A DNA stretch of 64,000 bases from Desulfomonile tiedjei (GCA_016218715.1 JACRDG010000053.1:62001-126000); one strand, 5' to 3'. Shown: positions 1-64,000, counted from the first letter of the stretch. Made by a program: numbers and translations. Notes: generated by a model not told the origin, from the sequence alone.

Positions 1-2
1 AC

Positions 3-323
3 CGGAAGACTGCTGTGCAACGGTGGCTGTTCGACCTACCCGCGTCGATGTTTTACCCCCCTTTCGGAGGCTTATGGAACCTCGTGGGGCTGTCGCGGAG
101 GGTCGAGCAGGCGAAGAAAGGAGTGGCTCAAGCCGTCAGGAACAAGGCCCTCTTTCATTTGTGGTTTCACCCGTTCAACCTGGCATCCTCACCGCTCCTG
201 TTCGAAGGCCTTGAAGAAGTGTTGGCCTCGATCGACGACCAGGTGCAAGCTGGAAACCTGGAATCGCTTACCATGACAGAGACTGCCTTGTATTTGAACT
301 CTCGCCTCGAGCCGGACACATGA
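3..323 (+). CDS. C-terminal part of a probable polysaccharide deacetylase (cut by window edge)
   Basis: The frame is open from the left edge, so only the last ~106 residues are present. Its core, around the motif LWFHPFNL followed by a helix ending in a run of acidic and hydrophobic residues, resembles the C-terminal end of polysaccharide deacetylase (NodB-superfamily) proteins found beside sugar formyl- and methyltransferases. The catalytic half lies outside the window, so the reaction cannot be verified. The stop overlaps the ATG of the following formyltransferase (ATGA), which indicates translational coupling and a shared role, probably carbohydrate modification. An internal GTG at 15 is not a convincing start. 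Confidence 0.5.
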   Translation, partial: RKTAVQRWLFDLPASMFYPPFGGLWNLVGLSRRVEQAKKGVAQAVRNKALFHLWFHPFNLASSPLLFEGLEEVLASIDDQVQAGNLESLTMTETALYLNSRLEPDT

Positions 324-1156
324 GCGCATCAGATCGTGCTTCCATAGTGGTGCTCGCGTGCCACGGCCCCGTGCACTACGCCGTGATAAACGCACTCGCG
401 AGGGTTCACGATATCAGGGCAGTGGTATTCGAGAAGCACCGCGGGCTCATCGTGAGACTTTTCTTCAGGCGTCTGCGCAGGCTGGGTTTTTTCGCAGTAG
501 TGAACCAACTCATGTTCAAGGTCCTGGACGTTCTGGCGTTTCAACGAGAGGCAGACCTGCGTGCTCTGAATGTCCTGGGAAAGGACGCGCTCTTCGATCC
601 GCAACAACTCCCCGGGACGCGAATCGTCGAAACGAACTCCGTGAACTCGGACGCGGTGGCTGAGCTGCTCGGTCGGGTCAAGCCCGACGTGGTCGTGGTA
701 TCGGGGACGTCCCTGCTTCGAGAACAGCTCCTCACGGTGTTACACCCCGCGCCGGCGATCAACGTACATTGCGGGATAACGCCTCGCTATCGCGGTGTCC
801 ACGGCGCTTTCTGGGCAGTGGTCAACGGAGATTGGGAGAACGTCGGGACCACGGTTCATCTTATCGATGCCAGCATAGACAGCGGGGCTATCCTCAGTCA
901 ACAGCGTGTGGAGGTCGAGCCGGACGACACACCACGCACCCTCGCATTGAAGCAGTATTGCGCCGGCATCCAGCAAATCTGTGACGCGGTCTCCCAGATA
1001 CGATCCGGGAACTTCCATCCCATCCAAAGGCACGATCTGGACAGTCGGATCTACTCGTCACCGACCCTGACCGCCTATCTGACTTTCAAGAAAAGACTTC
1101 GGAACCGCTTCCATCGAGACATGAAGTGCCCGTCACGTGCCCCAAAAAGCGAATAG
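320..1156 (+). CDS. Formyltransferase-fold protein (methionyl-tRNA/sugar formyltransferase family)
   Basis: 278 residues. The central segment carries the formyltransferase signature: N148-x-H150 in INVHCGITPRYRG and D187 in LIDASIDSG, which match the Asn-His-Asp catalytic triad of N10-formyltetrahydrofolate-dependent enzymes. It lacks the C-terminal tRNA-binding domain of Fmt. With a deacetylase fragment immediately upstream (ATGA overlap), a sugar-amine N-formyltransferase is more likely than an initiator tRNA enzyme. Substrate is inference. The ATG at 320 is supported by the overlap with the upstream stop. Confidence 0.75.
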   Translation: MSASDRASIVVLACHGPVHYAVINALARVHDIRAVVFEKHRGLIVRLFFRRLRRLGFFAVVNQLMFKVLDVLAFQREADLRALNVLGKDALFDPQQLPGTRIVETNSVNSDAVAELLGRVKPDVVVVSGTSLLREQLLTVLHPAPAINVHCGITPRYRGVHGAFWAVVNGDWENVGTTVHLIDASIDSGAILSQQRVEVEPDDTPRTLALKQYCAGIQQICDAVSQIRSGNFHPIQRHDLDSRIYSSPTLTAYLTFKKRLRNRFHRDMKCPSRAPKSE

Positions 1157-1253
1157 GTCACCGGACTCCCTGTAGCCGTGGAGAAGGCCTTTCCAGTCCC
1201 CGTGAGCAGCCCTGGGCGAGACCATTGAGAAGCGGATTTCAACCAGAGGAATT

Positions 1254-1970
1254 ATGAATCCAACGTTAGATTTCTTTGATTTCCAAGCGGATATCTACGA
1301 CCGGTACCAAAGTCCGTGCGTCCCCAGGTATGGGGACATGATCGGAATTTCCACCGATTTCATCGCTCGCATGGTTTCCCATCGAGACGCCCCCGCCATT
1401 CTCGACCTCGGTTGCGGGACGGGCAATACGACTCTGAAGCTGAAGCAAACCCTCTCCCGCGGGCATATCACCTGCCTGGACGGTTCGGATAAAATGCTCG
1501 CTCTTGCCAGACGCAAACTCGGGCCGCAGTCGGTCACTGACTTCTGCACGGCCGACCTGCAGGAGACTGGCTGGGCCGACCGGTGGGCGGACGGCACGTT
1601 CGACGCGATCGTTTCGGTGCTCGTGCTGGAGCACCTTCCGTTCGATCGTTATCGGGACGTGCTGGCTGAAGCCTGTCGTGTTTTGAAGCCTTCCGGCTGG
1701 CTCGTCACCGTCGAAGGATACGCAGGCGACCTGAATCACCGGCTGTTCTTCGAAGAGATGGCGCAACGGGAAGAGCAGGCAATCCAGGCAGGCGGCATCA
1801 CTCGGGCCGAGATGGATGAAATCAAATCCATGAGCGCTGCCAACGAGCACCATTACCTGTCATCCATGGCGGATCGGCGTGACTGGTGGCTCGATGCCGG
1901 TTTTACCGATGTGGATTTCATCTGGCAGTACTACTGTGTCGGGACCCTCGTGGGGAGGCCACTGAGATGA
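1254..1970 (+). CDS. Class I SAM-dependent methyltransferase
   Basis: 238 residues. Motif I (ILDLGCGTGN, residues ~49-58) and the acidic residue after beta-2 (CLDGSD) identify a Rossmann-fold S-adenosylmethionine methyltransferase; a post-I region VLEHLPFDRY is also typical. Substrate is unknown. The ATG at 1254 follows AGAGGA at a good distance. It begins 97 bp after the formyltransferase and its stop overlaps the start of phoU (ATGA), so it is probably cotranscribed with both neighbours. Confidence 0.8.
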   Translation: MNPTLDFFDFQADIYDRYQSPCVPRYGDMIGISTDFIARMVSHRDAPAILDLGCGTGNTTLKLKQTLSRGHITCLDGSDKMLALARRKLGPQSVTDFCTADLQETGWADRWADGTFDAIVSVLVLEHLPFDRYRDVLAEACRVLKPSGWLVTVEGYAGDLNHRLFFEEMAQREEQAIQAGGITRAEMDEIKSMSAANEHHYLSSMADRRDWWLDAGFTDVDFIWQYYCVGTLVGRPLR

Positions 1971-2716
1971 CATCAGGTATACGACCGAGACTCAGACGGA
2001 AAATCGAGAAACTCAACGAGATGCTCCTCGCCCTGGGCGCTCTGGTCGAGCAAAGCGTCCATCTGGCCGTGAAGGCCCTGGACCGGAAAGATGCGGACCT
2101 GGCCCGCCAGGTCCTCGAAGGGGACCTGGAGATCGACCGCGTGGAGGTCGGCCTGGAAGAAGAGTGTCTGGAAATTCTCGCGCTCCATCAGCCCGTGGCA
2201 GTGGACTTGCGGCACATCGTGGGAGTGCTGAAGATCAACAAGGACCTGGAACGTGCAGCAGACCTCGCGGGGAATGTTGCCAATATCGCCCTGGATCTCA
2301 CCCGGGAACCCGACGTGACGATTCCCGAGGATTACTTCCTTATGGCCGGCAAGACCGAGGAGATGTTGAAGAAGGCACTGGACGCCTATGTCAACCGCGC
2401 TCCGGACGCAGCCTACGATGTGTTGAGGGGGGATGACGACGTGGACCGGATGAAGCGCGAGCTGCACAAGCGCTTCTTTGAGAGTGTCGCGGAGGCCCCC
2501 AAGCTGCTCGAGCCGCTGACGCTCCTCTTCCTCGTGTCCCGGCACTTGGAGCGCATAGCCGACCTGGCCACCAACATCGCGGAAGAAGTCATTTACATCG
2601 TCACCGGTGAGATCGTCCGGCACGGCCGTTCCTTCGCGGACGGCGAACACGCTCGAAAGAAACAACGGAGGAAAACGCCGGACGAGCCGCCCAGTCCCGA
2701 CCCTGCCGACGGGTGA
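1967..2716 (+). CDS. phoU: PhoU-family phosphate signalling protein
   Basis: 249 residues, all helical, with two PhoU repeats. Each repeat holds the metal-binding pattern around a conserved E/D-rich helix (KDLERAADLAGN in the first, RHLERIADLATN in the second). PhoU proteins link the Pst phosphate transporter to the PhoR/PhoB system; no pst or pho genes are nearby, so this copy could instead act with a Na/Pi-type carrier. The start is ATG 1967, which overlaps the methyltransferase stop; an upstream in-frame ATG at 1886 would lie inside that gene. The C-terminus has a short charged Arg/Lys tail. Confidence 0.9.
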   Translation: MTSGIRPRLRRKIEKLNEMLLALGALVEQSVHLAVKALDRKDADLARQVLEGDLEIDRVEVGLEEECLEILALHQPVAVDLRHIVGVLKINKDLERAADLAGNVANIALDLTREPDVTIPEDYFLMAGKTEEMLKKALDAYVNRAPDAAYDVLRGDDDVDRMKRELHKRFFESVAEAPKLLEPLTLLFLVSRHLERIADLATNIAEEVIYIVTGEIVRHGRSFADGEHARKKQRRKTPDEPPSPDPADG

Positions 2717-2723
2717 GGTGCGG

Positions 2724-3500
2724 TCACTGAGTCTGTTCTTTGAGGCGTGCGTTGATACCTGGATCGAAAGGGTCGAAGTCCAAATCCAGGTGCCGGCTCA
2801 TCTCCTGGCGGGTCTTCTCCATCAGCTCCGGAACATCCGCTTCGGTCAGCCCTTCCGTGCTGATCGGCTCACCGATGGTCACGGCGATGTGGCCGGGACG
2901 GAACCAGATCCTCTTTTTCGGGAGCACCTTGAAGGCGCCGTTCTGCGTGACCGGGAGAATGGGGACACCCGTCTGAACCGCGAGCATGAAAGCCCCCTTC
3001 TTGAAAGGGAGCAAGTGTCCATCCGGGGTTCTTGTCCCTTCCGGGTAAATCAGGACGCTCCAGCCGTTCTTGAGTTGTTCCGAAGCCTCCTGGATGCTCT
3101 TCACTGACTGCTCTCGATTCGACCTGTCAATGGCGACGGAACCGATGCCACCGAGGGCCCCTCCAAAGAACGGTACCTTGAGAAGCTCTTTCTTTATCAC
3201 CCACCGATATCGCATCGGGAGCATCCGTAACATCGCGAGGGTGTCGGCATTCCCCTGATGGCTGGGGGTTATGATGTACGAAGCACCGGGAACAACTCTT
3301 TCCGCGCCGTGAAGAGAAAAGGTCAATCCCATAGCCTTGGAGACCGCGAGCGCCCACGTACGGGCAATCCAGACCCCGAATTTTTCCGCGGGTCTCCAGA
3401 AGTGCAGCACCATTACCGGAAATGCCAGGATCGGTGTGACCACTATGAGCGTCAACACGGTCAGAATCAACCGCGGCAGATAGCGAAGATAGAGGGGCAA
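2724..3500 (-). CDS. 1-acyl-sn-glycerol-3-phosphate acyltransferase (PlsC family)
   Basis: 258 residues. An N-terminal membrane segment (~11-34) is followed by the acyltransferase HX4D motif (H81-QGNA-D86) and the PEGTR motif (153-157) that binds the glycerol phosphate. This family transfers a second acyl chain to lysophosphatidate at the inner membrane. The canonical Asn before the His is Ser here (SHQGNAD). The start is a TTG preceded by AAGGAG at six bases. It stands alone, convergent with phoU, and is divergent from the efflux pair at 3774. Confidence 0.85.
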   Translation of the reverse strand: MPLYLRYLPRLILTVLTLIVVTPILAFPVMVLHFWRPAEKFGVWIARTWALAVSKAMGLTFSLHGAERVVPGASYIITPSHQGNADTLAMLRMLPMRYRWVIKKELLKVPFFGGALGGIGSVAIDRSNREQSVKSIQEASEQLKNGWSVLIYPEGTRTPDGHLLPFKKGAFMLAVQTGVPILPVTQNGAFKVLPKKRIWFRPGHIAVTIGEPISTEGLTEADVPELMEKTRQEMSRHLDLDFDPFDPGINARLKEQTQ

Positions 3501-3773
3501 TGGAGGCTCCTTGAGATTCGTTCGGACCGACCCTCCAGGGGACTGTTCTTTTTATACCACGGAACGCCGCAAGGCTGTGCGTCAATTCATTCACACCTCC
3601 AATGGCCTTCGAGAAAGCTCGGACCTGCGGCTATACGCGGGAACGCTCACGGAGCGATCATAAAGAACCTCAAACGCGAGATGTAATGCCGTTCAGAGTA
3701 GTCCACCCGGTGGACACGACGCCGTGCAGCTTCGGCAAGTTGTGGTATACTCACACGCTCATGGGGGTCCGCT

Positions 3774-5024
3774 TTGATTGAAAGGAAACCATTGGTTGAA
3801 CCGGAACCTGCCGATCTGTCCCGCCTGAGGATTCATCCGGACAGACGCGGCCCCTCACCCGAGGAGCACCGCAGAGGCCGGTTACTCCTGTGGGTCGCAT
3901 TGGCGACCGGCATCGCGGTGGTGGCGGGACTGCTCGCCTGGTCGGGAGTCCTCAGCCCCGCGGTGGAAGTGCATACGTTCAAGGTCGGCCCCGTTTTTGC
4001 GTCACGAGCATTGACGCTTCTCAACGCGAGCGGTTACGTGGTAGCCCAGCGAAAGGCCGCGGTTTCTTCCAAAGCCACCGGGATACTCGATACTCTGTAC
4101 GTTGAAGAAGGAAAACGCGTCGAAGCGGGGGAAATCATCGCGCAACTGGAAAATCGGGACCTCGAAGCCACCCTTGCTGAGGCGCAAGCAGGCCTCCAGG
4201 TCGCGCAGGCAGCACTCCGGAACGCTGAGGCGGAATTGCACGACGCGACGCTTCAGTTCAATCGATCGAAATCCCTGCGCGAATCCGGAGCGGTATCCGA
4301 ACAATCCTACGACGCGGTCGAAGCCAGATATAAGAAAGCCGTCGCGTCCGAGAGGTCGGCCCGCTTTGCGGTGGATCGAACGGAAGCTACCATCAGGGTG
4401 GCTTCAGTCAATCTTGAGTATTCCTTCATCCGTGCCCCGTTTTCGGGCGTGATCCTTACCAAGAATGCGGACAAGGGCGAGATCGTCGCTCCCTTTGGAG
4501 CTTCCGTCAATGCCAAGGCCGCGGTCGTCACCATGGCCGACCTCGGCTCACTCATGGTCGAAGTGGACGTGGCCGAATCGAGCCTGGGGAAGGTGAGAGT
4601 TGGCGGCCCGGCAGAGATCAAGTTGGACGCGTTTCCTGACGAGCGTTTTCCTGCCACCGTCCACATGATCGTGCCGACCGCGGACCGTTCCAAGGCCACG
4701 GTACTGACCAAACTGAAATTTGACCGCCTCGACGACCGCGTGCTGCCGGAGATGAGCACCAAAGCTGCTTTTCTCGAGCGACCGTTGAAAGAGGACGAAC
4801 ACGACCCGGTGATCGCAATCCCCGCCCAGGCTATTCGACAAGAGAACAAGACTGAAGCGGTGTTTCGAATTCAGAACGGCCGGGTCCGTCAAGTTCCGGT
4901 GAAGACCGGCAGGAGATGGGGAGAGACCGTGGAGATCCTCTCGGGGCTAGCAGAAGGGGACATGATCGTGTTTCAGCTCATGCTGGCCGTCAAAGACGGG
5001 GCCAGGGTCAAGATCCTCGAATGA
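3774..5024 (+). CDS. Periplasmic adaptor (membrane fusion protein, MacA/HlyD family)
   Basis: 416 residues. A single membrane anchor (~37-57) is followed by the split lipoyl/biotinyl half-motifs on either side of a long alpha-helical hairpin (~115-200, rich in Ala/Glu/Arg heptads), then beta-barrel and membrane-proximal domains. Adaptors of this type bridge an inner-membrane transporter and an outer-membrane channel. The only start in frame near the beginning is TTG 3774; the ATG at 3761 is out of frame and closes at once. The stop overlaps the ATG of the ATPase gene. No permease follows. Confidence 0.85.
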   Translation: MIERKPLVEPEPADLSRLRIHPDRRGPSPEEHRRGRLLLWVALATGIAVVAGLLAWSGVLSPAVEVHTFKVGPVFASRALTLLNASGYVVAQRKAAVSSKATGILDTLYVEEGKRVEAGEIIAQLENRDLEATLAEAQAGLQVAQAALRNAEAELHDATLQFNRSKSLRESGAVSEQSYDAVEARYKKAVASERSARFAVDRTEATIRVASVNLEYSFIRAPFSGVILTKNADKGEIVAPFGASVNAKAAVVTMADLGSLMVEVDVAESSLGKVRVGGPAEIKLDAFPDERFPATVHMIVPTADRSKATVLTKLKFDRLDDRVLPEMSTKAAFLERPLKEDEHDPVIAIPAQAIRQENKTEAVFRIQNGRVRQVPVKTGRRWGETVEILSGLAEGDMIVFQLMLAVKDGARVKILE

Positions 5025-5734
5025 CCGAGCACCGCCTGTCACATCCGCCGCTTGTGGTCATCGGAGGTCTCAGCAAGTCCTACCGGAAAGGCAATCAGGA
5101 GATTCCCGTGCTCCTGGACATCTCCCTCGACGTGACTGACGGCGAGTTCCTCGCGCTGATGGGGCCATCCGGTTCGGGTAAGACGACACTCCTCAATCTG
5201 ATCGCAGGGATCGACAGGCCCGACGAGGGGACGCTCACCATCGGCGGCGTAGATATCGTGCAACTCACCGAGACGCAATTGAGCGCGTGGCGATCACGAA
5301 ACGTCGGCTTCATCTTTCAGTTCTACAACTTGATCCCGGTACTCACCGCACTGGAGAACGTGCAACTGCCGCTCCTGCTCACGTCGCTGTCGCGCGCGAA
5401 CCGTTACGAGCACGCGGTGGCCGCGCTGGAAGCCGTGGGGCTCGCTGACCGGATGGACCATCGCCCGCCGCAGCTTTCCGGAGGTCAACAGCAGAGGGTG
5501 GCGATCGCGCGAGCGCTCGTGACCGATCCGCTCATCGTAGTTGCAGACGAGCCCACCGGGGACCTGGACAAGAAATCAGCCACCGACGTGTTGTCCCTGC
5601 TGGGGGAACTCAACAGCGTTTACCGCAAGACCATCATCATGGTGACCCACGATCCGCGCGCGGCCAACAAAGCCTCTCGGACTCTCTTCCTGGACAAAGG
5701 CGTCCTGGCCGACTCCCTCAGGGATGAGTTTTGA
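5021..5734 (+). CDS. ABC transporter ATP-binding protein (MacB/LolD type)
   Basis: 237 residues with a complete ATPase set: Walker A GPSGSGKTT (48-56), Q-loop Gln100, signature LSGGQQQR (152-159), Walker B and Glu (VVADEP), and switch His209. The LTALENVQLPLLL segment is typical of the LolD/MacB/FtsE group that pairs with FtsX-fold permeases. The ATG at 5021 overlaps the adaptor stop (ATGA), so the two are coupled. The usual third gene, the FtsX/MacB permease, is absent: the next gene is convergent and starts 125 bp on. Confidence 0.9.
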   Translation: MTEHRLSHPPLVVIGGLSKSYRKGNQEIPVLLDISLDVTDGEFLALMGPSGSGKTTLLNLIAGIDRPDEGTLTIGGVDIVQLTETQLSAWRSRNVGFIFQFYNLIPVLTALENVQLPLLLTSLSRANRYEHAVAALEAVGLADRMDHRPPQLSGGQQQRVAIARALVTDPLIVVADEPTGDLDKKSATDVLSLLGELNSVYRKTIIMVTHDPRAANKASRTLFLDKGVLADSLRDEF

Positions 5735-5858
5735 CGGCCGGCAGCCGCCCACGGTACCGGTTCCGGAATTCCGGCCAGACATAAGCAGTGAGGTAATGAC
5801 GGGCAAGGTGCCCGTCCCATCAAAGCCATGACCCTTATCCGAGGTCGATTTCCTGCAG

Positions 5859-8249
5859 TTACGGGAGCTGTTGGGGTTTCTTCTCGAGCAGGCTTTCCAG
5901 GTTGTGTTTTGCTCCGGTGAGATTCGGCTTGATGGCGAGGGCTCTTCGGAACTGCTCCTCAGCTTCGTCTTTCCGTTCCAGTCGCAACAAAGCCACGCCG
6001 AGCACGTTATGCAATTCAGCGTTCCCCTCGAGTCCGGGGAGCGCGCGGCGCAGGCTTTCAGCTGCCTCCGCGGGCCGTCCCGCAGCCAGCAGCACCACTC
6101 CAAGATTCGCATGGGCTTGCCAGAAATTCCGTTTCAGTGAGATCGCACGCTGGAAACTGACGACCGCTTCATCGAACAGGCCGTTCCCGCGCAGCGCCTT
6201 CCCCAGGCTGAATTGCGCTTCAGCGGAATCGGGGTTCATTTGAGCCGTTTTTCGCAATTTCTCCAGGATGAGAGCGTTCGACCTCATCTCGTCCTCCACC
6301 AGTCGAAACCCTGTCAGAGCTTTCACCGAGCGTGGATCGATCTCCAGGGCCTTGCCGAACTGCTCCTTCGCTGCGGCCAGTAATCCGGATTTCTTCAGAA
6401 CAATCCCTAACTGTATCCGAGCGCCCGCGCTCTGGGGGTTTATCTCGAGGGCCATGCGCAGGTTTTCCAGGGCTTGATCGGCCCTGCCCGCTTCAACCAG
6501 CGTCGCGGTCAGTTTGAGCCGTGCGGATTCATCGCGCGGATTCCTGGCCAGCGCCTCCTTCAGACAAGCTATCCCCTCCGTCGCATTGCCCTGCTCGACG
6601 AGCGCGGCTCCCAGCACGCTCCAGGCCGGCGCCACATCCGGCCGGGTCGCGATCGCGTTGCGCAGCACCTCAATCCCCTCTCCGCCCCTTCCACTCTTCC
6701 ACAACGCCAGCCCCAGGTTCACCTTGATGATGGGCGATTCCGGGTCGACCACGGCCGCCCTCTTGAGCACCTCTACCGCTTCCGGGTACCGTTGCTCATC
6801 GATCAACACTGCACCAAAGTTCACCAGGACCGTTCGGTACGGCACGCTCTCGACCTGTTCGAAAGATCGCGGAAGGTGATAGTAAGCCCCCTGCCAGAAA
6901 AGGACAGGATTCCATTTCCCCGATTGCGAAACGGCCATCACCGAGAAGCACACTAGTGGAAGGAGAGCGAGGACTGCAGCAACCCGCGACGCGACATTGG
7001 AAGTGAGTCGCGCTGCACCCCAGCGAAGAGCCGCGGGGACGAGATCGGCCATGAGCAGAAGCACGCCAGCCATGGGGAGGATCGCCCGGTAACTCAGGGA
7101 GAGGTATTGAGGGATCAGCATCGACTCGGGAGCAACCGTGATGAGCGAGAAGAAGATGCCAAAGGCAGCCACCGGTCTTTTTCTCACCAGCCTCGCTCCG
7201 GCTGCGACGACCGCCAGCATCCCCACGACCGCGACGGCAGTAACCGGAGGGTCCCACAAAGAGACCGAGACGGTCTCGGCTTTCAACATTTGCATGGGGC
7301 CCAGGAAAGGGGTGAGGATCATCCGGAGGTATGAGAAGAATACGCGACACTCGGTCAGCATCACCTGAACCGGCGTTAGCCCGCTCTGCCCGTAGTAATC
7401 GAAGAGCCGACCCAGAATCCCCTGCTGATACACGGTTTCAGCTCCGTGGAGACTCTGGCTGACGAGCAGATAGAGAACCACCGGAGGTGCGGTCAGTGCA
7501 GCGATTCTGGCAGCTCTCTTGAGTGCCTCTCCGAAGCCTTGCCGAAAGAGCGTGACCTCCGCGACTACGAGAACGATCGGCAGCGTAGCAAGGTTCTCCT
7601 TGCTCATGAGTCCGGCAAGGAACAGACCCATCATACAGCCGTAACCCGCGATCTCCGAACGCACCCGCCCGGAACGAACCGCTATATACAAGGACAGTGC
7701 CGAGAAGTAGAAGAAGCAGGCGAGGATCGCCTCTCTCTGCCAGATATACAGCACCACAAATGTCTGGAGCGGGTGCACCACAAACCAGAGCCCGAAGAAC
7801 AGCGCGAGAGTGCGCTTCCCAGGCTTCGTTGTACCTTGCGGCCGTATACCGGGGATCTCCAGAATCAGAGCGATCAGCACGACCAGCATGACACCGGACG
7901 CGGCCAGGATCGTTGCGTTGAAGAGTCGGAAGAAGAACGGGTCCATCCCGGTCAGGAGGTAGTTGGCATAGAGGCTCACCATGAAGAGGGGCCGCATCGG
8001 CACAATGCCGATCACGTCCAGCAGATTGTGGCGGGCGTAGATGTCTGCCTTTCCTTTGATCCACCCCGCGGAGTCGTAAATCATAGGAGACGTGAAGCCC
8101 TGGAAATGCAGTGCAACGGCGATCCCGAGAAATGCCAGAAAGAGCAACAAGATCCGCACAGCAGGTGAAGGGCGGCTCCGCTGCAGAAGCGTGGCCGCGG
8201 ATTCAGCACTGCATTCCGCGTTTTGTGATGTCGATCTTCCGTCAGACAC
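5859..8249 (-). CDS. Multi-pass membrane protein with C-terminal TPR repeats
   Basis: 796 residues. The first ~460 residues hold about ten hydrophobic segments with short charged loops, resembling the GT-C-fold architecture of TMTC/PMT-like proteins. The remaining ~310 residues are successive 34-residue TPR units with the W/L-G-Y-A-F-A-P pattern (for example WKSGRGGEGIEVLRNA and LRGNGLFDEAVVSFQRA). Such proteins are thought to combine a membrane glycosyltransferase-like core with a protein-interaction array; activity here is inference. The start is GTG 8249. It lies 39 bp after the DUF58 gene and is probably the last gene of the MoxR operon. Confidence 0.75.
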   Translation of the reverse strand: MSDGRSTSQNAECSAESAATLLQRSRPSPAVRILLLFLAFLGIAVALHFQGFTSPMIYDSAGWIKGKADIYARHNLLDVIGIVPMRPLFMVSLYANYLLTGMDPFFFRLFNATILAASGVMLVVLIALILEIPGIRPQGTTKPGKRTLALFFGLWFVVHPLQTFVVLYIWQREAILACFFYFSALSLYIAVRSGRVRSEIAGYGCMMGLFLAGLMSKENLATLPIVLVVAEVTLFRQGFGEALKRAARIAALTAPPVVLYLLVSQSLHGAETVYQQGILGRLFDYYGQSGLTPVQVMLTECRVFFSYLRMILTPFLGPMQMLKAETVSVSLWDPPVTAVAVVGMLAVVAAGARLVRKRPVAAFGIFFSLITVAPESMLIPQYLSLSYRAILPMAGVLLLMADLVPAALRWGAARLTSNVASRVAAVLALLPLVCFSVMAVSQSGKWNPVLFWQGAYYHLPRSFEQVESVPYRTVLVNFGAVLIDEQRYPEAVEVLKRAAVVDPESPIIKVNLGLALWKSGRGGEGIEVLRNAIATRPDVAPAWSVLGAALVEQGNATEGIACLKEALARNPRDESARLKLTATLVEAGRADQALENLRMALEINPQSAGARIQLGIVLKKSGLLAAAKEQFGKALEIDPRSVKALTGFRLVEDEMRSNALILEKLRKTAQMNPDSAEAQFSLGKALRGNGLFDEAVVSFQRAISLKRNFWQAHANLGVVLLAAGRPAEAAESLRRALPGLEGNAELHNVLGVALLRLERKDEAEEQFRRALAIKPNLTGAKHNLESLLEKKPQQLP

Positions 8250-8288
8250 GAGATAGCCCCTTCGCAGGAATGGCCGGGTAACACGTCA

Positions 8289-9656
8289 TCACAGCAGATT
8301 CCGGGTTTTAATGTCAAGATACCGGTCCAGGACAGCGGCCGAAATCTTGGTTGGCGCCGCGTCCACGACCAGCACTCCCGCGGACGTGAGCCGTGCCAGG
8401 AGCCTCAAGCGGCGTTCGAGGATCTCCGCGGCCACGCCCTGTCGGTAAAGGTCGAGTTCTTCCCTGGGCTCCGCGTCCGCGACCTCCGCTACTTCGGTAT
8501 CGGTCATGGCCACCACGATCGGCAGATGTCTGGGCAACAGCCCGAGGGTGTACCGCAGCAACCCGGTCGACGCCCTCTCGTCGATAAGGTCGGTGAACAG
8601 CACCACGAGGGCCCTTCGTCTCAATTTCCTGAGCAGGTCGGCGAGCGCAACATGGAACCGCGGTTCTTCCAACCGAGGCTCCACGGAGTACGTCGCGTCC
8701 ATAAGGCGACCGAAATGCGCTTGAGCACTCGATGGCGGCTGGAAAGTGATCACGTCACGGGCCACCACCATCATCCCCACCTTGTCCCCCTGGCCAAGAG
8801 CCGCGTAGGCCAGGAGCAGCGCCGCGTTCAGCCCGTGATCGAACTTGGTCTTCCCCTGCACACGGCTGGTCATCATTCTCCCCGCGTCCAGCACGAGAAA
8901 GACTGTCTGTCCCCGTTCCAGCCGGTTCTGGCGAACGATGATCTTCCCCTTGCGAGCCGTGGTTCCCCAATGAATGAGCCGCGAGTCGTCACCCACTCCG
9001 TATTCTCTCAGGCTGTCGAACTCCGATCCTTCGCCTCTCCGTCTGACCGGTCGGATCATCTCCTGGGCCGAGAGCGGACGCACCTTCATGGGCGCCTGTC
9101 CGATCAGCGAGAGGCCCGGGTAGAGTTTTACCGGCCCTGGAGCTGAGGCTTCTCCGTGCTTCCAGACCAGTCCCATCGGGCCGCGGAGCCAATAGTGTAT
9201 GTTGCCGAACCGCGCGTTTCCCCGCACTTGCGGCACGAGCTGATAGGACACCCGCGCGTAGGAATTCGCGGCGACCCGTGAAAAGAGACGACGAGTTTTC
9301 ACCTCACAGCCGTCCGGTACGTCGTCCCGAATCAGTAAGGAGACCGTGCGACTCGACCTGTTCCGGATCTCGAGGGGAATCTCATTGGGACTGTCCACAG
9401 CGAGCGGATAGTAGACCAGCCGCTCGATCTGCACCCTCTCCGGAGGATGGGCGCTCAGGAAGTCCACCGCGGCAACGAGCAGCACGATCGCATCGAGCCC
9501 CAGGGGAACGATCAGGCCCGATGGAAGGAAGACGTAAGCAACCAGGAGGAAAACCGACACGGTACCGAAGATCGCGAAGAAGCGGTTCGAGAAGTAGAAC
9601 GGGAGACTCCGTCTGGTATCGCGTGCGGTCTTCTTGTTGCTCGGCTCCGGTTTCAT
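8289..9656 (-). CDS. DUF58 domain protein (vWA-like partner of MoxR)
   Basis: 455 residues. Two membrane segments near the N-terminus (~23-58) are followed by an immunoglobulin-like stretch and a DUF58 domain with the hallmark LREYGVGDDSRLIHW near residue 220, then a vWA-like fold with LVLDAGRMM. DUF58 proteins are membrane-anchored partners of MoxR ATPases in assembly or maturation of envelope proteins. The gene overlaps the end of the MoxR gene by four bases (ATGA), which supports a joint complex. Confidence 0.88.
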   Translation of the reverse strand: MKPEPSNKKTARDTRRSLPFYFSNRFFAIFGTVSVFLLVAYVFLPSGLIVPLGLDAIVLLVAAVDFLSAHPPERVQIERLVYYPLAVDSPNEIPLEIRNRSSRTVSLLIRDDVPDGCEVKTRRLFSRVAANSYARVSYQLVPQVRGNARFGNIHYWLRGPMGLVWKHGEASAPGPVKLYPGLSLIGQAPMKVRPLSAQEMIRPVRRRGEGSEFDSLREYGVGDDSRLIHWGTTARKGKIIVRQNRLERGQTVFLVLDAGRMMTSRVQGKTKFDHGLNAALLLAYAALGQGDKVGMMVVARDVITFQPPSSAQAHFGRLMDATYSVEPRLEEPRFHVALADLLRKLRRRALVVLFTDLIDERASTGLLRYTLGLLPRHLPIVVAMTDTEVAEVADAEPREELDLYRQGVAAEILERRLRLLARLTSAGVLVVDAAPTKISAAVLDRYLDIKTRNLL

Positions 9657-10612
9657 CGGGGGACCGGAACACTGCGAAGGATGGTGTCGAGAAAATAGTC
9701 CGGTGTGAGGCCGTCTATAAGCGCCTCGGGTTTGAGGATCACCCGGTGCCTGAGCACTGGCTTGGCAACTTCTTTCACCTCGTCGGGCGTGACGAACGCC
9801 TCTCCTCGCAGCGCGGCCAGGGCCCTGGCCGCCTTCAACAAGGCCACAGCCGCCCTCGGCGACGCCCCGAGCTGTGCATAGACCATATCCCGGGTTTCCA
9901 CGATGATTTCGCGAATATATTCCATGATCGGGTCGCGAACGATCACTTGGAGCAAATCCTTCCGAATCTCCATAACTTCCTCTTTCGACAGGAGAGGAGC
10001 AGGGATCAGGGTTTCGAGGTCATGGAGGTCAACCCCCCGGGAGTAGCTTCGTATGATGGCGAGTTCCGCATCGGGGGGCGGGTAGTCCACCACGATTTTC
10101 ATCATGAAGCGGTCCAGTTGCGTCTCCGGAAGGGGGTAGGTTCCCTCGTGTTCCACAGGGTTCTGAGTGGCGACCACAAAGAACAAATCCGGCAGGGCGT
10201 TCTTTGCTCCATCGATGGTAACCTGGCGCTCTTCCATAGCCTCCAGGAGTGCTGCCTGGGATTTCGGAGGGGTCCTGTTGATCTCGTCTGCGAGGAGAAT
10301 CTCCGTGAATATCGGCCCTTTATGAAGAGCGAAGCTAGCCGTTTGCATGTTGAACATATTAGTCCCAACAATGTCGCTGGGGAGGAGGTCCGGCGTGAAT
10401 TGGATGCGGCGAAAGTCCGCGTCTACCAATCGTGCAAGGGTCCTGGCCAGGAGCGTCTTACCGAGTCCGGGCACCCCCTCCACCAGGACGTGTCCGCCCG
10501 CGAGGAAGCACGTGAGCAGCTCTTCCAGAGCCGTATCCTGTCCCATGATCACCTTCACCGTCGCCGTCCGAAACCTGGCCATGACGTCGTGAACTCTTGC
10601 CGCCTTGTCCAT
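9653..10612 (-). CDS. MoxR-family AAA+ ATPase
   Basis: 319 residues. Walker A GVPGLGKT (~46-53), Walker [10 protein letters not shown], sensor-1 VVATQNP and the MoxR-specific [14 protein letters not shown]-like segment (here with ETQLDRF) are all visible. MoxR ATPases act as chaperone-like remodellers together with vWA/DUF58 partners, which are encoded next to it. I chose ATG 10612 because GGAAG precedes it; an in-frame TTG one codon upstream is less likely. Second gene order DUF4350-MoxR-DUF58 is a widespread operon. Confidence 0.92.
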
Positions 10613-10654
10613 CAACTTCCTCCTCTGCCCGGAACTGCGCCCGGGACCCGTCCA

Positions 10655-11908
10655 TCAGCTTCGTTGTCTCGGCCGATCCAATCGGCGTGCCGCACGGGTG
10701 AGCCTGCGGGCAAGCGCCACTGCATCATCGGCATCGCTACCGGCGTTTACTGCCCGATGGCATTCCCCTACCAATGCGATCAGTTCCTTATTCTCGTCAC
10801 CGGCCCACCTGGCGATGCGGTCCGGGAAGGATCGGTCCAGCTCCTGCACCGGCACGCCAACTCGGCGCGAGATCCGGCCCAGGGCCCGCCGGAGTATCGC
10901 CTCCAGAGCGACGCTCTTGGCTTTGCATGCCTTGTAGATGCCCGTCATGGAATCGACGTACTCCAGCGACGATCTCCCTTTCGGCGCGGCCAGCGAACGG
11001 AACCGGCCGGACTGTTGCGCCCTTCTCGAAAAGACGAAGAGCCCCAGGCCGATCGCAACCTGCAGCAATACCCAGGCGAATATCGATGAACCGACGAAGC
11101 TCCACAGACTCTCACCGACTGCGTGCCCATGATGGTACTCGTCGAACAAGATCTTCTGCGGTTTGGGTTCAGCCAGCAACAACGCCAGGATCAGCCGGAC
11201 ATTCTGTTCGTCAGCCAGATGGCCGTTGGAAGGGAGCGTCGGATCGGCTACCGCAAGCACTTTCCCCTCCCCCATCTCTTGCATTAACAGCACCGGCCCA
11301 TTCGCGTCGCTGATGAGTTCGGACCACCCTTTCGGTGACTTCTCCCACCGGCTCTCATTGGAGATGCTGATTTTAGCTGACGCGTCCATGCCATGAAGCC
11401 TCACTTCCATCAGCGAACGGCTCGGATCGCTCTGGGGCTTGATCGTAAGACCGAATTTCTTCATGGGCGAGTGCAAGACCCCACTGCCTATCCATTCCTG
11501 GATCCGGCGATGCTTCTCCTTTTCCGACTCGGTGGTAACGGATTCACCGGGAAGCGGCGGGACCGGCATTCTGCTGGTGCCGTCAAAGATGATGAGCCGG
11601 TTACCTTCTTTGACCCATTTCTTGAGCGAGGAAACCTCCCGATCGGTGAACGGCACCAGACATGGCCCCGCAACGACCAGCACGCCGCGGTGGCGATCGA
11701 GCCTCGACAAAGGCCATCTGAACTTCTCCGCAGGCAGGTTCAGTTCCTGCAAGAGGAGGTAGAGCGCCTTGCAACCCCGAGACCCGGCCGAGTACGTCGA
11801 TCCCATGGACCGAGACCAGGAGTCCTTTTCCGGACGGCGCAGCATCGTGCTTCCCGCAACGACGACAATCACGCAAAGGATCAAGAGCAGTTTTTGCGTG
11901 AACGACAT
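10655..11908 (-). CDS. DUF4350 domain membrane protein
   Basis: About 417 residues. An N-terminal membrane helix (~6-23) precedes a DUF4350-like domain that begins with the conserved YSAGSRGCKALYLLLQEL segment, in which a ThuA/GATase-like fold is expected. A second membrane helix (~residues 287-310, SIFAWVLLQVAIGLGLFVF) is followed by an Arg-rich cytoplasmic tail. The start at ATG 11908 lies five bases after the upstream gene's stop; a longer frame reaching 11977 would overlap that gene. Role within the MoxR operon is unknown; an envelope function is inferred. Confidence 0.8.
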   Translation of the reverse strand: MSFTQKLLLILCVIVVVAGSTMLRRPEKDSWSRSMGSTYSAGSRGCKALYLLLQELNLPAEKFRWPLSRLDRHRGVLVVAGPCLVPFTDREVSSLKKWVKEGNRLIIFDGTSRMPVPPLPGESVTTESEKEKHRRIQEWIGSGVLHSPMKKFGLTIKPQSDPSRSLMEVRLHGMDASAKISISNESRWEKSPKGWSELISDANGPVLLMQEMGEGKVLAVADPTLPSNGHLADEQNVRLILALLLAEPKPQKILFDEYHHGHAVGESLWSFVGSSIFAWVLLQVAIGLGLFVFSRRAQQSGRFRSLAAPKGRSSLEYVDSMTGIYKACKAKSVALEAILRRALGRISRRVGVPVQELDRSFPDRIARWAGDENKELIALVGECHRAVNAGSDADDAVALARRLTRAARRLDRPRQRS

Positions 11909-11913
11909 AGGAA

Positions 11914-12687
11914 TCAGCGCCTCTCGGTCAAGCGATCGGAGAGCCCCAGGAATCGATCGAATTCCGGCTTGCCGCACTGAAAGCCACCGTACCGCACCGC
12001 GTTGAAGAGAGATATCATTTCCGCGAGCGAATCCCTGATCGGCTCCTGGGGCGGGATGCTTCGGAGAATTTCACGGTTCGTCCTTGCCGGATGCAGCAGC
12101 AGCCTTCCACGCCTGTCGAGGTGAACGAGCACGAATCTGAAGAGCCGAACGATCGCCTCGCCGTACTTGCCCTCCCGTGCCAACGACAGCGCCTGGTCGC
12201 GCAACCGGCCCGCACCGGCAGGCTCACCGACAGGCTGCGACACCTGCGTTGCGGCCTGATGCTCCCGCGAGCGAGCGTACGGAAGGAGCACGCGGTACAC
12301 AAGCAGAGCGCCTGCTCCGACCAGGAGCACCGCGATCACGAAGAACAGGAAAACACCGAGCGCCTGCCAGAAGAGGTCTGCCTGCCCCTGGAGGGACCCG
12401 AAGTCAAGCTTCGGCCAGTGAGCGTAAATCCATGAGAGCACCCGCTCAATGAGACTGAGTATGCGATCGACGATCTCATCCAGAAGGGGCTGTGACAGGC
12501 TTTCCTGGAACTCGTCTCGAGTCAGGATCTCTCTCAGGACAGGCTCGGGCTCCCGGGAGAGCCCTAACAAGTCTCGAAAACGGTCCGGGGAGACTTCGGT
12601 CGAGGCCACAGCCGCACAGGAGCGGAACTCGGTCGAACAAATGCGGAAAAGCGCCTTTCTCAGAAGCGGCCGTACAGATAGACTCAT
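11914..12687 (-). CDS. DUF4129 domain membrane protein
   Basis: About 257 residues from ATG 12687; the frame is open further upstream to 12894 but that part is Arg/Pro-rich and lacks family resemblance. One strong membrane helix (FFVIAVLLVGAGALLVY) separates an N-terminal periplasmic part from a C-terminal DUF4129 region with RTNREILRSIP and FNAVRYGGFQCGKPEFDRF, the usual family ending. DUF4129 proteins are commonly encoded in MoxR-DUF58-DUF4350 operons. It is the first gene of that operon here. The exact start is uncertain because no clear ribosome binding site is seen. Confidence 0.75.
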   Translation of the reverse strand: MSLSVRPLLRKALFRICSTEFRSCAAVASTEVSPDRFRDLLGLSREPEPVLREILTRDEFQESLSQPLLDEIVDRILSLIERVLSWIYAHWPKLDFGSLQGQADLFWQALGVFLFFVIAVLLVGAGALLVYRVLLPYARSREHQAATQVSQPVGEPAGAGRLRDQALSLAREGKYGEAIVRLFRFVLVHLDRRGRLLLHPARTNREILRSIPPQEPIRDSLAEMISLFNAVRYGGFQCGKPEFDRFLGLSDRLTERR

Positions 12688-12854
12688 TCGGGGCCGCACA
12701 GCCTCCCGGACTCTCCGTTGAGCACGGGACCCCGAGGGTCGGCGGAGGCCCGGCCAAGCTTCACGCGGGTCACAGACGGCACTTGGCGGGCGGAGATTGT
12801 CGTGAATCACGGAATAGGACATCTTCACGTTGTGTCGTGGCAGAGCGGTCGCGA

Positions 12855-13076
12855 TCAGCTGCCGGTGAGATATTCGCACATCGAGTCTTCGCACGCGTCA
12901 CACGTCATGCACATGGGTCTCTGCGAAACCCCTTCCTCCACCGGAAAGGCCGGGCCCAATTCCTCCAGGTTCGTCGCACCGCAGACGGTGCATGCCCTGG
13001 GCGTCTGTTCAGACTCGAAGAAGATCTTTGCGAATTCTTTGCCGCAATCGCCACACCGAAACTTCGTGATGGGCAT
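12855..13076 (-). CDS. FmdB-type zinc ribbon protein
   Basis: 73 residues. The N-terminus MPITKFRCGDCGKEF with a second Cys pair (CTVCG) is the FmdB/CxxC-CxxC putative regulatory zinc ribbon, and a further cluster of four Cys lies near the C-terminus (CMTCDACEDSMC), so more than one metal site is possible. The ATG 13076 follows GGGAGG at good spacing. It lies 168 bp upstream of the DUF4129 gene on the same strand. The role of this family is not established; nucleic-acid binding is a guess. Confidence 0.85.
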   Translation of the reverse strand: MPITKFRCGDCGKEFAKIFFESEQTPRACTVCGATNLEELGPAFPVEEGVSQRPMCMTCDACEDSMCEYLTGS

Positions 13077-13217
13077 AACGTACCTCCCGTAATGTGCTCC
13101 AACGAGCGGGGCGGGCAAGAACACAGCCGCGCATCTTTGTCGTGCGCTTGAATCCGATGCCCTACAGATCACAGATGCGGATCTGCTGAAAGAAATTCAA
13201 GAAAGTTTGACGCATCC

Positions 13218-13652
13218 TCATCTTCCCGGTACAGGGAGGTTCTTGATCAGCCTGAGGAGATTCTTGCCGTTCGTATCGGAACGGTAAATGAACTGGTCCA
13301 TGAATTGACGCATCAACCAAACTCCGCGCCCCCTCTCTCCCGTCTCGTCCGGGTCCGGAGGAGGGATAAGATTCGGGTCGAAGCTCTCACCTTCATCTTC
13401 GAAGCGAAACTCCAGTCGATCTTGCCGCAGAATGATTTCGACGGACAGCCTGCCTTTCGCGCCAAACCGATACGCGTGATCGTGAACGTTCATAAAGGCT
13501 TCGTTGAAGACCAGTTCCATATCATCCAGCAGCTTTTCCGAGGCTGCTAGTGCAGGAGCCTGCTCCATCAATCCCCTCACGAAGAGATTGAGCGGCCTGA
13601 GCAGTTTCAGCTCCGCTGGCACTTCGATTTTTACGGCCAGTTCGTCATCCAT
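13218..13652 (-). CDS. RsbW-like anti-sigma/anti-regulator histidine-kinase-fold ATPase
   Basis: 144 residues, HATPase_c fold alone. The N box (ELVFNEAFMNVHDHAY), G1 box (FEDEGESFDP) and G2 region (ETGERGRGVWLMRQFMD) are in order. Proteins of this size phosphorylate a STAS antagonist on Ser and sequester a partner. The antagonist and the phosphatase are the next two genes downstream in the numbering (13722 and 14101), so the three form a partner-switching module. The partner it sequesters is not encoded here: no sigma factor lies adjacent. Confidence 0.88.
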   Translation of the reverse strand: MDDELAVKIEVPAELKLLRPLNLFVRGLMEQAPALAASEKLLDDMELVFNEAFMNVHDHAYRFGAKGRLSVEIILRQDRLEFRFEDEGESFDPNLIPPPDPDETGERGRGVWLMRQFMDQFIYRSDTNGKNLLRLIKNLPVPGR

Positions 13653-13721
13653 GACGCATGTCCCCGCACTGCGCGACCTGTGCCAAGCCGCGGAACAACG
13701 AGCTTTCGTGTGCCTGCGGTA

Positions 13722-14054
13722 TTATGAGGAAAACGAATTCACAGCCTGGTCCAGGTCGTCGAAGATTTCGAAAACACGATGGAGACGAGTCAGCTCGAAG
13801 AGGGTTTTCGCCTGAGCCGACGGCCGGGCGATCTTCATCTCACCGCCGTTCTTCAGGAGCGCCCGTATGGAAGCCACCAGCGCGCCGCATCCGGAGCTGT
13901 CTATGAATCGGGTTTTCGCCAAGTCGACCACGAGATGCAGTGCGCTTTCCTCGGCCATCTTCTTCACCGTGTCTTTGAACTGGGGCGCCACGATCGCGTC
14001 CAGTCTCTCATCCGTCCTGATGATCGTCACCGTTCCTCGTTTTTCGATATCCAT
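13722..14054 (-). CDS. STAS-domain anti-sigma factor antagonist (RsbV/SpoIIAA type)
   Basis: 110 residues from ATG 14054, which is preceded by GGGAGGG. The STAS core VVDLAKTRFIDSSGCGALV holds the phosphorylatable serine region (Ser53 in DSSG). It would be phosphorylated by the RsbW-like kinase (13218) and dephosphorylated by the receiver-SpoIIE protein (14101). An alternative start at 14096 adds 14 residues overlapping the upstream spacer and has a poorer ribosome binding site. Confidence 0.9.
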   Translation of the reverse strand: MDIEKRGTVTIIRTDERLDAIVAPQFKDTVKKMAEESALHLVVDLAKTRFIDSSGCGALVASIRALLKNGGEMKIARPSAQAKTLFELTRLHRVFEIFDDLDQAVNSFSS

Positions 14055-14100
14055 GGACTCCCTCCCGGCTTGTGCCGCCACATTCCGCCGTGGCATTGCT

Positions 14101-15240
14101 TCAGCGAACGGAGATCAAAAGCATCGTGACATCGTCCTCGAAAACCGTTTCGCCGGCGAATTCTTCCAGGTCCAGCATGATCCTCTGCAAATTCTCCGCA
14201 GGGGGAAGGTGAACGTGTTCGTGAAAGATCCGTTTGAGCCGCTCGAGACTGTACGGTTCTCCTTCATTCCCCGGTTTGCAGGCTTCGGGAATGCCGTCGG
14301 TGAACACGAGGATCCGATCACCAGCGTTGAGCCGGGTGCGCCCCTCATCGTACACCATGCCGGGAAACGCGCCCAGGAGCGGCCCACCCGCGGACAATTC
14401 CTCAATCGCCCCGTCCCTTGACCGATACAGAAACGGCCTGGGATGCCCGGCATTGCTAAAGACAAAATCGAGGGAATCGGGATGAATGGTCCCGTAGAAC
14501 AGCGTGAGAAAATCCGAGTCGGGGAGCACGGAAAACAGCTCCTCATTGAGAGCCGCCAGCACCAGCGACGGCGTGCAATCATTCCGGGTCACCGAATGAA
14601 ACACCATCTTGAACATCGCCCCAATCATGGCTGAGGCAACGCCATGGCCCGACACGTCCACCTGGGCGAACGCCAACCAGGAGTTCGGAAACTGGATGAG
14701 GTCGTAGAAGTCCCCTCCAGCCTCGGAGACCGGCTTGTACACAACTGCAAATTCCAGGCGATCGTCGGCGGGGAACGACGCGGGGAGAAGCGATTTCTGG
14801 AGTTGAGAAGCCATCTCCATCTCCCGCTCCATGATCCGATTCTTGGCATCGATTTCTTTCCTCGCCTCATAAAGCGCGAGATGGTTTTTCACCTTAATCG
14901 ACAATTCGTGCTTGTCGTACGGCTTGGTAATATAGTCGACCGCTCCTGCTTCGAGTCCTTGTTCCTTACTCGCAGAGTCTTCCCGGGCAGTAAGGAAGAT
15001 CACGGGGACCGCCAGGTCAATAACCCCTCCGACCCTCAGCGCTTCCACGGTCTCAAAGCCATCCATCCCCGGCATCTCTATGTCCAGCAGGACCAGGTCG
15101 GGCCTGGTGGCCTTGGCCAGTTGGACCGCCTCCTGACCGGAAGATGCGCAAACGACGTCGTAATTCCTCCTGAGCATCGCCTCCAACATCTTGCGGCTCA
15201 CTGGATGGTCCTCGACCACCATGATCTTCGAACGGCCCAT
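14101..15240 (-). CDS. Response regulator with PP2C/SpoIIE phosphatase output
   Basis: 379 residues. Receiver domain 1-125 with the acidic pair E10/D11, phospho-acceptor Asp53 (LLLDIEMPGMDG) and Lys106. A coiled linker (~126-160, KEIDAKNRIMEREMEMASQLQ) leads to a SpoIIE/PP2C domain (~165-379) with metal-site motifs GGDFYD and VDVSGHG and the later FTDGIPEA and EDDVTML. Such proteins dephosphorylate a STAS antagonist on receipt of a phospho-signal. ATG 15240 follows GAGG. First gene of the three-gene partner-switching operon; its histidine kinase is not adjacent. Confidence 0.93.
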   Translation of the reverse strand: MGRSKIMVVEDHPVSRKMLEAMLRRNYDVVCASSGQEAVQLAKATRPDLVLLDIEMPGMDGFETVEALRVGGVIDLAVPVIFLTAREDSASKEQGLEAGAVDYITKPYDKHELSIKVKNHLALYEARKEIDAKNRIMEREMEMASQLQKSLLPASFPADDRLEFAVVYKPVSEAGGDFYDLIQFPNSWLAFAQVDVSGHGVASAMIGAMFKMVFHSVTRNDCTPSLVLAALNEELFSVLPDSDFLTLFYGTIHPDSLDFVFSNAGHPRPFLYRSRDGAIEELSAGGPLLGAFPGMVYDEGRTRLNAGDRILVFTDGIPEACKPGNEGEPYSLERLKRIFHEHVHLPPAENLQRIMLDLEEFAGETVFEDDVTMLLISVR

Positions 15241-15412
15241 TGCAAGCCTCAGTATGTAGCGCCCTCTCCGGACGAAACCGGACCTTGACCTAGACGGTTA
15301 TTCATGACTCGGTGTACCATGACCAAGGAGAAAAGACAACGGACATGCCGCTCGCAGAGTACCTGATCGATCGGTCGAGAAAACCCCTGCGCGCGGCCGC
15401 CTCTTGACAGAC

Positions 15413-15985
15413 ATGGCGTGTGGCGGTTACACCGGAGTTATGGGATCGGCTTCACACCCGGACATCGGGGGGTCACGAACGGTGGAGGTTGGCAAGATAG
15501 TCGATAAGATCGTCGATAAGATCAAGGATGAGCCGGAGGTCTGCCCGGTCGTACCGAGACCACCCGACATCGTGAGTGACGACCGGGTGTTTCTTGCGTG
15601 GCAACGAACGCACATGGCCAACGAACGGACCTTTCTGGCCTGGTCCCGAACCAGTCTGGCTCTCCTCGCCTTCGGTTTCGTCATCGAGCGTTTCGACATC
15701 TTCCTCGAACACCTTATCCGTCTCGGCGGCGGGCACGGACACGCTCAAGGCCACCACAGTATGGTCTATCTTAGCCTTTTCTGCTTTATGCTCTCCGGTA
15801 CCACCATTCTCTTGTCAGGCTTCCGATTTCTGCGGGTTCGAAGGCATATAAACCGCGGCGAAGCCGTCTACTCCATTCTCCCCGACATCCTCGCGGTCAT
15901 ATCCGTGCTCGTCATCATCGTCCTGGTCATCATTCTTTCACTGCCGCGGCTCATGGAGCTGCCGGCAATTGCCGAAACCTTCTGA
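15413..15985 (+). CDS. DUF202 (YidH-type) small membrane protein
   Basis: About 190 residues. After ~55 soluble residues comes the DUF202 signature (LAWQRTHMANERTFLAWSRTSLALLAFGF is typical of the family, residues ~60-85), then three membrane segments in total, the second and third at ~115-135 and ~160-180. An unusual N-terminal feature is the imperfect tandem VDKIVDKIKDE. Function of the family is unknown. The start is not settled: TTG 15404, ATG 15413 and ATG 15440 are all in frame, none with an ideal ribosome binding site. Divergent from the phosphatase operon. Confidence 0.8.
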   Translation: MACGGYTGVMGSASHPDIGGSRTVEVGKIVDKIVDKIKDEPEVCPVVPRPPDIVSDDRVFLAWQRTHMANERTFLAWSRTSLALLAFGFVIERFDIFLEHLIRLGGGHGHAQGHHSMVYLSLFCFMLSGTTILLSGFRFLRVRRHINRGEAVYSILPDILAVISVLVIIVLVIILSLPRLMELPAIAETF

Positions 15986-16340
15986 TTTATCGGAGATACC
16001 CGTCGGCCAGCTCTCGCAGGAGCCCATAAGCCAGGCTTGCCGTTGGACAAATCCGGGCCGCAGCGGGGTATCTGTATGTTATAGCGGTGCGCGATCGACG
16101 AAGTGGTGCGGCTGATCGAAGCTCCCGGCAGGTCTCCGGAGTGTAGTTGGGCAGTGCCGTCTGCAGCGGTGGAAACCTGCTGGGAGCGACCCTCAGCGAG
16201 CCTCCTGAATAATGCCTGCTCAAAAGAGTCTTATGGCCAAGAGGTAAGGAGCAGTACACGGCAAAGGGGAGACGCGGTGGCACGCGAGCACGCGGCCCCC
16301 GACTGGACAGCAGGGCGCAGATAACCCGCGGGGCCGAGCC
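15986..16340. other. Intergenic region, no gene recognised
   Basis: About 355 bases between two convergent genes. No ORF with a ribosome binding site or recognisable product is seen on either strand. A GC-rich middle part (16120-16290) could fold (CCGTCT near 16158 against AGACGCGG near 16270), but I cannot match it to 6S RNA, SRP RNA or another known RNA. Confidence 0.4.
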
Positions 16341-16616
16341 CTATTTGGAGCGGTACGGCACGGCAGGCAGAGGAGCCGGGACCGGACCGTAACAGGGGGG
16401 AGGAGGCGCGTACGTCAAGTAATGAGGCGGGACACGGTACACAACCACCGGGGCTTCACAGAGAAAATACCAGACCCCCTGGTTTTTGAAACCCATCAGA
16501 GTATAGTCCAGGGGCGGCCCCATTGCTCGACCAGCAGGACCTGCCTGAACCGCGGCCGGGAACTCGGTGAGCACCACGGCTGCCACGAGAAGCACAAGAG
16601 CCAATACCTTCCTCAA
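16341..16616 (-). CDS. Small secreted proline-rich protein, unknown function
   Basis: About 91 residues from TTG 16616, chosen because GGGAG precedes it by six bases and it gives a compact signal peptide (LRKVLALVLLVAAVVL, then FPAAVQAG). The mature part is short and Pro/Tyr-rich (YAPPPPCYGPVPAPLP), suggesting an extended exported peptide. The frame runs on upstream to 16667. No family was recognised. It is isolated, upstream of AT-rich sequence at 16668-16781. Confidence 0.55.
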   Translation of the reverse strand: MRKVLALVLLVAAVVLTEFPAAVQAGPAGRAMGPPLDYTLMGFKNQGVWYFLCEAPVVVYRVPPHYLTYAPPPPCYGPVPAPLPAVPYRSK

Positions 16617-16781
16617 CTGCTTACTCCCGGATTTTGCTTTCAGAGATTTCGCGGACAAGAATATCAAAGTTGAAGGGCAAGATCAAGAAGATTGATTCAT
16701 ACCTGAAAATTATTCTGGTTAATCAAATTATTTTAAGTTCTTCATGAGGTATCGCGCTGGCGAAATCATCGCAGCGCGTCG

Positions 16782-17558
16782 TCAGAAAATCTTCCACCAC
16801 CGTTTTGGCTCCTTCGGTTCCCATTCCGGGGGGAAGGGCTTGTTCGTGAGTACCGCATCGGGGATGTCCCGCACCAGGAGACGAGCCCGGTCCTCACCGA
16901 CCAGCCGTGCCGCGCGGGTGACGGCATTGGCGAGTCGCGGAGGCCTCGTCGTCGGAGAATGCGCGTCGGTGGCCATGAGGTGGACGAGACCACATCTCAA
17001 AAGGGTTTTGGCTGTCCGGGCCGCCCGAAATCCGTTTTGCCCGGTAAGGCTGTCAGCAGTGATCTGAACCAATAAGTCCCAGGGTTCAAAGCACGTGACC
17101 AGCCGAAAGACGTACGCGGGATCACTCTGCACGGCGAAATTCTTCTCAGGATGGGTCAGAATGATCCCGAACCCGGCGTCGAGAAATCGGCGAACCAGGT
17201 TGTGAAACCCAGCAGGGATGTGGAACGGATGAAACTCCATCAAGACGTACCTGCCCCCGTTCAGCGGGAGGAGGCGCCCCGTGTCAAGGCTCTGGAGCAA
17301 GTCAGCCGTGATCCGGGCTTCCATTCCCGGGAATACCGTGAGGTCCATGCCCATTGCGGTCAGTTCCGCGTTCAGCCCGGCAACGAGGTCCCTTATCCGC
17401 TCCGGGCCGTTCGTGAATCGACCGTCCAACGAGTGAGGGGTCGCCACAATTCCTCGAATACCATCTTCCCGGGCGATGCGACACATTTCCAGGGTCTCTT
17501 CCCTCTCCTGGGGTCCGTCGTCGATTCCATCGAGAAGGTGACAGTGGGTATCGATCAT
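16782..17558 (-). CDS. PHP-domain protein-tyrosine phosphatase (CpsB/YwqE family)
   Basis: 258 residues from ATG 17558. Metal-binding motifs of the PHP fold are in order: MIDTHCHLLDGIDDGP at the N-terminus, ATPH near 40, HPEK (the family usually has HPER) and MATDAHSP near the C-terminus. CpsB-type enzymes dephosphorylate the tyrosine tail of the BY-kinase that controls capsule or exopolysaccharide assembly. The cognate kinase is very likely the Wzc-like protein encoded at 21969. It is divergent from wza, so the two may share the control region at 17560-17861. Confidence 0.9.
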   Translation of the reverse strand: MIDTHCHLLDGIDDGPQEREETLEMCRIAREDGIRGIVATPHSLDGRFTNGPERIRDLVAGLNAELTAMGMDLTVFPGMEARITADLLQSLDTGRLLPLNGGRYVLMEFHPFHIPAGFHNLVRRFLDAGFGIILTHPEKNFAVQSDPAYVFRLVTCFEPWDLLVQITADSLTGQNGFRAARTAKTLLRCGLVHLMATDAHSPTTRPPRLANAVTRAARLVGEDRARLLVRDIPDAVLTNKPFPPEWEPKEPKRWWKIF

Positions 17559-17791
17559 GCCGTCAATCCGTGACAGGAATAATTCCGTGCATACCACTCC
17601 CGTACAGAAAATGCGACGAATCTTCGCCGCGCGCAATGGTCAAGATTCATGGAGACTGCCTGCAGTGAATCGCTCGCAGCCCATACTTGGTTTGAGATCT
17701 CGGACGAATCAAGACCGATGGGGGGGTCACGGGGGGAAGCCGCCATGATCGCGAGGCAAGAGAAAAAATGGGGTCTCGGGCAAGGGATGAT

Positions 17792-17820
17792 TTGCATTTG
17801 TCATGTCATTGTGGTATATA
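17792..17820 (+). promoter_or_regulatory. Sigma70-type promoter upstream of wza
   Basis: TTGCAT (17792-17797), 17-base spacer, TATATA (17815-17820), inside a locally AT-rich stretch. It would give a ~35-base leader to the TTG start at 17862. Predicted by eye from consensus only. Confidence 0.5.
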
Positions 17821-17861
17821 GTAGACGTTATTGATAAATTACTTGAAGGAATTTATCCATC

Positions 17862-18971
17862 TTGTTAATATATCATAGATTTATTAAAGCGGCTTATCGG
17901 GCGATCTGCGTGGCGGCCCTCTCCTTGCTCCTCGGCGGCTGCATCGGGTTGATCCCGTCCCCGTTCCGGCCTTCCCCCGGGCCGCAGAAATTCTGTCAGC
18001 CCTACGACCTGGCAGAGGCCTTTGACGTGGTCTGCCGGAATTACCGCCTCGGGCCGGCGGACGAGTTAACCCTCTATTTCAGGATACCCCCCACCTCCAC
18101 GACCCCCGGTCCTTACAAGCTCGCGCCGCTGGACAAAATCCAGGTAAAATTCATTCTCGATCCGCAACTCAACGAAGAGGTGCTCATCAGGCCGGACGGC
18201 ATGATCACCCTACAGGCGATCGGTGAGATACGCGCCGGTGGTTTGACCCCTGAAAGTCTCGCGCAGAGGATCGAACAGAAGTTTGTCGACGCGGGCATCT
18301 TCAGCAGGGATCAGGCGCGGGGAGACCTCAAGAACTATCACCTGGTGACGGTTCATGTCGTGAGCTTTCAAGAACAGGGGAAGGAACTCATTCAGTCGCT
18401 CAAGACTCTTCTTGGAGGGACGAAAACCGCGGTGAGCGTCAATCCGGACGGGACCGTCGACCTCCCGTGGGTCAAGGAGAGGGTCCTCTGTGCCGGGTAC
18501 ACGGTGCCGGAAGTGGAAAAGACCGCGGACAGGTTGTACAAGGAGTTGGCAGAAGGACAGGCAACCGTTTCGGTGGGTCTGAGCAAGGCCCAGTCCCGGA
18601 AGTTCTATGTCTTGGGCGAGGTCAACTCTCCCGGCGCGTATGAAATCACCCAGCCGATCACCGCGCTGCACGCCCTCGCCATGGCCGGTGGGTACAACCG
18701 AACTAACGCGGATCTGACCAGTGTGATCCTCATATCCAGGAACGCGCAGGGCAAGCCTTTCGGAAGGCGTCTGGACCTGAAAAGAATTCTCGACCTTGGC
18801 GACATGAGTTCGGCTATACTGGTCAAGCCGTACGATGTCCTCTTTGTCCCCAACACGTACATTGCGGACCTCAGACTCTTCATGGACCAGTATGTGAGAA
18901 CCGTGGCGGATGTGGGAAGCCTCGTCAGCATCCTCGGCGGCGGAACCACCCAGACGGCGACTTTTCAGTAG
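17862..18971 (+). CDS. Polysaccharide export outer-membrane lipoprotein (Wza family)
   Basis: 369 residues. A lipoprotein signal (hydrophobic ALSLLLGGC, lipobox Cys ~28) is followed by a Poly_export domain (~80-190, starting YKLAPLDKIQV) and SLBB-like repeats, including FYVLGEVNSPGAYEI. Wza-type proteins form the outer-membrane channel for exopolysaccharide and contact the Wzc co-polymerase, here at 21969. The start is TTG 17862 with GAAGGA eleven bases upstream. A degenerate Poly_export-like hairpin near 45-70 (YRLGPADELTLYFRI) precedes the main one, suggesting partial duplication. Confidence 0.9.
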   Translation: MLIYHRFIKAAYRAICVAALSLLLGGCIGLIPSPFRPSPGPQKFCQPYDLAEAFDVVCRNYRLGPADELTLYFRIPPTSTTPGPYKLAPLDKIQVKFILDPQLNEEVLIRPDGMITLQAIGEIRAGGLTPESLAQRIEQKFVDAGIFSRDQARGDLKNYHLVTVHVVSFQEQGKELIQSLKTLLGGTKTAVSVNPDGTVDLPWVKERVLCAGYTVPEVEKTADRLYKELAEGQATVSVGLSKAQSRKFYVLGEVNSPGAYEITQPITALHALAMAGGYNRTNADLTSVILISRNAQGKPFGRRLDLKRILDLGDMSSAILVKPYDVLFVPNTYIADLRLFMDQYVRTVADVGSLVSILGGGTTQTATFQ

Positions 18972-19051
18972 CGGTTGTTTCTCTCGACAACCCAGCGGAT
19001 GCATACCGCACAGCACGATCGAAAGTCTAATTCGGATTTCGCCAGGAGTTG

Positions 19052-19888
19052 TTAAAAGAAGTAGGCGACTTCACCAAACCACCCACCCAGGATTCCGTCC
19101 AGAGTCCGATTCGCGCCGGAAAGCTCGAAGGCCGTCGAACGGTACCCGACCCGCCATGACAGCGCGCCGAGAATGGTCTCGGGGGTCTTAACCCCGGCTG
19201 ATACTGCTACGTCCGTGACCTTGGTATGCGAAACAGCCCACCGCGCGCGAAGCTCCACCACCCCGGAGACGCCGTACCAGGTCGAGATCGGATTGTAGAC
19301 CGCGTGTACTCCCAGGGTCGCCACTTCCTTGCCCTGGAACTTGACACCGCCAGGGGTTTCGTTGGCTTCACTGAAGATCATGGGATACAAGTCTTGATCA
19401 AAATTCAGTCCGATACGGGACATGCCCCACTGATAAAGGTCTGCATCGGCTCCCAGGCGTAATCCCGAGTAGTCGAGCCGGGCCTGCGCCTTCGGGGCTG
19501 CCGGATCGTGCTGGAAGTTGGTCTCGCCTACGATCTCTCGTGGTTCATAGATGCATCGAAACGAGAAACGACCGAACTGGAACCGGACCATTGAGTCGAG
19601 AAAGAGGAAGGTCTGGTCCATCCCGAACGCTTCCTTGAGCCCCCATTCAGACGACGTCGAGGGCATGGTCACTTTGCCGCTCGTCACGCCGACAAAGATG
19701 GGCCTCACCTTGGTCTCCACGTGAAATGCCGGTTGGGAAATGAGCGGGGCATAAGGATTGGCCAAACCGGGAAAATCTTCGGCCCCCGCGGCCGGCAGCG
19801 AACAGCCCAGGACCAGGGCCACTACAAAAACGATCTCCGCGGCCGCGGCGCGGCCCAGGAAGCGATTGCGCCCGGATGTATGCGACAT
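19052..19888 (-). CDS. Predicted outer-membrane beta-barrel protein
   Basis: 278 residues from ATG 19888, preceded by GAGGT. A signal peptide (hydrophobic IVFVVALVLGCSLPAAGA) leads to alternating aromatic and polar strands, ending in an aromatic C-terminal residue pattern (GEVAYFF), typical of outer-membrane barrels. No named family was recognised. It is placed between Wza and Wzc genes but on the opposite strand; a role in polysaccharide export or surface attachment is conceivable but unproved. Confidence 0.6.
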   Translation of the reverse strand: MSHTSGRNRFLGRAAAAEIVFVVALVLGCSLPAAGAEDFPGLANPYAPLISQPAFHVETKVRPIFVGVTSGKVTMPSTSSEWGLKEAFGMDQTFLFLDSMVRFQFGRFSFRCIYEPREIVGETNFQHDPAAPKAQARLDYSGLRLGADADLYQWGMSRIGLNFDQDLYPMIFSEANETPGGVKFQGKEVATLGVHAVYNPISTWYGVSGVVELRARWAVSHTKVTDVAVSAGVKTPETILGALSWRVGYRSTAFELSGANRTLDGILGGWFGEVAYFF

Positions 19889-20180
19889 TATTACCTCATT
19901 ACGCCGAGTTACGTCATAAGCCCGACATACGCCCTCGTCTTTATTGGCTTCCCATTGAAAAGTCAAGCTATTTTAAGGCGATCACGTCGTCAAAGACGTC
20001 AAAAGAATCATCCGTGCCTCCGGCCCGAACGATACTCGGTCCGTCAGCAATCCACTCGGCCATGGCTTGCATCGATGCGCCTTCGGGGAGGTCAGGTCCC
20101 CACGCCGTCCCAGTTCAGATCAGCTCGCGGGCGCACTACCTTTCAGGAGTGGTTTGTCTGACGGAGGAGCCGTGCAGAGA

Positions 20181-21377
20181 TCAATTGGGAGACAGATCGA
20201 GGGGTATCCGAGAGCCGTCGTTGGTAGTGATCACCCCGGACAGGCGCCTGCCGGGCAGTAGTCTGCCGGTAAATCGGTGACCTGAATGGTGGGAAGCCGA
20301 CACACTGCCATCTTCGCCGACCGTTCCGCGGAAATGGTACGTGTCGTCCCCTCCTCCGGGGCCATGGATTCTCAGCACGCCGGAAAGACTGCTCCCCGAC
20401 TGCTGGGCATTCAGCTTGATCCGGCTGCCCAGGTACGTGGCCTCCCAGTTACCGGTAATCGACAGCTTGCTGGCGAAGGGGGTTTCGGCGGAGGGTTGTG
20501 GGTTCCTTGATGCGTCGACAGACCTTTGGCTTGGCCGTACCCCCGGATGTTCCTGGTGGGTGGGGGATGCAGGCGGGGTGTCTTGCGAAGACCCAGGATG
20601 CACGTTGACGTCTAGCTGGAAGCTCCCCTCACTGTTTCCCAGAGCCAGGTCGGGACCGGGTGGAAGTTGGGCAATGCGGTCCTTGGTTCTCTGTTTCCAA
20701 GCAGGATCCGCTTCGACCTGCAACAATGCCTGGAGGGCCTTTTTCGCAGCATGGGGTCTCCCGGCGAGCATATGGGCCGTCCCCAAATTCCATAGTGTTT
20801 CGGGATTCCGATCGTCTTTGCTGAGTGCAGCCTCGAAGTCATTCACCGCAGAAGCGTACCGTTCGAGACCGGTATTGGCCAGTCCCCGTCCCAGGCGAGC
20901 TGCGGATGAGGAAGGGGAGAGTTCCAGGGCCTTGTCAAAATCAATCAGCGCCTTCTCGTAGTCGAGCATGTCGTTAAACATGTCCCCCCGGGCGAGGTAC
21001 GGCACCGGATTTGACGGGCTCAGGGAGATCGCGGAGCCGAAGTCCGCCAGCGCCTTGTCGAATTCACCCACCCGGTGGTAGGCCTGCCCTCTTAACTGGA
21101 AGGCCTCGGGCCCGGCCCCTGTGGAAAGTGCTGCAGACAGAACTCGAATGGCACGAAAATGGTGGCCCCGTTCACATTCTCCCCTTCCCTCTTCCAGGAG
21201 TGCTTGAGCATGAACCGCACGGACTTCGCTTCGTGCTCGATCGAAGGTTCCTTCGGCGAATATTTCTCCCGGTAACCCCCACAGCATACACCAGCCCACC
21301 ATCCCCGCCAGCATGAGAAACCACGGTGGGGACCAGTGCGCGATAGCATCACTATGTCGATATGCAGGTGAAGCCAT
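20181..21377 (-). CDS. Secreted TPR protein with C-terminal beta-rich domain
   Basis: 398 residues. An N-terminal hydrophobic segment (~15-40) is followed by about five TPR units (~55-205, e.g. RGQAYHRVGEFDKALADF). A Pro/Ser-rich linker (~225-300) joins a C-terminal domain beginning ITGNWEATYLGSRIKLNAQQ, which looks like a lipocalin-like or DUF-type beta sandwich with repeated Gly turns. It faces away from wzc (divergent across 21378-21968). A scaffold function in the envelope is inferred from the domain types only. Confidence 0.65.
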   Translation of the reverse strand: MASPAYRHSDAIAHWSPPWFLMLAGMVGWCMLWGLPGEIFAEGTFDRARSEVRAVHAQALLEEGRGECERGHHFRAIRVLSAALSTGAGPEAFQLRGQAYHRVGEFDKALADFGSAISLSPSNPVPYLARGDMFNDMLDYEKALIDFDKALELSPSSSAARLGRGLANTGLERYASAVNDFEAALSKDDRNPETLWNLGTAHMLAGRPHAAKKALQALLQVEADPAWKQRTKDRIAQLPPGPDLALGNSEGSFQLDVNVHPGSSQDTPPASPTHQEHPGVRPSQRSVDASRNPQPSAETPFASKLSITGNWEATYLGSRIKLNAQQSGSSLSGVLRIHGPGGGDDTYHFRGTVGEDGSVSASHHSGHRFTGRLLPGRRLSGVITTNDGSRIPLDLSPN

Positions 21378-21660
21378 ATCGGTTCCATTCGGGTCTTGTT
21401 TACTTCAACATTGTCCTTTGCGAAGCCAGTGCGTTGCGCGACAGACCGTATTGTGGAGAACGGCATGGAGTCGTGCGGTTACGCCTTCGGTGCGGCGGCT
21501 CTCCCAGCGTTCCAACGTGTCGTCGCAACCACGACGTGCCGCACGCCCTCTATACTTCGACCACGGCGTTCGAGTCAAGCCTTCCTCCCCGACAGAGAGG
21601 TTTGAGCATTGCCATCGAGGCTGCTCGCAGAGCAGCAACCTGCACTGATCGGGAAAAAAC

Positions 21661-21689
21661 TTGCATTCGCAGGGTGGCAGATCTATAAT
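21661..21689 (+). promoter_or_regulatory. Near-consensus sigma70 promoter upstream of wzc
   Basis: TTGCAT (21661-21666), 17-base spacer, perfect TATAAT (21684-21689). The predicted start site near 21696 leaves about 270 bases of untranslated leader before the wzc ATG. The -35 element is the same hexamer as at the wza promoter. Confidence 0.6.
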
Positions 21690-21968
21690 ATTTAACTTGG
21701 AGGTAGGCCTGCTGGCTTTTTACGTGCCTCCGCCATGGATATAACCCGATAATGTCACGTGCATGGGTTCTGCCGAACGCCCGCTTGCAAGTGTTCCTGG
21801 GTGCTGCCTGAAGTTAATGCTTTGAATTTGATCGGGCGTCTGTTGTGAAAAGTCAAAATCTTCGGTCCCGCTCTTGGTGGGCAAGAGGGCTCTGGGACTA
21901 CCATAATGATAAGAGGTTGACGACCCGACGCTCAGTCAATCTCCGCAAGAGGGAGATAGCTGTACCAC
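21690..21968 (+). other. Long leader of wzc, no gene recognised
   Basis: About 275 bases lie between the predicted promoter and the wzc start. No coding frame with a good ribosome binding site is seen. I looked for the conserved cores of c-di-GMP riboswitches and did not find them. It could still hold a structured regulatory RNA. Confidence 0.35.
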
Positions 21969-24302
21969 ATGATGAGGAAGGACAAATCGGACGAATTAGC
22001 CCCGGCCAGCGAGAGAAGCGCTGCCCCTGAGCACACCAGGCTGTCATGGCTTCCCACAGGACAGCTCGGCGGTACGACCTATGATCCCCACACGCCCCTG
22101 GAAAGTCCGGAATTCTCTGGCTCGGGAAATGTGGCGGATTACCTTGAGGTCCTGTTCCGGCGCTTCTGGATGATACTGGTGGTGTTTCTTCTGATCCTGG
22201 CCATGTCCGCGCTCTACACGTGGTTGATCACCCCGGTTTACCGTTCCACTGCCACCATCGAGATCGAAAGAGTCAACTGGAAACCTAAACAAACTATGGG
22301 CACACCCGAGCATATGAACTTCCTCGGGTATTTTTCGACGCAGCTACAGATACTGAAATCGAGAGGGCTGGCACAAGATTTTGTTGAGCACGAGAATTTG
22401 ATGGAGACACCAGATGTGGTGCTCAAAGAGTCCAACCTGGCGATGACCCTCCAGAAGTGGGCGGCGGTTCTGTTGGGCCGGATACCGGGTTTCCCGCCCA
22501 CAGCGCTGAAAGACGACGGAGAAGAAGACCTGAAAACGAGGTTGAGCAACGGTCTTGTGCGCAGTGTGGAGGCAACACGCGTCAAGGACACGGATCTTGC
22601 TGAAGTGACCATGGACGCCAACAATGCAGAGCTGGCCCAGAAGTTGTTGCATGGTTACCTCGATTTGTACTTGGAGCGCAATCTCGAGAAGCGGCGCAAT
22701 GAGCATCTCAAGGCTTCGGAGTGGCTCAAGACAGAACTCGAAAAGGTCAGAACGAAATTAATGGCTTCTGAATCGGCGCTCCTCGAGTTCATTACCGAAA
22801 ACGGCATGGTTTCCAAGGATGGTGGATACGGCGAGGTGATGCAGCTGGTGAACAGGTCTCTGGAGCGGGTACGCCAATCCCAGGAGACCAGAATAAAGAT
22901 GGAAGCTTTCCAGAGCCAGCCAGGATCTGAGCCCGTCGGGGTTATGCCTCGAGTGGCCGGAAGTGAATTCGTCCAAGGTCTCAAACAGCAACTCTCCACG
23001 CTTGAATCGGAGTATTCCGACCTCGGGCAGCTCTACGCGCCGAACTCTCCCAAAATGACCATGGTCCGCAGAAAGGTCGAATACCTGCGAGACAAGATTT
23101 CCGAGGCGGAAACGAGCGCCGTGAGTTCGGCATTGGATCAGGTCAAGAATGAAGAAAAGCGCTTCAAGGGCGCTCTTGATGAGGCGAAGAAGGAAGCCGC
23201 CCGCATCAACTCCCTAGAGGCGAGGCTGGCCCTGCTCAAGAAAGATGTGGACGCGGACCGGAAGTTCTATAATATTCTCCTGAGAGAATACAAGGAGATG
23301 GATATCAGGGCCGGGACCCTGTTCAACAACATCAGCATCGTCGATCCTCCGAGGAAACCGATTGAGCCGATAAAACCCAAGGCTGCCTTCAACTTGCTCC
23401 TGGGATCGCTCATCGGACTCTTTGCCGGTGTCTTTGCTGCGTTCATTGCGGAGAGCATGGATCACACAATTCGCTCGCCGCGAGATATCGACACCGCCGT
23501 GGGAACGAAGCGCCTGGGAATCGTGCCTGACTTGGCAGGAGTCCCACTTCGGGGCCGGAACGGCTCCGGGCAGGAGTTCGAGCTGCTTGCCCATGACGAT
23601 CCGCGCTCGCCCATGTCCGATGCCATTAAGAATATTCAGACTTCCCTGTTTCTGGCCCATCCCACGGACCAGATCCGATCCATGATCGTCTCCAGTGCCA
23701 CCCCGAGCGAAGGCAAGACGCTGATATCGGTCTCCATCGCAACGATTCTCAGTGCAGGGAACAACAAGAAGACCTTGCTCGTGGACGCGGATCTGCGAAA
23801 ACCCCGCATTCACAGAGTCTTCGGCCGCAACGGGACCGGGCCAGGACTGAGTACCATCCTCACCAGAGAAAGCGTGAAGTTGAAGGAAGTGCTCAATGCG
23901 TCCCGCATTCCACGCTTTTACTACATTACGTCCGGTCCCGTGCCCGAGGACCCCGTTTCGCTGCTCAAGTCGGAACGCATGAGCCTGCTCATGAGCCATC
24001 TACAGAAGATTTTCGATTTCATCGTATTCGATTCGCCACCGGTCCTCGGCTTCTCCGATGCGCAGATACTCTGCCGACACACCGACGGGATGATCATGGT
24101 TGCCAAGCAGGGGCACGTCGCGAGGGAAGAACTTCGGGAGGCGATGAACTCCGTGGCGTCGATCCACGGTGGACGGATCCTGGGGATTGTTCTGAATAAA
24201 GCCCATCCCCGGAGGGGCGGATACGGGTACGGCTACGGCGGCTATTACTATTCCCGCAATCGCAAGTACTATCACTACTACCAAAGGTCAGCCGAGGGGT
24301 AA
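21969..24302 (+). CDS. Polysaccharide co-polymerase / BY-type tyrosine autokinase (Wzc family)
   Basis: 777 residues. Wzz domain with membrane helix ~70-90 (ILVVFLLILAMSALYTW after a short cytoplasmic lead), a long periplasmic coiled-coil part (~170-460) and a second membrane helix (~475-497). The cytoplasmic kinase has Walker A SATPSEGKT, Walker A' VDADLRKPR and Walker B FIVFDSPP. The last ~30 residues hold ten Tyr in clusters, the usual autophosphorylation tail. It would drive polymerisation and export with Wza and be reset by the PHP phosphatase at 16782. ATG codons at 21969 and 21972 are equivalent choices. Confidence 0.93.
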   Translation: MMRKDKSDELAPASERSAAPEHTRLSWLPTGQLGGTTYDPHTPLESPEFSGSGNVADYLEVLFRRFWMILVVFLLILAMSALYTWLITPVYRSTATIEIERVNWKPKQTMGTPEHMNFLGYFSTQLQILKSRGLAQDFVEHENLMETPDVVLKESNLAMTLQKWAAVLLGRIPGFPPTALKDDGEEDLKTRLSNGLVRSVEATRVKDTDLAEVTMDANNAELAQKLLHGYLDLYLERNLEKRRNEHLKASEWLKTELEKVRTKLMASESALLEFITENGMVSKDGGYGEVMQLVNRSLERVRQSQETRIKMEAFQSQPGSEPVGVMPRVAGSEFVQGLKQQLSTLESEYSDLGQLYAPNSPKMTMVRRKVEYLRDKISEAETSAVSSALDQVKNEEKRFKGALDEAKKEAARINSLEARLALLKKDVDADRKFYNILLREYKEMDIRAGTLFNNISIVDPPRKPIEPIKPKAAFNLLLGSLIGLFAGVFAAFIAESMDHTIRSPRDIDTAVGTKRLGIVPDLAGVPLRGRNGSGQEFELLAHDDPRSPMSDAIKNIQTSLFLAHPTDQIRSMIVSSATPSEGKTLISVSIATILSAGNNKKTLLVDADLRKPRIHRVFGRNGTGPGLSTILTRESVKLKEVLNASRIPRFYYITSGPVPEDPVSLLKSERMSLLMSHLQKIFDFIVFDSPPVLGFSDAQILCRHTDGMIMVAKQGHVAREELREAMNSVASIHGGRILGIVLNKAHPRRGGYGYGYGGYYYSRNRKYYHYYQRSAEG

Positions 24303-24349
24303 GGTTCTTTCCGGCCCGGCGAGGGAGCCCACTTGATGGGAACAGCGGG

Positions 24350-25426
24350 TCACGCGAGCCTGGTGAAGTAGTTCGCCATCTGATAATCCGGGAGGATTCG
24401 TTCCACCGTTCCCTTCTCCAGAGCGGCCAACGGCATGGTGGGGTCGGTACAGTTATTGATTTCCTGAACCACCGTAATGCCGCCGTGCTTCTTGATTTCC
24501 ATCAGTCCCGCTCCACCGTCGCGCCCTACCCCACTCAGGATCACTCCTACAGTCCGGGACCCCGCAGCGGCAGCTACAGTCTTGAACATCACGTCCACCG
24601 CTCCTTCGTTTCCGGCAGACGGATCCGTCGGGGAAGGGGTTGCTCCTCGAAAGAAGAGTTGCCCGGCGCCATTGGTGCCCAGACTGAGGCAGTGTTCCGC
24701 GGAGCAGATGTAACAGACCCCCTTCTCTACCGTCTTACCGGCCAGGCCCGCGACGACCGGGATCTGCGAGTGAACGCCGAGAAAGGAGACGAAGAGTTCC
24801 AAGTACCTCGCTGCCATCTGGATGACTGCCACCACCACACCCGAGAAATTCTCCGGGAGCGCGGGGAGTATCCGCAGCAGCGTGTAATGGCCACCTGTAC
24901 CTGACCCGAGCACGAAGAAGTGCGTCGTGTCGTCGGGGCTGCCGAGGCCTCGTTTTCTTGAACTGTGGAAGCTGTTGGCGATCCTGATGTACCGTAACCT
25001 TTCGCGACTCACCCCCGCGGCACGTTTCACTTTGGCAACAATCTCGGCTTTCTGCACTGCCAGATCAACGTCTTCCCGACGCGACGGTTTGGCCACGACA
25101 TCGAACGCACCGAACTTGAATGCGTCGAATGTGGCTCGAGCCCCCTCGGTGGTCAGGGCACTGATCATGACAGCCGGTGTAGCCTGTTTAATCATAATGT
25201 GTTTGAGCGCGGTGATACCGTTCATGGTAGGCATCTCGACGTCAAGGGTCACTACATCCGGTTTCAGGTCATTCACCATGGAGAGCGCCTCCCTGCCGTC
25301 TTTGGCGCGGCCCACCACCTCGATCCCGCCGGCATTCGTGAGAATGTTGCTAATCTGTCGGCTCATGAGGACAGAATCATCAACTACCAAGACCCGAATC
25401 TTTTGTTCTCCCGATCGGTTGTCCAT
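24350..25426 (-). CDS. Receiver-CheB-like protein with degenerate methylesterase site
   Basis: 358 residues. The receiver (~10-125) looks functional: Asp16-Asp17, phospho-acceptor Asp62 (TLDVEMPTMNG), Lys113. The C-terminal domain (~168-358) follows the CheB methylesterase fold, but the catalytic serine position of the ASTGG motif is Gly176 (GSGTGG), and the catalytic histidine of the QHM motif is missing (IQMAA near 203). Only the catalytic aspartate region (GVGRDGG, Asp303) is kept. It probably does not demethylate receptors and may be a phosphorylation-controlled binding or signalling output. Last gene of the chemosensory cluster. Confidence 0.85.
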   Translation of the reverse strand: MDNRSGEQKIRVLVVDDSVLMSRQISNILTNAGGIEVVGRAKDGREALSMVNDLKPDVVTLDVEMPTMNGITALKHIMIKQATPAVMISALTTEGARATFDAFKFGAFDVVAKPSRREDVDLAVQKAEIVAKVKRAAGVSRERLRYIRIANSFHSSRKRGLGSPDDTTHFFVLGSGTGGHYTLLRILPALPENFSGVVVAVIQMAARYLELFVSFLGVHSQIPVVAGLAGKTVEKGVCYICSAEHCLSLGTNGAGQLFFRGATPSPTDPSAGNEGAVDVMFKTVAAAAGSRTVGVILSGVGRDGGAGLMEIKKHGGITVVQEINNCTDPTMPLAALEKGTVERILPDYQMANYFTRLA

Positions 25427-25555
25427 CGTCTCCGCCCTCAGGTCGGGTCGCTCTCGGCTGCCACGCGCGCAGTCCTGTTTCTTATTCTAGCCCATACGTT
25501 ATGAAACCCGGATGGCTCGCTCTTGTTCTTTGTCACGCTGCCGGAGGCCGCGCGT

Positions 25556-26335
25556 TCACGTTGCCGTCGTATCCCGCAGTATTTCTCTGGCCAATTGGAT
25601 GTACGCCTTTGCGCCGGGCGATTGCATGTCGTACGCGATGACGGGTTCTTGTCGAAAGGGGACTTCCGCCAAGCGCGGGTCTCTGGGAACCAGGGTTCGA
25701 AAGACGTGATGCTTCAGGTATTGCCGAACCTCCTGAACCACTCGTACCGTGAAGCCGGCCTTCTTGTCAGCCATTGTCAGCAAGAAACCGAAAATTCCGA
25801 GCTTTGCGTTGTAGAGCCTCTTTACCTCCAGTGCCGCCTTCAGCACTCGCCCCACGGTCCCCATCGACGCGTATTCGCACTGGATCGGAACCATATAGGA
25901 ATCCACCGTGGCCAGAGCTGCATAGGTAGGATTATCCAGCCGCGGGGGGGTATCGATGAAGATGAAATCGTACGAAGGTTTGAGTTGCGTCAGGACTCGG
26001 CCAACGACCGCCATATTATTGTGCAAGATGGTCAGGTATTCCGTTTCTTCGGCCATGGTCTGGATGTTGGTCGGAACGACCCACAGCCGGGGAAGCCGAG
26101 GGTGCACCGGATGGACGACATCGGCGGGGGACGCGCTGTCGCGCAGGACATCTATCAGACCGGCTCCTTTGTTCGGACCATCCAGTCCCACACACTTGGC
26201 CAGCCCACATTGCGGATCCAACTCGACCAGCAGCACTTTTTGCTTCAGGGCGGAGAGACATGCCCCAAGATTCACGGCGGTAGAGGTTTTGCCGACCCCT
26301 CCCTTTTGGCTGACTATTGCTATGAGCTGGCCCAT
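25556..26335 (-). CDS. ParA/MinD-family ATPase of the chemosensory cluster
   Basis: 259 residues. Deviant Walker A KGGVGKT (11-17), Walker A' LVELDPQ and Walker B FIFIDTPPRL identify a ParA-type ATPase. No ParB or centromere lies here; in chemosensory loci such ATPases (ParC or PpfA type) position receptor arrays in the cell. It sits 43 bp after the CheA gene and 129 bp before the CheB-like gene on the same strand, so array placement or segregation is the likely role. Confidence 0.85.
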   Translation of the reverse strand: MGQLIAIVSQKGGVGKTSTAVNLGACLSALKQKVLLVELDPQCGLAKCVGLDGPNKGAGLIDVLRDSASPADVVHPVHPRLPRLWVVPTNIQTMAEETEYLTILHNNMAVVGRVLTQLKPSYDFIFIDTPPRLDNPTYAALATVDSYMVPIQCEYASMGTVGRVLKAALEVKRLYNAKLGIFGFLLTMADKKAGFTVRVVQEVRQYLKHHVFRTLVPRDPRLAEVPFRQEPVIAYDMQSPGAKAYIQLAREILRDTTAT

Positions 26336-26378
26336 GGCTTCACGATCCTCTTAGATAAATGTCCAAGATGTCATGGCG

Positions 26379-29300
26379 TTATCCGCGTTCAGAGCTTGCG
26401 GAGGTGTATCTTGTCCCTCCGAGTATGGAGGCCTGCCTCTGCTGCGAGATGATGTCTTCAACGAGTTCCGTGACATCAAGGACAAGGGCAATAGTGCCGT
26501 CACCCAGGATGGTGGAACCTGCCAGCCCCCGGTTCTTGAAGACATGTTCGGCAAGAGGCTTGATTACCACATCCTGCTCGCCGATCAACTCCTCCACCAG
26601 GAAACCCATCGACCGGTTCCCCGCGGTTGCAAGCACCAGGAACCTGGGGAGCTTGGAACTATAGGTTTGCTTCAGGTTGAAGATTTCGTTGATTCTGAGG
26701 ACCGGAATGGTCTCCTCTCTAAACTTGATCACCTCGAAGCCCTCGATGGTGGTGATTTCGTGTGGGGATATCTGGACAATCTCCCGCACCGAAGTGAGAG
26801 GAATTGCGAACACGTGATTCAGACTTCGAATCAACAGGGTCTGGATGATAGCCAGGGTGAGCGGTATCTTTATCGAGATCCGGGTACCGACGGTCTCCCA
26901 GGATTCTATGTCAATATGGCCGTTGATCTTCTCCACGTCCTTCTTCACCACGTCCATTCCGACGCCGCGCCCGGACGTTCGCGTGACGGACTTACTCGTG
27001 GAGAACCCGGGTATGAAGAGGAAATTGTACACCTCCTGCGGCGACAGGTTGGCGGATTCTTGCGGCTCGATCAGGCGGTTCTCCAGCGCCTTGGCCAGCA
27101 CCGCGTCGGTGTCGATGCCAGCGCCGTCGTCCTCGACGTCAATACTGACGAGGTTCCCCTGGGAATACGCGCGCAGGACGATCAGCCCTTCTTCAGGCTT
27201 TCCCGCGACCTTACGGGCTTCCTTGCTTTCAATGCCGTGATCCACCGCGTTCCGTATCAGGTGAACGAGCGGGTTGTAGATCTGCTCAATGACTCTCTTG
27301 TCTACTTCGGTGTCTGCGCCGTGGACTTCCAGGTTAACTGTCTTGCCCACTCTCCGAGACAGGTCTCTGATGAGACGGGGCATTCTGTTGAAGAGTTGGC
27401 CCACCGGCAACATGCGGAGTTTCATGACCCCTTCCTGAATGTCGGTAGCCACTCTACCCAGAGCAATGGATGCTTCTCCGACCTTCAGCGCCAGGTCCTT
27501 GATTCCCTGGATCTCTTTCTTACCCACTCCCCCTATGCTCGTGAGAGACCGATGAAAGACCTTGAGGTCCAGCGACAGCTGCTCGACGTACGATCGGTTC
27601 ACCACGAGTTCGCCCACCTGATTCAGGAGGGTGTCTACCTTGGACGCGTCCACGCGCATGGTCTTCACGAGTGGGCCGTCTCCTGCCTCGCGGCTGAGCA
27701 GCGGGTCAGCGTACTTCATGGGCTCGGACGCGGCAGAGGCAGAGGTTGCCTCCCCGGCCGCAGTCGGCCTTTCCGAGGTTCGGGCCGCAGCAGCGGCGAC
27801 CGACTCCGGCTCCCTTACCGGAGGTTTTGCCGCCGGAGCCACGCCAGATTTCGGCGGCACATGCTCGGGGGCTTTGCCGACGACAGGCCGGGCGGCAGCG
27901 GCTTGTGCCTGCGCGACGGCCTCGGCAACCTCCGTGCCCCGCGCCATGACCCCTCCCAGGGCGGCAGACGGGGGTGCGGGTATTTCTGCCTGCCGGGCGG
28001 CGGGCACCCTGGTCTCAAACGCCGCTTCCGGTACTGGAGCAGGACGCACTGCATCAGGGCTCAAGGCAAGTTGCAGGTCGCCCAGAAAGCTCTGAAACTT
28101 GCGGGAATTGTCCTCCATGAACGCGAAGGTGCTTGGAGTGGCGGTCGCTAATTGCTCCGACGCGGCGAGTGTATCTTCGTACCATTCGTCGAGGAAGCTC
28201 GCGAGCTTCTGATAGTCCATGTACGTGGATGACGAGCGGATAGACCTGATCAGTTCCGCAGCCAGGTCGACCTCATCCCTACCGAATTCACCTTCTCCTA
28301 TTTTCGCGACCAGCGGGCGGAGCTTGTCGAGGATCTCCAATCCGTAGCTCATGAATATCTCTATGATCTCTCGATCGGCGCCCTCCCCCATGACGTCCTG
28401 TGCCTCAATGAGGTCGCTTGAAAACTGCAGCGCCCCGGATCCGGCCGCAACTTCAGCCTGGGCCCGGCCGCGGGTGAAGCCGGTCTCGAATTCCTTGAGA
28501 AGTTCCTCGTCCACATCGGCCAACATGGAATGCTCGCGAGGCCCTGGCGCAGGTGTCCACAGCGATGGCCCGACAGGAGCAGCGACAGCGGGGGTCGGTC
28601 CCGAGACGCCGACGGTGACTCCAGGGCCCTGATCGGCAGCGGGCTCGACCGGCCCAGGGGCTCCAGCACCCGGAAACGGAAACGGTGTTTCAGGCACCAT
28701 TTCTGTAGGCTCTTCCTCGGCCGCGCGATCCACGCCGAGGTAGGTCTCGGCTTCGGCTGCTGCCGCTTCCATGGCTGCGGAAAGCACGTCCGATTCTCCC
28801 GGCGCCTCGGCCGGACGCTCAGCCAGCGGGAAGAGGCTTTCAGGATAGTACGCACGCAATTCGTACAGCAGCGAGCGCAACTCATCGACCTGCTCACCCG
28901 GTAGCGCATCGACTTCAGGATCGATCGCGGCAAGGGTGTTCTCAATGGCCTCCAGTAAGGACGCGGCCTCGAACATTCCCATTTCCGCGTAGGAGAGCCT
29001 TACTGTTTCCACCACCCCGAGCACCTGAGGCACAATCTCGCTCGGCCTGAAGAATCCATCCTGGAAATCGTCCAGGTACAGGGAAATGGTCAGCAGGTGA
29101 GGTACCGTGGCTTCCAGCGTGTCGCCGGCAGCGGCAACGGGAACCTCTGCCGGTTCCTCGTCCCCTCGCTCAACCTGTGTCGCTTCCGTTTCTTCCGTAC
29201 CAAGGAATTCTTCCTCTTCTTCGACTATGGCCCCGAAAGAAGGTTCAGAAAGATCTTCCTCGAACTCGTCAGCCTCTGCCAGTTCTTCGTCGTATTCCCT

Positions 29301-29945
29301 TACTACATAGGGGAGGCTTGCATAGAGGGCGTCGTCCTCCTCGTCCAGGCCGCTATCCATGAAGGCTCCGCTTTCCTCGGGAGGCGTCTCCGAATAGGCT
29401 TCGAGCTCCTGGGTCACGCCGGGAGGATAGGCCTCGATTTCAGCCACTTGTTCTGCCGCGGCGGCCTGTTCGGCTTCAGGAACACCCTCTTCCGCGACTT
29501 CCGGCTCAGCCTCAGCACTCGGTGGGGCCTCAGTCTGCGGTGGCTCCGCCGAAGCTGCTTCGGGAGTCTGTTGAATGAGCTGCTCCAGTTCGGCCATCAT
29601 TCCGGATATGTCGCTGCGCTCCTCTCGATGCTGGGCCACCTCATCGATGAGAGCCGCGATCAAGTCCTTGGCTCGAAATAAAAATTCCATCACTCGGGGC
29701 TCCAGTCGGACAACCCCTTCCCGCAGCCTATCGAGCAGATTCTCCAAACCGTGGGTCAGGGTGCTGGAACTCTCCAGACCGATATACTGAGCCGAGCCTT
29801 TGATGCAGTGAACCGCACGGAAAACGTTATTGAGTAATTCCGGGACACCGCCTTCCTTTTCCAGGCGCATGAGGCTGTGGTCCATCTCGTCGAGGAGTTC
29901 TCGTGCTTCGCTACTGTAATCGTCGAGAATTTCAGTGTCTATCAT
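26379..29945 (-). CDS. cheA: Multi-domain CheA histidine kinase
   Basis: 1188 residues from ATG 29945 (AAGGGAG upstream). HPt domain with His46 (RAVHCIKGSAQYIG), a long acidic linker (~115-290), a helical segment near 300-390, and a second HPt-like bundle near 530-620 whose phospho-acceptor position reads Arg (IRSIRSSSTYM). Then come the dimerisation helices (~760), ATPase domain with N box HLIRNAVDHG (~895), G1 DDGAGID and G2 GRGVGMD, and a C-terminal CheW-like domain (~1040-1180). No receiver is fused. It should phosphorylate the cluster's receivers (30758, 24350, 34317). Confidence 0.93.
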   Translation of the reverse strand: MIDTEILDDYSSEARELLDEMDHSLMRLEKEGGVPELLNNVFRAVHCIKGSAQYIGLESSSTLTHGLENLLDRLREGVVRLEPRVMEFLFRAKDLIAALIDEVAQHREERSDISGMMAELEQLIQQTPEAASAEPPQTEAPPSAEAEPEVAEEGVPEAEQAAAAEQVAEIEAYPPGVTQELEAYSETPPEESGAFMDSGLDEEDDALYASLPYVVREYDEELAEADEFEEDLSEPSFGAIVEEEEEFLGTEETEATQVERGDEEPAEVPVAAAGDTLEATVPHLLTISLYLDDFQDGFFRPSEIVPQVLGVVETVRLSYAEMGMFEAASLLEAIENTLAAIDPEVDALPGEQVDELRSLLYELRAYYPESLFPLAERPAEAPGESDVLSAAMEAAAAEAETYLGVDRAAEEEPTEMVPETPFPFPGAGAPGPVEPAADQGPGVTVGVSGPTPAVAAPVGPSLWTPAPGPREHSMLADVDEELLKEFETGFTRGRAQAEVAAGSGALQFSSDLIEAQDVMGEGADREIIEIFMSYGLEILDKLRPLVAKIGEGEFGRDEVDLAAELIRSIRSSSTYMDYQKLASFLDEWYEDTLAASEQLATATPSTFAFMEDNSRKFQSFLGDLQLALSPDAVRPAPVPEAAFETRVPAARQAEIPAPPSAALGGVMARGTEVAEAVAQAQAAAARPVVGKAPEHVPPKSGVAPAAKPPVREPESVAAAAARTSERPTAAGEATSASAASEPMKYADPLLSREAGDGPLVKTMRVDASKVDTLLNQVGELVVNRSYVEQLSLDLKVFHRSLTSIGGVGKKEIQGIKDLALKVGEASIALGRVATDIQEGVMKLRMLPVGQLFNRMPRLIRDLSRRVGKTVNLEVHGADTEVDKRVIEQIYNPLVHLIRNAVDHGIESKEARKVAGKPEEGLIVLRAYSQGNLVSIDVEDDGAGIDTDAVLAKALENRLIEPQESANLSPQEVYNFLFIPGFSTSKSVTRTSGRGVGMDVVKKDVEKINGHIDIESWETVGTRISIKIPLTLAIIQTLLIRSLNHVFAIPLTSVREIVQISPHEITTIEGFEVIKFREETIPVLRINEIFNLKQTYSSKLPRFLVLATAGNRSMGFLVEELIGEQDVVIKPLAEHVFKNRGLAGSTILGDGTIALVLDVTELVEDIISQQRQASILGGTRYTSASSERG

Positions 29946-30003
29946 AGCGTCTCCCTTTCGATGGCCCTTGTCTTGCAACGTGAGAACCGGCAATCAATGT
30001 CCG

Positions 30004-30753
30004 TTACTCACTCGATGCGTCTGAGGACTTGCGAGTCCGATTCTCCGGTCCTGGTAGCCCGTGAACGACCTTCGTTCCGTCGAACCGGGTGTGGTAAAAC
30101 TGAAAGTCCCTCACCACGGAGCGGAGCATGTCCAAATCTTTTCTCAGTGCCGTGACCTGTTCGCCCAGATCGTTCGCGTCGGCCAAACCCTCTCGTTCCA
30201 GTGCCCTCTCGATTCTCTCGACCACCGAGGAGGAATTGCCGACCGCAGTCCCGGTCAAAAGCAGGACTTCCTGGAAGTTGACCACAAGATCGTTGATCAC
30301 GTGACCCAGTTCTCCGAGTTCACCGTTGTGGTCGACCGGCGCGGTAACGCCAAGGTTTCCCTTGGCCATCTCTCGCGTAGCGTCCGTAACTGCTTTCAGC
30401 GGTTTCACCACTCGACTGACGAACAGGTAAATGATGCACCCGAAACACATCACGGTAACAGCCAGCACGAGAGTCAGGAGGTTCCTGAACCTCTCATGGA
30501 ACGCCGCGTTCGCGGCCTTGCCCGTCGTTGCCGGCGGCCCTTGCGAGCCGATGATTGTGGCATTCGGCAGTTCCGAGCTCACATCGAGTAACAGAGTTAC
30601 GTTGGCAGCGACCGCGATCAACGCGAGGATACAGAATATGAGTACCAATCTGTTACCCGGCTCGAACGTGCTCGACCGCCGGGCATGCTCTGCGGGACTG
30701 AAGCCGGGGGGCTGCTCCGGGGCCGCAGTATGGGTAGAGGTGTGCAGTGCCAT
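30004..30753 (-). CDS. Two-helix membrane protein with HAMP domain, no output domain
   Basis: 249 residues. Membrane helix 1 (~35-57) and helix 2 (~92-112) enclose a very short periplasmic part, followed by a HAMP domain (~113-165, starting SRVVKPLKAVTD with the DEx-like GELGELG). The rest is helical and charged, without the hairpin of a receptor or a kinase. It may be a structural or adaptor element of the array. It lies four bases after the cheY gene, so the two are tightly coupled. Confidence 0.75.
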   Translation of the reverse strand: MALHTSTHTAAPEQPPGFSPAEHARRSSTFEPGNRLVLIFCILALIAVAANVTLLLDVSSELPNATIIGSQGPPATTGKAANAAFHERFRNLLTLVLAVTVMCFGCIIYLFVSRVVKPLKAVTDATREMAKGNLGVTAPVDHNGELGELGHVINDLVVNFQEVLLLTGTAVGNSSSVVERIERALEREGLADANDLGEQVTALRKDLDMLRSVVRDFQFYHTRFDGTKVVHGLPGPENRTRKSSDASSE

Positions 30754-30757
30754 GGGT

Positions 30758-31126
30758 CTATCGTCTCTGATCCAGTTCGTCGATAATCTTGGATATGGAC
30801 AGGTGATCGGTCTTGTTGATGAAGCCTATGGCACCCAGCTTTTCCGCCTCTTCTTTGTACTTGTCGTCCTTGAGGATAGTGAGAAACAGTATTCTTGCCT
30901 GGGGGTGTTCCCCCAAGATCTCTCTTGCCGCAGTGATCCCGTCCTTGTCCCTCATGGTTATGTCCATGGTGACAACGTCGGGCTTCAGGGTCCTGTACAT
31001 CTCAACGGCCTCATTGCCACCTTTCGCTTCACCCACAATGGAATGACCCTTCGCGCGTAACTCTTCCACTATGCGCTTGCGCATGAAGCCGGAATCATCC
31101 ACTACAAGGACCCTTACGCCCATCAT
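30758..31126 (-). CDS. cheY: CheY-type single-domain response regulator
   Basis: 122 residues, a receiver only: Asp10-Asp11, phospho-acceptor Asp55 (TMDITMRDKDG), Thr83 and Lys105. All residues needed for phosphotransfer are present. It is the likely diffusible target of the CheA at 26379. It is coupled to the HAMP protein (four-base spacing) and follows the receptor gene by 62 bp. Whether it acts on a flagellar motor, pili or polysaccharide synthesis cannot be told from sequence. Confidence 0.92.
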   Translation of the reverse strand: MMGVRVLVVDDSGFMRKRIVEELRAKGHSIVGEAKGGNEAVEMYRTLKPDVVTMDITMRDKDGITAAREILGEHPQARILFLTILKDDKYKEEAEKLGAIGFINKTDHLSISKIIDELDQRR

Positions 31127-31188
31127 TCACCTCACCTATAAACGTGACACTGCGTGTTCTCAAATCTTGGGTTCAGGAGCCGCGGCTG

Positions 31189-33600
31189 TCAGGCCTCGCG
31201 GGTAATCCTGAACTGTTCGACCAGTTGCCCGAGCTCGTCCGCGACGCGAACCAGGTCTCGGGTAGTGTTGGAGGCGCCTGCAGCTCCCTGAGCGTTCGAG
31301 CTTGCGACGTCCGCCATTTCCGCCATGATTTGACGGAGTGCCGCGGCTCTCTCCGTCTGGAGCTCGGTGAGTCGGGTGATGTCTTCTGCACGGGCCCGCA
31401 CCCCTTCCATGGCCTGGGTAACGCCCGCGGAAGCCTGAGCTTCCGAGGATGCCTGGTTCAGAATTCCGCGGCTGAGGCCTCGGATGTTCTCCATGAGTCC
31501 TGCAGCACGCTCCCTACGTTTGGCCTGCTCGCCCGTGAGTCCCATAATGTCCTGAGCGAGCACGGTGAGCCGGTCCATAGCTTGCTGCACGCGGCCTGCG
31601 TCCAGGGTCTGCTGAGCGGTCCCTTCGGAGATACCGCCGATCAGGGCGTTGGTCTTGGCAACAGCGTCTTGGATCTGAGAAAGCGAGTCACGGCTCTGGG
31701 ACGAGAGGCGTTCCCCTTCCTCGACTCTCTTGTTACTACTCTTGATAAGCTCCGCAATCTCATTGGTCGATTCGGCTGTTCTCTCGGCCAGCTTCCGGAC
31801 TTCGTCCGCGACGACGGCGAAACCCTTCCCGTGTTCGCCTGCTCTTGCAGCCTCGATGGCCGCGTTCAGAGCGAGAAGGTTCGTCTGCTCGGCGATGGAC
31901 GAGATCACGACCATGATTTCGTTGATCTGTTCGGAGCTCTCCGCGATTCCCTTCATACCTTCGACGACCTGTTCGACTGCTCGTCCACCTTCTCGGGCGA
32001 ACTTGTCGGTGAGTTCCGACTGGCGGGCTGCTTCCTGAGCGCTCGTGGCCATCTGCTCCATCGTGCGCACCATACGATCGACGGCCTCGGCGGTCTCTCG
32101 GGATGCGTTGAACTGCTCGGTAGCCTTACCGGCAACCTCTTTGGCGGTCTGACCCATCGCGTCGATGACGCCCTCACCCTCAGAGGTTCGTTCATCCTGG
32201 AACCCTGCGCTCTTGGCAACTTCCTCAATATCCGCTGCCATCGACTGAACCGCGCTCGCTGTGTCAATAGCGGATTTCAGGGTATCCTGGGCATTCCCGG
32301 AGACCTCTCGGGCCGTCTCACCCATGACACCGATCCTCTCGAGCACGCTTCGGGCTCGTTCGGCCTGGGCAGTAGCGTTGACCACGATGTTCTCGGTGGC
32401 CTGGTTAACCATGGTTGAGGACTGACGCACCAGGGCGACAGCATCGAGGACTGACGAAAACGCCTCCTGCAACCGATCCAGCAGATTGTTCAGCGTTTGC
32501 GCTGCACGCCCGATTTCGTCTGACCCGGTCACCGGCGCTCGCAGCGTGAGGTCGAGGTTGTCACCGACGTCGGTCATGACCGCAGCGAGACGGGTCACCG
32601 GCCGGGAGACCGTCGCGGCGATCAAGAGAGCAAAGATAACGACTAGGACCATGATGACTGCGCCGATGTAACCGTTCCGGTAGAGGAGAGGGTCTATCTC
32701 GATGATTTCACTGCGGTCAGCGCCAGCGCCAACTGTCCATCCGAGGCCCGGAAAGTTAAGGTACCCCGTGGTATAGGTCATGCTGGAAGTCTTGTAGTCC
32801 AACTTCCCAGTCTTCTTGTTCTCGAACTGGTACGTGTGGTTGGGGTCTTTCTTCTTCCAGGCCTCCACGAGCAGAGGCAGATTGACGGGGGCCTTAGCCA
32901 CGTCTTTCCCATAGAGATCTCGCCCCGGATGGAGGATCAACTCGTACCTGTTGTTCACAACCCATGCGTACCCGGTCTTGCCGACCTTGACTCTGTCGGC
33001 GATTGCCTGAACGGGCGCCCACTTGAGATACGATATGACCACGCCCGTCACGTTGCCGCCGACCTTGACCGGAGCAGCGATCGTGAGGGTCCATCCTTTG
33101 GAAGCGGGGTCTATCTGCTCGACCAGCTTCGACTGGTTAAAATCGATGAGGGTGAGCTTCCCTGTCAAGGCCCCCTTCACCGCAGGATCCTTGGAAAAAT
33201 CCGACCCCACCGACGCTGCCCAACTCCCTGCAACGCAGGTCCCTTTCGCGTCGAGGAGGAAGATCGCTTCGTAAGCACCGTACAATCTCACCGTTTCCAA
33301 AAGGGCCTGGGACGCATCCTCCCGGACCTCGGCAACTTCCACGGCCTCTTTCATGATCCGCTGATCTGCCCAGAGGAGGTTATCGGTGACACGGTCGTTC
33401 ATGTACACGTTGAGCGTGTCGGCGAAGGCGCTTGCGACGGCAGCCGTTTCACGCTTTGCAGCAACGTCCGCCTCGCTGTACAGTGTCCACACACCCATCG
33501 CGCTCGTCAGCGCGAACGGTACCAACGCGATGATGATGAAATACAAGACAAACTTGGTCCTGAGGCTTCCGGCGAGTCGTCTTTTCTTGGCACCCTTCAT
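31189..33600 (-). CDS. Methyl-accepting chemotaxis protein with dCache sensor
   Basis: 803 residues. Membrane helix 1 (~16-37), a periplasmic double-Cache domain (~40-305, with [18 protein letters not shown]), membrane helix 2 (~310-332), HAMP (~333-385) and a long cytoplasmic helical domain. The signalling hairpin tip is intact ([21 protein letters not shown], near 600). dCache domains bind small ligands such as amino or organic acids. ATG 33600 follows AGGAGGAG. No CheR lies in the window, so methylation-dependent adaptation is doubtful for this system. Confidence 0.93.
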
Positions 33601-33735
33601 GGTCGCTCCTCCTGAGATTGAGACCTCTCTGTGTTAAACTGTTGCCAGGGTCACGAGCTGTGCTCGCGACTTCCGGTCCTGAGCCTGAAGCCGGTTCCGG
33701 ACCTCTCAGCGGAGGTCGTCCCTCGACCTCCTGGA

Positions 33736-34281
33736 TTACCTCGATACGCCCTCTGCAGCAGCCGGCGTAAGTCTCGAAACGCCGGTAAGGGCGTCCTTCT
33801 CCTCACCCGAGAGAATCTTCCTGAAATCGAGTATGATCAGGATACCCTCGTCCAGGTGAACCACCCCGCTTATGTACTGACTCTGGACTCCTGCCATGAC
33901 GATATCCGGAGGGGGCGATATCCTGGAAGTGGAGACATTGATGACTTTCGCCACCGAATCGACGATGAACCCCGTCACGTTCTCGTCGATTTCCACCACC
34001 AGTATACGATTGCCGGGCTTGAACCCTTCAACCCGGGGAACCCCCCTCAAACGGAGCCTCTTGCGGAGGTCAAGGACGGGGATGATGTTTCCCCGCAGAT
34101 TGATGACGCCTTCCACGAATTCCGGCGAATTGGGGATCTCGGTAATGGCCGACATCATGATGATCTCTTGAATCACCAGGATCTCCACTCCGAAGCGCTC
34201 GGAACCGATGGCAAAACTGATAAGCTGAACGACTTCGTCCGTTTCCTGGATTCCCCTTTTAAGCTGGTCCCTACCCTTCAT
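33736..34281 (-). CDS. cheW: CheW coupling protein
   Basis: 181 residues, one CheW SH3-like double barrel: FAIGSERFGVEILVIQEI at the start and the hallmark VINLRGNIIPVLDLRKRL. It links the receptor (31189) to CheA. There is a ~25-residue Ala/Val-rich tail beyond the usual end. It lies 135 bp before the receptor gene and 35 bp after the DUF4388-receiver gene, on the same strand. Confidence 0.93.
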   Translation of the reverse strand: MKGRDQLKRGIQETDEVVQLISFAIGSERFGVEILVIQEIIMMSAITEIPNSPEFVEGVINLRGNIIPVLDLRKRLRLRGVPRVEGFKPGNRILVVEIDENVTGFIVDSVAKVINVSTSRISPPPDIVMAGVQSQYISGVVHLDEGILIILDFRKILSGEEKDALTGVSRLTPAAAEGVSR

Positions 34282-34316
34282 GGAAGTACTCCTGTCTTGT
34301 GCCGCGGCACGAACTC

Positions 34317-36131
34317 CTATAGGCCCCTACCGATGAGCTTGCGAATCATCGCTGGAAAGGTATCGGCAGAGCATTTGTGATCGACAACTCCCTCTTTAAT
34401 CGCCGTCTCGGCAAGTCGGGGGTCCACGCTCGACGCGGGGTCCTGGACCATCGTGATACCGTCGACCTGTTTGACGGCCCGCAGGCCGTCAATTCCGCCG
34501 CCCGAACCACCGGACAACAGTATGGCGAGCAGGTTCTGCCCCATGACCTTGGACGCGGAGGTGAGGAAGTGATCTATAACATATTCTCCAGGCAGCTCGG
34601 ACATCATTCTCGCAGAGAACGCGTCTCCCTCCCGTGCCAGTTCGACCGGAGTGGAGGCCGGGTGAATGTAGCAGACTCCCTCGTACAATGAGGCCCCGGA
34701 TTCGAGTTGCCTCACTTGTATGCGGCTCCTCCGATCCAGGTAGTCTACAAATGCTCCGACAACTTCCTGTTGCATATCATGCACAACCACGACTGCTGAC
34801 GGCAAATCATCCGGCAAAGAAGGGATAGCCCTGATGAGATCCGAACAACCGCCGATAAATGACCCCATGACCGTCAAGAACCGACTCGGAACGTTTTTGA
34901 CAGGACCGCTCTTGGCTTCCTTCACCACCGATGGGGTCTTGACCCGTCGAATACGGTCGAACTTGAGAGCACATGCTTCCTTGACTCGCCGTACCAGATC
35001 GTCCGCTCGTCCGTCCATGCGCCAGTTACTTTGCGGTTTGCGAAGGAAATCGACCCCACCCAGGCACAACAGGTCGAAGGGATTTGCTCCCACTCCGCCT
35101 ACGAAGCCGCTCAGTACCACCACCGGGCACGGGCTTCTAATCATGATGTGCATGAGCGTGGTGCTCCCTTTCATCACCGGCATGTCCCAGTCGAGCAGAA
35201 TCAGATCGGGTTTCAGCTCGTCAATCTTGGCCAACGCTTCCTGACCGTTCGCCGCATACCCGGCAACAATGAGACCGCAATCGGATCGTATGATCTCGTA
35301 GACTATCTTCCGGATGAAGCGGGAGTCGTCCACGATCATGATCCTCTTTGTTTCTTCGCTCTCGCACACCACACCGCGCTTGGCAGGCCACGGAGCCGGC
35401 ATACGGACCGGAGGGACGGCGTATCCGGGAACAGGGCCGAGCGCGTGCCGGATTTCGTCCTTCTGACGAATCCCTTCCATGAGCAGCGTCTGCCAGTCCA
35501 TGAAAACCGTCTGTTCCGGGACCGTGAAAACTACCTGGGAATAGAATTCACCGCTTTCCCACCCGAGGATTTCGTAGAAAGCCTCGACCCCGATCATGGT
35601 ATCGCATTGCGCGTGGATGATGCCCCCGTCATTGACGTAGATCGAGCCTTCGTTCTCTTCGTTGAAGGCCGTCACGAGGGTGCTCTCTTTCCTGTAGCAA
35701 AACATTTGAATGACGTCCTCGAGCCTCATCCCCACGAGCCGGCCGGCAAAACCTTGAAAAGGCTGGAGCATATTGAAGATCAGGTCGAGCAGTCTGGTCT
35801 CCGATACGGGTTGCACCACGTAGCTGCTGCATCCGAGCTTGAGCGCAGACTTCCTGTCCTCTTCGAGGTGCCTGTCGGCAACCAGGACCACCCGAATCGG
35901 GACGTCGTCTCCACGAATGGCTCGAAGCAATTCCAGGCCGTTGACACCGGCGGTCCCGTGATGCTCGGCTACCACGAGATCGGTGTCGCGCGTCGCCAGC
36001 GCGTTCGCAGCTTCAGCAATCGAACCGGCCGACGAGACCTGGTACTCGCGACCCAAGTACTCGAAGTAATCCTTCAAGTTCTTACTGAGGATTTTTTCAC
36101 GCTCTACGACGAGTACGGCCCTGGTCGACAA
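34317..36131 (-). CDS. Receiver-DUF4388-receiver-CheB-like fusion, esterase site degenerate
   Basis: 604 residues. Domain 1 (1-122) is a receiver fold lacking the acceptor: Glu56 stands for Asp and Gln107 for Lys. Domain 2 (~126-240) is DUF4388/PatA-like. Domain 3 (~262-385) is an intact receiver (Asp268-Asp269, Asp314, Lys365). Domain 4 (~415-604) has the CheB methylesterase fold, but the catalytic Ser is Phe425 (GSFIGG) and the catalytic Asp is Gly545 (GGSGGGIDGL); a His (451) is kept. It is likely a phospho-switch without esterase activity. The start is TTG 36131 with AAGGAG seven bases upstream. Confidence 0.82.
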   Translation of the reverse strand: MSTRAVLVVEREKILSKNLKDYFEYLGREYQVSSAGSIAEAANALATRDTDLVVAEHHGTAGVNGLELLRAIRGDDVPIRVVLVADRHLEEDRKSALKLGCSSYVVQPVSETRLLDLIFNMLQPFQGFAGRLVGMRLEDVIQMFCYRKESTLVTAFNEENEGSIYVNDGGIIHAQCDTMIGVEAFYEILGWESGEFYSQVVFTVPEQTVFMDWQTLLMEGIRQKDEIRHALGPVPGYAVPPVRMPAPWPAKRGVVCESEETKRIMIVDDSRFIRKIVYEIIRSDCGLIVAGYAANGQEALAKIDELKPDLILLDWDMPVMKGSTTLMHIMIRSPCPVVVLSGFVGGVGANPFDLLCLGGVDFLRKPQSNWRMDGRADDLVRRVKEACALKFDRIRRVKTPSVVKEAKSGPVKNVPSRFLTVMGSFIGGCSDLIRAIPSLPDDLPSAVVVVHDMQQEVVGAFVDYLDRRSRIQVRQLESGASLYEGVCYIHPASTPVELAREGDAFSARMMSELPGEYVIDHFLTSASKVMGQNLLAILLSGGSGGGIDGLRAVKQVDGITMVQDPASSVDPRLAETAIKEGVVDHKCSADTFPAMIRKLIGRGL

Positions 36132-36335
36132 ATGCTGCTCCTTAACCCGCTGCCATCACCCGCGCACGGAGCCACCCTGAAGACAAGGAACCAGTGGGTG
36201 CTTCGCGACCAATTTGTGATTTTCTTACCGCACCTCGGGGCATCGCGCCCTTTCTACTGCCCGTTGCGGCGTCGATCTTGTGTCGACAAGAGGTTTCTGT
36301 GCGTCTGCCGCGGCGGCCAGCCCCGCGGCCACAGG

Positions 36336-36635
36336 TCACTTCTGGTATACCTGATTTCTCATAGCCTGGAGGAGCACGTGGGTGGAAATTCGCATGTTTC
36401 CTTCAGGCATAGTGCTCTCTTGACTGTCTTTATGAACCGCGCGGTCCCAGGAGATGATCTCGAAGAAGGCCGCGTCTCCCTGCCGTTGGTCGGCAACCAC
36501 CCGGTATATTTCTCCGGCCTTTATGTAAATACATCCCGAACGGCTACCGCGTTTCACGTCAACTCGTCTGCTCTCGCCGCTCAGGACTATTAAACGGATC
36601 GTGGTCATCAGGTCGTAACTGGAGAAGTCCATCAC
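36336..36635 (-). CDS. DUF4388-type small protein
   Basis: About 99 residues, resembling the DUF4388 domain of the neighbouring fusion protein, with the family's core (SGCIYIKAGEIYRVVADQRQGDAAFFEIISW). DUF4388 domains occur in PatA-like regulators of Cyanobacteria and deltaproteobacteria, and their ligand is unknown. GTG 36635 and ATG 36632 both sit behind GGAGGA at workable spacing; an earlier TTG at 36644 is one base from it and unlikely. It heads the cluster, 204 bp before the fusion gene. Confidence 0.75.
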   Translation of the reverse strand: MMDFSSYDLMTTIRLIVLSGESRRVDVKRGSRSGCIYIKAGEIYRVVADQRQGDAAFFEIISWDRAVHKDSQESTMPEGNMRISTHVLLQAMRNQVYQK

Positions 36636-37060
36636 TTCAGACAAATCCTCCGGTAAAGCGTCGCTATCGGACGCGTCACTAGTGGGAGAGCGTCCCGGGG
36701 AATCGCTGTCGTCGGCCTGCGTCAGCGTCTCTCCTCCTCAGGGGAAGCTGAAGCCTTCGTCAGGAACCGGCACCGCGGAGCGAACCTGCTTGCGGTCACT
36801 CAGGCTCCGTATCCCGGAATCACAGGTGGAACGAGCTGGGCCGAGTCCTGGGGGCACTCAACCACTCCCGGCAACGAGGATTCCCGTCGCCATGTCGTGC
36901 CTTGCAGTGGAACTTCACCGTCGGCCGGGACAACTGCCACCGTTACGTCACGCTCGTCGAAAGCATTGCCTCGTCGCGGGCTGAAGGTGGTGCTCAAACG
37001 GGGCTGTTCTAGGACCGACGCTGGTTCTGTTACCTTCGGATGACTCTACTATTTTCGCGA
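36636..37060 (-). other. Long leader or spacer ahead of the chemosensory cluster
   Basis: About 425 bases without a convincing gene. Several short open frames exist, but none has a good ribosome binding site together with a recognisable product. If the promoter at 37061-37090 is real, this is an untranslated leader of the chemosensory transcript. Confidence 0.4.
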
Positions 37061-37090
37061 ATTCTATCACACACAAGCGACTGAAATCAA
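37061..37090 (-). promoter_or_regulatory. Sigma70-type promoter, possible start of the chemosensory operon
   Basis: On the minus strand TTGATT (37085-37090), 18-base spacer, TAGAAT (37061-37066), in AT-rich sequence just behind the end of the lptF gene. It points toward the DUF4388 gene and the chemosensory cluster. Confidence 0.4.
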
Positions 37091-37207
37091 CAATAATTAT
37101 AGGAACCGGGTAACCTGTCACTCGTGCCGGGGAGAAGGGGCTGGGCGGCAACGCCGCTGAGGCTGGGCTCATCTCGTCCTGGGGCCTGAGCCAGGCCGAT
37201 CCTGACT

Positions 37208-38395
37208 CTATCTCCGGGCCGATAGTTTGCGTATGATTCCGACCACGCGAGGGGTACGTTCGCGATCGACGCAGCGGCTGAGATAGGCCCCAACCACCAT
37301 AAACAGCAACGGCGGGAGTGGCAGAATCAGCTCCGGCGGAGCGATTTCCGACCGGGCCATGCGTTCCGTGGTGAGGGTGAGCGCATAATAGATGAAGATG
37401 GCCACCAGCCCTAGCGCCACGTTGTTCAGGCGGCTTTTGCCCAGGTACAGAACCCCCAACGGAAATGCCGCGAACGCCAGGGCCAGACACGCGAGCGGGT
37501 GGACGAAGCGCTGGCAGATCAGCATGCGAGCAAACACGTGGACACGACGGTAATAACCTTGGGTCTCGGGAGTATCCACGAGCCCCGCGTCGTCGATGGC
37601 CTTGATCCTCTGACGAATGCCTGCGATGGACAGCTCTTCGAAGCTGGGAGGACTCGGTTTCGAACCGGCCTGTTCCAGCGGCCAACGAAAGACGTACCCC
37701 TCAAACGCCAGGGTCCCGGACGAATCTCCGCCGCGATCCTCCTTGAGAATGGTACCCTTCCGCAGATCGAGAATCAGAGCCTTTCTCTCAGGGTCAGGAG
37801 TCAACTTCCCCTTTTGCGCCAGAATGGTACGGACCTCATCCGGATCGGACGATTCCCTGATGAAGACTCGACTCAGGACACCCGTCGCGTGGTCGATGCT
37901 TTCCACGTAGAGGATAAGGTTGCTGAGACGGTCGAAAAAGGTGCGTTCCTCGATCCCCGCGTCGGCTCCGGCGGTGGTGGCCTCCTGCACAAGCCTGCGG
38001 CCTTCGGCAATCCCTCTGGGAATGAGAATCAGGGTGCACAAGAGACTGAGGGCGCACCCGACCAATCCCATCACCGCAACGGAGGGAAAAAGTCTCAATA
38101 CGGATATTCCGGACGATTTGATCGCGGCAATCTCATTGTCCGCGGCCATGCGACCAAGCCCGAGGAGGACCGCGATCATCATGGAGAGGGGGAGCACCGT
38201 TACCAGGGTTCCCGGCAAGGCGCTCACCAACATCTGGAATAGGATGAGCGTCAATTCAAGGCCCTTCTCCATACCCTTCTGGAGAAGAGGCACAAATCCT
38301 ACTATGAGCCCTGCAGACAGGAAAACCGCAAACGTGAACGCGAATGCAGCGGCGATCTCCCGAAAAACGTACCGATCTATGATCGTAAGACGCAT
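37208..38395 (-). CDS. lptF: LptF/LptG-family lipopolysaccharide export permease
   Basis: 395 residues. Six membrane helices in the YjgP/YjgQ arrangement: three at the N-terminus (to ~residue 125, with RYVFREI and LPGTLVTVLPLSMMIAVLLGLGRMA split across helices 1-3), a periplasmic beta-jellyroll (~130-290), and three at the C-terminus. LptF pairs with LptG and the LptB ATPase to extract lipopolysaccharide from the inner membrane. Neither partner is adjacent, so the choice between LptF and LptG is not certain. Next gene upstream is namZ, 30 bp away. Confidence 0.88.
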   Translation of the reverse strand: MRLTIIDRYVFREIAAAFAFTFAVFLSAGLIVGFVPLLQKGMEKGLELTLILFQMLVSALPGTLVTVLPLSMMIAVLLGLGRMAADNEIAAIKSSGISVLRLFPSVAVMGLVGCALSLLCTLILIPRGIAEGRRLVQEATTAGADAGIEERTFFDRLSNLILYVESIDHATGVLSRVFIRESSDPDEVRTILAQKGKLTPDPERKALILDLRKGTILKEDRGGDSSGTLAFEGYVFRWPLEQAGSKPSPPSFEELSIAGIRQRIKAIDDAGLVDTPETQGYYRRVHVFARMLICQRFVHPLACLALAFAAFPLGVLYLGKSRLNNVALGLVAIFIYYALTLTTERMARSEIAPPELILPLPPLLFMVVGAYLSRCVDRERTPRVVGIIRKLSARR

Positions 38396-38425
38396 GAGTA
38401 CGTGTCGCTTTCCCCGGGCTGACGC

Positions 38426-39646
38426 TCAATAGAGCAGAAACCTTGAGCGAACCTCCTCGAATTCCCCTAATTCCGTCTGCCATTGCCGCTCCATGTCGGC
38501 AATCGACCTCCCCTGCTCCAGATCCGTACGCACGGCAGCGTCTCCCAGGATGACATCGACGGGAAGCTTGTCGTATACGTATTCGTACGGCGGATCGGAC
38601 CAGCGAAAGTCGTCAGGATACAACTTCAGCAGTGCGGAAAGCAACCCAAGGGTCAGTCGGTACGGCCGGTACAACCGCCGGTCAGTCACGTGGATCTGAA
38701 AGCCCCTGCATACGGAGTCGGCCCACTTGTTAAAGGCCGGTCTGAAGAAAGTGTCCCGGAGAATCGAGCCTTCGAGAACCCCGGCTTCCATGGTTGCCGT
38801 CACGGCCTCCGGTTCGAGGTACGGCGCGCCGAACAGCTCGAACGGCCTGGTGGTCCCACGCCCTTCGGACAGATTGGTCCCTTCCAGAATCACCTGGCCT
38901 GGATACACCACTCCCGTTTCCACCAAAGGCATGTTGGGTGACGGCAATACCCACGGCAGGCCGGTCTCCTCGAAGTACCAACCTCTTTGCCAACCGGCCA
39001 TCGGTACCACAGTGAGCCGGCATCCGATCTGGAGGAGGTCGTTGTACAACAGCATAAGCTCGCCCATGGTCATGCCGTGGCGCATCGGGATCGGATACGG
39101 CCCGACAAAGGACGAATAGTCGGGATTCAGCAAATTCCCTTCCACGTCCCTTCCATTTATGGGATTCGGCCGGTCAAGGACGCAGACGGCCTTGCCCGCG
39201 TCTGCAGCGACTTCCATCAGATGCAGGACCGTGGTGGCAAAGGTGTAGACCCGAGTTCCCACGTCCTGAAGATCCACCAGCACCGTGTCCGCAGGGCCGA
39301 GCATATCTTGCGAGGGCTTTCGGGCTTCCGCATAGAGGCTGTACACAGGAATGCCCAATGAAGGATGGATCGTGTGGGGGGTCTCTTTCATATTGTCCTG
39401 TTCGGTCATGGCCACGCCGTGTTGCGGACCGAACAAAACCCTGAGCCTGCCGGGGAAAGCCTTGTCGATGAGCTCCGCTGCGGGGCTAAAGAGCGTGTCC
39501 ACGGAACTCTGATTGTACACCAGCCCGAGACGCCCCCCTCGTGCCAGAAGGTCGGGCTCACGCAGCACCCTTTCCAGCCCGGTCAGCACTGGCGGGATTC
39601 CCATTGCCGTGAAATTAGTCTCACCTCTGCTGGTCTCCTTTCTCAT
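38426..39646 (-). CDS. namZ: Exo-beta-N-acetylmuramidase, NamZ/DUF1343 family
   Basis: 406 residues. Conserved segments include GLVYNQSSVD, FGPQHGVAM, VDLQDVGTRVYTF, LDRPNPINGRDVEGN, LPSPNMP and EGTNLSEGRGTTRPFE. The family releases terminal N-acetylmuramic acid from peptidoglycan fragments, so a cell-wall recycling role is likely. No signal peptide is visible, which suggests a cytoplasmic form or export by another route. ATG 39646 has no clear ribosome binding site; ATG 39604 (MGIPP) is an alternative 14 codons later. Confidence 0.9.
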   Translation of the reverse strand: MRKETSRGETNFTAMGIPPVLTGLERVLREPDLLARGGRLGLVYNQSSVDTLFSPAAELIDKAFPGRLRVLFGPQHGVAMTEQDNMKETPHTIHPSLGIPVYSLYAEARKPSQDMLGPADTVLVDLQDVGTRVYTFATTVLHLMEVAADAGKAVCVLDRPNPINGRDVEGNLLNPDYSSFVGPYPIPMRHGMTMGELMLLYNDLLQIGCRLTVVPMAGWQRGWYFEETGLPWVLPSPNMPLVETGVVYPGQVILEGTNLSEGRGTTRPFELFGAPYLEPEAVTATMEAGVLEGSILRDTFFRPAFNKWADSVCRGFQIHVTDRRLYRPYRLTLGLLSALLKLYPDDFRWSDPPYEYVYDKLPVDVILGDAAVRTDLEQGRSIADMERQWQTELGEFEEVRSRFLLY

Positions 39647-39750
39647 GGCATAGCGCGGCTAAGCGAGAAATCCGAGCCCCCGCATTCTCGCCGTGTCCCG
39701 AGTCAGAGGGTTGCCCCGCTGTCGCGAAAAAAGGTCGCTCCTTCAGTCTT

Positions 39751-40173
39751 CTACTGCCATTTCCCGTTCCTGTCCTGCCGCATATCCACTACGTGCTCTC
39801 CGTGGCGAACGATCACCGTCGTTTCACCCGCACCGCCTGCAATCATGGAATTGAGCAACCACGACACGATGCTCACGATAAGGGAGGCCAACAGCGCGGA
39901 CCAGAACGAATCCACGTGCATTCCGGGAACCAGGGCCGCAGCAAATTGAAAAAGGAGCGCATTGATCACAAAGATGAAGAGGCCGATGGTTACGATGGTC
40001 AAAGGCAAGGTGAGTATGATGAGCAACGGACGCACCAGAGCGTTCAGGATGCCCAGAATAGCACTCGCCAGGAGCGCCGAGAAGAACCCCTTCACCTGCA
40101 CACCGGAAATCACATACGGCACGGCCATGATGGCCAGGGTCGTAATCAACCAACGTATCACTATGCCGGGCAT
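39751..40173 (-). CDS. Phage-holin superfamily IV membrane protein (YvlD-like)
   Basis: 140 residues, four membrane helices. The segment ALVRPLLIILTLPLTIVTIG is the family hallmark (YvlD or mycobacterial four-helix holin-like proteins). Despite the holin name, chromosomal members are not lytic as a rule and their role is unknown. It lies between namZ and the slipin gene on the same strand. The ATG 40173 has no strong ribosome binding site. Confidence 0.85.
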   Translation of the reverse strand: MPGIVIRWLITTLAIMAVPYVISGVQVKGFFSALLASAILGILNALVRPLLIILTLPLTIVTIGLFIFVINALLFQFAAALVPGMHVDSFWSALLASLIVSIVSWLLNSMIAGGAGETTVIVRHGEHVVDMRQDRNGKWQ

Positions 40174-40245
40174 GCCGCGCTATGCTCCTCCCTCCTGAGA
40201 CCGCCGGGTTGCCGGCCCCGGAGACGATACACTCCCTGTGGCCCC

Positions 40246-41010
40246 CTACGACTTGGCTTCCTGGGACTCTTTACGGGCCCTCACAAAGGGTTCCAACAGG
40301 TCGATGGGGACGGGAAAAATCGTCGTGGAATTCTTCTCCGCAGAGACCTCGACGAGTGTCTGCAGAAAACGAAGCTGGAGCGCGGTCGGCTCTTGGGCCA
40401 TGATGGTGGCAGCCTCGGTAAGCCGGGTGGCAGCCTGGTACTCGCCCTCGGCGTTGATGATCTTGGCCCGGCGTTCCCGCTCCGCTTCGGCCTGCCGTGC
40501 GATGGCCCTTTGCATCTCCTGGGGCAGGTCGATGTGTTTCACCTCGACCATGCTGACCTTGACGCCCCACGGATCTGTGTGGCGATCGAGGATCTCCTGC
40601 AGCTCCATGTTGATCTTCTCGCGCTCGCTGAGAAGGTCGTCCAGCTCAGATTGGCCGCACACGCTGCGGAGCGTGGTCTGCGCTAGCTGTGAGGTGGCGT
40701 ACAGAAAGTTCTCGACTTCTATCACCGCTTTCGTCGGGTCCATGACTCTGAAGTAGATGACGGCGTTCACCTTGACCGACACGTTGTCCCGCGTGATCAC
40801 GTCCTGCGGCGGCACGTCCATGACCACGGTTCTCAGACTGACCCTGACCATACGGTCGATGATCGGGATGAGGATGATGAGGCCCGGCCCTTTGTGATCG
40901 ATGACCCTTCCGAGACGAAAAATGACCCCTCGCTCGTACTCGTTAAGGATCTTTATGGCCATGAACAGAAAGATCAAGACCAGAAATACAATGATTGCCG
41001 ACGGTACCAT
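40246..41010 (-). CDS. Slipin (SPFH/band 7, stomatin-like membrane protein)
   Basis: 254 residues. An N-terminal membrane helix (~3-20) is followed by the band 7 domain: [24 protein letters not shown], and the helix [22 protein letters not shown]. Prokaryotic stomatins form membrane oligomers and are substrates or partners of the NfeD-type protease, encoded two genes upstream at 41615. ATG 41010 follows GAGGAG. The pair is a classic operon, here separated by a ClpX-type zinc-finger gene. Confidence 0.92.
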
Positions 41011-41301
41011 CTGACTCCTCCTCTCAGATATGGTGAGCGAGCCGGCCGCGACGATGGTAGATCCAAACGGGCCGCAGCGGGCTCACAATGGACAGATGCC
41101 CTGACGATCCCCGTAATGGCGAACGTCATCTCGTCATGAGGTTGCCTCACAGGCGAAACCGACTGCGGGATCGTTCCATACAACATGGATGCGGCGCAAG
41201 TTTTTTCGCCCCCTACTCCAGGACAATTTGGCCGAGTTGCCTGGTACGGTGCATGGGCGGCCGAACCGCGCATTTCGCCATTGCGCGCAGCCGCTTCGAT
41301 C

Positions 41302-41571
41302 CTAGATCGAGTGTGCCAATACCGCCCCGGTTTCACGACACAGGCTCTTTTGCCACAGCCGGGGCAAGCGATCTTTCAGACTTCGGAAAAAGGAACGACG
41401 AACGGACGGTTTCTGAGGGGAATTGCCTGCTTCCATTGCTTTCACAACTAGGGCCGCGCATTCGTCACAGATGCGAACGCGCGAGAAAAACACTCTGGGT
41501 CCGGCAACGAGTTTTGAGACTTGGTCTTCGGTTTTTCCGCAGAAGGTGCACGTCAGCTTGCGCAAACGCAT
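41302..41571 (-). CDS. Stand-alone ClpX-type zinc-binding domain protein
   Basis: 89 residues. The N-terminal ~45 residues carry the ClpX C4 zinc finger ([17 protein letters not shown], later ICDECA), the dimerisation and adaptor-binding module of ClpX. The AAA+ part is absent; the C-terminus is basic ([18 protein letters not shown]). It may act as an adaptor or decoy. It sits between the NfeD protease gene (43 bp) and the slipin gene (291 bp), which hints at a link with membrane proteolysis. Confidence 0.82.
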
Positions 41572-41614
41572 GGTCCGTTACCCCCTGTTTCAAGCTTTCA
41601 ATCTCCGACTCCGT

Positions 41615-42940
41615 CTACGCGGAAAGGTCGCGCGTTACCACCAGGAGAAGCTTGTCCACCCGAAGCACTCTGATCTTATCTCCCCGCGGGATGTGTCCAT
41701 CCGCACGAGCGTTCCAGTACTCGCCATGTACCGACACCCGCCCTTCCAGGTCGAGGTCGGTGACCGCGACCCCCATTTCCCCCACGAGACCGCTCGTGCC
41801 CGTGCGAGGCGGCTTGAGCCACGCTCTCGTCACCAAGCCCACCAGCAGGATGAAAAAGGCGGACACCGCGGCTACCGTGGGGACAATGACGCTCCACGAC
41901 ACTCGCATGGCCGATTCTTCCGTCTCGAAGAGCATAATGGATCCCAGGGTCAGGCTGATAATTCCTCCTATGGCCAGCATCCCGAAGGAGGCCACCTTGA
42001 CCTCCAGTATGAAGAGAATCAACGACAGGATAATCAGCAAGATTCCCACATAGTTCACCGGAAGGACCTGCAAGGCGAAAAGGGCCAAGAGCAGACAAAT
42101 ACCGCCCACCACTCCCGGGAAAATCATACCGGGATGATAGAGTTCCATCATGATGCCGATTCCGCCGATCATCATCAGCATGTAGGCGATATTGGGGTTT
42201 GCCACCACGTCCAGGATCTTGAAGCGCCATCCGGGAATGACCCTTTCCACCCGAGCACCCTTGGTCTGGAGCGCCAGGGTGCCGCCCCGCTTCTCAACAG
42301 TTAGGCCATCGATCTTGTCCAGGAGGTCCGGGACGGAATCCGCAACGACATCTATGACCTTGAGTTCCAGCGCCTCCTTCGCAGTGATCGAGGCGCTCTC
42401 TCGGATGGACCGCTCGGCCCACTCGGCATTGCGTCCCTTCTTGGCCACGATGCTGCGAATGTACGCGGTAAGGTCATTGAGTATCTTCTCAGACATGGTG
42501 CCGCCGATGTCTTCCCCCTGCCCTCCCACCGGGTGCGCTGCCCCAATGTTGGTTCCCGACGCCATGGCGGCAATATCGGCTGCCATGGTGATCAGCGCCC
42601 CCGCCGACGTGGCGGACGAGCCGGAAGGAGCAACGTACACCACCACTGGAAGTGCGGCGTTGATCATGTCTTTGATGATTGTCTTGGTAGTCGTCACCGC
42701 CCCGCCCGGGGTGTCCATGCGAATAACGACGCAAGTTGCCTTGTTGGCCTGGGCTTTCTCGATCCCTTTCATGATGTAGTCGGCCAAGGCAGGATTGATC
42801 GTGCCGTCGACATCGAGAAGATAGGCGAGAGGTCGATCTTGGCCGGTCTGGTTGCCAAAGAGTTCCAGGGATCCGCCTAGGGCAAAAAAGACCCCAAGGG
42901 AGAGAACGCCCATAAAGGTAAGGAGCCGTCTCGAATTCAT
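41615..42940 (-). CDS. NfeD/STOPP membrane serine protease (ClpP-class, stomatin operon)
   Basis: 441 residues from ATG 42940. A signal-like segment (~8-28) precedes a ClpP-fold domain with RMDTPGG (~residue 78), nucleophile Ser in the ATSAGA motif, and Lys in MSEKILNDL, the Ser-Lys dyad of the PH1510 group. Three or four membrane helices follow (~235-345) and an NfeD OB-fold ends the protein (GLVGEMGVAVTDLDLEGRV). The protease cleaves the C-terminal region of stomatin. It begins two bases after the UDG gene stop and is probably cotranscribed with it. Confidence 0.92.
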   Translation of the reverse strand: MNSRRLLTFMGVLSLGVFFALGGSLELFGNQTGQDRPLAYLLDVDGTINPALADYIMKGIEKAQANKATCVVIRMDTPGGAVTTTKTIIKDMINAALPVVVYVAPSGSSATSAGALITMAADIAAMASGTNIGAAHPVGGQGEDIGGTMSEKILNDLTAYIRSIVAKKGRNAEWAERSIRESASITAKEALELKVIDVVADSVPDLLDKIDGLTVEKRGGTLALQTKGARVERVIPGWRFKILDVVANPNIAYMLMMIGGIGIMMELYHPGMIFPGVVGGICLLLALFALQVLPVNYVGILLIILSLILFILEVKVASFGMLAIGGIISLTLGSIMLFETEESAMRVSWSVIVPTVAAVSAFFILLVGLVTRAWLKPPRTGTSGLVGEMGVAVTDLDLEGRVSVHGEYWNARADGHIPRGDKIRVLRVDKLLLVVTRDLSA

Positions 42941-42942
42941 CG

Positions 42943-43635
42943 TTAGTCTCCAGAGCCCGTGCGTTCGATACCGAGTAATGCCATGACCTGCTGCAGGTCG
43001 GCCCAAGCTTCCGCTTTGTACCCCCGATCCGTTTCGTTCCTGAGGAGAAACGACGGATGATAGGTCGGCATCACCGCGATCCCGCCGCGATCGTGAAACC
43101 GCCCTCTCAGGCGCGAAATAGGCTCGTTGGAACCGAGCAGAGCCGATGCGGCAATCTTGCCCAGCGCCACGATGACTTGCGGCTCGACCGCGGCAATCTG
43201 GGCTTCGAGAAACGGAAAGCAGACATCCATCTCTTCTCGCAACGGATTACGATTGCCGGGAGGTCTGCATTTCACTACATTGGCGATGTACACCTCCGCG
43301 CGGTCCCGATGCATGGCTTCGATCATCCGGGTGAGGAGCTGCCCGGCCTTACCGACGAACGGTCTCCCCTGGCGGTCCTCATCCGCGCCCGGTCCTTCGC
43401 CGACAAACATCAACCGGGCATGTGGGTTGCCTTCACCGAAGACGATGGTCCGCCGCGTCTTGCTCAAGAGACATCTCGTGCAATCGCCGAGTTGTTCCCT
43501 GATCGCCTCCAAGGTGGGCCGTCCCGTGCTTTGCTCGCGGGCGGGGGGCAGAATGAGCTCTACAAACCCCATGTTCACTTGCCACTGGAGGTAACTCCGC
43601 ACCAGTTGGATCGTGTCTTGAGACGTCTCAGCCAT
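42943..43635 (-). CDS. Family 4 (iron-sulfur) uracil-DNA glycosylase
   Basis: 230 residues. Motif A GEGPGADEDRQGRPFVGKAG and the motif with TYHPSFLLR define the family. Four Cys typical of the 4Fe-4S cluster are visible: CTRC near residues 50-53, then VVKC and DVC further on. The enzyme removes uracil from DNA. An N-terminal ~45 residue extension contains a basic stretch. It starts 79 bp after the coaBC gene on the same strand. Confidence 0.93.
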   Translation of the reverse strand: MAETSQDTIQLVRSYLQWQVNMGFVELILPPAREQSTGRPTLEAIREQLGDCTRCLLSKTRRTIVFGEGNPHARLMFVGEGPGADEDRQGRPFVGKAGQLLTRMIEAMHRDRAEVYIANVVKCRPPGNRNPLREEMDVCFPFLEAQIAAVEPQVIVALGKIAASALLGSNEPISRLRGRFHDRGGIAVMPTYHPSFLLRNETDRGYKAEAWADLQQVMALLGIERTGSGD

Positions 43636-43714
43636 CCTGTTCGTCGTCAGCTTCGGTGAATACGGTTGGCCTGTTTCTCGGTGAAATGAACCCCGCCGCG
43701 AGTTCTCCCGGCAC

Positions 43715-44938
43715 CTACGTGTCGATTGCCTGTTTCCTGAGCCTCAGAACTCGATCCAGGATCAGGTCCGCGACCCTTTCTTTAGGCAGAACACCGAAGT
43801 CTTCTTCTTCCCCCGAGCGATGGAGGAAAGTTACGATGTTGGTATCATAATCGAAACCGGCTCCCGGTTTGCTCACGTCGTTGAGCACGAGCATGTCGAG
43901 GTGCTTTTCTCGCAGTTTCGCCGTGCCGTGCGCTCGAGCGTCATGGGTTTCCGCGGCGAACCCCACGACGATCTGGTCCTTTCTCTTGGTCTCTCCGAGC
44001 TGCTTGACAATATCGGGGTTCTTCAGCAGTTCAATCGAAGAGCCTACTTCATCTTTCTTCATCTTGCCGGTTTTTTCAAGTGCCGGCCGGAAGTCCGCGA
44101 CCGCTGCTGCCTTTACCACCACATCCACGTCGGGGAAGTACTCGATCACCCGGTCGTACATCTCTCGTGCGGTCCTCACCGGAACGTGGCGGACGCGGGC
44201 CGGCGGCACGACCTTCAGCGGGCCGGCGACCAGCGTGACGGTCGCCCCGCGGGCTGCAGCCCTGTCTGCTACCGCGACCCCCATTTTCCCCGACGAACGA
44301 TTCGTGATGAAGCGCACCGGGTCGAGGGGTTCCTCGGTCGGTCCCGCGGTGACAAGTATCCTTTCTCCGACGAGGTCTCTCGGTGCCAGGAGATGGCTCA
44401 CCCCTTCCGCGATGACTTCAGGATCGGGCATCCGCCCTTCCCCTTCCCAGCCGCATGCCAGGAAACCCGCGTCCGGATCGAGGACATGGAACCCGACCGA
44501 CCGCAATTTCTCCAGGTTCGCCTGGACGATGGGATTGCGGTACATGTTCACGTTCATGGCAGGACACAGGAGAACTGGGCAGATCACTGCGGTGAACACT
44601 GTTGTGAGCAGGTCGTCTGCGATACCTGCAGCGAGTTTCCCGATGACATTGGCAGTGGCCGGAGCGATGACCGCCACATCGGCACGATCGGCCACGGCGA
44701 TATGCTCCACAGACGGCCGGTCGCGCACCGCCCACATGTCCTCATAGACTGGGTTGCCGCTTAAAGTAGCCAGAACCAGCGGCGTGACGAAATGGGTGGC
44801 CGAGCGAGTCAGGACGCATTGGACATCCATTCCGGACTGAACGAGAAGACGGACCAGTTGCGGGGTCTTGTAGGCCGCTATGCCGCCGCTTATGCCAAGC
44901 AGAACTGTGGGGCTCCCAGCCGAATCCTGTCGATTCAT
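43715..44938 (-). CDS. coaBC: Bifunctional phosphopantothenoylcysteine decarboxylase / phosphopantothenate-cysteine ligase
   Basis: 407 residues. The N-terminal flavodoxin-like CoaC half carries GISGGIAAYK, HIAVADRADVAVIAPATANVIGKLA-like segments (split here over ~60-90) and PAMNVNMY. The CoaB half starts near 190 (RILVTAGPTEEPLDPVRFITN) with SSGKMG and the KKDEVGSS and AETHD-like motifs. It makes 4-phosphopantetheine for coenzyme A. I chose ATG 44938; GTG 44986 is an in-frame alternative, and neither has a strong ribosome binding site. Confidence 0.93.
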   Translation of the reverse strand: MNRQDSAGSPTVLLGISGGIAAYKTPQLVRLLVQSGMDVQCVLTRSATHFVTPLVLATLSGNPVYEDMWAVRDRPSVEHIAVADRADVAVIAPATANVIGKLAAGIADDLLTTVFTAVICPVLLCPAMNVNMYRNPIVQANLEKLRSVGFHVLDPDAGFLACGWEGEGRMPDPEVIAEGVSHLLAPRDLVGERILVTAGPTEEPLDPVRFITNRSSGKMGVAVADRAAARGATVTLVAGPLKVVPPARVRHVPVRTAREMYDRVIEYFPDVDVVVKAAAVADFRPALEKTGKMKKDEVGSSIELLKNPDIVKQLGETKRKDQIVVGFAAETHDARAHGTAKLREKHLDMLVLNDVSKPGAGFDYDTNIVTFLHRSGEEEDFGVLPKERVADLILDRVLRLRKQAIDT

Positions 44939-45399
44939 GAAATGATCCGTTTCCAAGCCCCGGAAAGGCCTCGCCGACGTTGACACCTCGGGGAGGGTCC
45001 GTCGTGCTGCCGATCAATCAGGGGCTTTCTTGAAAGCGTTCATAGAGGGCTCCCGGAAACTGCATCCGCAGATGCTTCCCGCAGGGAATGACGACCCACC
45101 GAATCTGCCGAGGACGTCATGCGCCAGGTCTCCCCGAGGCGGTCTTGACAGAAGCAACCAGTCATCGATGACCTCCGGTTCCGGTGGTCCGTTTCTTTTC
45201 CGCTCCCGCAAACGCCGAAGGATACTAGACTCCTATATCAATAGTCCGGCCGGGTGTCAACGAACTCCGGAGGTGTAATTCACTGCGGGGAAGCCGCCCG
45301 CGGCCTTGTCAAGGGCGATCGCCTTCAGCGACCTTTTCCGGGTCAATCTGACGCGGTGTCATCGGGAAGCTCGGTGGAACGGCTGTCTTCTCAACCCTG

Positions 45400-45428
45400 T
45401 TGACAGAGCCTGCGCCAGCGTGTATGAA
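45400..45428 (+). promoter_or_regulatory. Promoter of the tRNA-Arg gene
   Basis: Perfect -35 TTGACA (45400-45405), 17-base spacer, TATGAA (45423-45428). The predicted start near 45435 lies about 45 bases before the mature tRNA. The stretch 44939-45399 upstream holds no recognisable gene. Confidence 0.6.
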
Positions 45429-45480
45429 TTTAGGCTGGCGGCTTGGCGGCTCTTGTACTGAACTGCCCGTCGTACACGGT

Positions 45481-45557
<77 letters not shown>

Positions 45558-45581
45558 AACAAGATAAGTCAAAGCAATAAG

Positions 45582-46676
45582 TTAGCCAACGCTGACAAGG
45601 TGCCTCTTCTTTCTTAGGACGACCATTGTGTCAATTTTGTGTCTTTCTGAGACACAGACCTGGTTGGCCGCCTCGATCAGTTTTTCCAGCTCAGGCATGG
45701 AGTAGTGAGTGGTGATTCGGCCCGACTTGTGGCCGAGAAGGTCTTGACGATCCTCAAACGAGACACCAGCCGCACGAAGACGCCGGCCGAACGTGTGCTT
45801 GAGGTCGTGAACCCGGACATCCGGGAGCCCAGCCTTCGACCTGGCAACTTTCCATGCTCGGTTGTAGAGCCTGCATAAAGGCTTCCCCTTCTGGGTGAAC
45901 ACATACTCATCGTGCTTGCCCCGCATCTCATCCACGACTCCTTTTGCCACCCTGTTCAAGATCACGAGACGATCCTCCCGGTTCTTCACCCGCCTTGCTG
46001 GAATAATGAAGACGCTCGTGCCCATCTCTGGGATTGGAACCCCCCATTCCCAGCGAAGGTTACAGACCTCCTGATCTCGGCATCCAGTATTGACCTTGAA
46101 GAGTGCCATCTGTGCGAGATATGGAGGAAGTTCGCTGAACAACCTGGCCTGCTCGCCCCAGGTAAGGGGGTACGGCTCTTTCTTGTCGTCCTCTTTCAGG
46201 AGCTTGATCTTCGGCGCATGCGCAAGCCATGTCAGTCCGTGCGCGTCCATCCATTCGGAAGCCGCAAGGTTCAGAATCCGACGGGTAACTTGGAGCCCGT
46301 AGTTGATGGTCCGCTTCTTCCACCCGGCTGCCCTGCGATCCTCAACGTACGGTTGAAGCGATCCCATGTGGACCCCTTCAAGAGGAAGATCTCCCAGGAA
46401 GACGTCAAGGACTCTCAAGAGATCCGCGTCGCGTTTGATACTGGCCTTCGTGGCTTCTTGGAGATGTTTCGTCGCCGCTTCTCGAAAGGTCCGCCGGGGT
46501 CTCACCCCGTAGATTTCAGCCTTCCGGACCTCTTCAGCCAGGTGCGCTAGGAACCGCTCGGCTTCCGTGAGGTCGCCTGTTCCAGTGCTTTCTCGAATTC
46601 GACGACCTCCGATGATCTTCTGGATGTGCCAGACTTCACCGCGTTTGATGAGCCCTGGTGTGGCTTTTCTGCCCAC
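45582..46676 (-). CDS. int: Tyrosine-recombinase integrase
   Basis: 364 residues, XerC/D-like. SAM-like core-binding domain ~60-160, catalytic domain ~165-340 with Arg200 (TGCRDQEV), Lys231, His290, His316 (LGHKSG) and Tyr325 (THYS). The second catalytic Arg of the HxxR motif is Lys293 (HDLKHTF), seen in some phage integrases. It should catalyse integration at the tRNA-Arg gene 25 bases away. The start is GTG 46676 behind AGGAGGGG. The gene overlaps the upstream HTH gene by 130 bases. Confidence 0.92.
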   Translation of the reverse strand: MGRKATPGLIKRGEVWHIQKIIGGRRIRESTGTGDLTEAERFLAHLAEEVRKAEIYGVRPRRTFREAATKHLQEATKASIKRDADLLRVLDVFLGDLPLEGVHMGSLQPYVEDRRAAGWKKRTINYGLQVTRRILNLAASEWMDAHGLTWLAHAPKIKLLKEDDKKEPYPLTWGEQARLFSELPPYLAQMALFKVNTGCRDQEVCNLRWEWGVPIPEMGTSVFIIPARRVKNREDRLVILNRVAKGVVDEMRGKHDEYVFTQKGKPLCRLYNRAWKVARSKAGLPDVRVHDLKHTFGRRLRAAGVSFEDRQDLLGHKSGRITTHYSMPELEKLIEAANQVCVSERHKIDTMVVLRKKRHLVSVG

Positions 46677-46897
46677 TTTGCCCCTCCTTTCTTAGTAGCC
46701 ACTTTACCAGGACGCCCGTTGCGCTCTTTATACTGATCAACCCAGGCATCCAAGTCAAGACGGTCAAAGGCCACCCCTTGTGTGCCGATGGGGATTTCGG
46801 GCACGCTCGGGCGCACTTCGGTGTTGAAGCGGTTGACGTCCATTCCGCAGTAACCGGGAGCATCTCGCAGCCGTATCAATCGGGGTAGTAGGTTCAT
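46547..46897 (-). CDS. AlpA-like HTH protein next to the integrase
   Basis: 116 residues. The first ~60 residues (LLPRLIRLRDAPGYCGMDVN then VAFDRLDLDAWVDQY) match the small helix-turn-helix proteins found in front of phage integrases; the tail is basic and probably disordered. A role as excisionase or integrase regulator is likely by position. Its 3' part overlaps the integrase start by 130 bases, an unusually long overlap, while its own start overlaps the preceding small HTH gene by four bases. Confidence 0.7.
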   Translation of the reverse strand: MNLLPRLIRLRDAPGYCGMDVNRFNTEVRPSVPEIPIGTQGVAFDRLDLDAWVDQYKERNGRPGKVATKKGGAKWAEKPHQGSSNAVKSGTSRRSSEVVEFEKALEQATSRKPSGS

Positions 46898-47106
46898 GAC
46901 GATACACTCCGCCGAATGGAGTAGAGAAACGTCTGCAGGTCATCCTCAGAGAACAGCCTCTCCTTGGGTGACACCTGGAAACACCCGAGTCGGCCGGCCC
47001 TCACCAGCGCATGCAACTGCTTCACGGTGCGTCTGAGCTTGGCTGCAGCCTCTTTAGCGGTGTACAACGCCTCCCGGGTTGACAGGGTTTGAATTCCTGA
47101 TGGCAT
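46894..47106 (-). CDS. Small HTH (MerR/excisionase-like) DNA-binding protein
   Basis: 70 residues. The pattern YTAKEAAAKLRRTVKQLHALVRAGRLGCFQ then LFSEDDLQTFL is a winged-helix excisionase/MerR-type HTH (helix 2 ~14-25, wing ~35-50). It overlaps the next gene by four bases, so the two HTH genes and int form one unit. Likely a recombination directionality factor or regulator. Confidence 0.75.
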   Translation of the reverse strand: MPSGIQTLSTREALYTAKEAAAKLRRTVKQLHALVRAGRLGCFQVSPKERLFSEDDLQTFLYSIRRSVSS

Positions 47107-47237
47107 GTTGATCCACCCTCCACTTCGTTATGTAGTGGTTTCCGCTCATCGCTTGTCCTTTGTCGTTTGTGTCGTTGCCCCGCCGATGACGGGGGTTGAA
47201 GGGTTGAGGGGATGTGAGGGGTTCCCTCCATGCCCCA

Positions 47238-47600
47238 TTAACTCGGCAGTTCCCACCTGCAGTCCTGGTAGCGTTTCAGCGTCTCTTTTGGAAGCCTTAA
47301 CCCCTCGAACGGATTTTGATCCGTAGGTTTTTCCAGCCATGTTTCCAGGCTTCCCCAGCGGTTTATCAGTTCGTTCCAGAGCTTCGCATCACCGGACGCT
47401 GTGAGTTCGCGAAAGGCTTCCGGCATGGTGCAGATCGTAAAGCACTGCACGAAACCGGCACTCATCCAAAGCTGTTGCCATAGCACGAAATCCTTTGGGT
47501 CTACCTGCAGTTGTGCAATACAGGCGACCATGATTCCCCAGGCATCACGGTACATCTGGATCGGATCGATCTTGCTTTTCTTGGTCTTCCCCTTCTTCAC
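47238..47600 (-). CDS. Hypothetical protein of the element
   Basis: 120 residues. GTG 47600 sits behind GGGGAGG at five bases, which makes it a credible gene. The N-terminus is strongly basic (MKKGKTKKSKID), followed by a hydrophobic helix (~22-36) and Trp-rich helices (LWQQLWMSAGF, WGSLETWLEK). No family recognised. It lies between the BRO-N gene and the HTH pair. Confidence 0.6.
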   Translation of the reverse strand: MKKGKTKKSKIDPIQMYRDAWGIMVACIAQLQVDPKDFVLWQQLWMSAGFVQCFTICTMPEAFRELTASGDAKLWNELINRWGSLETWLEKPTDQNPFEGLRLPKETLKRYQDCRWELPS

Positions 47601-47667
47601 GGTTACCTCCCCATGTTATGGCCATCCGGCCGGTTGAACCTACAGGGCTGCTATTACCCCGATTCGG

Positions 47668-48096
47668 TTATGACTCATACTTCACCACCTTTGCCTCTTG
47701 CGCCGGAATGATATTCACCCTGACATCCCCGGGTCCGGCGAAGTAATAGCCGTATTTCATCACGTGACAGAGCAGCTGCTCTGCCCAATCGCGAAACTCA
47801 ATCGCCCGCGGTGCGTTTGACAACATGGCCAGACGAATAACTCCTCTGAAATTGATAACCGGGCAATTCCGTTGACCTTTTATGGTGGACAAACTGAACA
47901 CCCGTACTTTTCCAGCGAATTCGTCCGCGTGCCTCTCGATGATCTTCCGACAATCAATCGGATCCGCGTGGCCCAAGGCTCGCCCGATGGCACGCAACGT
48001 GACGAAGCGCTCGCCGTCCAGCTCGATGACTTCGAGGTTCTGGTTGCTGAACCCCGGGAGTGTGGCCAGCGCTGTGATTTCAGGTGAGGGGTTCAT
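47668..48096 (-). CDS. BRO-N domain antirepressor-like protein (first copy)
   Basis: 142 residues from ATG 48096. The core EVIELDGERFVTLRAIGRAL then RGVIRLAMLSNAPRAIEFRDWAEQLL is the N-terminal BRO/ANT domain common in phage antirepressors and DNA-binding proteins. There is no C-terminal KilA or DNA-binding module. It begins two bases from the end of the ParB-like gene, so it is cotranscribed. A second BRO-N gene is at 50079. Confidence 0.78.
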   Translation of the reverse strand: MNPSPEITALATLPGFSNQNLEVIELDGERFVTLRAIGRALGHADPIDCRKIIERHADEFAGKVRVFSLSTIKGQRNCPVINFRGVIRLAMLSNAPRAIEFRDWAEQLLCHVMKYGYYFAGPGDVRVNIIPAQEAKVVKYES

Positions 48097-48098
48097 GG

Positions 48099-49487
48099 TC
48101 AAAATGGTGCGCCTCCTGGGGCCTGCGCTTCCGCCTTCGGGCAATCAAAAGCTGGTCCGGTGAAGTCGAGCGGCTCCATTCCCTTCCGCTTGGGCCAATT
48201 GCACAGGGCCTCTTTCCCGGTCCTACGAAAACCAGCACACGCTTGGCATCCCAGCAGTTGAAGGCGCTGCTCCACCCACTCACTTTTAGGGCCGGGTCTT
48301 TTCGATTCGGGTTGATCCGGAGGGGTCTCTGTAGATGGTTCGGTCTGTTGTCCCTCATCCTGTATTGGCTCGGACGCTCTGATGTGCTCTTCGATGCGAT
48401 CGCACAGGGTACGTAGCCACTGATCATCACGCCCCGCGACGATTAATAACGCAGCCTCTCCGGGATCATCGGGGATCGTCAGAATCCGGTCACTGGCCGC
48501 AACCAGCTCCTTAAATCGCTTTCGCTCTTCCCACACCTTCTGCTCTTTCACCTCCAATAAGTAACGCTCGCTACCTATTTCCTCCTCCACCCTCTGAGCT
48601 ACGTGTTCCCTGTCGTATGCTATAGCTTTTTCGAGGAAGCGTATTCGCTCGCACAGCTCCCTTTTAGGTTCCCGCATCGCCGGATCTTCTGCCTTGGCAT
48701 CTACCCGCGGGAGAGCTGTCTCAGGCTGGCTCGTGTCCTCGCGAGAAGGTTTTGCCGTTCCCCCGTCCCGCCTCTGCTTCTGCGTCTCCTGATAGGCTCG
48801 GTGGATGGTCTTCGTCCCGGCAAGGACTTCTTGCTTCGTCTCTTCAGGAGCATGATCAAGGACGGTCCTGGTCTGTTCCACCTTACGGGGGGAGATGCCG
48901 AGGGTTTCGGCGGTTTGCTCTGCAGACTTGCTTGGCTTTGGTGTAGCGCAATGTTGCGCTTGACCACCTGTGTGTTGATTGCCATGGAACTCCGGTTTCC
49001 GCCTTTCGTCTACTATGGCCACGAGCCTGGCAATGTCCGCGTCTGTGAGGTTCCGCCGGTCCCGCTGGTTATGAATCGCGTACTCGAGCGCCTCATCTTC
49101 AGTCGCAAACTCCTTGATCACCACAGGGACAGACTCGCATCCCACGGCAATAGCTGCCTTCAGTCTGGTGTGACCGTCGAGCAGCATCGGTTCATCAGTC
49201 CACGGACCGGTTCCGAGGATCAGAGGATACGCCTCGTCGAAGCCATGATCTCGGATGTGCTCTTGGATAGCCTGGCGGGTGCCTGAGTTTATCGGGAAAA
49301 TATCGGAGAAGGGGGCACCGGTCTTGATTACCTGTGGAGACACAGACCACTTATATGCGCGCGCGTCGTTTTGGAGGGTATTCCGTTGGGCTTCAAACAA
49401 CTGCCGTGCCCTGCGTGCCTGGTCTTCCTCGCTCAGGACGGACGACAGCTCAAGCTGCTTCTTCGACTTCCTACGTGAACCGGCCAT
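48099..49487 (-). CDS. ParB/Srx-fold nuclease-like protein of the element
   Basis: 462 residues. ParB N-terminal domain (~55-155) with MLLDGHTRLKAAIAVG, followed by a helical HTH region (~165-230, ISPRKVEQTRTVLDHAP) and a long charged coiled coil (~260-345). A C-terminal Cys cluster (CQACAGF, later LCNWP and FDCP) could bind zinc. Such proteins occur in phages and islands as DNA-binding or partition factors, and no ParA is adjacent. ATG 49487 follows GGGGAGG. Confidence 0.8.
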   Translation of the reverse strand: MAGSRRKSKKQLELSSVLSEEDQARRARQLFEAQRNTLQNDARAYKWSVSPQVIKTGAPFSDIFPINSGTRQAIQEHIRDHGFDEAYPLILGTGPWTDEPMLLDGHTRLKAAIAVGCESVPVVIKEFATEDEALEYAIHNQRDRRNLTDADIARLVAIVDERRKPEFHGNQHTGGQAQHCATPKPSKSAEQTAETLGISPRKVEQTRTVLDHAPEETKQEVLAGTKTIHRAYQETQKQRRDGGTAKPSREDTSQPETALPRVDAKAEDPAMREPKRELCERIRFLEKAIAYDREHVAQRVEEEIGSERYLLEVKEQKVWEERKRFKELVAASDRILTIPDDPGEAALLIVAGRDDQWLRTLCDRIEEHIRASEPIQDEGQQTEPSTETPPDQPESKRPGPKSEWVEQRLQLLGCQACAGFRRTGKEALCNWPKRKGMEPLDFTGPAFDCPKAEAQAPGGAPF

Positions 49488-49550
49488 GATTACCTCCCCT
49501 CAGTCCGCCCTCTTTGCGACGCCCGGGGAACCCGGAGGCTCCCCCGCTGC

Positions 49551-49736
49551 TCACTGCGCTGTCTCCGCGCCCTTCATGAGACGATCCTCGCCGTGCTCGA
49601 ATCGGTCGATCCCGTCAGACAAAAACTTCCGGACGAACCAAGTGGTTGGTATTTGGTTAATCTCTCCGAGCCTGTCCAGACGGTTTTTCAGCTCAGAATT
49701 AAGCCGTACGGTAAATCTACATTCATTCTCGTCCAT
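49551..49736 (-). CDS. Ribbon-helix-helix (Arc/CopG-like) regulator
   Basis: 61 residues. FTVRLNSELKNRLDRLGEI is the beta strand and helix A, and the following PTTWFVRKFLSDGID helix B completes the RHH fold. Such small proteins usually repress their own operon. It is the first gene of the ParB-like/BRO-N run and is divergent from the BRO-N gene at 50079; palindromes in the shared spacer are candidate operators. Confidence 0.8.
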   Translation of the reverse strand: MDENECRFTVRLNSELKNRLDRLGEINQIPTTWFVRKFLSDGIDRFEHGEDRLMKGAETAQ

Positions 49737-49826
49737 AACCCGATCCCCCTGTGTCCCCCCTGGGGGGGCTTTGTAATGCCGACTAGAAGCCAGTTGCAGA
49801 CGTGTGGCACCCTATTTAGGCGTCGA

Positions 49827-49856
49827 TATGTACGACAACTTCCCCGGGGGTGTCAA
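49827..49856 (-). promoter_or_regulatory. Promoter for the RHH-ParB operon
   Basis: On the minus strand a perfect TTGACA (49851-49856), 18-base spacer, and TACATA (49827-49832). It would start transcription near 49820, about 85 bases ahead of the RHH gene. Confidence 0.45.
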
Positions 49857-49912
49857 GGGCTTTTCGTATTAACTTTCGAATAACCGTGCTCGTTAAGAAT
49901 GGGGCACATGAA

Positions 49913-49958
49913 GGCTAGTATTCTAGCCACTGGAGCAGGTGTGCGGTAAGACTTACCG
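49913..49958. promoter_or_regulatory. Two perfect palindromes in the divergent spacer (operator candidates)
   Basis: GGCTAG-TATT-CTAGCC (49913-49928) and CGGTAAG-A-CTTACCG (49944-49958) lie 15 bases apart between the RHH regulator and the BRO-N gene. Different arm sequences suggest two different binding proteins or a paired site. A third hairpin, CCGTCC with GGACGG, lies at 50004-50021. Confidence 0.5.
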
Positions 49959-50078
49959 GACTGAGAATTACGACCCGTCGTTCGTAAACTAAATAACAGG
50001 CAACCGTCCTCTGGGGGACGGCCGTTAGGGAATCACGACGTCGATTTCGAGATTATCGACCGAGACGGCAACAAGTGG

Positions 50079-50570
50079 GTGACGGTCAAGCAACTGGCGG
50101 AAGCGCTGGAATATGCTGACCAGAGAGCCCTCGTTCATCTTATTAACCGCAAGCAAGCAGAATTTCAAGATATGTCATGCGTGCTCAAATTAGACACGCA
50201 TGAGAAAAGCCGCTCTGTGCGGCGAGACATGATGATTCTCAACTACGATGGCATTATCCTCGCCTCGATGCTCTCCGACGCTCCCCGCGCTCCTGAGTTT
50301 CGAAAGTTTGCCATCAGCGTCCTGAAGCCCGTCATGACCCAAGGCTACTACCTCCCCGCGGAAGCCGAGACGGCCCTTGTCCAAAAGCTCACCGGTATTC
50401 TGGAGCAACAGGTTGACGGCAGGCTGTCCAACCTGGACGATAAACTCTCTGCGCTCACCAATCTCGTCTCCCAGAAAATGATTACCTCAGAGCCAGACAT
50501 CTCCGATTGGCCTACACCGGCACAACGCATCGCGCAACTCATCGTCCGCCGAACACCTCGTCCATATTGA
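50079..50570 (+). CDS. BRO-N domain protein (second copy), start uncertain
   Basis: 163 residues from GTG 50079; the reading frame stays open upstream with protein-like sequence (DVDFEIIDRDGNKW) and no ATG, GTG or TTG before 49985, so the true start is unclear or lost. WVTVKQLAEALEY, YDGIILASMLSDAPRAPEFRKF and the following helix match BRO-N, as in the gene at 47668. The C-terminal part has a helix (~100-135) resembling phage-type coiled coils. It is the only plus-strand gene of this stretch. Confidence 0.65.
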   Translation: MTVKQLAEALEYADQRALVHLINRKQAEFQDMSCVLKLDTHEKSRSVRRDMMILNYDGIILASMLSDAPRAPEFRKFAISVLKPVMTQGYYLPAEAETALVQKLTGILEQQVDGRLSNLDDKLSALTNLVSQKMITSEPDISDWPTPAQRIAQLIVRRTPRPY

Positions 50571-50617
50571 TTCCCGGATGCGCTGCACCAAAATCGAAAG
50601 CCGGGAGCCAATTTCCC

Positions 50618-51595
50618 TTAACCGAACGTTACCGTGAAGATCTTCCCTGTGGCGTCCGATTGGTCTGGCGAGAATTGACAGAAGGGGCGCGGGACGCACT
50701 GGGCACCGTACACGGGATGGATGTTAGGACAAGGCTTGTGGGGATCGCTCGGACTAGTAGAACAGTTTGTCCCGTTCGCGATGCTTGGATGTGCTTCACT
50801 CGGGATCTTATCCGAGTCTGTGCAACAACTCACGGGAGGAGCACATGAGGCGCAACACTGATCATTGCCATAGCCAAACACACCAGGGGTTTTGCTGTTG
50901 CCGAACGCGGTCGCGGCTTGAATCATGGGGAGAGAGATGACGGGGTGGTCTGGGGTATAAGGGTCCGTCTTTTCGGGATACGGAGTGTCTATTCTGATCG
51001 GATAATTGAAGCCATTCACCAAACTGATGTCATATGTGTCCTTCCAGGGTTGCCCGCAGCACGCCCAGTGAGCGTGCAGAGCTAACTCGGCTTGGCCGAC
51101 GTCGCAATATGTGGAGGGCATCTTATCCAGCGAGAGATTGAAGCCGATGACCGGGCCGACGTTTTGGTCGTCGACGGGACCGTCAAGATGGTCGAAGTTC
51201 AGCACGAGAGTGCCAGTGCCCTTCTTCGGCAGATTGTGGCTAAAAAGGAATGGGTTTCCTGAGTCTTGAGTCCAGCCAGGGAAGTCGCTTGCCGAATATA
51301 GCTTTCCGGGTCCGAAGTTCTGTCCATTGAAAAGCATATAGACCGTATGGTCTTCCAGCAAGTTGCTCTTGATGTCCACCTCCCGCGTGTGATCGACCTC
51401 CGAGCCGCCAAAGCCGGACCCCTTTGCGTCTCCAGGAACGGAATGAAGGAGTCCCCAAAAGCCCTCCCCACCACCGTCTACCACACCGTTTGGAGAGAGG
51501 CCTATGGACGCATCCAGGACAATGCGCTCTTCCAGTTGTTCGAAGACCATCCGTCGGCTATGCATTACGGGTCGGTTCCACTCAAATAACGACAT
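50618..51595 (-). CDS. Thaumatin-like secreted protein with LEPR-type N-terminal motif
   Basis: 325 residues from ATG 51595 (GAGGAG upstream; the promoter at 51635 rules out ATG 51622). An FEQLEERIVLDA motif (~18-29) is the LEPR-like N-terminal signal found in large surface proteins. The segment YDISLVNGFNYPIRI (~188-202) with nearby Cys, and a later cluster CCASCAPPVSCCT, match thaumatin/PR-5 proteins, which carry YDISLVDGFN. Twelve Cys are seen, fewer than the sixteen of plant thaumatins. Function is unknown; plant relatives bind or cut beta-glucans. Confidence 0.45.
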   Translation of the reverse strand: MSLFEWNRPVMHSRRMVFEQLEERIVLDASIGLSPNGVVDGGGEGFWGLLHSVPGDAKGSGFGGSEVDHTREVDIKSNLLEDHTVYMLFNGQNFGPGKLYSASDFPGWTQDSGNPFLFSHNLPKKGTGTLVLNFDHLDGPVDDQNVGPVIGFNLSLDKMPSTYCDVGQAELALHAHWACCGQPWKDTYDISLVNGFNYPIRIDTPYPEKTDPYTPDHPVISLPMIQAATAFGNSKTPGVFGYGNDQCCASCAPPVSCCTDSDKIPSEAHPSIANGTNCSTSPSDPHKPCPNIHPVYGAQCVPRPFCQFSPDQSDATGKIFTVTFG

Positions 51596-51634
51596 TGTCC
51601 GGGACTCCTCTATTATGACCATAAACTAGTTGTG

Positions 51635-51663
51635 ATTATAGCATGATATGCTGGCTTCTTCAA
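51635..51663 (-). promoter_or_regulatory. Promoter of the thaumatin-like gene
   Basis: On the minus strand TTGAAG (51658-51663), 17-base spacer, perfect TATAAT (51635-51640). The start site near 51628 gives a ~33-base leader to ATG 51595. Confidence 0.55.
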
Positions 51664-51706
51664 GTAAATGAGGGTGACTGCTGGGCAGAAACGGAAGAAG
51701 TGCAAT

Positions 51707-51757
51707 TTGTACGAAAGAACAGATGTGCGGACGCGGCCCCCGTCTTCCCCGCTGCAG
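51707..51757. repeat. 51-base direct repeat, copy 1
   Basis: Matches 52034-52084 with about six differences; the inner 27 bases from TGTGCGGACGCGG to the C-run are identical. It lies ~45 bases upstream of the thaumatin-like promoter. No coding frame covers both copies. Confidence 0.75.
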
Positions 51758-52033
51758 AATTTCCAGGACGAGGCAGGGGGTAATTACCGCACTCACCCCT
51801 CGGCAAAGGTAGGAACATAGGGTTCACCCCTTCAGGGGGCCTCGCGTGCTGGGATAAGGGAAAGGGGGCAACTTAAATCGGACCCCTTGGGGACCACCTG
51901 CTACACCGCATTGATGCCGGAGGTTGACGCGCCGTGCAAACCAACCCCCTGGCGATTGCCGCAAAGCTTGTCAGTCATACCTTTGATGGCTAATCTCAGG
52001 ACAGGGACCGCGCCTCAACCACCAGTGCGATGG
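51758..52033. other. Non-coding spacer between the two repeats
   Basis: No gene recognised. A short C-rich hairpin (CCCC-TT-GGGG near 51881-51890) is present. A 25-codon minus-strand frame at ~51897-51975 is too short to support. Confidence 0.4.
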
Positions 52034-52084
52034 TTGTACGAAGGGAAATATGTGCGGACGCGGCCCCCGTCTTCCCCACTGCAG
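52034..52084. repeat. 51-base direct repeat, copy 2
   Basis: Second copy of the repeat at 51707-51757, same orientation, 327 bases apart, followed by 150 bases with no gene before the small membrane protein at 52238. Confidence 0.75.
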
Positions 52085-52237
52085 GTTACGCGTGCCATTA
52101 GAAGGCAGGTGTGCTCATTTCGGGCACGGAGGGGAACCGTAGTCAACTTGACCACTGTTGAGCAACCTACATCATCCTGATACCGGTTCACCGTAGGACT
52201 AACACCGCCAGGACATCTGCCCCGCAGCCGCAATGCC

Positions 52238-52525
52238 CTAATAACCTGGTAACAATCCTGGCGGACTGACCGGAGCAGGAGTCGTCGGTGGGTACACAAG
52301 ATACCACGCGGCGATGAGGGCGCCGATAACCACGACTGGCACCACCCAATTGTTTTTGTTTTGGTCGTTTGGTGGTGAGGATGGAGGAGTAACAGATGAA
52401 CTCACGACTGCATGCGTCAATGGAGCACATACAAGGCAAACGGCCAACACCGTGGCAACCACCGCTAGACCACGCACCCTGCCAAAAAGGACCCACCGGT
52501 CTCGTTTGGAACTGCATAGAGACAT
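52238..52525 (-). CDS. Small exported membrane protein, unknown
   Basis: 95 residues. ATG 52525 follows GAGGAGG at seven bases. A hydrophobic segment (~19-38) looks like a signal peptide or anchor; a second helix lies at ~64-80 (VVPVVVIGALIAAWYLV), with Ser/Pro-rich spacers and a Pro-rich tail. No family recognised. Cargo of the element near the thaumatin-like gene. Confidence 0.6.
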   Translation of the reverse strand: MSLCSSKRDRWVLFGRVRGLAVVATVLAVCLVCAPLTHAVVSSSVTPPSSPPNDQNKNNWVVPVVVIGALIAAWYLVYPPTTPAPVSPPGLLPGY

Positions 52526-52916
52526 GACTCAACCTCCTCAGACATTCGGAGCAACAGCCACGCGGTGCGCGCCTAGAATCCCCACACACCCCGAACGGAC
52601 AGGGTCTTAACAGCGAGCGCAGCTTACAATGGTAACGATATGGCGGTATGGTAAGCGCCAGCGGCACTCAGAGTCAAGAAATTAATAAACAGGAGAGAAA
52701 ATGTGGGTCACAAGCGGATTCAAGCCCAGTAGAAGGCGAGAGCCGTCAGACCAACTACCCCCACGATCCCCCCGGCGATCATGGGCAATCAAACGCTGCC
52801 TTCCAGCGGGCCGCAACCATGAACTTGGAAATCGCCCTTGACCCGGGGAGTGTCCTGCCACACGCTTAACACAGGATAGAGAAGGCGCTCTCATCAAATT
52901 GGGAAAGGAACGGTCT
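52526..52916. other. Intergenic, no gene recognised
   Basis: About 390 bases between the small membrane protein gene and the divergent selenoprotein candidate. Only antisense or weak short frames are present. The promoters of both flanking genes should lie here, but I see no clear consensus pair. Confidence 0.4.
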
Positions 52917-53573
52917 ATGAGATTTTCGCGGTTCTTGGTCGTCACGGTGGCTCTGGTTTTGCTGACGGTACCAATCTGGCTTCCCAGTCCGGCCGGTGCA
53001 CAAGGCCAGGGCATCCAGTGGGTGACGAATTTCGATGAGGCCCTCGCACGGGCGAAAGCCGAGAACAAACTAGTATTCCTGGACTTCTTCAACCCCAACT
53101 GACTTGGCTGCAAGGCGATGGATGCAGGTACGTATCCAGATCAAGCGGTTATCCAGTTCATCCGAGAGAATGTGATCCCCATGCGGCTCCTCCATGACCA
53201 GCAACCCCTCGCAGGTCGCTTCAGCGTCACCTGGACGCCAACCCTCATCTTGATTGATGCGCAAGGGAAAGAGGTTTACCGGAATGAGGGGGCGCTCGGC
53301 CCTGCGGGCTTGATTCCTGCTCTCATGCTTGGAATTGGAAAGGAGAAATCCCACTCGGGACACTATGACAAAGCGGTCTCCTATTTCGATGAACTGACAT
53401 CAAAGTATCCCAAGAGCGAAGAGGCCCCGGAAGCGATCTATTATCGAGGAGTGGCCCGGTTCAAAAGCACGAAAGACATCAAGGCTATGAAGGAAGCCTA
53501 TTTACAGCTCTCGGCTGCGTATCCGGGCAGCCCATGGACCAGGAAGGCCCAGCCATATGCCTCGCTCAAGTGA
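52917..53573 (+). CDS. Thioredoxin-like candidate selenoprotein with in-frame UGA (UxxC)
   Basis: 218 residues if the UGA at 53100-53102 is read as selenocysteine (residue 62). A signal peptide (~1-28, MRFSRFLVVTVALVLLTV then PAGA) precedes a thioredoxin-like domain: LVFLDFFNPN, then U62-LGC65-K, so the UGA occupies the first position of a CxxC redox motif, and cis-Pro follows in WTPTLILID. The frame continues without interruption for 157 codons, ending in a TPR-like segment (HYDKAVSYFDELTSKYPKS). A bSECIS-like hairpin follows the UGA. ATG 52917 has AAAGGA upstream. If not selenocysteine, it is a nonsense pseudogene. Confidence 0.75.
53119..53138 (+). promoter_or_regulatory. bSECIS-like hairpin downstream of the in-frame UGA
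   Basis: Stem TGGATGC (53119-53125) pairs with GTATCCA (53132-53138), one G-U pair, around loop AGGTAC (53126-53131). The loop G lies 25 bases after the UGA, inside the 16-37 base window known for bacterial SECIS elements, with G near the loop start. A weaker alternative hairpin CTGCA/TGCAG lies at 53108-53127. Confidence 0.6.
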
Positions 53574-53589
53574 CGCACGGGAGTGGTTG

Positions 53590-53817
53590 TCAGTGAAGGG
53601 CGAAGGCAAGGAAGATGCCCGCGATCATCACACCGGCCACAATCGGCAAGAGGCACCCGCTCCCTCTACCCCCAGCGCGCCACCCGCCGGTCATCATGGC
53701 GCCGAGCTTCCGCTGACGGCCGCTCCGCGTCCACGGAATGCCGGTGGAACGCGAGATGCGGGACTTCAACGCTGAGATGCCCAGAGCGCGTTTCCATGAG
53801 AAGCCACCGAAGGACAT
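53590..53817 (-). CDS. Small membrane-anchored protein with basic N-terminus
   Basis: 75 residues. A basic N-terminal part (SWKRALGISALKSRISRSTGIPWTRSGRQRKLG) is followed by a C-terminal membrane helix (~54-74, LLPIVAGVMIAGIFLAFAL). It resembles small phage-associated proteins with the SGRQRK-like pattern that I have seen only as hypotheticals. It lies convergent with the selenoprotein candidate, 16 bases from its stop. Confidence 0.55.
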   Translation of the reverse strand: MSFGGFSWKRALGISALKSRISRSTGIPWTRSGRQRKLGAMMTGGWRAGGRGSGCLLPIVAGVMIAGIFLAFALH

Positions 53818-53834
53818 AGGTGTGCCTTTCCTAC

Positions 53835-54305
53835 TTACCCTCTTCCCTCTTTCTGGGTCGTGTCGTTGAAGGGCAGTCGAACCTCGGCAACAGTAGCGTT
53901 ACATTCCAGCCAATACTTACCTGTGTCGCGGATTAGGTTGGTGAACTGCTCAGAATCTAGCGGCTTCACGAGATAACTGTTCGCATGATAGTCGTAGGCC
54001 ATGACGAGGTCCTTCTCCATCTCGGAACTCGTCAGGACAACCACCGGAATGCGCCGCAGCTCCTCATGCTCCTTTATCTCCTTGAGGAACTCCAGGCCGT
54101 CCGTCATGGGCAGGCGCAAGTCGAGAAAAATGACGCGAGGCCGGGGACTGCTCTGCGGATCTTTATATTCATCTCGCCTGAGAAGGTAATCCAACGCACC
54201 TCTGCCATCGTTGACGTGGTGAAGGTCTCCGGCTAGACCTTGCGACCTCAAGCTGCGCCTGACTATCTCCGCATGATCCCTGTTGTCCTCAATCAATAGG
54301 ATCAT
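53835..54305 (-). CDS. Single-domain response regulator (Rcp1-like)
   Basis: 156 residues, receiver with acidic pair E6/D7, phospho-acceptor Asp62 (FLDLRLPMTDG), Thr92 and Lys114. The insertion between helix 2 and strand 3 (LLRRDEYKDPQSSPRP) is typical of Rcp1-type regulators that pair with phytochrome-like or hybrid kinases. No kinase is in the element so far, so it may borrow a host kinase. AAGGAG precedes ATG 54305 by eight bases. Confidence 0.88.
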   Translation of the reverse strand: MILLIEDNRDHAEIVRRSLRSQGLAGDLHHVNDGRGALDYLLRRDEYKDPQSSPRPRVIFLDLRLPMTDGLEFLKEIKEHEELRRIPVVVLTSSEMEKDLVMAYDYHANSYLVKPLDSEQFTNLIRDTGKYWLECNATVAEVRLPFNDTTQKEGRG

Positions 54306-54471
54306 CAGAGGTGCTCCTTGCGCGGCCCCACCTGCTCGGCTCAGACATAAATTCAGCTAGAATGGGCAGACATGGGCATGATCACCATGTCTGCTCCTTC
54401 GCTGTTGCTCTCCGGAAAGCCCCGGACACCGTCAGCATCCAGGGCCTTCCACGCGATGATCCTACGCCGCT

Positions 54472-54642
54472 CTACTGGCCATCGAAAATCAGCTTCTTCA
54501 CCTGGAACGGAATCGGCCCGTGCTCTTTGATCCACGCCTGGTTTTTCTGATTCCACTCCTCCTGCTTGCGCAACCTTTCTGCTTCCTGCTCCCGTGCCCA
54601 TATTACGAAATTCAGCCTGTCATGGGGCTCCCGCTCTTTCAT
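54472..54642 (-). CDS. Small hypothetical protein, 56 residues
   Basis: Too short for usual length cut-offs but credible: ATG 54642 is preceded by GGAGGGGAGAA, and the frame runs 56 codons to TAG. It starts MKEREPHDRLNFVIWAREQE and has a charged helix (~15-35, Glu/Gln/Arg-rich) and an IPFQVKKLIFDGQ ending. No family recognised. It is on the same strand as the receiver gene downstream. Confidence 0.5.
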   Translation of the reverse strand: MKEREPHDRLNFVIWAREQEAERLRKQEEWNQKNQAWIKEHGPIPFQVKKLIFDGQ

Positions 54643-54929
54643 TTCTCCCCTCCGCTGTGTTGTGGAGCGTTTACGTGAGAAACCTGAAATCAGGGAAGCT
54701 GGAAAATATCTAGGAGGTTTGAAGGCGCTGGGACTCGGGATAGTTCAAAGCGATTGCCCAGGCGTGTCTTCGCGAGCTTCTAATATTTTGAACCGCTTCG
54801 CGTTGGGGTAACACGTTGACGGATGGAACCTCGCTGATTCCAGGATACCACTTTGGACAATAAAGGGACATTGAATTCTTCTTATGGATTGAGTCGAGAC
54901 AGCGGGTTACCCGAGGAAGACAGGCGCTC
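54643..54929. other. Intergenic, no gene recognised
   Basis: About 285 bases of average composition without a supported gene, repeat or terminator. Promoters for the 56-residue gene are expected here but not evident. Confidence 0.4.
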
Positions 54930-55460
54930 CTACCTACGCCCTACAGGCACTGTGAGACTATCAATCAGTTTTCGCAACTCCCTGGCGTCCTTCGGGGTGA
55001 TAGTGGTGATCAGGAACCCAGCCACACACAACCCATAGTCGTTGATCATCGACCACCGGCACTCCGCCTCGAATGTCAGGGTAGTATGGACGTTGTACGG
55101 CTCCGCAGTAATCGTGAGCGTTCTTGCCTCGCCCGTCATGACAGTGATGCCCTCTACTTGGAGACCTTTCGTGTGAATGTCTCCCAGAATTCCATTAATC
55201 TGGGGATTGGTCGCGTCAAACACCGTGATCCTGTACAACGGCTCTCGCCTGGGTAACACCCGCCGTTCCGTCTCAGGTATCAACCGCGCCGATGTCAGCA
55301 ACGGTGTCGCAAACCCTTGGAGGCCTTCCACGTCCTTCTTGATCTGGAGCAATTCACCAGGGTCGATGCCATATTTCTCCATAATAGGGACATCACCCGC
55401 CCCTGCACGCAGCTCTGCCACTATCTTGTCGATAGGGAGGTTGTCGCGTAACTCAACCAT
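54930..55460 (-). CDS. PilZ-like domain protein with N-terminal helical part
   Basis: 176 residues. The N-terminal ~60 residues are helical and include a DPGELLQIKKDV segment. The rest shows the PilZ-like strand pattern: RITVFDATNPQINGILGDIHTKGLQVEGI, later FEAECRWS and AGFLITTI, ending in a C-terminal helix. The usual c-di-GMP RxxxR motif is only partly met (RREPLYRITVFD), so binding is uncertain. It is a candidate c-di-GMP effector carried by the element. Confidence 0.55.
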   Translation of the reverse strand: MVELRDNLPIDKIVAELRAGAGDVPIMEKYGIDPGELLQIKKDVEGLQGFATPLLTSARLIPETERRVLPRREPLYRITVFDATNPQINGILGDIHTKGLQVEGITVMTGEARTLTITAEPYNVHTTLTFEAECRWSMINDYGLCVAGFLITTITPKDARELRKLIDSLTVPVGRR

Positions 55461-55502
55461 AGGAATCTCTGAAATGGGGGTGCCTCAAACAGTCAAATGG
55501 GC

Positions 55503-55694
55503 TCAGCTTGCAAGACCCATGACCTCAAGATAGAAGGAGCACTTCCTGCACTCGGCAATCTTCTCTTGAAACTCGCCCTGTATTTCGCCTCTGCACAGCG
55601 TTCGTGGCACTGCAAAACAATCGCGGCCGAATCTGGGATGGGCTGGACACTCCTCCTTGACCTTGCAGTTGTTGTGATCCCAACAAGTCTTCAT
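55503..55694 (-). CDS. Two-CW domain Cys-rich protein
   Basis: 63 residues from ATG 55694 (AAAGGGGG upstream). MKTCWDHNNCKVKEECPAHP then CFAVPRTLCRGE and CRKCSFY fit the two-CW domain, a small metal- or redox-type module common in Desulfobacterota, often fused to signalling proteins. Stand-alone copies are of unknown function. An upstream extension to 55889 in the same frame has no family support. It lies behind the PilZ-like gene (42 bp). Confidence 0.75.
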   Translation of the reverse strand: MKTCWDHNNCKVKEECPAHPRFGRDCFAVPRTLCRGEIQGEFQEKIAECRKCSFYLEVMGLAS

Positions 55695-55971
55695 GACACG
55701 TTCCCCCTTTTTGAACTCGGCCTTCTGTCGTCCCCCGTCTTTAACCCATCGCCGTAGTCGGATAGGTCGAAAGTAGAGATCATAATTGCCCACAGTATTA
55801 TCTCCTGAGGGACGGATCGCTGTCAACGGCAATCGCGACGACGCACCGACATCTATGCCGAGGTCATCGAGGAGAGGGAATCCGCACATGGGGCGATGCT
55901 CTCACAACGGAACCCTCACCGACTGGATGGTGTCTGATAAATGTAGACTACCCTCCCCACATCATGGGGAC
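55695..55971. other. Intergenic with weak open frames
   Basis: No gene recognised on either strand. It precedes the terminator at 55972 that ends plus-strand transcription, so an unannotated plus-strand transcript may run through here. Confidence 0.35.
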
Positions 55972-55999
55972 GAGAGGTGATACACGCCTCTCTTTTTTT
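55972..55999 (+). terminator. Rho-independent terminator on the plus strand
   Basis: GAGAGG (55972-55977), nine-base loop, CCTCTC (55987-55992), then seven T (55993-55999). The orientation is plus, while every nearby gene is on the minus strand, so the transcript it ends is unknown. Confidence 0.75.
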
Positions 56000-56279
56000 G
56001 AGCACTCGCCGACCGACCCACCGCGAGAGAACATAAGTTTTCCTTATGAAAAAAGGGTGTAGATACATTGTGTATACGCCAAGAAAACGACAACGCAAGC
56101 TAGTCCAGTGACAGGGGAGAAATGGCATAGGCCAGTCCGATGAGAAGTATCGGAAATAGCAATAACCCTAACTCCCGCGCTCGTCTCTCTGGCCCATCCC
56201 CTCTTTCCCGCTCTGGTGCTGGGTTTTCTGGCTGTTGTTTTTGGCATGGGTTCTAGGGTTTTGAGTGATTACAATGTAA

Positions 56280-56801
56280 TTACCGTGACCACTTCTTGAA
56301 CGGCGCGTCCAGTCGGTGGGCCTTGTCGAGAGCCTTGGTCGCTTTCCCCATGCTCTCCACGGTCTTGTGGAACTCCCGAGCGTACCCGACCAACAGCCCC
56401 TCGCATATCTTCGCCGCCGTTTCCCTGTCCTGCCCGAAAATCACCGGGTGATATCTCGTGCTCCAGGTCATCAGAGTGCCCCAGACGGACCGCGGATGTG
56501 CCCTGGACAAGGACCCGAACGACTCCACGAGAAAAGCCGAGGGGGAGGCCTCGATCAGGAGGAAAAACCGGTGCAGGCTCCTCGCCCTCTTGAGTTCGGT
56601 TTCAAAACGTTCACGCCCCTGGGTTACGCTGCCCAGCAGATCGGGGAGGCTCTTGCGCTCCACCGCGATGAGATGCTCCAGCCCTGCTATGCTGTAATCG
56701 CCATACGTCAACGTCCCGGTCACGCAGGGTGTTTGGAACAGGGGAGAATAACCCCGTTGTTCCCTTGAGTCCTGGACGATCACGATGGCCGGCTCAGACA
56801 T
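56280..56801 (-). CDS. ERCC4-type nuclease
   Basis: 173 residues. The nuclease core DSREQRGYSP (GDxnERKx3D type) with the second signature AVERKSLPDLLGSV and the spaced residues D12, E49-R50-K51 give an XPF/ERCC4 active site. The protein lacks a helicase domain and is as long as small phage or mobile-element nucleases that cut branched DNA. It overlaps the start region of the gene at 56794 by eight bases. Likely functions with the primase in element replication. Confidence 0.85.
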   Translation of the reverse strand: MSEPAIVIVQDSREQRGYSPLFQTPCVTGTLTYGDYSIAGLEHLIAVERKSLPDLLGSVTQGRERFETELKRARSLHRFFLLIEASPSAFLVESFGSLSRAHPRSVWGTLMTWSTRYHPVIFGQDRETAAKICEGLLVGYAREFHKTVESMGKATKALDKAHRLDAPFKKWSR

Positions 56802-57147
56802 GCGCCTCGGGCCTGTGACCCTTCTTCGGACCCTTCACCCCGAGGATCTTCGCCGCGAGGTTCAGCTCTTCCTCAGACGGGCCAGTGGTTCGCTCGCATC
56901 GTTCCGGCCGTCTCCTCAGTGGTGAAGGATTTTCCGGTAACGAGTCTCGATCCACGTCGCGGAGAATGCGCGCCCACTCCGGCCGGTATTTTGGATGGAA
57001 CCTCGGCAAGTTCATGCGTGGCCCCCAGTGGTACGGTGGATGGATACCGCAACGGACCAGTCTCTCGATATCCCAGGACGGGACATGGTTCAATTCGGCA
57101 ACTTCAAAGATGGTGTCGTAAATCGGCACCTTTTCTCGGGAATTCAT
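56794..57147 (-). CDS. Hypothetical protein upstream of the ERCC4 nuclease
   Basis: 117 residues. A probable N-terminal HTH-like part (IYDTIFEVAELNHVPSWDIERLVRCG) is followed by a basic, Pro/Arg-rich tail. ATG 57147 sits behind AGGGGGT. It overlaps the nuclease gene by eight bases, suggesting coupled translation. No family recognised. Confidence 0.55.
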   Translation of the reverse strand: MNSREKVPIYDTIFEVAELNHVPSWDIERLVRCGIHPPYHWGPRMNLPRFHPKYRPEWARILRDVDRDSLPENPSPLRRRPERCERTTGPSEEELNLAAKILGVKGPKKGHRPEAHV

Positions 57148-57162
57148 ATTTACCCCCTATCA

Positions 57163-57219
57163 ATTCGTGAAAATTCGCCCGTAATTCGGGTTTTCTTGGT
57201 AATTCGTGGTCAATATTCG
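57163..57219. repeat. Short ATTCG repeats upstream of the 57147 gene
   Basis: ATTCG occurs at 57163, 57173, 57184, 57202 and 57215, then ATTCA at 57224, with CCCG-TAATT-CGGG (57178-57190) between. It sits in the promoter region of the 56794 gene and may be a protein-binding cluster. Confidence 0.45.
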
Positions 57220-57281
57220 GTCAATTCACTCAGAAACCTGGGTTGGTCACCTCCTTCGCCAGCCCCAGCCAGGGCTCTGGT

Positions 57282-57485
57282 TTATCGCGGACAGTCTTCT
57301 TTCATAAATCTAATAGCCTGCCGCAATTGCCACACGTCCAGCTCACCGCGGGCACATGCGCCCAGGAGACGGGTCACCGGATATCGGACAGCACGGAGAG
57401 TTGCTAGAGCTGAGTCGTGCTCTTCCAGAGGCAACATTGCCAGCAGCGCATCGAGGTCTTGGGTGCAGTCGCTTGGTAGTGTCAT
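57282..57485 (-). CDS. Hypothetical small protein
   Basis: 67 residues, mainly helical and acidic (LDALLAMLPLEEHDSALATLRAVRY then VWQLRQAIRFMKED). Its ATG at 57485 overlaps the stop of the gene at 57482 (ATGA), the main support for it being real. No family recognised. Confidence 0.55.
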   Translation of the reverse strand: MTLPSDCTQDLDALLAMLPLEEHDSALATLRAVRYPVTRLLGACARGELDVWQLRQAIRFMKEDCPR

Positions 57486-57760
57486 TGGTGCTTCTCCTTC
57501 CGTATCTTGACTTTAACCTCCCAGTTTTGAGCCTCTTCTGACCGAGGTTTGAAACCCGCGGCCCGGAGTGCACCCTTGAACTGGCCATTCGTCACATAGA
57601 AGCCGTCCTCAGACTCCTCGAATATGTGTTTGAGCCCGTAACTCGTGCTGGGGCAGTAGGTACGCGCCGGTTTGAGCCACTCGTGAATCCATGTCACCAG
57701 CGCTCCTTGCTCGGTGATGGGTAACTCGTGAAACTCGTCGGGATCGTCTACTCGATTCAT
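57482..57760 (-). CDS. Hypothetical protein with a domain found in element primase loci
   Basis: 92 residues. The segment YGLKHIFEESEDGFYVTNGQFKGALRAAGF followed by basic residues looks like the short C-terminal DNA-binding module seen at the end of some phage D5-type primases or beside them. AAGGAG precedes ATG 57760 by six bases. It is the gene immediately downstream of the iteron cluster. Confidence 0.55.
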   Translation of the reverse strand: MNRVDDPDEFHELPITEQGALVTWIHEWLKPARTYCPSTSYGLKHIFEESEDGFYVTNGQFKGALRAAGFKPRSEEAQNWEVKVKIRKEKHQ

Positions 57761-57795
57761 GATCGTTTCTCCTTGGGCTTTTGTCGCCCCATATT

Positions 57796-58134
57796 TGTCA
57801 CCACTTCGGGTGGTTTGTCACCGCTACGAATCATAAGGACCAGAGCTGGTGTGGTGCTAATTATGGGCACTTTACCCGCATAAATGCTCAACTGGTGACA
57901 ACCTAGTTAGCTCTGGTAAAGGGCAACCTATGCGAAAAACGCTGTCACCACTTTTTCGCGACACATATACCCCTGTACGAGCACGTAGCGCGCGTGAACC
58001 ATAGATGGTGTGTTTATGAGAGAACCCCTCGCGCGTATAGGAGCATGTTTTATATGGTGACATGGTGACATACTATATAACTACTTAAATACATTATAGA
58101 ATACCTGTCACCAATCTGTCACCAGCCTGTCACC
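57796..58134. repeat. Iteron cluster with AT-rich stretch, candidate replication origin
   Basis: Nine copies of TGTCACC lie in 339 bases: plus strand at 57796, 57816, 57943, 58106, 58117 and 58128; minus strand (GGTGACA) at 57894, 58056 and 58064. Eight are TGTCACCA. The last three are spaced 11 bases. A nearly pure A/T stretch runs 58071-58104 between the groups, and ACCAGAGCT (57839-57847) pairs with AGCTCTGGT (57909-57917). No gene covers 57761-58147. It lies directly downstream of the primase/helicase gene. Phage P4 alpha protein is known to bind GGTGAACA iterons, so an origin is the natural reading. Confidence 0.75.
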
Positions 58135-58147
58135 AACTGGGGACACC

Positions 58148-61078
58148 TTATGGTTGAGCCGCTGAACCACAGACATCCTCCCGGCTATCTGGTCCACCGT
58201 CAATCATCCCAGCTTTAACGAACGCCTCCCGGCGGATAGCTGTCACCCGGACACGTTCCCGCCCAATCCGTACCTGACGCCCTTTTCTGCCGCCGTCGTG
58301 GATCAACCACCCTGCCTCTTCCCATGCCGCTAACACGGCTTGAACGTCATACCCAAACTCACTCAGGGTCTTGTTCAGCGTATGAGGCATGATACCTAGA
58401 AAATTCCAATCCGCGGCCCGATCCCATTTGCCAAGCCACCCGCCACGCGGGGTCGTATTCTCTGCCCCACCCGAATCAGCCTCACTCCGTCCATGAAATG
58501 AGGTTTGATTCGCCGTAGCCCACGAGTAAACGAGCTGCAGGGCACGACGCCCAACATCGGCATCGTTCAATTCTGCCGCGATTCCCGGCCACAGCTCGAC
58601 AAAAGGGTCCTTAAAATCCCAGAACAACAGGCCGCTCTCGTGGATAAGTTCCCCTGCTGTCACGATGGCTGCCCGCATGTCGCTCACCCTGCCCGCAAAC
58701 GGATTTTCTTCAATGTATGATTCACATTTCGCCCGATAGCGTTGCTTCCACTCAGGCCAATCCTCCCTATGGGCGAGGATGTATTCGATCCATGCAGGGC
58801 CGAGGTGGCCGTAATGAAGCGTTGCGGATTTGATGAGCTTTGCAACAACAGCTTTTGCTTCAGCATCCTTGAAGTCGAACGGTAATCCGCGGATGGACAA
58901 AACCCGAGCATAAGCGCCGCCGTCAGTGCTGTAACTGGACAATGGTGCCTCTCCGGTAGACAGTGCGATGGTGCTCCACCGTCTCGTAGGTTGCATCCCT
59001 CTGATGCTCCCGCGATTCTTACCGTGCCCTTCCGCTACGGCATAGATCATACGGGGGATCATTTTTGGGTTGGGGCATTTCTTTGTATCATCCACGCCTA
59101 CAGGCAGGTTGTGGAGTGTCGCGCACACCCGTTCTAGAGCAACCGGCGTGCTGTACCATGTGTGGACGATTCCGTGGTGTTCGGCGAGAGCAGGATTGCC
59201 CCATGAGCTCATCGCGAACATAAGAGCGGCCGTTTTGCCCGAGGTAGAGCCGCCGCTCAAATCAACCCAAAAGGTGGGGACATCGAAGATTTTCAACAAG
59301 ACGGCCGCTATAGCTGCGTACAGCATCACGCTTGCCCGTGGAAAGCAGCTCATTTCAAAAGCAGCGGATTGCCAATCCTCGAAATTCCCCTCAGGATGGA
59401 ACCCCTTAATGATCTGATTATCCCCCGCATCCGCCGGGTGGAACGTGATCTCGTCATCACCGATGCACCGATCCCCCAGGAGAAACGCGGCCGGTGGGTC
59501 TCCGCCCGTCCATCCGAGCTGAGAGGAAACCCGCTGCACCCTCAATGAATCAGCGTTTGCCTGGTCGAATTTGAAAATATAGTCGGCTATGTCTCGACTG
59601 TTTGATGAGCAGACAGGGAAATCTCGGTTTGCATGCTGGCATATCTCATGAGATGTTACAAAACTGGCTTTCGGGGCTGTGATGTTGCGCCACCCCCGTG
59701 GCGTATGATGCTCCACGTCGAGAAAAACCTCCCCGGTGGCCACGTCCTCGCGTTTCCCCGTGATCAGGACATATGACGGGCAGACATCGAAGCGCTGCGC
59801 CTCGCCGTCTTTGGAGAATACAACGCGCCCGATTCCGCGATCATCGATTGAATACTGAGGAGGGAGGAACAGATCCCCGCAGCCATCGGGGACAGAGATG
59901 CCCTGGGCGTTTAGGAGAGAGCCGAGGGTCGGAGATTTGACCTCATCGCCGGGCTTCACCAATCGTAGCCGATGTTCGGTTAGTTCCTCTTGCAGATCGG
60001 AAACAAAACCCTTGCACGCATTTTTGACTTGAACCCAGAGAGCACGATCTTCTTTCTTGACGACTGCCAGAGCCCCGATAGACTCCGGCTCAAATGCTGT
60101 TTCTCTCAGTCGGTTCGGTTCGGAGAGGATAGCCCGCACGCGCTCCTGTGCCGACGTGATTTCCTCCCGGCCGTCCGGGTATTTGAACGCCTGGGAAATC
60201 TTCTTGCGCCACTCTGCCTCCGGAAATGGGGGGTCGCAATTCTCTGCCGCTGTGCGTACCAGCTCGACGATTTCAGCCTCCCGGAGACCGCGGCCCCGTC
60301 CAGAGCACGCGTATTTGAAAACCAGGTCGTCCCGCTGCCCCTCAGAAACCCCTTTCAGGACGAGCGAGAGGTCGCTATGAGGCCCTTGTTTCGCAGCTTT
60401 CTTGCCGTCCCCATTGGTCGCGTCGGCTCTGGCCAATTCAACCAGCCACTCGGGCGCCTCAGCGAGTGGGATATCATCAGGGGATGTCACAAATCCCCAC
60501 TGATAACGTGCGCCGCTGTAATGATTGCTCGGGGGTAGGATGACGTAGCCGCCGTCGCCCCGGACGTCGATCTTGAGCCCCACTTTTGACGCGCTATTGG
60601 GGATTTTGCCGCCCGGATGCTTGAAATATAGATGTCTCCCGCGCCCAGTCTGCACCTCCCAGGTGTCAGGTAGCGGCTCATTTTTTTCGGTAAGTGCCGC
60701 GAGTGAGGCTTCGCCCTCGGGACCGTCGATGTCCAGGACCCAGACGCCACTAATAGCGCCGGTTCGCAACCCGATGTTGGAATCAGGCCAACGCGTCCAC
60801 CATGTCTCAATGAGTGTTTCGTCGGTAGTGGCATTTGAAAGGCCGGACGGCAAATCGTTCTTATTATACCGTGGATGCTTTCCTCGGTTTTTTCCGTTGC
60901 ATTCAGGGTTCCCGCAACTGCACTTGCCGTCCTTGTCAGTCGTGTGGAGGGCGAACACGTGCATCCCGCGCGCGGCAGCGTCCAGAGCTGATTTGAGAAA
61001 CTGATTTGTCTGTCCGATGGGTGTGGGCGCACCAGTAGCGCAGCCCGCTTCTTGCGTCAGTCCATCGTTCGTGTTCAT
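58148..61078 (-). CDS. PrimPol-DUF927 primase/helicase of the element
   Basis: 976 residues from ATG 61078. N-terminal bifunctional primase-polymerase domain (~25-215) with acidic catalytic pair D116/D118 (VLDIDGPEG) and His149 (GRGRHLYF), plus a Cys/His cluster (CSCGNPEC) near 53-60. A linker (~230-420) with PRiCT-like helices follows, then a DUF927 helicase-type ATPase (~500-840) with Walker A GGSTSGKT (~610). It should prime and unwind the element's DNA. The iteron cluster lies 13 bases beyond its stop. The ATG follows GAGG at nine bases. Confidence 0.9.
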   Translation of the reverse strand: MNTNDGLTQEAGCATGAPTPIGQTNQFLKSALDAAARGMHVFALHTTDKDGKCSCGNPECNGKNRGKHPRYNKNDLPSGLSNATTDETLIETWWTRWPDSNIGLRTGAISGVWVLDIDGPEGEASLAALTEKNEPLPDTWEVQTGRGRHLYFKHPGGKIPNSASKVGLKIDVRGDGGYVILPPSNHYSGARYQWGFVTSPDDIPLAEAPEWLVELARADATNGDGKKAAKQGPHSDLSLVLKGVSEGQRDDLVFKYACSGRGRGLREAEIVELVRTAAENCDPPFPEAEWRKKISQAFKYPDGREEITSAQERVRAILSEPNRLRETAFEPESIGALAVVKKEDRALWVQVKNACKGFVSDLQEELTEHRLRLVKPGDEVKSPTLGSLLNAQGISVPDGCGDLFLPPQYSIDDRGIGRVVFSKDGEAQRFDVCPSYVLITGKREDVATGEVFLDVEHHTPRGWRNITAPKASFVTSHEICQHANRDFPVCSSNSRDIADYIFKFDQANADSLRVQRVSSQLGWTGGDPPAAFLLGDRCIGDDEITFHPADAGDNQIIKGFHPEGNFEDWQSAAFEMSCFPRASVMLYAAIAAVLLKIFDVPTFWVDLSGGSTSGKTAALMFAMSSWGNPALAEHHGIVHTWYSTPVALERVCATLHNLPVGVDDTKKCPNPKMIPRMIYAVAEGHGKNRGSIRGMQPTRRWSTIALSTGEAPLSSYSTDGGAYARVLSIRGLPFDFKDAEAKAVVAKLIKSATLHYGHLGPAWIEYILAHREDWPEWKQRYRAKCESYIEENPFAGRVSDMRAAIVTAGELIHESGLLFWDFKDPFVELWPGIAAELNDADVGRRALQLVYSWATANQTSFHGRSEADSGGAENTTPRGGWLGKWDRAADWNFLGIMPHTLNKTLSEFGYDVQAVLAAWEEAGWLIHDGGRKGRQVRIGRERVRVTAIRREAFVKAGMIDGGPDSREDVCGSAAQP

Positions 61079-61220
61079 CCTAACCGTCCTCATACAATTC
61101 CAAACCACGTTCGTGGTGGTATTCCGAATGCGCCTGGTCCTCAATCTGTGAGCAATTCTCGGGACGGCGCGGTCCCTGCCAGGCCAAAGGCCGGCCTAGT
61201 TCGCAAAAAAATTTACTATT

Positions 61221-61237
61221 TGTTGCGGTGCAGCAAT
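61221..61237. promoter_or_regulatory. Inverted repeat in the primase control region
   Basis: TTGTTGC-GGT-GCAGCAA (one mismatch) overlaps a possible minus-strand -35 (TTGCTG at 61232-61237; TAAATT at 61211-61216, spacer 15). Candidate operator of the primase promoter, possibly for the XRE protein at 61327. Confidence 0.4.
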
Positions 61238-61326
61238 TTTGTGGTAGAGTGAGGTCACCCTCAGATTCGTCAGATTCATCGTGTTCACCTCGGACCCCGC
61301 CGGCAAGCGGGGTTTGCTTTTGTGGC

Positions 61327-61581
61327 CTACCGCCCCCCGCACGCGGAGCAACGGACCCCGTTGCCGCGATCTGAAAACAGGCTACCAACAGGCACTTCCT
61401 CTAATAGCTCTGTGATAGGGACGCCAAACACCTTCTCTAGTGCCAATCCGAGTCTGAGCGTGGGGTATTTGGTTCGTCCAGTTTCGATTCCGCGTATCGC
61501 AAATGACGAGAATCCGGCCAGTTCGCCCACGGTTTCTATCGTCATTCCACGAGCCTGTCTCAGCAATCGCATTTTAGTCAT
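61327..61581 (-). CDS. XRE-type helix-turn-helix regulator
   Basis: 84 residues. MRLLRQARGMTIETVGELAGFSSFAIRGIETGRTKYPTLRLG contains the five-helix HTH_3 fold of Cro/C1-type repressors. A short C-terminal tail holds CSAC. Preceded by GGAGAG and ATG 61581. It is the first gene on the minus strand before the primase; the 8-base inverted repeat and promoter immediately upstream suggest autoregulation. Confidence 0.85.
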   Translation of the reverse strand: MTKMRLLRQARGMTIETVGELAGFSSFAIRGIETGRTKYPTLRLGLALEKVFGVPITELLEEVPVGSLFSDRGNGVRCSACGGR

Positions 61582-61619
61582 AACAGTCTCTCCGGGCTTG
61601 TGAAATTATGTCTATATCA

Positions 61620-61646
61620 GCCCAGAATGGCGTGAGTTTTCTGGGC
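61620..61646. promoter_or_regulatory. Operator candidate: GCCCAGAA-N11-TTCTGGGC
   Basis: Perfect 8-base arms separated by 11 bases, located between the predicted -10 element and the XRE gene start. Confidence 0.5.
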
Positions 61647-61659
61647 CACGGTTGCATAC

Positions 61660-61688
61660 TCTTTATCCCCGCTTTGCCGGGTTGTCAA
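61660..61688 (-). promoter_or_regulatory. Promoter of the XRE gene
   Basis: On the minus strand perfect TTGACA (61683-61688), 17-base spacer, TAAAGA (61660-61665). The inferred transcript start lies near 61653, so the operator candidate would sit in the start region. Confidence 0.5.
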
Positions 61689-61870
61689 CTGCTATTTTAT
61701 AGTAAGGGCTATTTTTTGAAGGCGATACTATTAACCCATCGAAACTATTGGATGAGCAAGCATCCTGAGCCACTCCTGCATGCTCGTCTTCGGTGACTAA
61801 CGTTGACGTCAATCATCACTCATGTATCGCCTATTTCATCTCGAATCGCACTATACCGTACCGAATTAAC

Positions 61871-61905
61871 CTGAAATGGACTGAAACAACCTGAACGTTG
61901 TTCAG
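61871..61905. repeat. Phased CTGAAA/CTGAAC repeats
   Basis: CTGAAA at 61871 and 61881 and CTGAAC at 61891, spaced exactly 10 bases, plus inverted GTTCAG at 61900-61905. It looks like a binding site cluster on one face of the helix, in the 460-base non-coding region between the XRE gene and the 62043 gene. Confidence 0.55.
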
Positions 61906-62042
61906 TTTCGAGGGGGGACTGAGGGGTTCGTCGAGGGTCGGGGCGCGTTACGCGCCGGGAGATATCATATGCTGTGTTAAAGACCAACAATATCAGTATA
62001 TAGTATGACTGTTTCAAGACTATAGATGAGGTAGGTTAACTG

Positions 62043-62357
62043 CTACGAGCGATGGTGAGCGATTCGTGGGGTTTTGAAGCGGATTTTGAGACGTCGGCCG
62101 TTCGTGGGAAGGGGGACCGTCGAGTCAGGAGTGTGGACCGGGACCTCGGGCACTGTCGGAAGGTCACTCGATGCACTCTCGTTTTGAGAGTCCATCCATA
62201 ACTGGTAGCTCGCACACAGATCGCGGACATTTTCCGGGTCAAGCTCTCGATACCAAGCCTGCAGCCCGGGCACGTCAACCGACCCGAGGGTCTCCTCCAT
62301 CGCGATGAGAGTTTCATCGGGGATCTCGACGGAATAGAAGGCGTCTCGGATGGTCAT
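62043..62357 (-). CDS. Hypothetical protein of the element, possibly leaderless
   Basis: 104 residues. The first ~65 residues are acidic and probably helical (EIPDETLIAMEETLG, LQAWYRELDPENVRDLCASYQLW); the tail is Pro/Val-rich and ends basic. No family recognised. No ribosome binding site precedes ATG 62357, but a promoter places the transcript start at the ATG itself. Confidence 0.5.
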   Translation of the reverse strand: MTIRDAFYSVEIPDETLIAMEETLGSVDVPGLQAWYRELDPENVRDLCASYQLWMDSQNESASSDLPTVPEVPVHTPDSTVPLPTNGRRLKIRFKTPRIAHHRS

Positions 62358-62363
62358 GGCTCA

Positions 62364-62400
62364 TCTATAAGCGAAGCGCTTTCGGTGTGCAAGTTGCACA
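62364..62400 (-). promoter_or_regulatory. Promoter and overlapping palindrome for the 62043 gene
   Basis: On the minus strand TTGCAC (62387-62392), 17-base spacer, TATAGA (62364-62369), six bases before ATG 62357. The perfect palindrome TGTGCAA-G-TTGCACA (62386-62400) covers the -35 element and is followed by eight T at 62403-62410, so in the plus direction it could also act as a weak terminator. Confidence 0.5.
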
Positions 62401-62473
62401 GGTTTTTTTTCAGCCACCTCACACAACGAGTGGACATAATCGACAGGATAACCCGATGATTTTCTCCCCTCAC

Positions 62474-62500
62474 TGATCACAAACTCAAAGTCTGTGATCA
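62474..62500. promoter_or_regulatory. Inverted repeat TGATCACA-N11-TGTGATCA upstream of the recombinase gene
   Basis: Perfect 8-base arms with an 11-base centre, about 170 bases upstream of the serine recombinase start. It could be an operator or part of a recombination site. Confidence 0.45.
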
Positions 62501-62668
62501 CAGCGGACCGCTTCCACGTTCCTCAGGGGAGATATCACCATGATACTGCAATGTTATGGCTATTATAGAGAAACTCCCAGTCACTACCAGAAAAAGCTTG
62601 ACCTCTTTTGTTGTAATCAAATAACATACCTGTTACATAATCACTGCTATAGGAATGGAGCAAAGAGG

Positions 62669-63351
62669 ATGAAGGCTATCAGCTACCGGAGAGTATCCGC
62701 TCAGGAGCAGATAGACGGGACTTCACTGAGAAGCCAGGGAGAACAGGCCCGAGCTTATGCGGCCCTGAAGGGAATGGACTTGATCGAGGTGTTGACAGAC
62801 GCCGGTGTCTCTGGGGGATGCCTCTCGCGGACAGGCCTGCAGGACGCCGGGTGGTCGAGATGCTCGCCAACCACGAAGCCGACTGTCTGATCATCACGAA
62901 GCTGGACCGGGGGTTTCGCAGCGCTTCCGATTGTCTCGTCAATGTGGAAGCATGGGAGAAGCTGGGTGTGGGCCTTCATATCCTGAACCTCGGTGGACAG
63001 ACGATTGATACCAGCACACCGACCGGGAAATTTTTCATCACCGTCATGGCTGGAGCTGCTGAACTAGAGCGCAACCTGATTAATGAGCGCTGTTCTGAAG
63101 GTCGCAAAGCACGAGCGGCCGAAGGAAGGCGAATCGGTACCATCCCTTTCGGCTTCGCCTTAGGGAAGGATGGCCGCACATTGGTAGTCAACCCTGACGA
63201 ACAGGAGGCAATTGCAATATGTCGCAACCTATCAGACTCGGGCATGAGTATCCGTCAGATAGTGGCGGAATTGAACGCACGGCGAATCAAGACAAGGGGG
63301 GGAGCGTGGAGCTTCACCCAGGTTCACCGGATTCTCAGGAAAGCAGCTTAG
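62669..63351 (+). pseudogene. Serine recombinase broken by a one-base frameshift
   Basis: Two frames together make a resolvase-type recombinase of ~228 residues. Frame 1 from ATG 62669 (ATGGAG upstream) gives MKAISYRRVSAQEQIDGTSL with catalytic Ser10, then diverges after GVSGG. Frame 2 continues MPLADRPAGRRVVEML, then ITKLDRGFRS and the E-helix GAAELERNLINER. The frames meet at a run of five G (62813-62817); six G would restore one frame. C-terminal part is a short recombinase-type DNA-binding region (IRQIVAELNARRIKT). Could be inactivated, a sequencing error, or a slippery site. Confidence 0.75.
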
Positions 63352-63434
63352 ACCGTCTCGCTGAGTTAGTCTCTGCTTTACCTGACAGCCGTCAGGAGGA
63401 TTTTTGCGAATGGCTAGAAAGAGAGATACCGTGA
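63306..63434 (+). CDS. Possible small protein overlapping the recombinase end
   Basis: 42 codons from GTG 63306, behind a G-rich AGGGGGGAG. The product, starting VELHPGSPDSQESSLDRLAEL, is acidic and helical. The frame reaches back to ATG 63219 inside the recombinase gene. Support is limited to the ribosome binding site and to the end overlapping the next gene. Confidence 0.3.
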   Translation: MELHPGSPDSQESSLDRLAELVSALPDSRQEDFCEWLEREIP

Positions 63435-63781
63435 GCGAGGAAACGAAACAGCAAAGGGCTGTCCTGCCGCCTGAGCTGGTCAAGCTACTTGTGGACATGT
63501 ACGAAGCCGGGGACCTCCAGGCATTGACTGCTCGACGGGATAAGGGAGATTACTGCGTGATAGGGGTTGAACCACGGCCCGAATTGCGCGGCCCGGCGGG
63601 AAAGGGCAGAAGGAATACTGGCATCCTGATAGACGAACAGATCAAAGACTTGGCAATGGCTAAAGCCAAAAGGGAACGCCACATTACGGGAGGGAGCCTG
63701 TCGCTTCTAGTGGAGTGGCTCCTTTGGAAATACCTGGGGGAACCTCAAGAGTTCATCAAGCAAGAGACCGACGCACCCTGA
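63410..63781 (+). CDS. Hypothetical protein behind the recombinase
   Basis: 123 residues from ATG 63410, behind AGGAGGA at nine bases. After a basic start (MARKRDTVSEETKQ) come LPPELVKLLVDMYEAGDLQALTARRDKG and a C-terminal part (TGILIDEQIKDLAMAKAKRERHITGGSLSLLVEWLLWKYLG) that could be a ribbon-helix-helix-like DNA-binding module. Probably cotranscribed with the recombinase. Confidence 0.6.
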   Translation: MARKRDTVSEETKQQRAVLPPELVKLLVDMYEAGDLQALTARRDKGDYCVIGVEPRPELRGPAGKGRRNTGILIDEQIKDLAMAKAKRERHITGGSLSLLVEWLLWKYLGEPQEFIKQETDAP

Positions 63782-63804
63782 CGCGTCCCATGATGTCTGT
63801 CTCA

Positions 63805-64000
63805 TCATAATCGCCCTGCCTGTCCATCTCGATGCCTATGTCCTCGATCCATACGCGGATCCGCGACGTTCACCACAAGCCTCTGAGTGCCCAGACGCAA
63901 AGAGCCACCCTGGAATTGAGCTGCACCCCCCCGGGATATTGGGACCCACGGCCGGGTCACGGCCTCCGGGGAGCGGAAGTAAATTACCCCGCGTAAATTG
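63805..64000 (-). CDS. Partial open frame at the right edge
   Basis: Open to the window edge on the minus strand, ~65 codons, protein-like sequence (YFRSPEAVTRPW, GGSLRLGTQRLVVNVADPR). A different frame continues with WIEDIGIEMDRQGDYDET before a stop at 63756, so a frameshifted gene end or two overlapping ends is possible. No family recognised. Confidence 0.3.
   Translation of the reverse strand, partial: NLRGVIYFRSPEAVTRPWVPISRGGAAQFQGGSLRLGTQRLVVNVADPRMDRGHRHRDGQAGRL

Follow-up and report, generated by a model that had tools for sequence, protein, structure and literature searches.

Together with the protein encoded directly beside it (58148-61078), positions 57761-58147 of a 64,000-nt stretch of Desulfomonile tiedjei DNA (here called the window) very probably form a replication module: an origin and its initiator of the SaPIbov1-Rep/Cch class, carried by a 25.9-kb element integrated at a tRNA-Arg gene. 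A theta-type origin like that of SaPIbov1-Rep/Cch replicons best accounts for the region. A first-pass annotation of this DNA had proposed an iteron origin beside a primase-helicase in an integrated element, and this proposal is well supported by the domains of the protein, the att repeats and the arrays found in relatives. The wider survey of DUF927 genes described below matters more than the single locus.

A nine-copy iteron array behind the probable initiator gene

The heptamer TGTCACC/GGTGACA is present in nine exact copies within 339 bases (57796-58134). The copies start at 57796, 57816, 57943, 58106, 58117 and 58128 on the plus strand and at 57894, 58056 and 58064 on the minus strand. 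Given the region's own first-order Markov statistics, 0.08 copies are expected, and the maximum in 5000 simulations was 3. This confirms both the count and the chance expectation of well below one given in the first-pass annotation. Throughout 103 kb of the contig, no other 387-bp segment matches the array in the copy number of one heptamer. Two additional copies, at 57692 and 58241, are both located within coding sequence. The last iteron ends at 58134 and the stop of the initiator gene is at 58148, so that the distance of 13 bases reported previously is correct, too.

Along the coding direction of the initiator gene, the array is composed of three GGTGACA copies, a 35-bp AT-rich stretch, two TGTCACC copies and four copies dispersed over 230 bp. 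The first three constitute iteron group A (58106-58134) with an 11-bp period. They are followed by the AT-rich stretch (58071-58105), a proposed unwinding element, and by group B (58056-58070), two copies with an 8-bp period that are inverted relative to group A. Single iterons at 57943-57949 (plus strand) and 57894-57900 (minus strand) and a plus-strand pair with a 20-bp period (57796-57822) complete the array. The proposed unwinding element contains 28 A/T among 35 bases (~80%; best 35-mer 83%), a content reached by just 0.03% of the 35-mers in 103 kb. It had been described as nearly pure A/T: it is AT-rich, but not pure.

The 9-base inverted repeat noted earlier exists (57839-57847/57909-57917). 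However, simple arithmetic predicts ~0.6 such pairs by chance in 551 bp, and the repeat was therefore rejected as evidence for an origin. An Rfam search of 56000-62600 yielded no match, and neither did a comparison of the origin DNA with phages.

The probable initiator is a fused primase-helicase

The initiator gene is located on the minus strand, and its reading frame is open across 976 codons. Pfam and PDB matches identify the 976 aa product as a fused primase-helicase. It comprises a Prim-Pol (AEP) domain (residues 31-211, 60446-60988; PF09250, 1.6e-44), a PriCT_1 domain (residues 239-292; Pfam, 1.4e-06), a DUF927 AAA+ helicase domain (residues 410-695, 58994-59851; PF06048, 6.3e-37) and a C-terminal winged helix, HTH_56 (residues 841-947, 58238-58558; PF18662, 4.6e-11), which is the proposed iteron reader. 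The HTH_56 family bears the name 'Cch helix turn helix domain'. The primase motifs LDIDG (115), RHLYF and KIDVRGDGG are present, as are Walker A (GGSTSGKT, 609) and Walker B (VGVDD, 660).

Among solved structures, the best match by sequence is SaPIbov1 Rep (8tch, 1.8e-32, residues 404-957), and the second is SCCmec Cch (5dgk, 3e-15). The matches extend through the C-terminal winged helix to residue 957. A structure prediction from the single sequence was unusable (pLDDT 33). The model was therefore remade with 46 relatives, and the resulting AlphaFold model has a pLDDT of 88 and a pTM of 0.83. It displays helices and a wing at residues 890-955 with a mean pLDDT of about 83-91. In a fold search with this model, 8tch (E 7e-28) and 5dgk (E 1e-24) were the top two hits, with MCM, D5 and SV40-type helicases far behind. 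By homology and predicted fold, the helicase belongs to the SaPIbov1-Rep/Cch (DUF927) class. Three features of this class are found here: DUF927 with Walker A and B, a C-terminal winged helix and an origin of short repeats 3' of the gene.

Ends, gene content and integrity of the element

The integration target is an intact tRNA-Arg (TCT) gene on the plus strand (45481-45557). An exact 50-bp repeat constitutes the left att site at the tRNA gene (45510-45559) and the right att site outside the window (equivalent to 71386-71435; L002 8386-8435). The element thus measures 25,876 bp and extends 7.4 kb past the right end of the window. The first-pass annotation had delimited an island from 45540 to 64000. 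The right border of this island is wrong.

Next to the left att site, a tyrosine integrase (45582-46676, minus strand; PF00589, 4.5e-17; phrog_1, 6.4e-45) and an excisionase-like HTH protein (46894-47106, minus strand; HTH_17, 1.5e-07; phrog_1840 excisionase, 0.0034) are encoded. Upstream of the initiator gene, an XRE-type regulator is found (61327-61581, minus strand; HTH_31, 1.1e-08; HTH_3). Beyond the origin and in the direction of the initiator gene, an ERCC4-type nuclease is encoded (56280-56801, minus strand; PF02732; phrog_3490, 1.7e-19). The Pfam and PHROGs scans of element ORFs detected neither capsid, portal, tail or terminase genes nor relaxase or conjugation genes, as expected for a conjugative or mobilisable element.

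Could the island be decayed, with the origin and the initiator as relics of an element that is no longer excised or replicated? A frame change interrupts a serine recombinase gene of the element (62671-62890 and 62818-63351), which may be a sign of decay, and the lack of recognisable transfer genes points in the same direction. By contrast, the uninterrupted initiator frame with its intact primase and Walker motifs, the nine exact iterons, the exact att repeats and the intact integrase argue against decay, and we regard this reading as unlikely. In another genus of the family, an integrase 60-78% identical to the present one is located at the same tRNA gene and is broken; two more related genera have coaBC-tRNA-Arg without an integrase. 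The left side and the tRNA match in two related genera. Since the right flank is not syntenic, a clean empty site was not found there.

Relation to known replicons

Immediately 3' of rep, SaPIs and PICIs carry origins in which two iteron sets surround an AT-rich region, and these origins support the replication of plasmids (PMC6092414, PMC7581432). SaPIbov1 shares with the present module a DUF927 helicase with a C-terminal DNA-binding domain and a 3' origin of iterons around an AT-rich region, and in PT1028, a SaPI-like record, GGGAAC is repeated nine times directly after rep. In contrast to SaPIbov1, helicase and AEP Prim-Pol form one chain here, the iteron is GGTGACA, the host is presumably from the Desulfovibrio phylum, and SaPI packaging genes were not recognised. 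Cch of SCCmec is a DUF927 homologue as well. However, it carries no fused primase, and SCC elements use serine recombinases (Ccr), whereas the present element employs a tyrosine integrase at a tRNA gene. On its own, this locus assigns to the Desulfovibrio phylum a replicon of the SaPI/Cch type in which the AEP primase is fused and which resides in an element integrated at a tRNA gene. Its origin layout is identical to that of SaPIs and PICIs (PMC6092414, PMC7581432), and crr of P4 is similarly placed, so that the 'new type' of element suggested in the first-pass annotation is not supported.

In Gram-negative PICIs such as EcCICFT073, an AT-rich region between two sets of iterons comes immediately after pri-rep (PMC6092414). 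The present element shares with PICIs these two sets and an integrase with a specific att site. It might, therefore, be a PICI- or P4-like satellite, induced and packaged by a helper phage. The PICI-like origin layout and initiator class as well as the integrase and excisionase-like genes in an element devoid of structural genes of its own are consistent with this idea. On the other hand, no small terminase (terS), capsid-remodelling or redirection, or interference genes, which are exclusive to PICIs, were recognised with Pfam and PHROGs; such genes diverge fast and may be unrecognisable, and terS is not universal. The element is also larger than Gram-negative PICIs. To our knowledge, known PICIs are smaller than 25.9 kb, which likewise speaks against a satellite. 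Altogether, a satellite appears unlikely. As no PICI-exclusive genes were recognised, the element is not filed as a PICI.

The P4 comparison made in the first-pass annotation is right with respect to the layout and, approximately, the iteron. P4 alpha is a primase-helicase with a C-terminal winged helix, and crr, whose type 1 repeats TGTTCACC comprise an 8-bp iteron, is located directly 3' of alpha (PMC4234260). Nevertheless, P4 is not the nearest kin, which is the DUF927 SaPIbov1-Rep/Cch class instead. P4 alpha has a Toprim primase (PMC4234260) in place of AEP Prim-Pol and DUF927, P4 uses a separate ori1, and it lacks TGTCACC repeats. Conversely, neither the TGTTCACC repeats nor the combination of Toprim with a P4/D5-type helicase typical of P4-type satellites is found here. 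Because the two differ in the class of primase, in the class of helicase and in the repeat, the element is not filed as P4-like, either.

The nearest helicase-C-terminal half (33% identity over 535 aa) is encoded by the 13-kb Geobacillus plasmid pSJEF4-2-2 (CP128451), which carries 15 copies of TGTCACAA around an AT-rich region 3' of its DUF927 gene. It differs from the present element in being a free plasmid with a separately encoded CHC2 primase. This plasmid provides natural evidence that a module of this predicted kind can accompany free replication. PrimPol-PV1 elements (Kazlauskas 2018) also encode AEP primase-DUF927 fusions; they are cryptic elements integrated at tRNA genes and have no phage or conjugation genes (PMC5862659).

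In pRN1, the origin is a stem-loop 3' of the Prim-Pol replication gene (PMC4234260). By analogy, the initiator might recognise a stem-loop instead of iterons, and the region does fold better as single-stranded DNA than shuffled sequences (z -3.9). However, the main fold arises from opposed iterons pairing over the AT stretch. Moreover, pRN1-type replicons combine Prim-Pol with an SF3 helicase and a stem-loop without iterons, whereas here DUF927 and nine iterons are found, and DUF927 genes are, as a rule, accompanied by iteron arrays. A pRN1-like origin is, therefore, extremely improbable. The best reading of the locus is a SaPI/Cch-type origin with its initiator in an integrated element.

Heptamer arrays are a general feature of DUF927 genes

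A protein search of genome_contigs and viral_contigs revealed no close relatives, and those detected in 99 genomes either share only the primase domain or are distant. DUF927 genes were surveyed as a class. In the Desulfovibrio phylum, they are present in 27 of 395 genomes. An array was defined as at least 6 copies of one heptamer at most 500 bp 3' of the DUF927 stop. At least 6 copies were found for 17 of 29 DUF927 genes of this phylum in comparison to 2 of 116 gene-body windows. An independent set composed of IMG/VR and GTDB genomes and reduced to 92 non-redundant DUF927 genes gave the same picture: arrays were present in 48 of 92 downstream windows, in 2 of 380 gene-body windows and in none of 86 upstream windows. 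About half of the DUF927 genes lack an array within these 500 bp, which counts against the origin reading. Arrays of heptamers immediately 3' of DUF927 genes are general, and they occur in phages, plasmids and islands. The lack of iterons in relatives that the first-pass annotation had named as a refutation was not observed: relatives do carry arrays in this position, with a usually different heptamer.

Typical heptamers are GGTGACA, GGGTAAC, GGTTACA, GGCGACA, TGGGACA, TGGAACA, GTGTAAC, GGGAACA and TGGTACA. In an alignment that permits either orientation, they vary around GG(T/G)NACA (log-likelihood 353 versus 163 +/- 8 for letter-shuffled iterons in the same seeded procedure). At least 2 iterons are present on either side of the array's most AT-rich 35-mer in 60 of 69 origins. 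One full-length homologue (30% identity over 935 of 976 aa) comes from a phage-like IMG/VR contig of 27.7 kb, on which a small terminase and RusA are encoded close by (L277). Its array contains CCGTGAC eight times: two copies are followed by an AT-rich stretch, two inverted copies and scattered ones. To judge from this order, its plan is that of the present origin with another iteron.

Among known bacterial replicons, the layout is stated to be confined to PICIs (PMC6092414). Our survey contradicts this statement, as it finds what appears to be the SaPI/PICI origin layout well outside PICIs. A simple rule for the annotation of mobile elements follows: the region directly downstream of a DUF927 gene is a likely replication origin in about half of the cases.

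These data also bear on the question of whether the repeats are operators. In such a scenario, the XRE protein or the initiator itself would act as a repressor of a leftward operon beyond 57760, and replication would not be involved. The element does encode an XRE regulator, and a promoter-like sequence, GTGACA-18-TATAAT (11/12), occupies part of iteron group A and of the AT stretch and is directed at the downstream genes. However, DUF927 arrays of differing heptamers are found in phages, plasmids and islands regardless of the neighbouring genes, the iterons change with the helicase C-terminus and flank an AT-rich core, and for SaPIs and PICIs, the arrays in this position have been proven to be origins (PMC6092414). 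Hence, we consider a purely regulatory role very unlikely. Autoregulation could take place alongside origin function.

Probable iteron reader and proposed mechanism

Cch2 binds direct repeats 3' of its own gene via its C-terminal domain, and for SaPI Rep, the C-terminal domain is stated to be the iteron reader (PMC7581432). In the present protein, the iterons are probably bound by the winged helix at the C-terminus as well, since among close relatives a change of iteron goes along with C-terminal divergence. In one trio (G175, L248 and L249), the helicase cores are 93-98% identical and the last ~100 residues only about 55-68%; the iterons are GGTGACA, GGCGACA and GCCCACA, respectively. Among pairs with a core identity of at least 0.80, which are not independent of each other, C-terminal identity was 0.77 for pairs with the same iteron and 0.67 for those with different iterons at an equal core identity (0.91 and 0.92, respectively). 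The correlation is visible only among close pairs: across all pairs, it is weak, with a partial coefficient of -0.06 in a Mantel test, a value that 63 of 500 permutations reached or fell below. In two homologues from the Desulfovibrio group that are 74% identical, 63 of 63 iteron columns and 62 of 79 other array columns are conserved.

Other iteron-bearing relatives often have Toprim primases. This means, the iteron goes with the DUF927-C-terminal half and not with the kind of primase. A role of Prim-Pol/PriCT as iteron reader, by analogy to the GTG start of the pRN1 primase, is unlikely, because iteron-bearing relatives have Toprim or no primase in the chain and many iterons lack GTG.

For this element, we infer autonomous replication, excision, iteron binding, melting, priming and copy number. 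Integrase and excisionase would excise the element as a circle. The winged helix would then bind the GGTGACA iterons, and initiator rings would assemble on the opposed groups, GGTGACA x3 and TGTCACC x2. Subsequently, the 35-bp AT-rich stretch between them would melt, the helicase would unwind outward from it, and the Prim-Pol domain would prime for the host polymerase.

A possible iteron code and shared repeat vocabulary

A broader reading is that DUF927 origins represent one class with an iteron code, i.e. a 3' array of approximately GG(T/G)NACA, whose heptamer is set by the winged helix and whose vocabulary is shared with other helicase families. We propose this tentatively, with slightly more doubt than confidence. 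If true, the specificity and the incompatibility of a replicon could be deduced from its sequence. The code is testable: initiators with near-identical motors and differing C-termini have differing iterons.

TGTCACC triples occur in at least 120 stretches in viral contigs, often 3' of other primase-helicase families. As they are common there, they were rejected as a mark of the present element. Raw stretch counts alone do not discriminate, since the reversed heptamer also yields 103 stretches, of which 66 fall within ORFs of 200 aa or more and many form long, regular arrays; for TGTCACC, 46 of the 120 listed stretches lie inside such ORFs. If true, a repeat vocabulary common to VapE, D5 and DUF5906 primases and to P4 with its TGTTCACC repeats would indicate either an old common winged-helix reader or convergence. 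Among 46 ORFs that end at listed TGTCACC arrays, 16 contain DUF5906, 8 VapE, 7 D5_N, 6 Prim-Pol and one DUF927, in comparison to none of these families in 16 ORFs of the reversed-heptamer control.

Among the matches listed from IMG/VR, TGTCACC arrays also occur immediately 3' of primase-helicase genes that belong to other classes (loci L029, L032, L037, L046, L055, L059, L121 and others). The primase-helicases preceding these arrays are VapE-like, D5_N, DUF5906 and DUF3987 proteins. This suggests that one heptamer serves unrelated helicase families.

The origin of the island contains a promoter-like sequence, GTGACA-18-TATAAT (58093-58122, minus strand, 11/12 match), which overlaps with one iteron and the AT-rich stretch. 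It points toward the genes past the origin, and binding of the putative initiator there could repress them. Right after the origin, a gene for a 92-aa protein is located (57482-57760, minus strand). Its sole match is phrog_9576 (2.5e-22), whose function is unknown, and on this basis it is a phage-type gene linked to the replicon of the element. The element also encodes a ParB-like nuclease/partition protein (48099-49487, minus strand; phrog_4715, 5e-14) and two BRO-N proteins (47668-48144, minus strand, and 50079-50570, plus strand); all three may have a role in maintenance or regulation.

In addition to its tyrosine integrase, the element carries a serine recombinase gene. Since it is read in two overlapping frames (62671-62890 and 62818-63351, plus strand), this gene is broken, either by a frame change or by a sequencing error. 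In another genus of the family, locus L450 (G003:C50) comprises a broken integrase (7039-7689) beside the same tRNA-Arg. This integrase is 60-78% identical to that of the element, so the site has been used by a related element.
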